Shown: one piece after another, positions 1 through 36,081 of the stretch
Layout: the number at the start of each line of letters is the position of its first letter
How positions within the stretch are numbered: position 1 is the stretch's first letter
Assembly (NCBI GenBank): GCA_035948415.1
Contig: DASZJD010000115.1
Coordinates: forward strand, 1 to 36,081
Source of the DNA: Acidimicrobiia bacterium
GTDB lineage: Bacteria > Actinomycetota > Acidimicrobiia > IMCC26256 > PALSA-555
Reading direction: 5' to 3'
Length of the DNA: 36,081 bases
Translations under genes and position numbers: made by a program
Notes under the pieces: generated by a model
What the model saw: the letters and a program-made list of their open reading frames with translations, nothing else
Told to the model about the DNA's origin: nothing
The model's database searches: none

Positions 1-727
1 CGTAGGGGTCACCGCTTCCGCCCGGCTCGATCGCATCGATGATCGACGGCCACTTGTCCTTCAGCACGCGGAGAGCGTTGACGCGCACCGTGAAGCAATT
101 GGGGATGGATTGCGGCGAGCCCATGACGTAGGGAACGAACCCGTCCCACACGCCGGTCGTCATCTCCGCACTGGTGACCGTTTGGTAGGCGCCGCCGCTC
201 CCGCCGTAGAGATACCCGTAGGTGCGATGCGGGCCGTAGATCTCGGCCGCCACCACGCGAGAGAACTTCGCGGCCGCAGCGTTGACCCGGTAACCTCGAA
301 TCGTGGTGTCGAAGTGGCCGCTGGCCGACTCCGCCGCTGTACGAGGGTTGTCGACGCCGCCCATGTTCGTCTGCACCGAGTAGCCGCCACTCGCAAGGGC
401 GAACGCGATGTTGCGTGGCGTGGCCTCCTCGCCGGCGAGCAACTGATGGGTCGCTTGAAAGAAGCGGCCTTCGTACTCCTCTTCCGGCGGGAAGCAGAAC
501 GAGAACTTGGCGTCGGTGCCCGTGAACCCTCCGTGGACGTAGAGATGACGCGCCTTGACGGGCGCAGCGCCGCCGCGCTGCGTCGTGATGCCCCCGGGGA
601 ACACCGGGGCGTCGGCCGGCTCATCGCGCCACTCCCGGACATCTACGTACGGCTGATTGAAGCGCGGGTCTTCAGAATTCGCTGTCACGAACAAGGCGCC
701 ACGTTCGTCGGTCTTCGAGTCGGTCAT
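1..727 (-). CDS. alpha/beta hydrolase-like protein, 5' part only
   Basis: An open frame with no stop runs off the left edge; 242 codons are visible. The product starts MTDSKTDERGALF and has no signal peptide. Residues about 174-180 read GGSGGAY, a GxSxG nucleophile elbow with Ser177, so an alpha/beta hydrolase fold of the tannase/esterase kind is likely. The Asp and His of the triad would lie beyond the window. ATG at 727 is preferred over ATG at 733 because GAAGG lies 8 bases before it. I do not recognise a named family: segments such as YVHGGFTGTDAKFSF and NMGGVDNPRTAAES look well formed but suggest no substrate. Its upstream DNA is an insertion-sequence scar, so its native promoter may be lost. 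Confidence 0.75.
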   Translation of the reverse strand, partial: MTDSKTDERGALFVTANSEDPRFNQPYVDVREWRDEPADAPVFPGGITTQRGGAAPVKARHLYVHGGFTGTDAKFSFCFPPEEEYEGRFFQATHQLLAGEEATPRNIAFALASGGYSVQTNMGGVDNPRTAAESASGHFDTTIRGYRVNAAAAKFSRVVAAEIYGPHRTYGYLYGGSGGAYQTVTSAEMTTGVWDGFVPYVMGSPQSIPNCFTVRVNALRVLKDKWPSIIDAIEPGGSGDPY

Positions 728-741
728 CTTCATTACCTTCG

Positions 742-924
742 ATTGCGGCGATCAAGAGGCCGCCTCAGGCCCCAAATGCCAACGCGCACGCCGAGCGATT
801 CGTCCGCTCCATACCCAACGAGTGCCTCGACCACCTGCCGATCGTCAACGAGCGCCACCTCGAACGCGTGCTTCGCACCTACGTCAGCTATGACAACCGC
901 CGTCGCCCGCACCAGGATCTCTGA
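742..924 (+). pseudogene. integrase/transposase C-terminal remnant (IS3/IS481 type)
   Basis: Read from 742, the frame gives about 60 residues and ends at TGA 922-924. It contains APNANAHAERFVRSI, then NECLDHL, NERHLERVL, and the terminal RRRPHQDL. These are the hallmarks of the end of a DDE integrase core (rve_3 type): the catalytic-Glu region AERF, then a YN..RPH tail. The N-terminal domains and the catalytic Asp residues are missing and no start codon fits, so it is a broken gene. It lies 15 bases upstream of the start of the leftward hydrolase, so an element inserted and then decayed there. The stop falls at the usual family end. Confidence 0.85.
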
Positions 925-1233
925 GCTTCCCCCGGTTCGACGAGCGAAGGCCGCGGCGTGAGCAGGACCAGGGTTCGATAACCGATCACCAGGGCGATGA
1001 TGAGGCAACAGCCGGATCGAGCCAGTAGAACCCATCGCTCGCAAGAATGGTGCCGCCGGTCAATGCGACCCCACCCTCACACGACCACGAGTTTCGACTG
1101 CCTGCGTCGGAGCATTCAGCGGGATGCCACGCGTTGTCCGGCCCGATAATCACGCCGCTCAGGAACTCCGGCCACCACGGAGATGCCAGCTCCTAGCACA
1201 GCGGTCAGCGTCTGCTTGCTCGTAATGAGCAGG
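925..1233. other. gap without a convincing gene
   Basis: No complete gene is visible. On the minus strand an open stretch from 1192 to 986 encodes 68 residues without a start codon, including DNAWHPAECSDAGS and ILASDGFYWLDP. It reads like real protein with two Cys residues but matches nothing I know, so it may be a decayed gene end. A neighbouring frame is broken by stops. The rest shows no clear repeats or RNA genes. Confidence 0.4.
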
Positions 1234-1935
1234 TCAAGGTTTCGAGTCCCCTTCCTGGGTCTGTCGTCGTGGACGCGCGGTTTCAGCGGCTGCGTCGGTG
1301 GGCTGGTTTGCGAGCTGGCGCAGACCGCCTAGGACGAGGCCGACGTACACGTTCTCGAGCAGGCGCTCCTGCTCGACGGTGGGGTGCGCGTGCCACTGGG
1401 CGAGCACCGAGTCGATACCCGTCAGGAGCACACGCACCGCGGCCCGGGCGCGTGGTTCGGAGAGTTCGAACTCCTCGGCGGCGAGCCGGGCGAAGTATCG
1501 GACCGTTCGTCCGTCGCGCTGACGCTGCTCCCGGCGAAGGGTGGCGTCACGGGCCCCCGCTCGCTGGAGCCGCGCGAAGGTCTCGCCACGCGACCTGGCG
1601 CCCGACAGCACGCCGCGGATCAGCGTTCGCACGATCGGCTCGAAGCCTTTGGCGGTCTGCACTGCTTGCACGATCTCGGCGTCGAGGGTTACGGCCTCAC
1701 GCCGGTACACCGCTGCCAGCAGCTCGTGGCGGTTCGGGAAGTGCTTGTACACCAGCGGTCGGCTCACGCCGGCGCGGGCTGCCACGGCCTCCATCGACAC
1801 CGCCTCGACGTCGTGCTCGGCGACCAGCTCGGCCGCGGCGTCCACGAGCACGTCGTAGCGCTCGGCCCGCCGGAGGCGCGGGCTCGGGACGTCGAAGGAC
1901 ATCCCGCGGTCGACCTCGTGTGGCGCGGTCTCCAT
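1234..1935 (-). CDS. TetR/AcrR family transcriptional regulator
   Basis: The 233-residue product has an N-terminal TetR helix-turn-helix at residues about 28-70: AAAELVAEHDVEAVSMEAVA followed by AGVSRPLVYKHFPNRHELL, the family's most conserved part. The C-terminal ligand domain is variable and gives no hint of the inducer. ATG at 1935 has GGAG 11 bases upstream; ATG at 1902 is an alternative. Reading further upstream would place coding sequence over the palindromes at 1958-1996, which are better explained as operators. The gene is divergent from the amidohydrolase at 2033, so it most likely represses itself and the six-gene operon. The family call is firm; the regulatory role is inference. 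Confidence 0.9.
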   Translation of the reverse strand: METAPHEVDRGMSFDVPSPRLRRAERYDVLVDAAAELVAEHDVEAVSMEAVAARAGVSRPLVYKHFPNRHELLAAVYRREAVTLDAEIVQAVQTAKGFEPIVRTLIRGVLSGARSRGETFARLQRAGARDATLRREQRQRDGRTVRYFARLAAEEFELSEPRARAAVRVLLTGIDSVLAQWHAHPTVEQERLLENVYVGLVLGGLRQLANQPTDAAAETARPRRQTQEGDSKP

Positions 1936-1957
1936 GGGGTTGCGGTCTCCGGGGCCA

Positions 1958-1996
1958 GGTGACACTCTGTCACCCAGGCGGTGACACAGTGTCACC
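1958..1996. promoter_or_regulatory. tandem palindromic operators between TetR and the catabolic operon
   Basis: Two 17-bp inverted repeats lie 22 bp apart centre to centre. The first is GGTGACACTCTGTCACC (1958-1974, one mismatch between arms). The second is GGTGACACAGTGTCACC (1980-1996, perfect arms around one central base). The spacing of two helical turns places both dimers on the same DNA face. They lie in the 97-bp gap between divergent starts at 1935 and 2033, the typical position for TetR operators. Confidence 0.8.
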
Positions 1997-2032
1997 TCCG
2001 GCGGTGGCTGGCAAGTGGATAGGGGAGCGACC

Positions 2033-3193
2033 ATGACCTACGCCGGCTCGAGGGAGATCCTGGACGCGGACAGCCACGTGATGGAGCTCGCCGGCTTCCT
2101 CGACGAGTTCATCGACCCGGCGCTTCGCCAACGGCTCCGACGTGAGGGGATCGAGGCCCTCGGATCTGTCCTCGATGACGCGGTGACGCGGTCGGACGCC
2201 CGGCGCGCAGACCCGGCGGCGGCCGCCGCCGCGGAGGAACGACTGCTGCGCGACAAGGGCTGGACCGCGATGGGCGCGTTCGACCCGAGCGAGCGAGGCC
2301 GCGTGCTGGACCTCTTCGGCTTCGGAGGCCAGCTGGTCTTCGCGACGTTCGCGACCGCGATGTTCACCGGCCGGGACCTCGAGCGCCTCTACGGTGGCAG
2401 TCGAGCCCAGAACCTGGCCATGGCCGACTTCTGCTCGACCGACGAACGGCTCTTCGCCGTCGGCTTCGTGCCGCTCGTCGATCCGCAGCGCGCGACGACA
2501 ACGGCTCGTGAGGCGATCGACGCCGGGTGCAAGGCGATCATGGTTCCCTCCACCGCGGCCGGCGACCGGGCGCCGACCCATCCCGACCTCGACCCGTTCT
2601 GGGGCCTGTTGAGCGAGGCGAACGTCCCCTTCGTGCTGCATGTGGGCGGCGGAGGGCGGCTGCTGGATCGCGCCTTCCACAACAACGAGATGCCCGTGCC
2701 CGATCATCTGGGCGGGGGCGAGAACGTCCGGTCGAAGGACTTTCTCGCGATTCCACACTCACCCGAGCTGTTCCTCGGGGTGCTGATCTTCGATGGCCTC
2801 TTCGACCGCTTCCCGTCTCTGCGCGGCGGGTGCATCGAGCAGGGCGCCGGGTGGGTCGTGTCGTGGCTGCGCCACCTTGACTACGGCCGGCGAGCGTTCA
2901 AGCGGACCGAGGCGCCGCTGCAGCGACTCGAGCTTGCGCCGTCCGAGTACGTGCGGCGGCACCTGAAGTTCACGCCGTACCCGGGCGAGCCGGTCGGTTG
3001 GATGATCGAGCAGGCGGGCGCCGAGTTGTTCATGTTCTCCACCGACTACCCGCACCCCGAGGGTGGTCGGGACCCGCTGGCGAAGTTCGAGGAGGCGCTC
3101 GCGGGGACGAGCGAGGCCGACCAGGCTCGCTTCTACTCGCACAACCTGGCCGAGCTGCTAGGCATGGAACATCAGCGAGTGCTCTCGACGTAG
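2033..3193 (+). CDS. amidohydrolase family protein (Amidohydrolase_2, COG2159)
   Basis: This 386-residue metal-dependent TIM-barrel hydrolase starts at ATG 2033, preceded by GGGGAG at 7 bases; an upstream in-frame GTG at 2015 has no such site. Key motifs are LDADSH at residues 10-15 near the N-terminus, His203 in VLHVGGGG, and Asp338 in STDYPHPEGG near the C-terminus, matching the strand-1, strand-5/6 and strand-8 ligand positions of the family. The family includes decarboxylases such as ACMSD and gamma-resorcylate decarboxylase as well as C-C and amide hydrolases, so the reaction cannot be fixed. The first HxH His is Asp here (DxDxH), as in all four paralogues of this window. It is first in the operon and directly downstream of the tandem operators. 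No signal peptide is seen. Confidence 0.85.
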   Translation: MTYAGSREILDADSHVMELAGFLDEFIDPALRQRLRREGIEALGSVLDDAVTRSDARRADPAAAAAAEERLLRDKGWTAMGAFDPSERGRVLDLFGFGGQLVFATFATAMFTGRDLERLYGGSRAQNLAMADFCSTDERLFAVGFVPLVDPQRATTTAREAIDAGCKAIMVPSTAAGDRAPTHPDLDPFWGLLSEANVPFVLHVGGGGRLLDRAFHNNEMPVPDHLGGGENVRSKDFLAIPHSPELFLGVLIFDGLFDRFPSLRGGCIEQGAGWVVSWLRHLDYGRRAFKRTEAPLQRLELAPSEYVRRHLKFTPYPGEPVGWMIEQAGAELFMFSTDYPHPEGGRDPLAKFEEALAGTSEADQARFYSHNLAELLGMEHQRVLST

Positions 3194-3233
3194 AGCTCGT
3201 CGGGGGCGGTCCGCAGCAGAAGGGGGGAAGCAG

Positions 3234-4937
3234 ATGCTCGGTCGGTCACAGAGCGGTGCTGATCGAGGCTCAGCGTCGCGAGCCATTCGGGCCGCGGCGG
3301 CCAGGTGGACTCGCCGCCCCGCGTCGCGCAGCGTCGTGGGGATCACCGTGCTGGCCGTGGGAGCCTTCGGTGGGCTCACCGCGGCCAGCGCCGCGAGCAA
3401 CGCCGGCGAGGGCCCGTTCCCGTGGAAGTACCCCGCGTCGGGGAACCTCCAGGCTGGCACGGGGACGACAGTGAACAAGACCGCCTGCACGGCGTCGACC
3501 CCGCAGTTCCCGTCGTCGTACGCCCTTCCCTGCGTGCCGCTGATCAAGGGCAGCAACGGTGGCGCGACCTCCAACGGCGTGACCGCCACGACGATCACGC
3601 TCGCCCAGCGCGAGTTCCCTTCGACCGCCAACACGGCGCAGGTCGCGGCCCAGGCCAAGAACGCCGGCGCGGCGCTGCCTCAGGTCACCGACCAGGTCCA
3701 GCAGGTCTTCTTGAACTACTTCAACTCCGTCTACAACCTCTACGGACGCCATGTCGTGCTCAAGAAGGTGACCGCGACCGGCGATGCCACCGCGGAATCG
3801 CTCGGCCAGGGCCAGGCCCAGGCCTGCGCGGATGCCGACACCATCGCCAACCAGATGCACGCGTTCGGCGAGGTCGGCTTCTTTCTCAACGACACGTTCG
3901 TGGGCGGGGGAACCGGACCGTTCTCGCTCTGCGCGTCCCAGCAGAAGCTCTTGGAGTTCGGCGGCAACCCATACTTCGACGAGGCGACCTTCCAGAGCCA
4001 GAACCCGTACGTCTGGAGCGAGACGATGGACTGCGATCGCATCGCGAACCAGACCGCGGAGGCCTTCGGCAAGATGCTGGCCGGGAAGCCGGCGATCTAC
4101 GCGGGTGACGCCAGTCTCAAGACCCACACCCGCAAGTTCGGCGTCTACGTGGCCAACGCGCCGCAGTACCTGCGCTGCAACGCCGGCGCGAGCAGCAGCT
4201 TCGGCCACCAGATCACCACCAAGTACCACGTGCCGGCGAGCGCGGTGAGCACGAGCTTCAAGTACGACCTCGACATCTCGACGTTCCAGCAATCGGCCCA
4301 GCAGGCCATGATCCAGTTCAAGGCCGCGGGGGTCACCACCGTCGTGCTCGCCTGCGACCCGTTCTCGGCCCTGGCCCTGACGAAGGAAGCCGTGGCGCAG
4401 AACTACCACCCCGAGTGGCTCCTCAACGGCGTCGCGCTCACGGACCTCGACCAGTCGGCCCAGACGTACGACCCGAGCGAGGTCACCGGTCACCTGTTCG
4501 GCCTGAGTGAGGCGTCACCGTCGGTGGAGACGACCGGTCCCAACTCGCTGGCCGGCAAGCTGTACCAGAAGCTCACCGGACACGAGATCCCGCCCGGCAC
4601 CGACGGGAACTACGGCCAGATGGTCCAGGTGTTCGATCAGTTGCAGGCCGCCGGGCCGAACCTCACGCCCGGCAACCTGGCGAGGGGCACGCACGCGCTG
4701 GCGACACTCGGTGCTCCACGGTTTGAGTACGGCCACTGGAACTTCCGGGACGGGCCCAACGGGCAACCGACCGGCGACCACACGCGGGTGAGCGACGCCC
4801 GCTTCGTGTACTGGGACGGCAACGCGACATCGCCGCTCAACGGCAAGCCGGGCACCTACGTCGAGGCGTTCTCCGGGAAGCGGTTCACCCTGGGTGAATG
4901 GCCCACCCAGCTCCCGCCCCTGTTCACCGGCCACTGA
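3234..4937 (+). CDS. ABC transporter substrate-binding protein (HAAT type, type I periplasmic fold)
   Basis: The product is 567 residues, longer than the usual 380-430. An Arg-rich N-region is followed by a hydrophobic stretch (about 33-50, VVGITVLAVGAFGGL) and a likely signal-peptidase site after ASA near residue 53. The mature part has features of the Leu/Ile/Val/amide binding family: VTATTITLAQREFP at the start, then a two-lobe body including VANAPQYLRCN and GVTTVVLACDPFSALAL. No lipobox Cys is seen. ATG 3234 has GGGGGG upstream at about 6 bases. It follows the amidohydrolase by 40 bases and lies upstream of the fused transporter, so it probably delivers ligand to it. The ligand is unknown; family members bind amino acids, amides, short-chain and aromatic acids. 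Confidence 0.85.
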   Translation: MLGRSQSGADRGSASRAIRAAAARWTRRPASRSVVGITVLAVGAFGGLTAASAASNAGEGPFPWKYPASGNLQAGTGTTVNKTACTASTPQFPSSYALPCVPLIKGSNGGATSNGVTATTITLAQREFPSTANTAQVAAQAKNAGAALPQVTDQVQQVFLNYFNSVYNLYGRHVVLKKVTATGDATAESLGQGQAQACADADTIANQMHAFGEVGFFLNDTFVGGGTGPFSLCASQQKLLEFGGNPYFDEATFQSQNPYVWSETMDCDRIANQTAEAFGKMLAGKPAIYAGDASLKTHTRKFGVYVANAPQYLRCNAGASSSFGHQITTKYHVPASAVSTSFKYDLDISTFQQSAQQAMIQFKAAGVTTVVLACDPFSALALTKEAVAQNYHPEWLLNGVALTDLDQSAQTYDPSEVTGHLFGLSEASPSVETTGPNSLAGKLYQKLTGHEIPPGTDGNYGQMVQVFDQLQAAGPNLTPGNLARGTHALATLGAPRFEYGHWNFRDGPNGQPTGDHTRVSDARFVYWDGNATSPLNGKPGTYVEAFSGKRFTLGEWPTQLPPLFTGH

Positions 4938-4989
4938 CGCGGATCGGATCGAGCGCGGGAGGTCGACGACGATGTCTCGAGGAGACGCG

Positions 4990-5748
4990 ATGCGACACTT
5001 CCGCTCGTTCGACGACACCGAGATCGCCTACCTCGACGACGGCGCGGGTCCGGCGGTGCTTCTGCTGCACGGCTTCGCGGCCGACCACCGCGCGAACTGG
5101 GTCGCGCCGGGCGTGGTTGACGCGCTCGTCGGCTCGGGCCGCCGCGTGGTCGCCGCCGACGCGCGTGGCCACGGCGCGTCGGAGAAGCCGACGGACCCGG
5201 CGAGGTACGCCGGGGCGGCGATGGTCGACGACGCTCGGGCCTTGCTCGACCATCTGGCGATAACGGAGGTGGACGTGGTCGGCTACTCGATGGGGTCGAT
5301 GGTGGCCTCGCGGCTTGTGCCTCGAGAGCCCCGGGCCCGCGCGCTCGTGCTGGGCGGGATCGGCGTTCGCGCCCTCCAGGGTCCGCCCCCGGCGAACGGC
5401 GCCCGTATCGCGGCCGCGCTCCTGACGGACGATCCGTCCAGCATCACGGACCCGGTGGGACGGGACTTCCGGCGATTCGCCGACCGCATGGGCGCCGATC
5501 GTCCGGCGCTGGCGGCGATTCAGCGGGCGCCGAACCGACGCCAGCCCGGCACGTTCCCGGACATCACGGTGCCGACCCTCGTGCTGATCGGCGACCGCGA
5601 CGCGCTGCTTGGCTCGCCCCAGCAGCTCGCCGACCGCATCCCCGGCGCCGTCGTGCGCATCGTCCCCGGCAACCACATCACTGCGGTGAGCGCCCCGTCG
5701 TTTCGGGGCGCGATCGTCGAGTTCCTCGACGGGCTGCAGGCAGCATGA
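4990..5748 (+). CDS. alpha/beta hydrolase
   Basis: A compact 252-residue hydrolase with the complete triad visible: LLLHGFAADHR as the oxyanion loop, Ser100 in GYSMGS, Asp202/Asp204 in LIGDRDALLG, and His229 in GNHITAV. No signal peptide is seen, so it should be cytosolic. ATG 4990 has GAGGAG at 5 bases; an in-frame ATG at 4972 is less well placed. It sits 52 bases after the binding-protein gene and 7 before the acyl-CoA synthetase. Size and motifs resemble esterases, lactonases and C-C bond hydrolases of ring-cleavage pathways. An ester or thioester step on the imported substrate is plausible but inferred. Confidence 0.85.
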   Translation: MRHFRSFDDTEIAYLDDGAGPAVLLLHGFAADHRANWVAPGVVDALVGSGRRVVAADARGHGASEKPTDPARYAGAAMVDDARALLDHLAITEVDVVGYSMGSMVASRLVPREPRARALVLGGIGVRALQGPPPANGARIAAALLTDDPSSITDPVGRDFRRFADRMGADRPALAAIQRAPNRRQPGTFPDITVPTLVLIGDRDALLGSPQQLADRIPGAVVRIVPGNHITAVSAPSFRGAIVEFLDGLQAA

Positions 5749-5755
5749 TCATCCG

Positions 5756-7369
5756 GTGACCGATCGCCCGGTGCCGCCCGGGCTGGCGGACTCGGCGCGC
5801 CAGGGACTCACGCTGTCGTTCTGGGCTGACCGGCAGCCGGACGCCCAGGCGATCATCGCCGACGCCGGCACCCGGACCTTCGGCGAGCTCAACGCCAGGG
5901 CGAACCAGCTCGCGCGCGCCCTGCGCCGGCGTGGCCTCAGCACGGGCGACGCCGTCGCGCTCCTGTGCCCGAACCGCCCGGAGTTCGTCGAGGCGGTCGC
6001 CGCGGGACAGCGAGCGGGCCTGCGCCTGACGACGGTCAACTGGCACCTCACCGCCGACGAGGCTGGCTACATCGTCGAGGACTGCGACGCCCGCGCCGTC
6101 ATTGCCGACCGGAGCCTCGGCGACGTCGCGGCGGAGGCCGCCCGCCGGGCTCGCGTGCAGTTCGGACTCGCCGTCGGTGGCGACATTCCGGGCTTCGACC
6201 CGTACGAGGAAGCCCTGGCTGGCGAGGACGTCGACGACATCGACGATCCCACCATTGGATCGACGATGCTCTACACGTCCGGGACGACGGGCCGCCCGAA
6301 GGGCGTGTACCGGCCGCCCGAGGCGGCGGCCGCGATCGCAAGCGCCGCCCTGGCGTCGAACCTCTTCGGGTACGAGCCGGGGCGCTCAGTTCACCTCTGC
6401 ACCGGGCCGCTGTATCACGCGGCGCCGCTCGCCTTCTCCCTGAGCATCCCCTTGGGGATGGGTGCCTCGGTCGTGTTGATGAACGGCTGGGAGGCCGAGG
6501 CGACCCTGGCGCTCGTTGACCAGCACCGCGTCACGCACACGCACCTGGTGCCCACGATGTTCCACCGGCTCCTGGCCCTCCCCGAGGACGTCCGAGCGAA
6601 GTACGACCTCCGCTCGCTGCGCCACGTCATGCACGGTGCGGCGCCGTGCCCGGTGCCGATCAAGCGCGCGTTCATCGAGTGGGTGGGGCCGATCGTCCAC
6701 GAGTACTACGCCGCCACCGAGGGCATCGGCACCTTCGTCGATTCGCCGACGTGGCTCGCCAAGCCGGGGACCGTCGGCCAGGTCCTCCCACCCGGGCAGA
6801 TCATCATCGGCGACGACTCGGGCCGGCCGTTGGGCCCGAACCAGGTCGGCCTGATCTACCTCAAGGCACCATCGTCGGCCCGCTTCACGTACCACAAGGC
6901 CCAGCGCGAGACTGCCGCGGCGTATCGCGGTGATCGCTTCACGCTGGGCGACGTCGGCTACATCGACGACGACGGCTACCTCTACCTCACGGATCGCAGC
7001 GCTGACCTCATCATCTCGGGCGGCGTCAACATCGCGCCGTCGGAGGTCGACGGCGTGCTGCTCCTGCACCCCGCCGTCGGCGACGTCGCCACCATCGGCC
7101 GGCCGAGCGAGGAGTGGGGCGAAGAGGTACTCGCCGTCGTCCAGGTCGCGCCAGGTATCCAGGCCTCGCCGACGCTGGCCGCCGAGCTCATCGAGTTCTG
7201 CCGCCGGCGGCTCGCGGGATACAAGTGCCCGCGGGCGATCGACTTCATCGACGCCGTCCCCCGTCACGACAGCGGGAAGCTGTACCGGCGGGTTCTGCGC
7301 GACCGGTATCGGTCTGCGGATGCCGCGCCAGGTGGGAGCGGAGTCGCCCCCGACGGGCCGACCGAATAG
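5756..7369 (+). CDS. AMP-forming acyl-CoA synthetase (ANL superfamily)
   Basis: This 537-residue enzyme activates a carboxylic acid with ATP to an acyl adenylate and then to the CoA thioester. The core motifs are present in order: the P-loop YTSGTTGRPKG from residue 173, EYYAATEG, the hinge region GDVGYIDDDGYLYLTDRSAD, the GGVNIAPSEVD motif near residue 420, and the catalytic Lys508 in HDSGKLYRR. Length and motif spellings resemble the FadD/cyclohexanecarboxylate or medium-chain ligase group, but specificity is unclear. GTG 5756 is taken as the start, 7 bases after the hydrolase stop; no strong ribosome site is visible, so translation may be coupled. Next to a HAAT transporter, it suggests the imported compound is an acid, or is hydrolysed to one. 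Confidence 0.9.
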   Translation: MTDRPVPPGLADSARQGLTLSFWADRQPDAQAIIADAGTRTFGELNARANQLARALRRRGLSTGDAVALLCPNRPEFVEAVAAGQRAGLRLTTVNWHLTADEAGYIVEDCDARAVIADRSLGDVAAEAARRARVQFGLAVGGDIPGFDPYEEALAGEDVDDIDDPTIGSTMLYTSGTTGRPKGVYRPPEAAAAIASAALASNLFGYEPGRSVHLCTGPLYHAAPLAFSLSIPLGMGASVVLMNGWEAEATLALVDQHRVTHTHLVPTMFHRLLALPEDVRAKYDLRSLRHVMHGAAPCPVPIKRAFIEWVGPIVHEYYAATEGIGTFVDSPTWLAKPGTVGQVLPPGQIIIGDDSGRPLGPNQVGLIYLKAPSSARFTYHKAQRETAAAYRGDRFTLGDVGYIDDDGYLYLTDRSADLIISGGVNIAPSEVDGVLLLHPAVGDVATIGRPSEEWGEEVLAVVQVAPGIQASPTLAAELIEFCRRRLAGYKCPRAIDFIDAVPRHDSGKLYRRVLRDRYRSADAAPGGSGVAPDGPTE

Positions 7370-7372
7370 CGC

Positions 7373-10300
7373 ATGGCGATCACGCGCGCCGACGCCGATG
7401 GGCCGGGTGTCTGCCCACCGCCGGTCCGACGTCGGGGCGGCCTGCCGACGGGCTTGCCCGCGACCGCCGGACGGGTGGCGGCATGGGTCGCCGGGACGCT
7501 GATCCTCTGGGCGGTCCTCGCCCGCGTGTTGGCGAAGGGCCTGCCGCCCGGGATCGTCGTGCTCGGCGTGATCTACGGGTCGCTGTACGCGCTGGTGGCG
7601 ATCGGGATCGTGCTCGTGTACCGGGCGAACCGCATCATCAACTTCGCCCAGGCTCAGCTGGGCGTCGTCGCGGCCATCCTCGCCATCGAGCTGCACGTCA
7701 CGTACGGCGTCAGCTACGTCCTCTCGTGCCTCGCCGGGATCGCTGCCGCGATCGTCCTCGGGGCCCTCATCAGCCTCCTGCCGCGGCACTTTCGCAAGAG
7801 CTCACGGCTGATCCTGACCGTCGCCACGATCGCGCTCGCGCAGACGCTCACCGGCCTGGCGACGATCGTTCCCCTCTGGTTCTGTGACCCGGCCAAGAAC
7901 CAAGCCTGTCTCACCGCGACGCGCAACCAGTCCTTCAACACGCCGCTCAACGCGCACTTCTCGATCTACCCCGTCATCTTCATGGGCAACGACGTCGTGG
8001 CGCTCGTCGGGGCGGCCGCCTTCGTCGTGGCGCTCACGTTGTTCCTGCGCTACTCGAAGTACGGCGTGGCCATCCGAGCCGCGGCAGACAACGGCGATCG
8101 GGCGATGCTGCTCGGTATTCCCGTGCCGCGCCTCGACACGATCGTGTGGTGCCTGGCCGCGGTTCTCTCGGCGGCGGCGGTCCTGTTGCGGGTGCCGGTC
8201 CTCGGGTTCGGCGGCTTCCAGACCGTGTCGGGTGGCGGCGACGAGCTGCTGCTCTTCACGCTGGCCGCGGCGGTCATCGGCCGGATGGAGAGCATGCCGC
8301 GCACCGCGGTGGCCGCCATCGCCATCGGCATCTATCAGTCCCTCGTCACCTGGACGTTCGCGAACACGACGTTCGTCGACGCCACGCTCGCCCTCGTCAT
8401 CGTCGTCGCCCTCCTCGCCCAGCGGGACGCCTACCGGCGCGTGAGCAACGCGCTCGGATCGACCTGGCGAGACATCGCCGCGGTTCGACCGATCCCCCGA
8501 CAGCTGGCCCAGCTCGGCGAGGTCCGCTGGTCGGGGCGGGTCATCAAGCTCGGGCTGCTCGCAGCCGCCGCGGCGCTCCCCGCGGTCCTCAGCGGCAGCC
8601 AGACCTACCTCGCGGCGCTGATCCTCATCTACGCCATCGTCGGGTTGTCGCTGCTCGTCCTCACTGGCTGGGCCGGGCAGATCTCCCTCGGCCAGTTCGC
8701 GCTGGCCGGTGTCGGCGGCGCCACGACGGCCGTGCTGTTCCAACGCCACGGTTGGGACTTCCTCCTGGCCCTCGCCGCGGGCGTGGTGGTTGGCGCGCTG
8801 ACCGCGCTCTTGATCGGCGTGCCCGCCCTCCGGATCCAGGGTCCGTTCCTCGCCGTCACGACACTGGCCTTCGCGTTGGGCGTCTCCACCTACTTCCTCA
8901 ATCCCGCCAACCTGCCATGGTTCGTGACCGTCCAGATCAGCCGGCCCACGATCCTCGGCGCCAACGTGCTCGACGCCGACTGGCAGATCTACTACCTGTG
9001 CCTGGTCTCGTTCCTGGTGGTGATGCTCGCCGTCCGGTCGCTTCGACGGAGCCGAATCGGTCGAGCCCTGATCGCAACGCGCGACAACGAGGCGGCAACG
9101 AGCGCCGCCGCGCTCAACACGACCAGGATGAAGCTGACCGCCTTCCTGATCTCCGGTGGGATCGCCGGGTTCGCCGGTGCCATCTTCGTCGTGCACCAAC
9201 GGGGTGTGAACAGCGGCTCGTTCAACGCCGACATCAGCATCGCCTTGTTCCTGATGGTGGTGGTCGGCGGGGCGGGGTCGCTGCCGGGGGTGGTCATCGG
9301 CGCCATCTACGTCTGGGGCACGCAGTACTACCTCCACGGCGGGTTCAGCCTGGTCGCGAGCGGGCTCGGGATCCTGATCCTGCTCATCGTCCTCCCCGAA
9401 GGGCTCGGCGGTCTGCTGTACCAGCTCCGCGACCGGCTGCTGCGCGAGCTCGCGCGACGCAAGAACATCCCGCTCTCCGGTGCCGTCGTGCCGGCGGCGG
9501 AGCCGAGCGGTCAGGACCGCGGCGCGACCGCCATCCTCGAGGACGCCCAACGGTCGAGCCCGCGGGACCCGAGCCGAACCGGGCCTCGCCAACCGGTCGG
9601 GCGCTTGACGGGCGGCCCCACACCCGACGGGAGTCAGCCCGGTGCCACCGCCGACGGCTCGGCCGACCCGGCGGCGAGCCGCGGGCCGCGGAGCACCGGG
9701 CGCGCGCTCCTCCCGCTGATCGTCGTGACCGGGCTCGCCGCGATGGCCCAGCTCAACGCCCTCGCGCTCGTCCTGCTCCTGCCGGACCTGCGGGGCAGCT
9801 TCCACTCGGGGCTGTTCTTCGTGTCGACCATCGCCGTGGTCGGCATCCAGGTCGGGCTACTGCTCGACGTCGGGATCGGCGGGCTCGCCAACCGGGTCCG
9901 CCGCATGCGACTGCTGTGCGCGGGGATGGGGCTCGTCGCCGTCTGCTCCGTCCTGGTCGTCGTCGCCGGGCGCGCGCAGAGCGTCGTGCTGCTCGACGTC
10001 GCCACCGCCGCCGTCGCCGTCGCCGGCTGGGCGTTCACCTCGACGCAGAACAGCCTGCTCGCCGACCACTACCCGCCGGAGGTCCGTCCCCGCGTTCACT
10101 TCATCCAACGGGCCGGGATCGCGGGCGCGCTCGCCCTCGGCCCCGCGCTCGTCGGCGCCCTCGAGATCTTCTACCGCTGGCAGGTCCCCTTCCTGGTCCT
10201 CGCCGTCCCGACGCTCGTGCTTGTTGCGCTCGGTCTGCTGGTGCGAGGCCCGACCAGTCGCGAGTGGGCCGGAGCGCCCCGAGCCGATGCCGAGGAACCG

Positions 10301-12559
10301 CCCTCGTTCGCCGAGGCGATCCGGGTGCTGTTCGCCAAGCCGTCGATCCGACGCCTCTACTACTCCCTCCCATTCTTGGCGGTGCTGATCGTGGGCATGC
10401 GCCACTTCGCGGACCTGCTGTACCGCAACGTCTTCCATTTGAGCGCCGGCGGTCGAGCGCTGGTCTTTGCTCTGGTCGAGCCCAGCACCTTCGTGGGCCT
10501 CGTCGTGGGCCTCATCGTCGTGCCGCGGCTCATGGCGAGGGACCTCGGGCGGGCGGTGCGGCTCGTGTCGTACGCGGCCGTCGGCGCCGCGGCCTGCCTC
10601 GCGGCGATGGCGTTGGCGCCGAACGTGGCGTGGGCGGCCGGCGCGCAGTTCACCTACGGGCTTGCGGCCGCCTGGTTGCTCGCATCCATCTATACGGCGG
10701 TGTCCGTCGCGGCACCGCCGCGCATGGTCCCCCTCGCCTTCGCGTTGACCTCGTTGTGGTTCGGCTTCGGCGTCGGGGTCATCGCGCCGGCGGGGTTGTC
10801 ACTGATCTCGACCGTGAACGGGCTCGCCGGGTACCGAGGCGGGTTCTACGTCTACGTCGCCCTGCTGCTCATCGGGTCTCGGGTCCTGGCCTCGGCGACC
10901 AGGTCGCTCAACCGTGACGTCGAGCAGCTGCGGATCACCGCGCTGGCCGACGCGGAGATCCTTCGCAGCCGTGCCGCCGGGCGGGCCCAGCTGCTCATGG
11001 TGCGGTCCCTCGACGCGGGCTACGACGGCCTCCAAGTGCTCTTCGGCGTCGACCTCGACGTCGACGACGGGGAGCTCGTCGCGATCCTCGGCACGAACGG
11101 AGCCGGCAAGTCCACCCTCCTCCGGGCCATCTCGGGGCTGAACACAGCCACCGCCGGGGAGGTGATCTTCGACGGTCGCGACATCACGACCGTCGACGCC
11201 GCTCGGGTCGTGAGCCGGGGCATCGTCCAGGTGCCGGGTGGACGGGGCATCTTCGCCGGGCTGTCGGTGGCGGAGAACCTGCGGGCCGCGGCCTGGCAGC
11301 ACAACGGCGATGGCCACGACCGAGAGGACGTCACCGAGGTGGCGCTGGGGCGCTTCCCGGTGCTCCGGGACCGCTGGGACGTCCCGGCCGGCAGTCTCTC
11401 CGGCGGGGAGCAGCAGATGCTGAGCCTGGCGCTCGCGTTCCTCGCACGACCACGGCTGCTCATGATCGACGAGCTGTCGCTCGGTCTCGCGCCCGTCGTG
11501 ATCGACATGCTGATCGACGTCGTGGATGCGATCCACGAGAGCGGCACGACGGTGATCCTCGTCGAGCAGTCCGTCAACCTCGCGTTGCGGCTTGCGGGCC
11601 GCGCCGTCTTCATGGAGCGGGGCCAGGTGCGCTTCACGGGCGCGACGTCCGAGCTCGCCGATCGCGACGATCTGATCCGTGCAGTGTTCCTGGACGGCGC
11701 GCGCCCGCCCGCCCCCTCCGACGAGCCGGCCGGGCCGACTCGGGTCGATGCGGGCCCGCGCCGCGCCGCGGCGAGCACCGTTCCCGACGGGGTGGTGCTC
11801 GCCTCGAGCGGACTGCGACGGCGGTTCGGCGGCGTGACGGCCGTCGACGGCGTCAGCCTCGAGCTGCACGCCGGCGAGATCCTCGGGCTCGTCGGCCCGA
11901 ACGGCGCCGGCAAGACGACCCTCTTCGAGTTGCTCTCCGGTCACTTGGCCCCCGATCGCGGCCGCGTGCGCATGTTCGGCGCCGACGTCACCGAGTGGCC
12001 CGCGCATCGGCGGGCGGCGGCGGGGTTGGGACGCTCGTTCCAGTCAGCCCGGCTCTGGCCCGGCCTGACCGTTGGTGAGTCGCTCGCGCTCGCGGCCTCG
12101 AAGCGGCTGCACTCGCCGGGGGTGCTGGCCTCCTTGCTCGGCCTGCCAACGGTGCGAAGAGCAGAACGTCAAGCCGAGCGAGCGGCCGACGAGGTCATCG
12201 AGATGTTCGGGCTCGGCGACTATCGTGACTACCTGACCGCCGACCTCTCGACCGGCACGCGCCGCCTGGTCGAGCTGGCGGTGCTGGTCGCGATGCGTCC
12301 GTCCATCCTCCTCCTGGACGAGCCGTCGGCCGGGACCGCGCAGAGCGAGGCGCTCGCTCTCGTGCCCGTCCTGCGCGACACCACAGCATGGCTCAGATGC
12401 AGCACCATCGTGGTCGAACACGACATCGCGCTCGTGCGTGCGTTGGCCGATCGCGTCGCGGCGATGGACACCGGCTCCATCGTCGCCGTCGGCTCTCCGG
12501 ACGACGTGTTCCGCCATCCCCGGGTGGTGGAGGCGTACCTCGGTGCCACGCCGCACTGA
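7373..12559 (+). CDS. five-part transporter fusion: LivH-LivM-MFS-LivF-LivG
   Basis: One uninterrupted 1728-residue frame. Residues about 60-390 are a LivH-type permease (LYALVAIGIVLVYRANRIIN, INFAQ). Residues about 393-700 are a LivM-type permease (LTGWAGQISLGQFALAGVGG near 431). A Pro/Gly/Ser-rich linker of about 75 residues follows. Residues about 778-1176 hold roughly 12 hydrophobic segments with MFS character. Residues 1206-1445 are a LivF ATPase: Walker A GTNGAGKST (1240), signature LSGGEQQ (1342), Walker B LLMIDE. Residues 1478-1728 are a LivG ATPase: GPNGAGKTT (1508), LSTGTRR (1625), LLLDEPSAG. All parts of an ABC importer except the binding protein are in one chain, plus an extra carrier-like domain. 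ATG 7373 lies 3 bases after the ligase stop. An in-frame TTG at 9605 could allow a separate MFS-ATPase product. Expected in the inner membrane. Confidence 0.85.
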   Translation: MAITRADADGPGVCPPPVRRRGGLPTGLPATAGRVAAWVAGTLILWAVLARVLAKGLPPGIVVLGVIYGSLYALVAIGIVLVYRANRIINFAQAQLGVVAAILAIELHVTYGVSYVLSCLAGIAAAIVLGALISLLPRHFRKSSRLILTVATIALAQTLTGLATIVPLWFCDPAKNQACLTATRNQSFNTPLNAHFSIYPVIFMGNDVVALVGAAAFVVALTLFLRYSKYGVAIRAAADNGDRAMLLGIPVPRLDTIVWCLAAVLSAAAVLLRVPVLGFGGFQTVSGGGDELLLFTLAAAVIGRMESMPRTAVAAIAIGIYQSLVTWTFANTTFVDATLALVIVVALLAQRDAYRRVSNALGSTWRDIAAVRPIPRQLAQLGEVRWSGRVIKLGLLAAAAALPAVLSGSQTYLAALILIYAIVGLSLLVLTGWAGQISLGQFALAGVGGATTAVLFQRHGWDFLLALAAGVVVGALTALLIGVPALRIQGPFLAVTTLAFALGVSTYFLNPANLPWFVTVQISRPTILGANVLDADWQIYYLCLVSFLVVMLAVRSLRRSRIGRALIATRDNEAATSAAALNTTRMKLTAFLISGGIAGFAGAIFVVHQRGVNSGSFNADISIALFLMVVVGGAGSLPGVVIGAIYVWGTQYYLHGGFSLVASGLGILILLIVLPEGLGGLLYQLRDRLLRELARRKNIPLSGAVVPAAEPSGQDRGATAILEDAQRSSPRDPSRTGPRQPVGRLTGGPTPDGSQPGATADGSADPAASRGPRSTGRALLPLIVVTGLAAMAQLNALALVLLLPDLRGSFHSGLFFVSTIAVVGIQVGLLLDVGIGGLANRVRRMRLLCAGMGLVAVCSVLVVVAGRAQSVVLLDVATAAVAVAGWAFTSTQNSLLADHYPPEVRPRVHFIQRAGIAGALALGPALVGALEIFYRWQVPFLVLAVPTLVLVALGLLVRGPTSREWAGAPRADAEEPPSFAEAIRVLFAKPSIRRLYYSLPFLAVLIVGMRHFADLLYRNVFHLSAGGRALVFALVEPSTFVGLVVGLIVVPRLMARDLGRAVRLVSYAAVGAAACLAAMALAPNVAWAAGAQFTYGLAAAWLLASIYTAVSVAAPPRMVPLAFALTSLWFGFGVGVIAPAGLSLISTVNGLAGYRGGFYVYVALLLIGSRVLASATRSLNRDVEQLRITALADAEILRSRAAGRAQLLMVRSLDAGYDGLQVLFGVDLDVDDGELVAILGTNGAGKSTLLRAISGLNTATAGEVIFDGRDITTVDAARVVSRGIVQVPGGRGIFAGLSVAENLRAAAWQHNGDGHDREDVTEVALGRFPVLRDRWDVPAGSLSGGEQQMLSLALAFLARPRLLMIDELSLGLAPVVIDMLIDVVDAIHESGTTVILVEQSVNLALRLAGRAVFMERGQVRFTGATSELADRDDLIRAVFLDGARPPAPSDEPAGPTRVDAGPRRAAASTVPDGVVLASSGLRRRFGGVTAVDGVSLELHAGEILGLVGPNGAGKTTLFELLSGHLAPDRGRVRMFGADVTEWPAHRRAAAGLGRSFQSARLWPGLTVGESLALAASKRLHSPGVLASLLGLPTVRRAERQAERAADEVIEMFGLGDYRDYLTADLSTGTRRLVELAVLVAMRPSILLLDEPSAGTAQSEALALVPVLRDTTAWLRCSTIVVEHDIALVRALADRVAAMDTGSIVAVGSPDDVFRHPRVVEAYLGATPH

Positions 12560-13841
12560 CCGGCCTGGTCGCCCGAAGCCGTCGTCGCCGCGGGCTCGCG
12601 GCACGGCCCCGGCGACGAGCTGCCACGCACTCGTCGCGATCGGGCTCGTCGCCGTGCTGCTGGTCGCGTGCAGTCCTCGGCCGCAGTCCGGCGTCGCGAC
12701 CGCGACCGTCCGCGTCAGGGGCAACTGCGATACCTCACGGGTCGTCGAGGTCGGCGCCACCCTCCCGCTGTCGGGAACCTCGGCCGCGCTCGCACGGGAG
12801 TACCTCACGGGTCTCGAGCTCGCCGTCGATGACGTCAACAAGGCTGGCGGTGTCCTTGGCGACAACCGGTGTCTCGAGCTCCTCTACAAGAACGACCGGG
12901 GCGATTCGGCCACCGCGACGCAGGCCATCTCCGACCTGGTCGACGACGAGTCGGTGACGTATGTCGTGGGTCCGTTGCTCCCCGGGCAGATCATGGCCGC
13001 CGGAGCGACGCTGGCACGTCTCGGGATCCCAACCGGCGGCCTCTCGGGGATTGATGCCACGTTCCGCCCGGCGCACTATCCCTGGATGTTCCCGATTGCC
13101 GCCTCGAACGCCACGGTGGCCACGAAGATGGCGCAGTACGCCGCCGCGCAGTCTTGGTCGCGCGTGGGAATCGTCTCCGCTCCCGGTGCGGTCGGCGACC
13201 AGAGCGTCGCGACCTTCACCCGCGCCGCGCGGCGACTCGGGGTGTCTGTCGTGGGTCGCGTCGCCGTCTCGCCACGCCAGGACGCGAGCCGCGAAGTCGA
13301 AACGCTGCGCAGCACCGGCCCGCAAGGCGTGGTCATCCTCAATGACGCCGTCGCCATCACCCGAGTGCTCTCAGCTCGGGCGCAGCTCGGTTGGCGCGCA
13401 CCGGTCGTTACCACCGCCGCGGCCACCGATGCGGCCGTCGTCGACGCGGTGAAACCGCCGGCGCTGAACGAGGTCGCCGCCGTCGTGCCCCAGCCGCTCG
13501 TCCTCACGCCGGATGTCTCGGTCCCCGCGGTTCGGAGCTTCCGAGACGTCGTGCGACGTCACCTCCACGCGGGGCGCATCGACGGCTCGATCGTCGCCTT
13601 CGCTCAGGCCTACGACGCCGTCATCATGCTGGCTTCAACCGCCAACAGCATCCACTCGACGAGTGCGACCAGCCTCCGCACGTACCTCGAGAACGCGGGC
13701 TTCCAGGGGCTGCTGGCCTCCTACTCGTACACCACCTCTTCCCATGCGGGGATCGCTGGCGACCAGCTCGCGGTGGTCCCGGTCGATTCGCTGTCGAACG
13801 GCCTCTTCGCACAGCCAGGTCCGGCCCCCTCGACCAGCTGA
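12543..13841 (+). CDS. HAAT-type substrate-binding lipoprotein
   Basis: The product is 432 residues. GTG 12543 is chosen because GGAGG (12529-12533) precedes it by 9 bases; it overlaps the fusion gene by 17 bases, implying coupled translation. An N-terminal signal ends in a lipobox VALLxVAC-like LLVAC with Cys43, so the mature protein should be lipid-anchored outside the membrane. The mature domain starts VVEVGATLPLSGTSAALARE and continues GLELAVDDVNKAGGVLG, typical of type I periplasmic binding proteins for branched-chain amino acids and related ligands. It is the last gene of the operon and the second binding protein beside the fused transporter; the two may widen its ligand range. Confidence 0.88.
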   Translation: MPRRTDRPGRPKPSSPRARGTAPATSCHALVAIGLVAVLLVACSPRPQSGVATATVRVRGNCDTSRVVEVGATLPLSGTSAALAREYLTGLELAVDDVNKAGGVLGDNRCLELLYKNDRGDSATATQAISDLVDDESVTYVVGPLLPGQIMAAGATLARLGIPTGGLSGIDATFRPAHYPWMFPIAASNATVATKMAQYAAAQSWSRVGIVSAPGAVGDQSVATFTRAARRLGVSVVGRVAVSPRQDASREVETLRSTGPQGVVILNDAVAITRVLSARAQLGWRAPVVTTAAATDAAVVDAVKPPALNEVAAVVPQPLVLTPDVSVPAVRSFRDVVRRHLHAGRIDGSIVAFAQAYDAVIMLASTANSIHSTSATSLRTYLENAGFQGLLASYSYTTSSHAGIAGDQLAVVPVDSLSNGLFAQPGPAPSTS

Positions 13842-14523
13842 GGTGTCCTGCCACCTTCAACGGCGAAACCCCCCTCGATGTTGTTGGTCGAACCGGCGTC
13901 GTCGGGGACGCCGCGTGGCGTGTGGAGACTCCACCGCACCTCGGACGCGGGCTTCAGCTGATAACTCGGCGCCTGTCGCTCGGGCACCTCGACTCGGTGC
14001 AACGCCTCGGGCCGAATGGCACAGCGCTGGGTATGGGATTGCTCGTTATAGGCGTCTGTCACGACGGCGCTACCGGGTCATGCGCCATGGTGGCGTCGCG
14101 GCGAGCGGACCTGCTGCCGTCGGCGCCCGTCCTCCGTCAGGAGGTGCGGCTGAACGCCGGCCGGTTCGACAGGGCTCGGCAGCGCGGACACGTTGTCGGT
14201 GCCCGATAACCGCCGCTGACGAATCGGCCCGGGTCCGTGCCAAGTCCGTGGAAGGTTGGAAGACGTTGCAAACCAACGACAACCGAGTACAAACGTCCGG
14301 GCAGGTCAGAGCAGATATCGAGCCTGTGACCAGGGCCTTCGCGAGCGCCTGCGCCGCCCCTACAAGTCGCGCTTCATCGTTCTCGAGCGTCCATTCGAGC
14401 TGGGCAGCCGGTGCCGGCGAGGGGACCGTTCGTCAGGGTCGCCGTCTCGGAGCGGGTGAAGCCTGCGATACGTCGGCACGACTTCCCGAGCGTTTTGGCC
14501 ATGTCCTGCTGCTCTTGCTGACC
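13842..14523. other. 682-base stretch without an intact gene
   Basis: No gene could be supported on either strand. On the minus strand around 14062-14010 the frame reads DAYNEQSHTQRCAIRPEA, which lines up loosely with the YNEQRPHQALG-RPPA end of DDE integrases. This could be another insertion-sequence scar, but half the key positions differ, including the RPH core. The frame stays open into the 3' end of the binding-protein gene, where it is a shadow. No hairpin convincing as a terminator follows the operon at 13841. Confidence 0.4.
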
Positions 14524-16116
14524 TCAAAAGCTGGTGATGGAAACGCGGGCGATCCAGGAGTTGAGCTCGCCCGATGGCGGTGAGGATCCGGCCGCTACCG
14601 GGTTCTTCGCCGTCGTTCGCCAGTCACCCCACGCGCCGTAGACATACTGCGATGTGACAGCGACAAAGGAGACATCATCCTCGGCCAGCTGGGTGGGATC
14701 CGGCGGGGGTGACGGCGCGGAGTTGAGCTGAACTGGGGCGCTGAAGGTTGTTCCATTGTTGCGCGAGATGGCGGCGAACACGTTCTGGGTGCCGGGCACC
14801 AAGAACGACGACGGGTCATAAGGCGGGTATGCGTTGCGCCACAGGGCGGCCAGAACGCCTGTTGGGCCGTATGCGATCCAGGGGCGATTGGTGATGTGCG
14901 CGACCGGTTCGTTTCCTAGTGCCGTGGGATTTGACCAATTGCGGCCCGAGTCGCTGGTCGTGGCCACTTGGACTTGTTGTGGGACGTTTTTTCTTGCTGG
15001 AAGGCCTGCGAGACCGCCCGAGACCTGATGCCCCGGCAGGACCATGACGGCGAAGCGGCCTCTATGGGCAGGATCGGCGGCAACGGAGGTACCCGATCCA
15101 GCAGGCAGATTGGCAACGACGACATGGCGATTCCAATGGGCTCCGACATCGGTGCTCGTTTCGAACACCGCGCAGGGACAGGTGCTGCCCGGGGCGGCAC
15201 TGGCGATGTACGCGGCCGCAAGCACACCATGAACGGCCGCGATGTTGCCGTCACCTGACTGGGGATAGGTGCTGCACGTGACATCGTGGTTGGCGTCGGG
15301 TGGCGTCGCCTCGTCGCAGTCGAGCGCCTCGATTCGTCCCCATGTTCGACCCTTGTCATGGGAAACCGCGACGTAGCGCTGCGGATGTCCCGTCGTCGAG
15401 ACATAGACGGCCCCGGTGGACTGGTCCACAACCATCCACGGCCGGTCGAACGGGACGACACCGAACGATCCCTCGGCCATCGGCTGCATCCCCCGACCGA
15501 ACATCCCCTGTAGATCCAGGTCGGTCAACACTGCGCTCATCGGGCCGAAGGTCCGACCGCCATCGGTGGAGCGGAGCACCGCGATCGCCCCCTGTGGGAC
15601 CGTGAAATTGAAGGGTGCAGGACCCGGAGGCTTGGCTTCGGTGATCACGCCTCCCGCATAGATCGACCCGTCTGGCCCACTCGCTTCGACCGGATCCCCC
15701 ACGCCGTTTGTGGTCAGCTTGAGCCCGGTAGCCCCGGTGTGGCCCTTTGCAATCCAGAACGGGTTCGCCGGCTCCGAATAGCCGCTCGTGTGCAACGGTC
15801 GGTCAGCTGTCCAGGTCTTGCCACCATCGTGGCTCACCTGCAGACCGCCGTTGACGGCTCGTATCGAGTCCGCCAGGGTGTTCTGGGCGTAGGTGTTTCC
15901 AACAACCGTGTGGCCGAACACCAGGTTCTGAGCATTGCCGGCGTTGATGGCGAGTTCGGGCTCTCCGCCCCTGACTGGCTCGTTCATCACGTTGACTTCC
16001 AGATGCCCTCCCGATGACGTGCCACTAGCGGAGCTGGCCGACGCCGCGAACAGTGATGCGGCGACCCCCACGGAAGCCACCAGCGCGAACCGAGCCCGAC
16101 CACGACGGGTGACCAT
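14524..16116 (-). CDS. exported Asp-box (BNR/sialidase-like) beta-propeller protein
   Basis: The 530-residue product begins with an Arg-rich N-region, a hydrophobic core and a SASSASG cleavage region near residue 30, so it should be secreted. Six Asp boxes ([ST]-x-[DN]-x-G-x-x-[WF]) recur: SHDGGKTW (about 95), STDGGRTF (183), SHDKGRTW (252), STDVGAHW (321), TSDSGRNW (387) and SRNNGTTF (451). This is the mark of a six-bladed sialidase-type propeller. I do not see the clear Arg triad or the FRIP motif of true sialidases, so glycosidase activity should not be assumed; many such proteins only bind. ATG 16116 is used, with GGTGG at 8 bases. Codon third positions are less GC-rich than in the neighbours, hinting at transfer. 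Two decayed relatives of its C-terminal part lie at 20573 and 26521. Confidence 0.8.
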   Translation of the reverse strand: MVTRRGRARFALVASVGVAASLFAASASSASGTSSGGHLEVNVMNEPVRGGEPELAINAGNAQNLVFGHTVVGNTYAQNTLADSIRAVNGGLQVSHDGGKTWTADRPLHTSGYSEPANPFWIAKGHTGATGLKLTTNGVGDPVEASGPDGSIYAGGVITEAKPPGPAPFNFTVPQGAIAVLRSTDGGRTFGPMSAVLTDLDLQGMFGRGMQPMAEGSFGVVPFDRPWMVVDQSTGAVYVSTTGHPQRYVAVSHDKGRTWGRIEALDCDEATPPDANHDVTCSTYPQSGDGNIAAVHGVLAAAYIASAAPGSTCPCAVFETSTDVGAHWNRHVVVANLPAGSGTSVAADPAHRGRFAVMVLPGHQVSGGLAGLPARKNVPQQVQVATTSDSGRNWSNPTALGNEPVAHITNRPWIAYGPTGVLAALWRNAYPPYDPSSFLVPGTQNVFAAISRNNGTTFSAPVQLNSAPSPPPDPTQLAEDDVSFVAVTSQYVYGAWGDWRTTAKNPVAAGSSPPSGELNSWIARVSITSF

Positions 16117-16313
16117 CACGCCAACCACCGAGCCCGCTCACGCCCGACGCGCATGACCGCTGACCTCCCCCGCACCATGCCCCGGGTTGCGGAATGCATG
16201 GCGCACCGGCGACCGAGTTCTGCCTTTCGCAAAGCGGCTGCTCGTGCGAGCCCGCCAGACCCGCACGAGACGCCGAACCAGTACCGGCCCTCGGTCGGGC
16301 ATCTGACACTTCA

Positions 16314-16344
16314 TGCCAATGCTGGCAGAGCGAGACCCTAGGCT
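16314..16344 (+). promoter_or_regulatory. possible TetR operator and promoter
   Basis: TGCCA-ATGC-TGGCA (16314-16327) is a perfect short inverted repeat. A TANNNT-type -10 candidate, TAGGCT, follows at 16339-16344, 12 bases before GTG 16357. The repeat would cover the -35 region, a fit position for self-repression by the TetR downstream. Short matches of this kind arise by chance, so confidence is low. Confidence 0.35.
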
Positions 16345-16356
16345 GACGATGCATCG

Positions 16357-17052
16357 GTGTCAACGTCGAGGCGATCGGAACCGAATGACATGACGGAGCT
16401 GGCTCCCCAGTCGCTCACCGCGCAGCTGAGGGCGAAGCGCTCGGAGATGATGATCTCCGAGTTGGAAGCCGTCGCGCTTCGACTGTTCGAGGAGCGCGGC
16501 TTCGACGAGGTGACGATCGAGGAGCTGGCCTCGAGAGCGCGCATCTCCGTCCGGACGTTCTACCGCTACTTTTCCGCGAAGGAAGACCTGCTTCAGGTGA
16601 AGATCGATCGACGCAGCGAAGCGCTCCAAGCAGCGCTGTCGGCTCGTCCGGTCGACGACCCTCCGCTGCACTCGCTGCGCCTTGCGCTCGAGGCGGTGAT
16701 CTCAGCCGAGGACCCAGTGCTGCTTCGATGCTGGATCGCCGTCGTCGCGGCCACGCCGAGCGTGCTGAAGGGGGTCATCGGCGGGATCCAACTGAAGAGC
16801 CAGCGCGTCATCGTAGAGTTCCTCAGTTCTCGCCTCAGTCTCCCCAGTGACGCTCTGGTGCCCACCATGCTGGCGGCGGCAGTCGGGGGCATCATCCAGG
16901 CGGCCCACACCCGCTGGTTCGTCGACGGTGGGGACATCGGGACCATGATCTCCGACGGACTTGAGGTCCTGGAACGAGGGATCGGCTCCGATCCAAGAGA
17001 GTGGGCGCACCGTATCGAGAGGCCAAAACGCGCGAGACGACAGACTCGATAG
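16357..17052 (+). CDS. TetR/AcrR family transcriptional regulator
   Basis: The product is 231 residues from GTG 16357, or 220 from ATG 16390; neither has a strong ribosome site. GTG 16357 sits just after a candidate -10 box and would make a nearly leaderless message. The helix-turn-helix spans residues about 35-80: AVALRLFEERGFDEVTIEEL then ARISVRTFYRYFSAKEDLL, typical of TetR. The C-terminal part (LRCWIAVVAATPSVLKG) has the general shape of the MftR-like C-terminal group, without a predicted ligand. It is divergent from the Asp-box protein across 240 bases and upstream of an exported hydrolase at 17417, either of which it might control. Confidence 0.88.
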   Translation: MSTSRRSEPNDMTELAPQSLTAQLRAKRSEMMISELEAVALRLFEERGFDEVTIEELASRARISVRTFYRYFSAKEDLLQVKIDRRSEALQAALSARPVDDPPLHSLRLALEAVISAEDPVLLRCWIAVVAATPSVLKGVIGGIQLKSQRVIVEFLSSRLSLPSDALVPTMLAAAVGGIIQAAHTRWFVDGGDIGTMISDGLEVLERGIGSDPREWAHRIERPKRARRQTR

Positions 17053-17416
17053 CGAGACAACGCTGCTGCCGCTCGGTGTCGCCGACACCCTTAGTGCCGC
17101 CGTAGCTGCCCTCCCGCCGCGAAGCTCTCCAGGTACGTTCGCTCGAGGACGGGGCTGTCAACCGGAGTTGTCCCGATGGCGTCGACGGGGTTGTGGGACT
17201 GGGGACTGCTCGTGAGTCTGGCCGTCCTCCGACCGTTCAAGTGTGCGCCAAGTCCGTTGCATGAGCCGACGCTGCCGCGCAGCTGGGTATCCATCGTGCC
17301 GACGGGCCGGGCGGGCAGGGCGATGCGAGGATGCTGCTTGGGCCGCGGTCTCGCGCGGTGGCTGGACGCGGCTGGACTGGAAGGACGGGTCGGTGACCCG
17401 CGGACGGGGGGACGTG
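17053..17416. other. 364-base gap
   Basis: No gene can be supported. Open frames here lack start sites or family features and overlap one another. A minus-strand stretch (17294-17091) is open but reads as noise. The region may hold the promoter for the hydrolase at 17417; I see no clear -10/-35 pair. A CCAAGTCCGT string near 17250 recurs near 14240, too short to interpret. Confidence 0.4.
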
Positions 17417-18964
17417 ATGAGCATTGGCCGCGAGGGTGACGAGCTGAGCGCGCGACGGCGTGTGAGCGTGAGGTTCCGTAGTCGGTCCCGCCCGACGGCG
17501 GGCGTGGCGTTGCTGGCGCTGTGCGCGGCGTTGCTCACGGCGGCCTTCACGGGCTCCGGCCCGCCGCGGTCGATGGCCGGCGCGGCCCGGAGCGTGAGCG
17601 GCCCGGCGGCGGACGTGTCGACGGAGCTGACCGGCGGGCAGGGGGTGTTCATCGGCTCCCCGATCCCGGTGGACCTGGCCCGGGCCGCGTACGTGCAGCA
17701 CGAGTACGCGGCGGCGGGCACGGCGACCTCCTACTTGGCCAGCGGCCCGCTGGGTCGCGACGGCCGCTGGGCGCTCGCACCGGACGCGCGGGCCGCATAC
17801 CGGACGCGGGTGCTGGTGCGTCGGCCGGCGAGCCGGGCCCGGTTCAGCGGCACGGTCGTCGTCGAGTGGCTGAACGTGAGTGGGGGCGTGGACGCCGACC
17901 CGGACTGGGCGACGCTGCACGAGGAGATCCTGCGGCGCGGCGACGCGTGGGTGGGGGTGTCGGCGCAGCGGATCGGCGTGGTGGGCGGGCCGGTGCTGGT
18001 GACGGTGAACGTCCCGGGCGCGGAGGCGGCGGGGAAGGGGCTGGTGGCGATCGACCCCGCCCGGTACGGAACGCTGGCGCACCCGGGGGACGGCTTCTCG
18101 TTTGACATCTTCACGCAGGTGGCGCGGGCGCTCCGCTCGGGCGGCGCGCTGGGTGGCTTGCATCCGAAGCGGCTGATCGCGGCGGGGGAGTCGCAGTCGG
18201 CTTTCGCGATGGTCACGTACTACGACGGGGTGCAGCCGCTGACGCACGCCTTCGACGGCTTCTTCGTGCACAGCCGGGGCGCCATCGGGCTGCCCCTGGT
18301 CGCCGCGGGGCAGTACGCGGACATCGCGCACGCGATCAGCGGCACGCCGTCGATCTTCCGTACCGACCAGGCGGCGCCGGTGATGGACGTGCAGACGGAG
18401 ACGGACGTGGCGAGCATCCTGGACTCGTACGCGGCCCGCCAGCCGGACAGCGCCCGCTTCCGGCTCTGGGAGGTGCCGGGCACGGCGCATGCGGACGCGC
18501 ACCTGCTGGGCGCGAACGTCGCCTACCTCGATTGCGGCGTGCCGGTGAACAACGGGCCGCTGCACGTGGTCGCGAAGGCAGCGCTGCACGCCCTCGAGAC
18601 GTGGCTCAGCACGGGGGCGGCGCCGGTGCACGCAGCCCGCATCGATGTCGTGGCGGGCGCGAGGCCGCAGATCCAGCGGACCGCGGACGGGATCGCGCTG
18701 GGCGGCGTGCGGACGCCGCCGGTGGACGTCCCGGTCGCGGCGCTGTCAGGGAACCCGGGGCCGAACCCCTCCACGATCTGCCTGCTGCTCGGCTCCACCA
18801 CCCCGTTCCCGGCGTCGCGCATCGCGCAGCTGTACCCGTCCCGCGCCCCCTACCTGCGCCGGTTCACGGCGGACGCGGGCGCGGCGATCCGGGCGGGTTT
18901 CGTGCTGCGCGCCGACCGCTCGGCGCTGCTCGGGTTCGCGGACCCGTCGCGGGTGGGGCCGTGA
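17417..18964 (+). CDS. exported alpha/beta hydrolase domain protein (Abhydrolase_10 type)
   Basis: The product is 515 residues from ATG 17417, which has a run of G (GGGGGG) 4-6 bases upstream. An Arg-rich head and a hydrophobic core (GVALLALCAALLTAAF, about 29-44) indicate export. The mature part has VVVEWLNVSGGVDADPDW, WVGVSAQ, the nucleophile elbow AAGESQSA with Ser259, and LWEVPGTAHADAH with His358 as likely catalytic His; TETDV is a candidate acid. These features are shared with the paralogue at 26758 and belong to the alpha/beta hydrolase domain family PF20091, whose substrates are mostly unknown. Its third codon positions are almost all G or C, more extreme than in its neighbours. An external esterase role is inferred. 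Confidence 0.82.
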   Translation: MSIGREGDELSARRRVSVRFRSRSRPTAGVALLALCAALLTAAFTGSGPPRSMAGAARSVSGPAADVSTELTGGQGVFIGSPIPVDLARAAYVQHEYAAAGTATSYLASGPLGRDGRWALAPDARAAYRTRVLVRRPASRARFSGTVVVEWLNVSGGVDADPDWATLHEEILRRGDAWVGVSAQRIGVVGGPVLVTVNVPGAEAAGKGLVAIDPARYGTLAHPGDGFSFDIFTQVARALRSGGALGGLHPKRLIAAGESQSAFAMVTYYDGVQPLTHAFDGFFVHSRGAIGLPLVAAGQYADIAHAISGTPSIFRTDQAAPVMDVQTETDVASILDSYAARQPDSARFRLWEVPGTAHADAHLLGANVAYLDCGVPVNNGPLHVVAKAALHALETWLSTGAAPVHAARIDVVAGARPQIQRTADGIALGGVRTPPVDVPVAALSGNPGPNPSTICLLLGSTTPFPASRIAQLYPSRAPYLRRFTADAGAAIRAGFVLRADRSALLGFADPSRVGP

Positions 18965-18982
18965 GCGCCCGACGGGCGGGCC

Positions 18983-19279
18983 GTGACCTTCGATCAGCAG
19001 CTCGCTGAGCGCCGCCTGCTGGACCCGAAGGCGGACGAAGTGGTCCCCGTGGACTGGGACCTTAAGGGGGCAAGCGCACGCGTCGCGCTCAAAGGAGAGG
19101 CGCGTTACGACGTGGCTGTCCGGCAGCGTCAGGAATGGGGTGCGTTCAAGGCGGTGGCGAAGCTCCGGCTGGCCTTCCCTCTGAATCGCAGAAATATGGG
19201 AGTGCAGACTCCCCTACGGGCGGAAGAGCTACGGGCTCAATTCGAGGAGTGGATGCGAAAGGCCGGTGGACACGCCTGA
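18983..19279 (+). CDS. small hypothetical protein, possibly a gene fragment
   Basis: A 98-residue frame from GTG 18983 begins 18 bases after the hydrolase stop. The product is charged and mostly helical in appearance: FDQQLAERRLLDPKADEVV, then ALKGEARYDVAVRQRQEWG, ending LRAQFEEWMRKAGGHA. No signal peptide or membrane segment is seen and I recognise no family. No good ribosome site precedes the GTG, so it may be the tail of a decayed gene. Third-position GC is lower than in the hydrolase before it. It converges on the minus-strand amidohydrolase, leaving 31 bases between stops. Confidence 0.4.
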   Translation: MTFDQQLAERRLLDPKADEVVPVDWDLKGASARVALKGEARYDVAVRQRQEWGAFKAVAKLRLAFPLNRRNMGVQTPLRAEELRAQFEEWMRKAGGHA

Positions 19280-19310
19280 TCGCTCCCGCGCGAGCAGGAA
19301 CACGCGCGCA

Positions 19311-20561
19311 TCAGTCGATTCCGTATAGCGCCCTCGCGCTTTCGCTGGTGATCGTCCGCTTCTGATCCCATGCCAATCCCGCCAGCGCCTCCGTGAGTTC
19401 CTGGGTGACACCGGGGAACTTCGCGTCGGGGTGTGGATAGTCGGACGCCCAGATGATGCGGTCGGCACCGCACAGTGGCGAGTTGGCTGTGAACGCGAGC
19501 ATCGACTCGTCCGGGTCGAAGCTGATCCAGCATTGCCGGCGGAAGTACTCCGACGGCAGCATCTTCAGCCAGGGCACGTCCCAGCTGAACTTCTTCGTAT
19601 GGTGGTCGAGCCGCTCGAGCCACGGGATGAGCCAGCCGCCATTCGCCTCGAGGAAGATGAACTTCGCGCCCGGAAAGCGTTCCGCCACACCGCCCGCCGT
19701 GATGTAGCAGATCGCGCTCATCACATCGACCGGGTTGGCGATCGCCTGGGTGAAATAGATGTTCGGAACGAAGGTCCCCTGTTCCTCCTCTGCCTTCGAC
19801 TTGGCCGTCTCGTACTCCTCGATGGTTTGATAGCTGCCGTCGGGGTTGCGCATCCGGGCGAGCTTGAGCCCGTTGCAGGCGCCGGGGAGGTCGGGTGCCA
19901 GGAACGGATGGAACGCCACGGGGAGCTCAGAGTCCTGTAAGGCCGACCAGATTGGGTCGTAGACCGGGTCGTTGAAGTAACGCCAGTCGATGGTCGGGTT
20001 CGGGCGCATGAAGACTGACACCATGCCCGGCAACTCGGCCACGTGATGTATCTCCTCGACCACACCCTGGACGTCGAGGGCGTCGTGCATCGGTGGAAGG
20101 GCGCCGGCGCCGTACAGACGGCCCTGTCCCTCCTTCAAATGGTCGGCGCACCAGTCGTTGTACACGCGCGCTTGCACTCGCCCGAACTCGATGTCGTGCA
20201 CGCTCTGGAGGCCGAGCAGCATGGTCGGGTACAGCACCGAAACGTCGATGCCGTCCGTGTCCAAGTCCCGCAGACGCAGTGCTGGCTTCCATCCCGAGGG
20301 CCGGGTCTGGCTGTACGTCAGTTCGCCGTTACGAACCTTCTCGACTTGTTCGTCGGAGAAGCCAGCTGTACCCGCTAGACCAGTCGACGGCGTTCGCTGA
20401 CCGTTCCACACGGTGTACTCAGTGCCATCAGCGTCGCGTTCCGTATGCCAGATGCGGTCGCGGTACCCGGTCGGCGCGAAATCGAGCATCGCCGTGGGCG
20501 GCTCGAGGATGTGCCCGTCGGAGTCGATGTACCGGAGCCGACTTTCGTCTCTGATCGCCAT
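19311..20561 (-). CDS. amidohydrolase family protein (Amidohydrolase_2, COG2159)
   Basis: The product is 416 residues from ATG 20561, which has AAGGGGG at about 8 bases; the longer open frame upstream lacks a site and runs into the Asp-box scar. The metal-site motifs are YIDSDGHILEPP at residues 11-22, AFHPF in mid-protein and ASDYPHPDAKFP with Asp374. FLEANGGWLIPWLERLDHH before the last motif is typical of this actinobacterial subgroup. The protein should be a cytosolic TIM-barrel metal-dependent hydrolase or decarboxylase of unknown substrate. It lies in the same direction as the amidohydrolase at 21116 but is separated from it by 554 bases containing a plus-strand pseudogene, so the two are probably not one transcript. 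Confidence 0.87.
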   Translation of the reverse strand: MAIRDESRLRYIDSDGHILEPPTAMLDFAPTGYRDRIWHTERDADGTEYTVWNGQRTPSTGLAGTAGFSDEQVEKVRNGELTYSQTRPSGWKPALRLRDLDTDGIDVSVLYPTMLLGLQSVHDIEFGRVQARVYNDWCADHLKEGQGRLYGAGALPPMHDALDVQGVVEEIHHVAELPGMVSVFMRPNPTIDWRYFNDPVYDPIWSALQDSELPVAFHPFLAPDLPGACNGLKLARMRNPDGSYQTIEEYETAKSKAEEEQGTFVPNIYFTQAIANPVDVMSAICYITAGGVAERFPGAKFIFLEANGGWLIPWLERLDHHTKKFSWDVPWLKMLPSEYFRRQCWISFDPDESMLAFTANSPLCGADRIIWASDYPHPDAKFPGVTQELTEALAGLAWDQKRTITSESARALYGID

Positions 20562-20572
20562 CCTGGTCCCCC

Positions 20573-21086
20573 TTGTTTCATGTGGTGTTCGATCCATCGA
20601 CAGGCCCCGCGGCCGCAGGCGGAGGACGTCCTTTACAACTTTCCTTCGCACTGGGGGTCCTTGATGCGACCGGCACGGAGAACCAGGTCTACGTGACCGA
20701 CAACTCCGGTACGACCTGGCACGGACCGACACAGGCCGCCGAAGCCCCGGCGAACCCACGCTTCAAGCCATAGCTGTCGTTCGGTACCTCCGGGCAGCTG
20801 AATCTGGTCTGGAGAACGCGCTATCGCCACGGGTCTTACGACGTCTGGACCGCCACAGGACGAGTACAAGGTCGGCACGCCGCAGCGTTCAGTGTGCTCG
20901 TCCGTGTCAGCAGCGTCGCCGCACCGAATCCTCCGCTTTCGAAGGAAGGTGAGGGAGATGACGTTTCCTTCATAGCGCGCGGACCAACACTACGCCCATG
21001 TCGGCTGGGGTGACTCGAGGACCGGTCCCACCCAGTTCTGGTATGCCCACATCCCACTCACCAACTTCGGCGGGAGCCAGAAGTAA
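20573..21086 (+). pseudogene. decayed Asp-box (BNR/sialidase-like) gene, 3' part
   Basis: The plus-strand frame carries an Asp box, TDNSGTTW, then an in-frame TAG at 20771-20773. It continues in the same frame with GTSGQLNLVWRTRYRHGSYD, FSVLVRVSSVAAPNPPLS and GDDVSFIA. A +1 shift near 20975-20985 is needed to read on as HYAHVGWGDSRTGPTQFWYA and a natural-looking end, NFGGSQK, TAA 21084-21086. This parallels the intact minus-strand protein at 14524, whose end has FSAPVQLNSAPSPPP, EDDVSFVA and YGAWGDWRT. The 5' half of the gene is absent. The last part is repeated at 26521. Confidence 0.8.
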
Positions 21087-21120
21087 CCGCGACGAGTTCC
21101 GGCGCCGGCTCGGGATCAGA
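20942..21120 (+). repeat. dispersed repeat, copy A
   Basis: This segment is similar to 26521-26702 on the same strand. From 21001 to 21086 my hand alignment shows 77 of 86 bases identical without gaps. Similarity continues some 35 bases past the stop codon, so more than the coding tail was copied. Confidence 0.8.
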
Positions 21121-22339
21121 CGCGGTTGAGCTCGAGCATGCGGATCGCGTTTCCGCGAACGATCTTGTACTTCTGCTCATCGTCGACGTCGGCGAGCATC
21201 TTCTCGCAGTACTCCTTCGAGTTCGGCCACGTCGTGTCGGTATGCGGGTAGTCGGTCTCGAAGCAGATGTTGTTCTCACCGGTCTCGTCGAGTGACTTCA
21301 CGCCGTGACGGTCCCACGTGAAGCAGCCGAACACGCGGTTGTAGTAATAGGTCGAGGGCGGCTCGGGGCACAGGCGCTTGGAGTGCTGCCAGGCGTTGTG
21401 CTCTTCCCATACGGTGTCGGCTCGCTCGAGGGCGTATGGCAACCACCCGATTTGGCCCTCGGAGTACGCGATCTTCAGCTTCGTGAACTGCGCCATCTTC
21501 CCGCCGAAGAGATAGTCGCCCAGCGAGGCCATCGAGTTGTTGAACCCGACCATGCTTGTCACGCCCGCGGGCGCATCCGCCGATGAGAACGGGTCGGTCG
21601 ACGACGAGCCGACGTGCATGCACACGGTCGTGCCGGTGTCGTTGCACACCGCGAACATAGGATCCCAGTAGCCGGTGTGGATACTCGGCAAGTTGAGCCG
21701 CGTCGGGAGCTCGGAGAAGCACACCGCCCGTACGCCGCGCGCCGCGTTGCGCCCGATCTCCTCGGCCGCGAGCTCCACGTCCCAGAGCGGGATGATGCAC
21801 AGCGGGATGTTGATGCCGATCGACGGGTCGCACCACTCCTCGACCATCCAGTCGTTGTAGGCCTTCACGCACGCGAGCGCGAGGTCCTTGTCTTCGGCCT
21901 CCTCGAACGTCTGGCCACAAAACCGCGGGAACGTCGGGAACGGCAGCGACCCGTCGACACCGTTGAGTTCGAAGTCCTTCTTGCGTTCCTTGGCGTCATA
22001 ACAGCCGGAACGCATGTCGTCGTAGGTGATCGGGGTCATCGTCATGACCGTCTTGTCGAACTTCGACAGGTCGTCCCCCGGCGTCGCCGACTTCGGGATC
22101 GCGACGAACTTCTTCTGCACGTAGATGACGTTGTCCTCGTAGATCCAGGCGTCACCCCACTCGCCCTCGGGGTCCTCGGTCATCTCGTACTTCGCGCCGC
22201 GCTTGAGCCGGAACGCGCCCCACCGCCTGCGCTCCACACGGGGCCCCTTCTCCCGGTACCTCTCCGGGAGCCACGTCTGCCAGACATGAGAAGGCTCCAC
22301 CACGTGGTCGTCGACGCTGATGATCTTCGGCAGCTCCAC
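21116..22339 (-). CDS. amidohydrolase family protein (Amidohydrolase_2, COG2159)
   Basis: The product is 407 residues from GTG 22339, preceded by GGGGG at about 5 bases. Motifs are ISVDDHVVEPSHVW at residues 7-20, CMHVGSSS in mid-protein, and CFETDYPHTDTTWP with Asp363 near the end. The first metal motif is VDDH, further from HxH than in the other copies. The protein is rich in Trp and Cys and contains AYNDWMVEEWCDP and NIPLCIIPLWD, typical of a COG2159 subgroup common in actinobacterial steroid- and aromatic-degrading gene sets (general knowledge, not tested here). The substrate is unknown. The stop lies 30 bases beyond the end of the plus-strand Asp-box scar, so the two converge. Confidence 0.87.
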   Translation of the reverse strand: MELPKIISVDDHVVEPSHVWQTWLPERYREKGPRVERRRWGAFRLKRGAKYEMTEDPEGEWGDAWIYEDNVIYVQKKFVAIPKSATPGDDLSKFDKTVMTMTPITYDDMRSGCYDAKERKKDFELNGVDGSLPFPTFPRFCGQTFEEAEDKDLALACVKAYNDWMVEEWCDPSIGINIPLCIIPLWDVELAAEEIGRNAARGVRAVCFSELPTRLNLPSIHTGYWDPMFAVCNDTGTTVCMHVGSSSTDPFSSADAPAGVTSMVGFNNSMASLGDYLFGGKMAQFTKLKIAYSEGQIGWLPYALERADTVWEEHNAWQHSKRLCPEPPSTYYYNRVFGCFTWDRHGVKSLDETGENNICFETDYPHTDTTWPNSKEYCEKMLADVDDEQKYKIVRGNAIRMLELNRV

Positions 22340-23066
22340 GGGGACCCCCGTCCGGCTCGGCGGATGACGTGAATGTCAGCTGTCAGGATACGGCGTGAGC
22401 TCAGCCCAGGCCTGTGCGCCTTCTGACGTCGATCGCGGTGATGCCCCTGTGGGGTGAGGTCCCTCACCGGATCAAATCCCGGGATCTGTTCGTGAGGTGG
22501 GGCGACTCCGTTGGGTGATCCGGCTCGCGGGGCGAGACGAAGACACCCTCCGCCCACGACGATGGACGTGGCGATTCCATTCATCGGGCGGCCAAGTTCG
22601 TGACCTGGCACTCAGGCCAAGGCGTCCCACGCGCGGCGCCGCCTGGGGGCGTCGCGTTGAACGCACTCGGTGAAGATCTTGCGTTTCTCGCGAGACTGGG
22701 GGCGCCATTTCCGCATCGGCTGTGTTGCGCCAGTCGCGAGGCCCAAAAGAACCCGGGTCGGCGGCATCCGCGTACGAGGCGTAAATCGTCCATGACGTGC
22801 GAGCAGATGATCGACTACACCCTCTTCGAGCTCGACAAGGTCTTTGCCGAGGCTGCCGTCCCTTAACCTCGGCGAGCGCGGGCTCCTTTTCCACTCCTGC
22901 ATACGCATGCCTGCTCAACGAGCCTCCCTCTGCAGGGCGATTGGTGACGCCGCCGTATGCCTTCGGCGTGATTTGTCGGGTACCCGGGTCGGTGTGGCGG
23001 TCGCGGTGACGATTGGGACATGCGGTCGGCTCGTTCATCTCCCGGAGCCGGTGCGCGATGGTGCGG
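22340..23066. other. long gap with a palindrome and no recognisable gene
   Basis: Over 700 bases carry no supported gene. Several overlapping frames of 70-190 codons are open on both strands, as expected by chance at this GC content, and none shows a family motif or a good start. A perfect inverted repeat, GGTGAGG-TC-CCTCACC, lies at 22453-22468, about 115 bases upstream of the amidohydrolase start at 22339. It could be an operator for that gene. A direct repeat TGTCAG/TGTCAG lies near 22374-22385. Confidence 0.4.
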
Positions 23067-23107
23067 TAGACAGGCGTCGCCGCCCCCGATAATCTACCGT
23101 GACGTCA
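23067..23107 (+). promoter_or_regulatory. candidate promoter and operator of the second uptake locus
   Basis: TAGACA (23067-23072) resembles a -35 box and is followed at 17 bases by TAATCT (23090-23095), or at 15 by GATAAT (23088-23093). A second -10 candidate, TACCGT, lies at 23095-23100. The palindrome TGACGTCA (23100-23107) follows, where RNA polymerase would start, a usual place for a repressor. Outer bases AC/GT extend the symmetry. Confidence 0.45.
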
Positions 23108-23149
23108 GTGTTAGATCGCCGGCATCCCACCTGCTGGGAGCCGCGGTGA
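23108..23149 (+). other. possible leaderless 13-codon upstream reading frame
   Basis: GTG 23108 lies exactly 7 bases after the TACCGT box, the spacing expected of a leaderless start. The frame reads VLDRRHPTCWEPR and stops at TGA 23147-23149, 16 bases before the binding-protein ATG. Its second codon is TTA, rare in such GC-rich DNA. It may be chance; nothing else supports translation. Confidence 0.25.
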
Positions 23150-23165
23150 TCGCGGGGGGTCGCGA

Positions 23166-24455
23166 ATGTCACGTTTCCGGGTGAGGGTCGGGCGCTGGTT
23201 GGCGCTGCTCACGACGATCTCGCTCGCCGGCGCGATCGGCGCTTCGGGGGCGGGCGCACAGAATCCGCCGGTCAACCAGCCGGGCGTGACCAGCACCGAG
23301 ATTCGGGTCGGGGGAGTGGCGACGGTCACGCAGGACCCGACGGGAAACACGCTTGGGACAGCCTTCGACGGCACGAGCGCGTACTTCAGCTACATCAACT
23401 CGATGGGCGGGGTGTGTGGTCGCAAGCTCGTTCTCGCTTCGAAACGTGACGACGCACTGTCGAACAACCGGGAGCAGGTGCAGGGGCTGGTCACCAGCGA
23501 CAACGTGTTCGCAGTGCTTCCGGTGGCCGTCGACCTGTTCACCGGCGCGGATCTGCTCGTCAGCCAGAAGATCCCGACTTTTGGTTGGGACATCCAGGCT
23601 GAGTGGGGGTCTGAGGCCAACCGGCCGGGGCCGCCGAACCTGTTCGGTGCAGCAGGGTCGTTCATCAACTTCACGTCGCCGGGGCCGACCGGCTTCCCGG
23701 ATCTTTGGTTGGCGCAGAAGCTGGGCAAGAAGCGCATCGGTGCGATCGCCTACGCCGTGCCCCAGTCCTCGGGGGCCGCGGACGTCATTGAGGCGACCGC
23801 CAAGCAGTTCCCGAACGCCGCAAAGGTCGTGTTCAAGGACACGAGTGTCCCGTTCGGCGGCGTGGATTACAGCGCGCAGGTTGCCAAGATGGTGCAGAAC
23901 AAGGTCGACCTGGTGGTCCCGACCCTCGACGCGAACGGCGCGTTCCTCCTCGGACGCGAGATGAAGAAGCAGGGGCTCAACGTCCCGATGATCCTGCCGA
24001 ACGCGTACAACCAGGCGCGCATCCAGAAGAACGCGGACGTCGCCAATGGGAACTACGTGTTCACGCTCTTCGCGCCGTTCGAGAGCACGCCCAAGCCCGC
24101 GGGGTTGCAGCTCTATCAGAAGTGGATCAAGCGGAGTGGGGGTACCGCGAGCGAGAACTCCGTCTATGGGTGGCTGAACGCGGATCTCTTCGTGAGGGGT
24201 CTGAAAGCAGCAGGATGCGACTTCACCCGCCAGAAGGTCGTCGACGCCGTCAACCAGATGACGAACTACACCGCCGACGGTTTCATCGCCCCCGTCGACT
24301 GGACCAAGGCCCACCAGCAGGCTTCCGGCTGTTTCACTTGGGTGAAGATCGTGAACAGCAAGTTCAAGCCAATGTTCGGTCAGCCCGGGAAGCCGTTCCT
24401 GTGCATCCCGCCGGGCGCGACATCGATTCCAGCCAACCCCCCGGCGGTCCCGTAG
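23166..24455 (+). CDS. ABC transporter substrate-binding protein (HAAT type)
   Basis: The product is 429 residues. ATG 23166 has GGGGGG at about 7 bases. A signal peptide (basic head, LALLTTISLAGAIGASGAGA) probably ends after residue 31. The mature protein begins VTSTEIRVGGVATVTQDPTG, with YFSYINSMGGVCGRKL and ASKRDDALSNNREQVQGLV, the usual pattern for Leu/Ile/Val-type binding proteins, and later FGGVDYSAQVAKMVQNKVDL. No lipobox is seen. The permease at 24506 follows after 50 bases, so the pair forms an uptake operon. The ligand cannot be read from sequence; family members in catabolic clusters bind aromatic or short-chain acids as well as amino acids. Confidence 0.9.
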   Translation: MSRFRVRVGRWLALLTTISLAGAIGASGAGAQNPPVNQPGVTSTEIRVGGVATVTQDPTGNTLGTAFDGTSAYFSYINSMGGVCGRKLVLASKRDDALSNNREQVQGLVTSDNVFAVLPVAVDLFTGADLLVSQKIPTFGWDIQAEWGSEANRPGPPNLFGAAGSFINFTSPGPTGFPDLWLAQKLGKKRIGAIAYAVPQSSGAADVIEATAKQFPNAAKVVFKDTSVPFGGVDYSAQVAKMVQNKVDLVVPTLDANGAFLLGREMKKQGLNVPMILPNAYNQARIQKNADVANGNYVFTLFAPFESTPKPAGLQLYQKWIKRSGGTASENSVYGWLNADLFVRGLKAAGCDFTRQKVVDAVNQMTNYTADGFIAPVDWTKAHQQASGCFTWVKIVNSKFKPMFGQPGKPFLCIPPGATSIPANPPAVP

Positions 24456-24505
24456 CGGCCGGTTGGTGTTGGAACGGCGACTAGGCCGGTCGGGATACCG
24501 GTGAC

Positions 24506-26506
24506 GTGACCGATCTCGTCGGTTACGTCATCCGTGGCATCCCGTTCGGGTGCGTCTTCGCGCTGATGGCGGTGGGCCTCACCCTGACGTACAAGACGTC
24601 GGGTGTGTTCAACCTGGCGTTCGCGGCGCAGGCGTACGCGTCCGCCGCGGTCTTCTACCAGCTCAACGTCAACGAAGGGTGGGCGCTCATCCCGGCGTTT
24701 GTCGTCGCGGTAGTTGTCGTGGCGCCGCTCATCGGCTTTGTCTTGGACCGGTTCCTCTTCCGGTACCTGCGCACTGCCCCCACCGTCGCCAAGCTCGCCG
24801 TGTCGTTGGGCTTGCTGGTGGCGATACCAGGGATCGTGCAGCTCTGGTTCGGCTCCGGGGCGGCGTTCGCGCCGCCCGTGCTCTGGACCGAGCAGTTCGC
24901 CATCTACCACTTCGGCGGCTACGCCATCACCGGCGCCGAGGCAGTCACTGTTGTCGCGACCGCAGCGTCGGTCGTCGGCCTGACGGTTTTGTTCCGCTAT
25001 TCGAACATCGGGTTACAGATGCGAGCGGTGGTCGAGAGCCCGCGGATGACCGAGCTGGCCGGTATCAACGCGGATCGGGTGGGGGCCCTCGCGTGGGTGA
25101 TGTCGAGCCTGTTCGCGGGGCTGGCGGGCGTCCTGCTGGCACCGTTGTTCGGGGAACTGCTCCCCGCCAACTTCACGGTGCTGCTCGTCGCGGCCATCGC
25201 GGCGGCGGCCTTCGGTCGGCTCACGAGCATCCCGCTGGTCCTCGCCGGTGGGCTGCTGCTCGGCATCCTCCAAGGCATCCTCGCCGGTTATCTGCCCACC
25301 GGCAGCATCCTGGCGCAGGGTCTGCGACCGTCGCTGCCGTTCGTCATGCTGTTCCTGCTCCTGTTGTTCTTGCCCGGGCTGCAAAAGAGGGCGGAGATCA
25401 CCGACCCGCTGTCGGGGGTTGATCCGCCCCCGCCAGGACTGGCCGCCGCGCAGCGCAGCCGCGGTCTGACGACGGCGACGCATGCGTTCGGCGTGACGGT
25501 GGTGGCGATCGGCCTGGTGATCGCCTGTTTCGGGTTGAGCGACTTCTGGCTCCTGCTCGTAACCAAGGCGGTGGTGTTCGGCATCATCTTCTTGTCAATC
25601 ACGGTGATCACCGGCATGGCGGGCCAGATCTCGTTGTGCCAGGCGACCTTCGCCGCCGTGGGTGGGTTCACCGTCGCGCAGTTCGTCGACCGATGGGACC
25701 TCCCGGTGCTGCTCACCGTGCTCGCGGGGACAGTCCTGGCGGCGATCGTGGGCGGGTTACTGGCGATCCCCGTGCTTCGTCTCAGCGGTATCTACCTGGC
25801 GCTGGCCACGCTGGCGTTCGCGATGATGTTCGACAGCGTCTTCGTCCCGTTGGACTGGGTCAGCGGCGGCCTCTTCCCGCTGAAGGTGCCCCGCCCCGGG
25901 TTCCTGGTCGGAGGCCGAGCGTTCTTCCTCTTCAGCGTCGTCGTGCTCGGCGTGGTCGGGACCCTCGTGATCCTCGTACGCCGAGGCACGACGGGGAAGT
26001 ACCTGGACGCGCTCCGCGGGAGCGAGACCGCCGCCGCCGCGATCGGCATCAACGCGACGCGATCACGAATCATCGCGTTCGCGCTCTCCGCCGGCATCGC
26101 CGGGCTCGGCGGCGGCTTGCTCGCGACGTTCGACGGCCAGGCGAACTACGCCGCGAACTTCACCCCATTCTTCGGGCTGTTCTGGCTCGTGATCGTCGTG
26201 ACCCTCGGAGTCCGAACTGTCGAAGGCGCCATCCAAGCCGGCTTGGCGCTCGCACTGTTCCCCGAGCTCCTGAACACGCTCGGCATCTCACCCGAGTACC
26301 AGTTCATCCTCTTCGGGCTCGGTGCACTCACCTTCGCCAGGCACCCCGAAGGGCTCCTCGAGTTCGCCAAGCGAAGACAACTCGACGCGATCCAGCGGAT
26401 GATCGACCGACGCCAACGCGGTGGCCGAGCCCCGGATCTCCCGCCCGGGGCAGCGGAGCTGCCCGCAGTGCCCGCGCCCGTCCCGACGACGCCCGACGTT
26501 GCGTAG
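24506..26506 (+). CDS. fused HAAT permease LivH-LivM
   Basis: A 666-residue integral membrane protein. Residues 1-300 are the LivH part (GIPFGCVFALMAVGLTLTYK, FNLAFAAQAYASAAVFYQ). Residues about 320-620 are the LivM part (ITGMAGQISLCQATFAAVGG near 370, and RIIAFALSAGIAGLGGGLLA). The C-terminus is a charged, Pro-rich tail. GTG 24506 is used; GTG 24500 is possible, and the ribosome site is weak. Together with the binding protein it forms an importer lacking ATPases, since the next genes are hydrolases. The only LivF/LivG-type ATPases in the window are inside the 1728-residue fusion. It either borrows ATPases or uses subunits encoded elsewhere. Confidence 0.92.
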   Translation: MTDLVGYVIRGIPFGCVFALMAVGLTLTYKTSGVFNLAFAAQAYASAAVFYQLNVNEGWALIPAFVVAVVVVAPLIGFVLDRFLFRYLRTAPTVAKLAVSLGLLVAIPGIVQLWFGSGAAFAPPVLWTEQFAIYHFGGYAITGAEAVTVVATAASVVGLTVLFRYSNIGLQMRAVVESPRMTELAGINADRVGALAWVMSSLFAGLAGVLLAPLFGELLPANFTVLLVAAIAAAAFGRLTSIPLVLAGGLLLGILQGILAGYLPTGSILAQGLRPSLPFVMLFLLLLFLPGLQKRAEITDPLSGVDPPPPGLAAAQRSRGLTTATHAFGVTVVAIGLVIACFGLSDFWLLLVTKAVVFGIIFLSITVITGMAGQISLCQATFAAVGGFTVAQFVDRWDLPVLLTVLAGTVLAAIVGGLLAIPVLRLSGIYLALATLAFAMMFDSVFVPLDWVSGGLFPLKVPRPGFLVGGRAFFLFSVVVLGVVGTLVILVRRGTTGKYLDALRGSETAAAAIGINATRSRIIAFALSAGIAGLGGGLLATFDGQANYAANFTPFFGLFWLVIVVTLGVRTVEGAIQAGLALALFPELLNTLGISPEYQFILFGLGALTFARHPEGLLEFAKRRQLDAIQRMIDRRQRGGRAPDLPPGAAELPAVPAPVPTTPDVA

Positions 26507-26520
26507 TCCGAACTGGTCTC

Positions 26521-26666
26521 GCGAAGGGAGGTGCGGGAGATGATTTCTCCCTCATAGCGCCGACCAACAGCGCGTCCATGTCGGTTGCGGTGAATCGAGG
26601 ACCGGTCCGACCCAGCTCTGGTATGCCCGCATCCCACTCACCAACTTTGGCGAGAGCCAGAAGTAG
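26521..26666 (+). pseudogene. Asp-box gene 3' scar, second copy
   Basis: Only the tail of the Asp-box gene remains. One frame gives GDDFSLIA; after a shift near 26560 a second gives VHVGCGESRTGPTQLWYA and LTNFGESQK, TAG 26664-26666. The frame break is at nearly the same place as in the copy at 20573 but in the other direction: four bases between the GCG and GAC codons there, two here. It lies between the permease stop and the hydrolase at 26758. Confidence 0.78.
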
Positions 26667-26702
26667 GCGGCCACGAGCTCCGGCGGCGGTTCCGGAACTG
26701 AG
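26521..26702 (+). repeat. dispersed repeat, copy B
   Basis: This is the partner of 20942-21120. The stretch 26581-26666 matches 21001-21086 at 77 of 86 bases by hand alignment. The 5' boundary is near 26521, just after the permease stop; the 3' boundary is less sharp, near 26702. Confidence 0.8.
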
Positions 26703-26757
26703 CCCGCCTTGGACGGGCTGGCGCGCGACACCATCGGCTCGACAACAGGGGGCGGTC

Positions 26758-28278
26758 ATGTTTTGGACGCTGCGTCAGGAAAGACTTCGAACGCTTCTGG
26801 CCGGGATCGCGGCCGTCTCATTTGCGGCGTACGCGAGTGCATCGGCCGGATCGAACGCGTCCGCGGTGGCCGCACCGGCCGCGACCGTTTCGGGTCCTAT
26901 CTCCGGTGGTGGCGGCGTGCCGGTGGTGTCCACCACCGCGTTCGACCTGAAGCATGTGGGCTACGAACAGTCCGAGTTCCTGCTCGCCGGGACCGCCAGC
27001 AAGTACTCGCCGACGGTGCCTCTCACCAGCGACGGCAGGTGGAGCGTCACACCGAGTGACCCGCAGGCCTACACGACGCGCCTCGTCGTCTACCGCCCGA
27101 CGAACGCGAAGAAGTTCAACGGTTCGGTCGTTGTCGAGTGGCTCAACGTTTCGGGTGGTGTGGATGCCGGACCCGACTGGGTGATGACCCACACCGAGTT
27201 GGTCCGCGACGGTTTCGCGTGGGTCGGGGTGTCGGCGCAGGCCGCGGGCATCAATTCGTCGAAGTCGACGGACGCCGTTCGCTATGCCTCGATTGCCCAT
27301 CCTGGCGACAGCTATTCCTACGACATCTACTCACAAGCCGGTCGCGCCGTCCGGGACTCGACGAAGGTGTTGGGCGGGCTGCGTCCGAAGACAGTTATCG
27401 CCGCGGGCGAATCGCAGTCTGCTGCGCGCATGGTCACCTACATCGACGCGCTGGGGAAGACGAACCACATCTACGACGGGTTCCTCGTGCACAGTCGGGG
27501 CGCCACGGGCGCGCCGTTGCAGGGGTCACCTCCGCCGCCGGTGGGGGCTGCTCCTGCAGGGCCGGCCCCGATGGTTGTCCCGACCCCCACTGCGATCCGT
27601 GGCGACCTCAAGGTTCCGGTGCTCGTGCTCGAGACGGAGACCGACGTGTTCAACAGCAACACCGCCGAGCGCCAACCTGACACCAAGAACTACCGCCTCT
27701 GGGAGGTCGCCGGCACCTCCCACTACGACGCCTACGGCCTGACGATTGGCACGACCGATCCGGGCGGTCGAGGAGCAGCTCGGCTCCTCGCGTTGATGCA
27801 GCATCCCTCCAAGAGCGCTATGCCCGGGATCATCGAGTGCAACCTGCCGATCAATACGGGGCCGGCGCACTGGGTGCTCAACGTCGCGGTGTACTCACTC
27901 AACCGGTGGGTCACGAAGGGAATCGCACCGCCGATCGCGCCTCGTCTCCAGACCACGACGACCGCACCGGTTGTCTTCGCGCGTGACGCCAATGGGAACG
28001 CCATGAGCGGGATCCGCTCGCCGCAGGTCGATGTCCCGATCGCCGTGCTCGGAGGGACGACGAATTCGGGATCTCCTCCTCTGGGACAGTTCTGTCGTCT
28101 GTTCGGTACGACGGTGCCTTTGACGGCGCCACAACTCACGGCGTTGTACAAGAGTCATGATGACTTTGTCGCAAAGTGGAAGCAGTCCATCGACCGCGCC
28201 GTGAAGGCCGGATTCCTGCTCCAACCCGACGCCAAGGAGCTTCAGAGCGCAGCCAGCAATGCCACGATTCCGCAATGA
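26758..28278 (+). CDS. exported alpha/beta hydrolase domain protein (Abhydrolase_10 type)
   Basis: The product is 506 residues. ATG 26758 has GGGGG at about 6 bases; the frame is open much further upstream but there it only shadows the permease and the scar. A signal peptide (LLAGIAAVSFAAYASASA) ends near residue 30. The mature part has VVVEWLNVSGGVDAGPDW, WVGVSAQAAG, AAGESQSA with nucleophile Ser219, LETETDVF as a candidate acid, and GTSHYDAYG with His322. It is a close paralogue of the protein at 17417, with the same motifs in the same order but a longer Pro-rich loop near residues 260-280. A secreted esterase role is inferred; PF20091 members have few known substrates. Confidence 0.85.
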   Translation: MFWTLRQERLRTLLAGIAAVSFAAYASASAGSNASAVAAPAATVSGPISGGGGVPVVSTTAFDLKHVGYEQSEFLLAGTASKYSPTVPLTSDGRWSVTPSDPQAYTTRLVVYRPTNAKKFNGSVVVEWLNVSGGVDAGPDWVMTHTELVRDGFAWVGVSAQAAGINSSKSTDAVRYASIAHPGDSYSYDIYSQAGRAVRDSTKVLGGLRPKTVIAAGESQSAARMVTYIDALGKTNHIYDGFLVHSRGATGAPLQGSPPPPVGAAPAGPAPMVVPTPTAIRGDLKVPVLVLETETDVFNSNTAERQPDTKNYRLWEVAGTSHYDAYGLTIGTTDPGGRGAARLLALMQHPSKSAMPGIIECNLPINTGPAHWVLNVAVYSLNRWVTKGIAPPIAPRLQTTTTAPVVFARDANGNAMSGIRSPQVDVPIAVLGGTTNSGSPPLGQFCRLFGTTVPLTAPQLTALYKSHDDFVAKWKQSIDRAVKAGFLLQPDAKELQSAASNATIPQ

Positions 28279-28377
28279 ACGCCTAGAAGATCAACCGATC
28301 CGTCGGCGCCAACGACTCGGAATCGGACCCGAAGCGCCCTGCACAAAGGCTACCCAGGATGAAAGTTCAGGAATCGG

Positions 28378-29766
28378 ATGTCCAATAGAAGGGCCGGATT
28401 CGCGATCACGCTCGTCCTTGCCGTCGGCGGCGTTGTGCTCTCGCCCGCAGCGTTCGCGCAGGAAGCTGGGTCTCCACGCATCCATGGAGCGTCTGTCGGT
28501 TTGGTTTGCGTGCCATCAGTCGAAGGCCCGGTCTCAGTCACGGCAGCATCGCAGCCGTACACGCCGGCGTTGTTGCCTGCTCTCCCGCCGGGGTGGGTCG
28601 ATCAGGAGTTCTTCATCTCGTGTGCCTCTCCACAGATCACGTACCGGACGTCCGTGGATGTCCGCAGGCCGACGAATGCGCACCTCGCTTCGGGCATCGC
28701 CGTCGTTGAGCCTTTGCATAGCGGGGGCATCTTCGGAGTGCTGACCAACTGTCAGCCCTATCTCGTTGCTCACGACGACGTCCACATCGGTGTGCCCGCA
28801 AATGCCGATGTCGTGCAGAGACTGGTGAAGTCGGCCGACCCCGCTCGCTATGCCACGCTCAACGTCCCAATGAGCAACGACGCCGAGAACGAGATCCTGG
28901 CCGGGGTGGGCGCGGTGTTGCATCAGCAACACGACGCGCTCCTCCCGGACATTCGCGTCACGGGCGCCATTCTGGGCGGCTGGTCGCAAACCTCGGTCCA
29001 GGTCCGCACTTTCATCGCCTCGTCCGGCGGGAAGGCGACCGTCAACCGACGGCGAGTGTACGACGGCTACTTTCCAGCGCAGCCGGCCGTGGGAACGGGT
29101 GGCGGAGCAGAGCTCGGACCGATTCCTGACGTCGGCGTGCCGGTGGTCGAGCTCCAGGGCGAGCGTGAGCTGCTGGTGACCCTGCGGATCTATGGCAGCC
29201 TCGGGTACCGTCGGCCCGATGGCGCGACCTACCGACTCTACGAAGTACCGGGAATGTCACACATCAACTATGAGCCCGACGATCCAGTCTCCGCGTACGC
29301 CCGGAGCCTGCACTGTGACTGGCCGCCCGGCGCGGCGCCATCGACGTTCAAACAGACCCAGGTGTGGGACATGGCACTCGACAACCTCGTCCGCTGGGTC
29401 TCACACGGCATCCCGGCACCGCATGCCCAACGAATCGAACTCGAGTCCGACGGTAAGACTGTCGTACGAGACGCCAACGGCAACGCCCTCGGTGGCGTAC
29501 GCACCGTCTTCGTCGACGTCCCGACAGCGGCCATCATGCCGACGAGCCTGGCGCCCGGCGGCCTGCTGGCGAATCCCTGCGCGTACGTTGGGTACCAGCT
29601 GGATTTCTCCCAGACCAAGCTCGAGCAGCTTTACCGGAACTCTGCGGGTTACGTGGCCTCAGTCAACACGCACGCGAACAAACTCGTGAGCCAGCATTGG
29701 CTGCTTCCCGCGAGCGCCAGCGAGCTGATTGCCGAGGCCAAGGGATCATCGATCCTGCACTCATGA
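28378..29766 (+). CDS. exported alpha/beta hydrolase domain protein, divergent paralogue
   Basis: The product is 462 residues from ATG 28378, with CAGGAA a few bases upstream. The signal peptide ends AFA-Q near residue 27. It has the general plan of the proteins at 17417 and 26758: RRPTNAH, LGGWSQTS with Ser203, YRLYEVPGMSHINYEP with His295, NGNALGGVRTVFVDVP and a similar C-terminal region. The WLNVSGG motif has become VEPLHSGG and the elbow is GWSQT rather than GESQS, so substrate or mechanism may differ. A 99-base gap separates it from the preceding paralogue; the two are probably co-transcribed. Confidence 0.8.
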   Translation: MSNRRAGFAITLVLAVGGVVLSPAAFAQEAGSPRIHGASVGLVCVPSVEGPVSVTAASQPYTPALLPALPPGWVDQEFFISCASPQITYRTSVDVRRPTNAHLASGIAVVEPLHSGGIFGVLTNCQPYLVAHDDVHIGVPANADVVQRLVKSADPARYATLNVPMSNDAENEILAGVGAVLHQQHDALLPDIRVTGAILGGWSQTSVQVRTFIASSGGKATVNRRRVYDGYFPAQPAVGTGGGAELGPIPDVGVPVVELQGERELLVTLRIYGSLGYRRPDGATYRLYEVPGMSHINYEPDDPVSAYARSLHCDWPPGAAPSTFKQTQVWDMALDNLVRWVSHGIPAPHAQRIELESDGKTVVRDANGNALGGVRTVFVDVPTAAIMPTSLAPGGLLANPCAYVGYQLDFSQTKLEQLYRNSAGYVASVNTHANKLVSQHWLLPASASELIAEAKGSSILHS

Positions 29767-29931
29767 TCCAGCCTTCACGCCCGTCTCGGTTGGCGCGGCT
29801 ACGCCCTCGGAGCCGCCGGACCCCGGCCTCGCGCTCCGACGCTTAAGGCGAACGAGCGCTCCGCGGTGGGTAGGACATCCGCGGCGTCGGGTGAGGCCCC
29901 TGGTATGGCGCCGCCCTCAGAGCCGCGATGA

Positions 29932-30810
29932 TCACCGCTCGACGATCGGGTCCGTGAGTGCGTCGCGGACCCATTCCTGGAGCGTCGGCGCGAGCAGCGG
30001 CCACCGGGCGAAGAGGCCTTCGCCCTGAAGGCGTGCCTCCTGGCGGTCGAGCCACTCCCGGTCACTCCAGGGCGGCTCGACGAGACGAGCACCCGGCAGC
30101 ACCCCGGCCAGCTGTTCGGAGGTCGCACGCGTATGGTGAGGATCGCTCGCACCGCTGCGGAACACGAGCGTGGGCAGGTCGAGTGCGCGAGCCTCGGCGA
30201 GCGACAGGCCTGGAACGACCCCGTCGTCGCTAGGGCAGTACACGGCCATCCATCGCTCCATCGTGGCGATGAACTCCCTCGGGTCTTGGTCGAGGAACCG
30301 TTGCCGGTTCGACGGGTTGCGCCCGAGCACCTCGGCCCACTCGGGTAAGGCCACGACCGCGTCCATCCCGCCGGTCCACGCCGCGAGCAGCGACTCGCCG
30401 CAGTAGTGGACGCCCAGCATCATGAGGCCGTACACCCCGCCGCTGATCCACCACGTCGCGAGCGCGGCTGCGGCGTCGCGGTGGCGGGCCGCCGCGAGCA
30501 GGGAGACCCTGGCGCCGCCTGAGCCGCCGGCGATCACGGCCGGGGTCATGTCGAGATGCGCCAGCAATTCCGCCAGCGTGTCGGCCTGCATCGCCGACTC
30601 GGACGAACCCGCGAAGCACACGTCCGACGCACCGCAGTTGGGTCGGTCCCAGATGAGCACTCGGTTGCCGTGGGCGGCCAGCGCCTCCGCCAGCTCACGG
30701 ACCCCGGGGTCGTCCTTGCTGAAGCGGCCGCCCGGCGTGATCACCCACGGACGCCCGTCGCCGATCACCTCGTACGCGATCGACAGGCCCGCGACCGTTG
30801 CCGTCGGCAT
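29932..30810 (-). CDS. alpha/beta hydrolase
   Basis: The product is 292 residues. The fold is supported by VITPGGRFSKDDPG near the oxyanion loop, LIWDRPNCGASD, the nucleophile elbow AGGSGGAR with Ser97, and a C-terminal lid region. The elbow GGSGG differs from the common GHSMG. The acid may lie in FRSGASDPHH; the catalytic His is less clear, with DPHHTR a candidate. No signal peptide is seen. No ribosome site precedes ATG 30810; instead TAGTCT ends exactly 8 bases before the A, as expected of a leaderless message. It is divergent from the amidohydrolase at 30835. The substrate is unknown; epoxide hydrolases and esterases are similar in size. Confidence 0.82.
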   Translation of the reverse strand: MPTATVAGLSIAYEVIGDGRPWVITPGGRFSKDDPGVRELAEALAAHGNRVLIWDRPNCGASDVCFAGSSESAMQADTLAELLAHLDMTPAVIAGGSGGARVSLLAAARHRDAAAALATWWISGGVYGLMMLGVHYCGESLLAAWTGGMDAVVALPEWAEVLGRNPSNRQRFLDQDPREFIATMERWMAVYCPSDDGVVPGLSLAEARALDLPTLVFRSGASDPHHTRATSEQLAGVLPGARLVEPPWSDREWLDRQEARLQGEGLFARWPLLAPTLQEWVRDALTDPIVER

Positions 30811-30817
30811 GCCGGCG

Positions 30818-30827
30818 AGACTACCGT
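30818..30827. promoter_or_regulatory. overlapping divergent -10 boxes
   Basis: On the plus strand TACCGT (30822-30827) is followed by 7 bases and ATG 30835. On the minus strand TAGTCT (30823 down to 30818) is followed by 7 bases and ATG 30810. Both fit the actinobacterial TANNNT box at leaderless spacing, and they share two base pairs. Polymerases could not occupy both at once. Confidence 0.6.
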
Positions 30828-30834
30828 GCTTGGC

Positions 30835-32004
30835 ATGACGTCGACGTTAGAAACGATGTACATCGTCGACGCGGACTCCCACTGGTGTGAGCCGCCCGAC
30901 CTGTTCACGAAGCTCGCGCCGGCTTCGATCCGCGACCGCGTCCCTCGGGTGGAGGTGATCGACGGCCAGCGGACGTGGGTCTTCGACGGCGAGCCCGCGG
31001 GCGAGTACAGCGCCGGCGGCGTTGTGGCCCGGGACGGTTCGAAGGAGAGCGCGCACCGCGCGCTGCGCGAGTGGGACTTCGACCAGGTCCACCGCGGCGG
31101 TCACGACCCCCAGGTGCGCCTCGAGGTCCTGGACGAGTGCGGCATCGACGCCCAGATCATCTTCCCCGGCTCGCTCGGCCTCGGCGGCCAGGGCCTCGGC
31201 GTCAGCAAGGACGAGTCGCTCTGCCTCCAGGTCCTCCAGATCTACAACGATCGGAACCTGGGAGTGCAGGCCGACACAGGCAACCGCCTGCTGCCGCTGC
31301 CGGTGATGCCAGCGTGGAGTGTCGACCGCTGCGTCGCCGAGGCGCAGCGCGTCGCCGCCAGCGGCGCGCGTGGGGCGAACATGACGTCGGACCCTCAGGA
31401 CCTCGGGGCGCCGGATCTCGCCAGCCGCGCGTGGGACCCGTTCTGGGAGGTCTGCAGCGACCTCCAACTCCCGGTGCACTTCCACATCGGTTCGAGCATC
31501 ACAGCGATGTCGATTTTCCAGCACTACCCGTGGCCGTCACAGGCGTTGAACTCGGCGCTCGCCATCCAGGGTACGTTGCTGTTCATCGGGAACGCGCGCG
31601 TCGTAGTGAACGCCATCCTCTCGGGGATGTTCGACCGGTACCCGGACCTGAAGATGGTGTCGGTGGAGAGCGGGGTGGGATGGATCCCGTTCATCCTCGA
31701 AGCGCTCGACTACGAGATGTCCGAGAACGCGCCCGCCGAGCTCGCCGAGCTCGAGAAGATGCCGTCCGAGTACTTCAAGAGCAATCTGTACGCGACGTTC
31801 TGGTTCGAGAACAATCGGAACAAGTTGCCCGAGCTCATCGAGGCGGTCGGTGAGGACACCATCCTCTTCGAGACCGACTTCCCGCACCCGACGTGCCTGT
31901 ACCCGAAGCCGCTCGACACCGTCGAGGCGAAGATGGCGACGTTGTCCGCCGACGCGAGGCGCAAGATCCTGGGCGAGAACGCTCGCAAGCTCTACCGCCT
32001 CTAG
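30835..32004 (+). CDS. amidohydrolase family protein (Amidohydrolase_2, COG2159)
   Basis: The product is 389 residues from ATG 30835, chosen from the leaderless spacing to TACCGT; ATG 30856 is the alternative and neither has a ribosome site. Metal-site motifs are IVDADSHWCEPPD (10-22), VHFHIGSS with His215 and His217, and LFETDFPHPTCLYP with Asp348. The protein resembles the copy at 21116 most closely in its final third (ETDYPH/ETDFPH followed by a processed C-terminus rich in basic residues). It is expected to be a cytosolic metal-dependent hydrolase or decarboxylase. The dehydrogenase at 32022 follows after 17 bases, so the two are co-transcribed and probably act in one pathway. Confidence 0.88.
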   Translation: MTSTLETMYIVDADSHWCEPPDLFTKLAPASIRDRVPRVEVIDGQRTWVFDGEPAGEYSAGGVVARDGSKESAHRALREWDFDQVHRGGHDPQVRLEVLDECGIDAQIIFPGSLGLGGQGLGVSKDESLCLQVLQIYNDRNLGVQADTGNRLLPLPVMPAWSVDRCVAEAQRVAASGARGANMTSDPQDLGAPDLASRAWDPFWEVCSDLQLPVHFHIGSSITAMSIFQHYPWPSQALNSALAIQGTLLFIGNARVVVNAILSGMFDRYPDLKMVSVESGVGWIPFILEALDYEMSENAPAELAELEKMPSEYFKSNLYATFWFENNRNKLPELIEAVGEDTILFETDFPHPTCLYPKPLDTVEAKMATLSADARRKILGENARKLYRL

Positions 32005-32021
32005 ATCCGAGCACACTGGCC

Positions 32022-33506
32022 GTGAAGACCATCGGGCACTGGGTCGGCGGCAGCGTTGTCACCGGATCATCGGATCGCGGCGGCGTCGTGTACGACCCCG
32101 CACGCGGCGTGCCGACGGCGCAGGTAGTGTTCGCGTCCGCTGCCGAAGTCGATTATGCAGTCCGGGTCGCGGTTGACGCGTCTGCGGCGTGGAGCAAGTC
32201 GCCGCTGAGCAGCCGGGCGGCAGTGCTCCTTCGGTTCCGGCAGCTGCTCGACGAGCACCGCGACGACCTTGCGACGATCGTGACCCGCGAGCACGGCAAG
32301 GTGCTCGCCGACGCCCGGGGCGAGGTCGCCCGAGGCATCGAGAACGTCGAGTTCGCCTGTGGCATCCCGAACCTCTTGACCGGGATGCACACGGCTGACG
32401 TGTCGGGCGGGGTCGACGTGCACAGCGTCCGACAGCCGTTGGGCGTGGTCGCGGGCATCACGCCGTTCAACTTCCCGGTCATGGTGCCGCTGTGGATGCT
32501 CAGCAACGCGCTGGCGTGTGGCAACTCGTTCGTGCTGAAGCCTTCCGAGAAGGACCCGTCACCATCGCTCCGACTGGCGGAGCTCATCCGCGACGCCGGA
32601 TTCCCGGACGGCGTGTTCAACGTGCTGCAGGGCGACGCCGAAGCCGTCGACGCGCTGTTGACCCATCCCAACGTCGCCGCGGTGTCGTTCGTGGGGAGCA
32701 CGCCGGTCGCGCGTCACGTGTACGAGACGGGCACGAGCCAGGGAAAGCGGGTGCAGGCACTCGGAGGCGCCAAGAACCACATGGTTGTGCTCGCGGACGC
32801 CGATCTCGACGCGGCCGCGGATGCGGCGGTGTCGGCGGCGTACGGATCAGCCGGCGAGCGCTGCATGGCGATCTCCGTCGTCGCCGCTGTCGGAGCGATC
32901 GCGGATTCGCTGGTCGACGCGATCGCGGCGCGGATCCCGGGCGTCGTCGTCGGCCCGGGCGACGACGAGCAGTCGATGATGGGGCCGCTGATCACACCCG
33001 AGCATCGCGACCGGGTGCGGTCGTACGTGGAAGGTGCTGCTGACGAGGGCGCGCGTTTGGTGGTCGATGGCTCCGTGCCACCGATCGAGGAAGGCTTCTT
33101 CCTCGGCTGTTCGCTCATCGACGACGTCAAGCCGGGGATGCGTGTGTACGACGACGAAATCTTCGGACCCGTGCTGAGCGTTGTCCGGGTCAGCACCTTC
33201 GACGAAGCGTTGGCGCTCGTTAACGCGAGTCCGTACGGTAACGGTGTCGCCTTGTTCACGCGCGACGGTGGCGCGGCGCGCGCGTTCGAGCGCGAAGTCG
33301 AGGTCGGAATGGTGGGCATCAACGTGCCGATCCCCGTGCCGGTCGCCTCGCATTCCTTCGGCGGCTGGAGGGCGTCGCTGTTCGGTGACACCACGATGTA
33401 CGGGCCCGAGGGCATCCGCTTCTACACACGGCCCAAGGTGGTTACGTCGCGGTGGCCCGACCCAAAATCGAGCGCTGTCGACCTCGGGTTCCCGACGCAC
33501 CAGTAG
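32022..33506 (+). CDS. mmsA: methylmalonate-semialdehyde dehydrogenase (CoA-acylating)
   Basis: The product is 494 residues from GTG 32022. It belongs to the aldehyde dehydrogenase superfamily and has the MMSDH hallmarks: GVVAGITPFNFPVMVPLWM, ALACGNSFVLKPSEKDPS, VSFVGSTPVARHVYE, LGGAKNHMVVLADADLD and the active-site segment YGSAGERCMAIS with Cys281. This class makes propionyl-CoA from methylmalonate semialdehyde (and acetyl-CoA from malonate semialdehyde) with NAD+ and CoA, at the end of valine, thymine, inositol and some beta-oxidation-like routes. It directly follows an amidohydrolase, which suggests a shared pathway leading to central metabolism. No ribosome site is evident, so it may depend on coupling. 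Confidence 0.93.
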   Translation: MKTIGHWVGGSVVTGSSDRGGVVYDPARGVPTAQVVFASAAEVDYAVRVAVDASAAWSKSPLSSRAAVLLRFRQLLDEHRDDLATIVTREHGKVLADARGEVARGIENVEFACGIPNLLTGMHTADVSGGVDVHSVRQPLGVVAGITPFNFPVMVPLWMLSNALACGNSFVLKPSEKDPSPSLRLAELIRDAGFPDGVFNVLQGDAEAVDALLTHPNVAAVSFVGSTPVARHVYETGTSQGKRVQALGGAKNHMVVLADADLDAAADAAVSAAYGSAGERCMAISVVAAVGAIADSLVDAIAARIPGVVVGPGDDEQSMMGPLITPEHRDRVRSYVEGAADEGARLVVDGSVPPIEEGFFLGCSLIDDVKPGMRVYDDEIFGPVLSVVRVSTFDEALALVNASPYGNGVALFTRDGGAARAFEREVEVGMVGINVPIPVPVASHSFGGWRASLFGDTTMYGPEGIRFYTRPKVVTSRWPDPKSSAVDLGFPTHQ

Positions 33507-33534
33507 GCAGGTCGATCTCCTATGGAGGGCTGTT

Positions 33535-33553
33535 AGAGGCCTGACTCGCCTCT
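33535..33553 (+). terminator. possible terminator hairpin after mmsA
   Basis: AGAGGC-ctgactc-GCCTCT forms a perfect 6-bp stem with a 7-base loop, 28 bases after the mmsA stop, followed by TTC. The T run is short, so it is a weak intrinsic terminator at best. Confidence 0.4.
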
Positions 33554-33590
33554 TTCGTCCCGAACCGCCGCCAGAGTTCGATGCGGTCCC

Positions 33591-33758
33591 TTGTACGACC
33601 CGTGGCTCGCTTCATGGGATCGGGTCATCGAGATCGCAGACGGGAAGCAAAAGGCCGTCACCTCGGTCGAATGCAACGACGTTGGTCAGCGCCTTCCCGC
33701 GTGCCTGACTCGGCCAAGGCACATCCATGGGGCTACCCGACGCGTGATGAGGATTTGA
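33591..33758 (+). pseudogene. possible gene remnant, family unknown
   Basis: The plus-strand frame reads LYDPWLASWDRVIEIADGKQ, then KAVTSVECNDVGQRLPACL, and ends at TGA 33756-33758. The first 35 residues look like genuine protein, but there is no start codon and no known motif. It may be the tail of a deleted gene between mmsA and the TetR. Confidence 0.3.
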
Positions 33759-33791
33759 GCTCGGTCGCCTCAAACCGGAGTCATTACTGGG

Positions 33792-34421
33792 TCAGGCACG
33801 CTCTTTTCGCCCTCGCTGCGGGCGCCGGCCATCGTGTACGGCGCCTTCGACGAGCCCGATGACCCAGGTCAGCCCGCGGATCGCATCCTCGACGTCGAGG
33901 CCCCAGTCCCGTACGAGACGCTCGTAGGACGAGACGCCCCACAGCACGTCGAGCATTGCAGCGGCGAGGATGCGGTCGGCCGTCGACCACCGATCGGCCT
34001 GCTCCGTCACTGCCGCGAGGAGGGCCGCGTGCTGGCGCTTGTTCGCCTCGAGCAGGGTCGGATCGAGCGGAGGACGCCGATCGCGCGGATACGAGGCGAC
34101 GTGCCGGAGGATTCGAGTGGCGGCGTCGGCGACGTCGTCGAGCCGCAGCTGGGCTAAGTCGATCCCCACCGCTTCCTCGAGCCGCTGCATGATGGCGTCA
34201 CGCAACACACGCTCGTTTGGGAAGTGGCGATACACGGTGCGCTCGTTGATACCTGCACGTTCGGCAACTGCGCGGATAGTCACGCCGTGCCAGTCGCGGA
34301 TCGATGACTGGCGCACGAGGTCGGCACCCGCTCTGACGATCCGGTCCCGCGTCTCGTTGGCACGCTCGCGTCGCAGGGTGTTGTCATAGCGGCGTTTGGG
34401 GAGCGAGTCCGTCGTCGTCAC
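33792..34421 (-). CDS. TetR/AcrR family transcriptional regulator
   Basis: The product is 209 residues. GTG 34421 is chosen because it overlaps the P450 stop in the sequence GTGA, a standard coupling arrangement; a longer frame exists but lies inside the P450 gene. The helix-turn-helix spans residues about 24-75: RDRIVRAGADLVRQSSIRD, then VTIRAVAERAGINERTVYRH and FPNERVLRDAI. The C-terminal half has no recognisable ligand signature. Being last in the operon with the P450 and the molybdenum hydroxylase, it is likely their regulator; its operator should lie upstream of the operon, outside the window. Confidence 0.9.
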   Translation of the reverse strand: MTTTDSLPKRRYDNTLRRERANETRDRIVRAGADLVRQSSIRDWHGVTIRAVAERAGINERTVYRHFPNERVLRDAIMQRLEEAVGIDLAQLRLDDVADAATRILRHVASYPRDRRPPLDPTLLEANKRQHAALLAAVTEQADRWSTADRILAAAMLDVLWGVSSYERLVRDWGLDVEDAIRGLTWVIGLVEGAVHDGRRPQRGRKERA

Positions 34422-35605
34422 GGAAGGAGGACCGGGAGTGTCTCGAAGCCGCGAACGGTCGACGTCGGCGCGATCCGAGCCCGGTCGACGTCGACGTCCC
34501 ACTCTGGGAAACGGTTCAACAGCTCGTCGAGCGCGATCCGACCTTCGAGCCGAGCTAGCGCCGCTCCGAGGCAGTAGTGGATGCCGTAACCGAACGCGAG
34601 GTGCTGGCCGACCATGCGGTGGATGTCAAAGCCGTCGGCGTGATCCCAACGGCGATCGTCGCGATTGGCGGCGGAGACGACGAAGAGCACAGCGCTCCCC
34701 GCCGGCACTCTCTGGCCATGAACCTCGACGTCCGCGGGGACGTAGCGGCCGACCTGCGGGCCGGGTGTCTCGTAACGCAGCAGCTCCTCGATCGCGTTGG
34801 GGAGGAGCGAGCGGTCCTCGACGAGTTCGCGGCGCTGGTCAGGGTGCTCGGCGAGCACCTTGCCCGCCCAACCGATCAGCCGAGTCGTGGTCTCGTTGCC
34901 GGCGCCGGCCACCACGGTCGTGTACAGCAGCGCCTCGTCGCGCGTGAGAGTCCGGGTCGTTCCCTCTTCATCCTCGAACTGGGTATGGAGCAGCTCGGTC
35001 ATGAGGTCGTCGGACGGGTGGTCGATACGCCAGTCGATGTACTCTTGGAACGTCTCGCTGCCGAAGGTTGGGTTCTCCTCGATCTTCATCGCCTCGCCCG
35101 CCCGCGTGCGCAGGTTCGCATCGGCCATGTCGCGCACCGCGGCCTGAGCCTCCTCGGGGATGCCGAACAGCATGCCGACGACGCGCATCGGCATTTGCGC
35201 CCCGAGATCCGCGATCAGGTCGAACTCGTTGGTGCCGACGAGCGGGTCGAGACTCGCGGCGCAGAAGTCACGGATCTTCGGTTCGAGCGCGGCGACGCGG
35301 CGCGGCGTGAACACGCGAGCGAGGAGACTGCGGTGCACCGTGTGCGCCGGGGGGTCCTCGAAGATGAGGGTGCCGGCCGGCAGCTCGACGTTCGCCTTGA
35401 TCAGCTCGAGGACACCGCCGCGACCGGAGATGTAACGCTTCGCGTCGACGAGGCCGCGCTCGCAGTCCTCGTAGCGGCTGACGGCGTAGAAGGCGTACTG
35501 CTCGTTGTAGTAGAGCGGCGCCTCGTCGCGCAGCCGCTTGTACAACGGGTACGGGTCCGGGTCGTTGATCGCGGTGTACGGATCGTAGGCGATGGCTTCG
35601 ATCAC
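34418..35605 (-). CDS. cytochrome P450
   Basis: The product is 395 residues, the usual size of a soluble bacterial P450. GTG 35605 overlaps the upstream stop by GTGA and has AGAGGA at 5 bases. Motifs: VVAGAGNETTTRLIG in the I helix (about 232-246), EELLR as ExxR (about 272-276), and the heme loop FGYGIHYCLGAALARLE with Cys345 as axial ligand. LIFEDPPAHTVHRSLL, the C-helix region, is also typical. The enzyme needs ferredoxin and a reductase, not encoded here. Close motif spelling recalls actinobacterial P450s acting on steroids, fatty acids or terpenes, but the substrate is not predictable. Linkage to a molybdenum hydroxylase suggests two oxidation steps on one compound. Confidence 0.95.
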   Translation of the reverse strand: MIEAIAYDPYTAINDPDPYPLYKRLRDEAPLYYNEQYAFYAVSRYEDCERGLVDAKRYISGRGGVLELIKANVELPAGTLIFEDPPAHTVHRSLLARVFTPRRVAALEPKIRDFCAASLDPLVGTNEFDLIADLGAQMPMRVVGMLFGIPEEAQAAVRDMADANLRTRAGEAMKIEENPTFGSETFQEYIDWRIDHPSDDLMTELLHTQFEDEEGTTRTLTRDEALLYTTVVAGAGNETTTRLIGWAGKVLAEHPDQRRELVEDRSLLPNAIEELLRYETPGPQVGRYVPADVEVHGQRVPAGSAVLFVVSAANRDDRRWDHADGFDIHRMVGQHLAFGYGIHYCLGAALARLEGRIALDELLNRFPEWDVDVDRARIAPTSTVRGFETLPVLLP

Positions 35606-36081
35606 GAGGTCCTCTTCTCGTCGAGCAGCGACACGATGCGGGATGGTGTCAGTGGGAGGCGGGTCAGCGTCACATCGAACGGCGCGAGCGCGTCGGCCAC
35701 CGCGTTGACGACGGCGGGTGGCGCGCCGATCGCGCCGCCTTCGCCGACGCCCTTGTATCCACCCGGTCCGGGGCTCGGGGTCTCGATGTGCCCGAACTCG
35801 ATCGTCGGCATCTCGACCGCGGTCGGAAGCAGGTAGTCCAGGAAGGTGGTCGCCAGCGGATTGCCGTCGTCGTCGTAGGCGAGATGTTCGTAGAGCGCGC
35901 CGCCGATGCCCTGGGCGACGCCGCCAGCGATCTGGCCCTCGACGACGTCGGGGTTGATCATCGGGCCGCAATCCTCGCTGACGATGTAGCGGTGGAGCGC
36001 CACGCGGCCGGTGTCGACGTCGACTTCGCACGTGCAGACGTGGGTGGCGTTCACCCAGATCGTCGGGTTGACGGCCCGATA
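35602..36081 (-). CDS. molybdenum hydroxylase large subunit, C-terminal part (CoxL/xanthine dehydrogenase type)
   Basis: The frame enters from the right edge and its last 159 residues are visible. They contain VSEDCGPMINPDVVEGQIAG then GVAQGIGGALYEH, and later GPGGYKGVGEGGAIGAPPAV before VNAVADAL, the C-terminal molybdopterin-binding signature of the xanthine dehydrogenase/CO dehydrogenase large-subunit family. The Glu in GVGEGG is the conserved catalytic base of this family. Members hydroxylate aldehydes, N-heterocycles or aromatic acyl compounds with water, or oxidise CO; the active-site loop that separates these classes lies outside the window. Its stop overlaps the P450 start by 4 bases. 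FAD and iron-sulfur subunit genes should lie upstream, beyond the window. Confidence 0.9.
   Translation of the reverse strand, partial: YRAVNPTIWVNATHVCTCEVDVDTGRVALHRYIVSEDCGPMINPDVVEGQIAGGVAQGIGGALYEHLAYDDDGNPLATTFLDYLLPTAVEMPTIEFGHIETPSPGPGGYKGVGEGGAIGAPPAVVNAVADALAPFDVTLTRLPLTPSRIVSLLDEKRTS

Follow-up and report, generated by a model that had tools for sequence, protein, structure and literature searches.

Secondary transporters of the MFS type and primary importers of the ABC type are regarded as distinct machines. In the draft genome of an Acidimicrobiia bacterium, one open reading frame appears to place both in a single chain: positions 7373–12559 (+ strand) of the 36,081-nt stretch of contig DASZJD010000115.1 that was analyzed here (the window) open with ATG, run for 1728 aa without an internal stop and encode, in this order, LivH, LivM, an MFS domain, LivF and LivG. 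A first-pass annotation, made from the sequence alone, read this frame as a single-chain, five-part importer of the HAAT type. We ask whether the chain is an established architecture, a recent joining of two genes or an artifact of the draft, and what an MFS domain might do inside an ABC importer.

The reading that we prefer, at a probability of roughly 80%, is that of a two-gene HAAT importer that carries an MFS domain fused in front of its LivF-LivG ATPases, in which a recent frame change (or an assembly error) has joined the two genes, and in which the MFS domain would serve as a tether. The features on which this reading draws are as follows.

3234–4937, + strand: divergent type-I substrate-binding protein (here “SBPx”), near-constant partner of the family (fold and synteny; no Pfam match)
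5756–7369, + strand: acyl-CoA synthetase (Pfam, NCBIfam), its end 3 nt upstream of the importer ATG
7373–9547, + strand: LivH-LivM permease fusion, conserved part of the first gene (Pfam BPD_transp_2 twice; 82–83% identity to the congener, locus L046; dN/dS ~0.12)
9548–9605, + strand: LivHM C-terminal tail with a frame-0 codon signature (codon scores); the frame change most likely lies in or just before it
9605–9608, + strand: TTGA, probable relic of an NTGA stop/start overlap (NTGA in 54/63 relatives; 89 nt to the MFS domain, as in the congener)
9605–12559, + strand: MFS-LivF-LivG fusion gene, conserved family unit (50-member alignment; MFS domain in 70/395 class genomes; AF2 mean pLDDT 83)
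9707–10924, + strand: MFS domain, Spinster/ACS-like (MFS_1; 12 TM-length helices; a family member matches HnSpns 6e8j, E 7e-18)
10863–10983, + strand: helical stalk from TM12 to LivF (continuous helix, residues 372–457 of the MFS-LivF-LivG alignment; AF2)
10982–11692, + strand: LivF-type ATPase (NCBIfam, congener comparison, alignment motifs)
11786–12550, + strand: LivG-type ATPase (Pfam, NCBIfam, congener comparison, alignment motifs)
12438–13841, + strand: second substrate-binding protein, a Peripla_BP_6 lipoprotein (Pfam; 51% identity in the congener; lipobox-like VLLVACS)

Domains and motifs of the long frame

The domain content proposed by the first-pass annotation is borne out by profile searches. 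Pfam returns BPD_transp_2 twice, MFS_1 (residues 789–1136, 71 bits), ABC_tran twice and a C-terminal BCA_ABC_TP_C, and the best NCBIfam matches are the LivF-like UrtE on the LivF side (residues 1208–1430) and LivG on the LivG side (residues 1475–1725). The sequence hallmarks of a HAAT importer are all present, i.e., permease domains of both LivH and LivM type, LivF and LivG ATPases that each carry Walker A, signature and Walker B motifs (intact, as annotated, with an H-loop besides), and a cognate type-I substrate-binding protein nearby, identified at 12438–13841 by its Peripla_BP_6 match and at 3234–4937 by fold and synteny. The 12-segment MFS-like domain holds up as well, by its MFS_1 score and by the 12 helices of its model.

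The annotation had also singled out LivF for reading LLMIDELS at Walker B. The reading is correct, and since D-E-L is invariant across the 50-member alignment it is a feature of the family; we rejected a damaged Walker B. The LivG signature, LSTG, is likewise a family feature. All domains are under purifying selection relative to the congener (dN/dS 0.12 for LivHM, 0.29 for MFS, 0.17 for LivF and 0.22 for LivG), about twofold looser in the MFS domain. Compared with canonical HAAT systems (LivFGHM, TC 3.A.1.4; importers of branched-chain amino acids and aromatic acids), with which this locus shares homologous LivH, LivM, LivF and LivG parts and adjoining binding proteins, the differences lie in the fusion of H with M and of F with G, the MFS domain on LivF, a binding protein that Pfam fails to recognize, and the fixed ELS of the LivF D-loop and LSTG of LivG.

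The junction between LivHM and the MFS domain

We searched for the MFS domain in 100 relatives, whose membership of one class was taken from kinship labels, in 395 class genomes and in 396 phylum genomes, and found carriers in 44, 70 (about a sixth) and 16 of them, respectively. Flanking DNA was compared for ~70 loci, 63 of which were scorable (LivHM and MFS domain both present and adjacent). At every one of the 63, the congener’s included, LivHM and MFS-LivF-LivG are two genes, and an in-frame junction was seen at none; at 54 of them, a 4-nt NTGA (31 GTGA, 22 ATGA, 1 TTGA) joins the LivHM stop to an overlapping start of the second gene. We therefore reject the five-domain chain as a fixed architecture. 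The annotation’s single-chain importer runs into counterevidence that had been named in advance, separate genes in relatives at this very junction. The nearest genome, the congener G001 (Actinomycetota bacterium isolate palsa_555, contig PLJD01000043.1), has ATGA at the junction, and its MFS domain begins 89 nt after the TGA.

Missing stops on their own make weak evidence for a fusion, as several relatives have stop-free frames of 1000–2900 nt upstream of the MFS start that encode none. Frames of 1700–1966 aa around the MFS domain in nine other genomes were considered as further full fusions and discarded, LivHM lying in a different frame in each. At one locus (L153), a 1018-aa frame with the MFS domain and no second Pfam domain is probably such an upstream-open frame.

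In the window, traces of the two-gene arrangement are still legible. Within the linker, the fused frame offers a single start codon, TTG at 9605; the base that follows is A, which yields TTGA at 9605–9608. This TGA is offset from LivHM by one frame, and again 89 nt separate it from the MFS domain (9695 minus 9606). Up to and including DRGATAILED (~9515–9544), the fused frame aligns with the LivHM of the congener. Beyond this point, codons 9548–9605 suit frame 0 (score +0.6) better than the fused frame (−6.9). Read in its true frame, the corresponding tail of 53 relatives comes to 2.3 ± 3.0 and goes no lower than −5.8, so that the window tail fits the fused frame worse than the tail of any of these relatives fits its own—though the tail is a low-complexity stretch of 19 codons and 3 of the 53 show a comparable advantage for a wrong frame. 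The fit of the tail to frame 0 rather than to the fused frame points to a net shift by one frame within, or immediately upstream of, the ~20 codons that end LivHM, which most likely were shaped as a frame-0 tail. TTG 9605, which the annotation took to leave room for two products, is indeed present and proves to be the pivotal feature; the most plausible reading makes it a vestige of the second gene’s start, homologous in position to the congener’s ATG. The stretch that the annotation had flagged as fragile, 9480–9710, is indeed where the slip maps.

The five-part chain thus most likely stems from a recent frame change in these codons or from an assembly error. That the error lies in the data, and that the organism has the ordinary two genes, is a reading to which we give somewhat less than an even chance: the assembly is a draft of 133 contigs, the fusion is unique among relatives, and the NTGA stop/start signal persists out of frame. 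The surrounding sequence speaks against it. The junction stretch contains no homopolymer of more than 3, and we found no intragenic frameshift in 129.5 kb of homology-covered DNA from the same genome, which places the 95% upper bound on error-type frameshifts at ~1 per 43 kb; general sequence quality is therefore good, and a high frameshift-error rate is not seen. Of the candidate frameshifts, that in L127 proved on inspection to be an ATGA gene boundary, those in L136 and L139 look like LivF/LivG boundaries, and that at 24469 of the window looks like a shadow frame. The clean 129.5 kb and the short homopolymers slightly favor a real, tolerated mutation.

If the mutation is real, its product may work as a one-chain importer, i.e., the five-part chain may be a genuine functional polypeptide, which we likewise hold tentatively, at somewhat under even odds. 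The frame is open, motifs are kept in all domains, no other frameshift turned up in the ~130 kb, and the change sits in a poorly conserved tail and so would be tolerated. Covalent joining is, moreover, compatible with function in this very genome, which holds a true one-chain HAAT importer lacking the MFS domain: a paralogue on contig C9 (34976–38815; L045:14977–18816) that encodes LivH-LivM-LivF-LivG in one frame of ~1279 aa from GTG 34976. This single-chain form is kept in the congener, in G003, in G012 and twice in G040 (L144–L148), six loci in all, each adjoining the same type of binding protein as the MFS-LivF-LivG loci; it belongs to the same subfamily and has the same domain order as the window importer, from which it differs by the missing MFS domain and in that its four ABC domains are genuinely one chain at all six loci. 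Against a working five-part chain stand the lack of any relative with such a frame and the tail codons, which still carry the old frame and so give no hint that selection has acted on the fused one for long.

The MFS-LivF-LivG family and its binding protein

The fusion of the MFS domain to the ATPases is another matter. MFS, LivF and LivG share one open frame at 58 loci besides the window (the set used for the tree), in independent genomes, and the protein aligns over 50 members; the MFS-LivF-LivG fusion is real, conserved and common to many related bacteria, in keeping with the annotation’s suggestion that MFS-ATPase fusions are also annotated in actinobacteria. In the AF2 model, TM12 continues into the long stalk that leads to the two ATPases, and the ATPase pair matches the tandem-ATPase chain DppD of Mycobacterium tuberculosis (8wdb_D, TM-score 0.71 by target). 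DppD/OppD chains also carry two ABC ATPases in a similar modeled arrangement, but they belong to a peptide importer family without an MFS domain.

In a LivF tree, genes that join MFS to LivF only branch deepest, the single-chain LivHMFG forms fall near the base, and 57 of the 58 MFS-LivF-LivG genes group with the window in one weakly supported clade. This branching order suggests, with moderate support, that MFS was attached to LivF at an early stage and that the LivHMFG form has since shed it. Two-part MFS-LivF fusions, with LivHM and LivG separate, occur at four loci of deepest or near-basal position (L080, L081, L149 and L151; the MFS part is shown for L080, L081 and L151). At a further locus (L063, G057:C12), the MFS-LivF-LivG gene is spread over several frames, which suggests a pseudogene or an error-rich assembly. 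We found no sign of plasmid or phage carriage of the unit. A literature search for fusions of MFS domains with ABC ATPases, in which coverage of subscription journals was thin, returned nothing; as far as this incomplete coverage reaches, MFS-LivF-LivG with its Pfam-unrecognized binding protein is an undescribed variant of the HAAT importer.

That binding protein (3234–4937) has a relative that matches Peripla_BP_6, and homologues accompany MFS and LivF, within the same stretch, at 47 of the 53 loci that have both. Its AF2 model (pLDDT 86) has solute-binding proteins as its top PDB folds, the best being 4eyg and 4ey3 from Rhodopseudomonas palustris, solved with aromatic acids; the protein could seed a new family. 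The second binding-protein gene, at 12438–13841, probably starts downstream of 12559. Together with the fold matches, the acyl-CoA synthetase, hydrolase and amidohydrolase encoded upstream make an organic or aromatic acid a plausible substrate. The congener’s nearest match to the acyl-CoA synthetase, among the stretches compared, lies elsewhere in its genome. Three Abhydrolase_10 (PF20091) proteins are also encoded in the window (17243–18964, 25636–28278 and 28378–29766), as are further Amidohydro_2 enzymes and a second pair of binding protein and LivHM (23166–26506), and this 36-kb contig probably represents a catabolic island that houses several HAAT systems.

In the ancestral, family-wide form that we propose for this actinobacterial HAAT subfamily, LivHM and MFS-LivF-LivG are a translationally coupled gene pair accompanied by the divergent binding protein. 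One LivHM chain and one MFS-LivF-LivG chain would between them contribute each of the four ABC domains once, and a single MFS domain would sit tethered beside these. By analogy with known HAAT importers, the binding protein would deliver substrate, LivHM would translocate it and LivF/LivG would hydrolyze ATP, perhaps to take up amino acids or related acids. In the window genome, the frame change would have yielded the 1728-aa joined frame, as a tolerated mutation or an assembly error.

What the MFS domain may do

The nearest solved structure to the MFS domain of a family member is the bacterial Spinster transporter HnSpns, and NCBIfam matches of the domain include ACS and aromatic-acid symporters. 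HnSpns uses Asp41 and Glu129 as protonation switches, with Arg42 and Arg122 as their partners, and Asp87 is its motif-A residue (PMC9440201). Asp41, Arg42, Arg122 and Asp87 align with D51, R52, R134 and D96 of the family, kept in 46, 40, 46 and 47 of 50 members; the counterpart of Glu129 is not conserved. Most members thus share with Spinster/ACS-type transporters not only the 12 helices but the TM1 Asp-Arg pair, motif A (ADRxxR) and the TM4 Arg, and differ in being fused to two ABC ATPases. The genus of the window, on the contrary, has mostly lost these residues: the window has N51, A52, T134 and N96, and the congener has D, G, V and N. Of the 27 conserved charged positions, each of the two has departed at 12, more than any other sequence in the alignment.

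Of the two roles that the annotation had offered for the MFS domain, a second transport route or a scaffold, the first is disfavored in this genus and the second tentatively favored. With most of the proton-coupling residues gone in two species, proton-coupled transport has probably been lost and the domain is probably a membrane tether or structural partner, no longer a proton-driven transporter. It may be active as a transporter elsewhere in the family. Weighing somewhat against a tether, the LivHMFG paralogues would work without any MFS domain, so that a tether is not strictly needed, and a transporter that uses another coupling residue is possible. A working second transporter for the substrate of the binding protein, adding proton-driven uptake or exchange to the ATP route, would agree with the Spinster-type protonation and motif-A residues of most members, with the resemblance to ACS/aromatic-acid symporter profiles and with a locus (L052, G040:C22) at which a lone family MFS gene adjoins the same binding protein (1958–3403 and 12–1739) and no ABC parts are found in the 15.9-kb contig—a single case, from a contaminated draft. 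Given the charged residues lost in window and congener, we consider such a transporter unlikely. Similarly doubtful is the bolder proposal that a proton-coupled MFS transporter was covalently built into an ATPase pair, with a single novel type of binding protein feeding the two and with ATP- and proton-driven transport physically coupled, and that it became a non-transporting tether in this genus.

In a narrow sense, the window illustrates how one frame slip can make two coupled genes resemble a spectacular fusion. More broadly, a widespread and conserved fusion of an MFS domain with LivF-LivG, served by a dedicated binding protein, would make it possible to ask directly whether a single complex couples the two energy sources or, alternatively, whether a scaffold can be made out of an MFS fold; related species with intact and degenerate MFS domains, alongside an MFS-free single-chain paralogue, provide a ready-made comparison.
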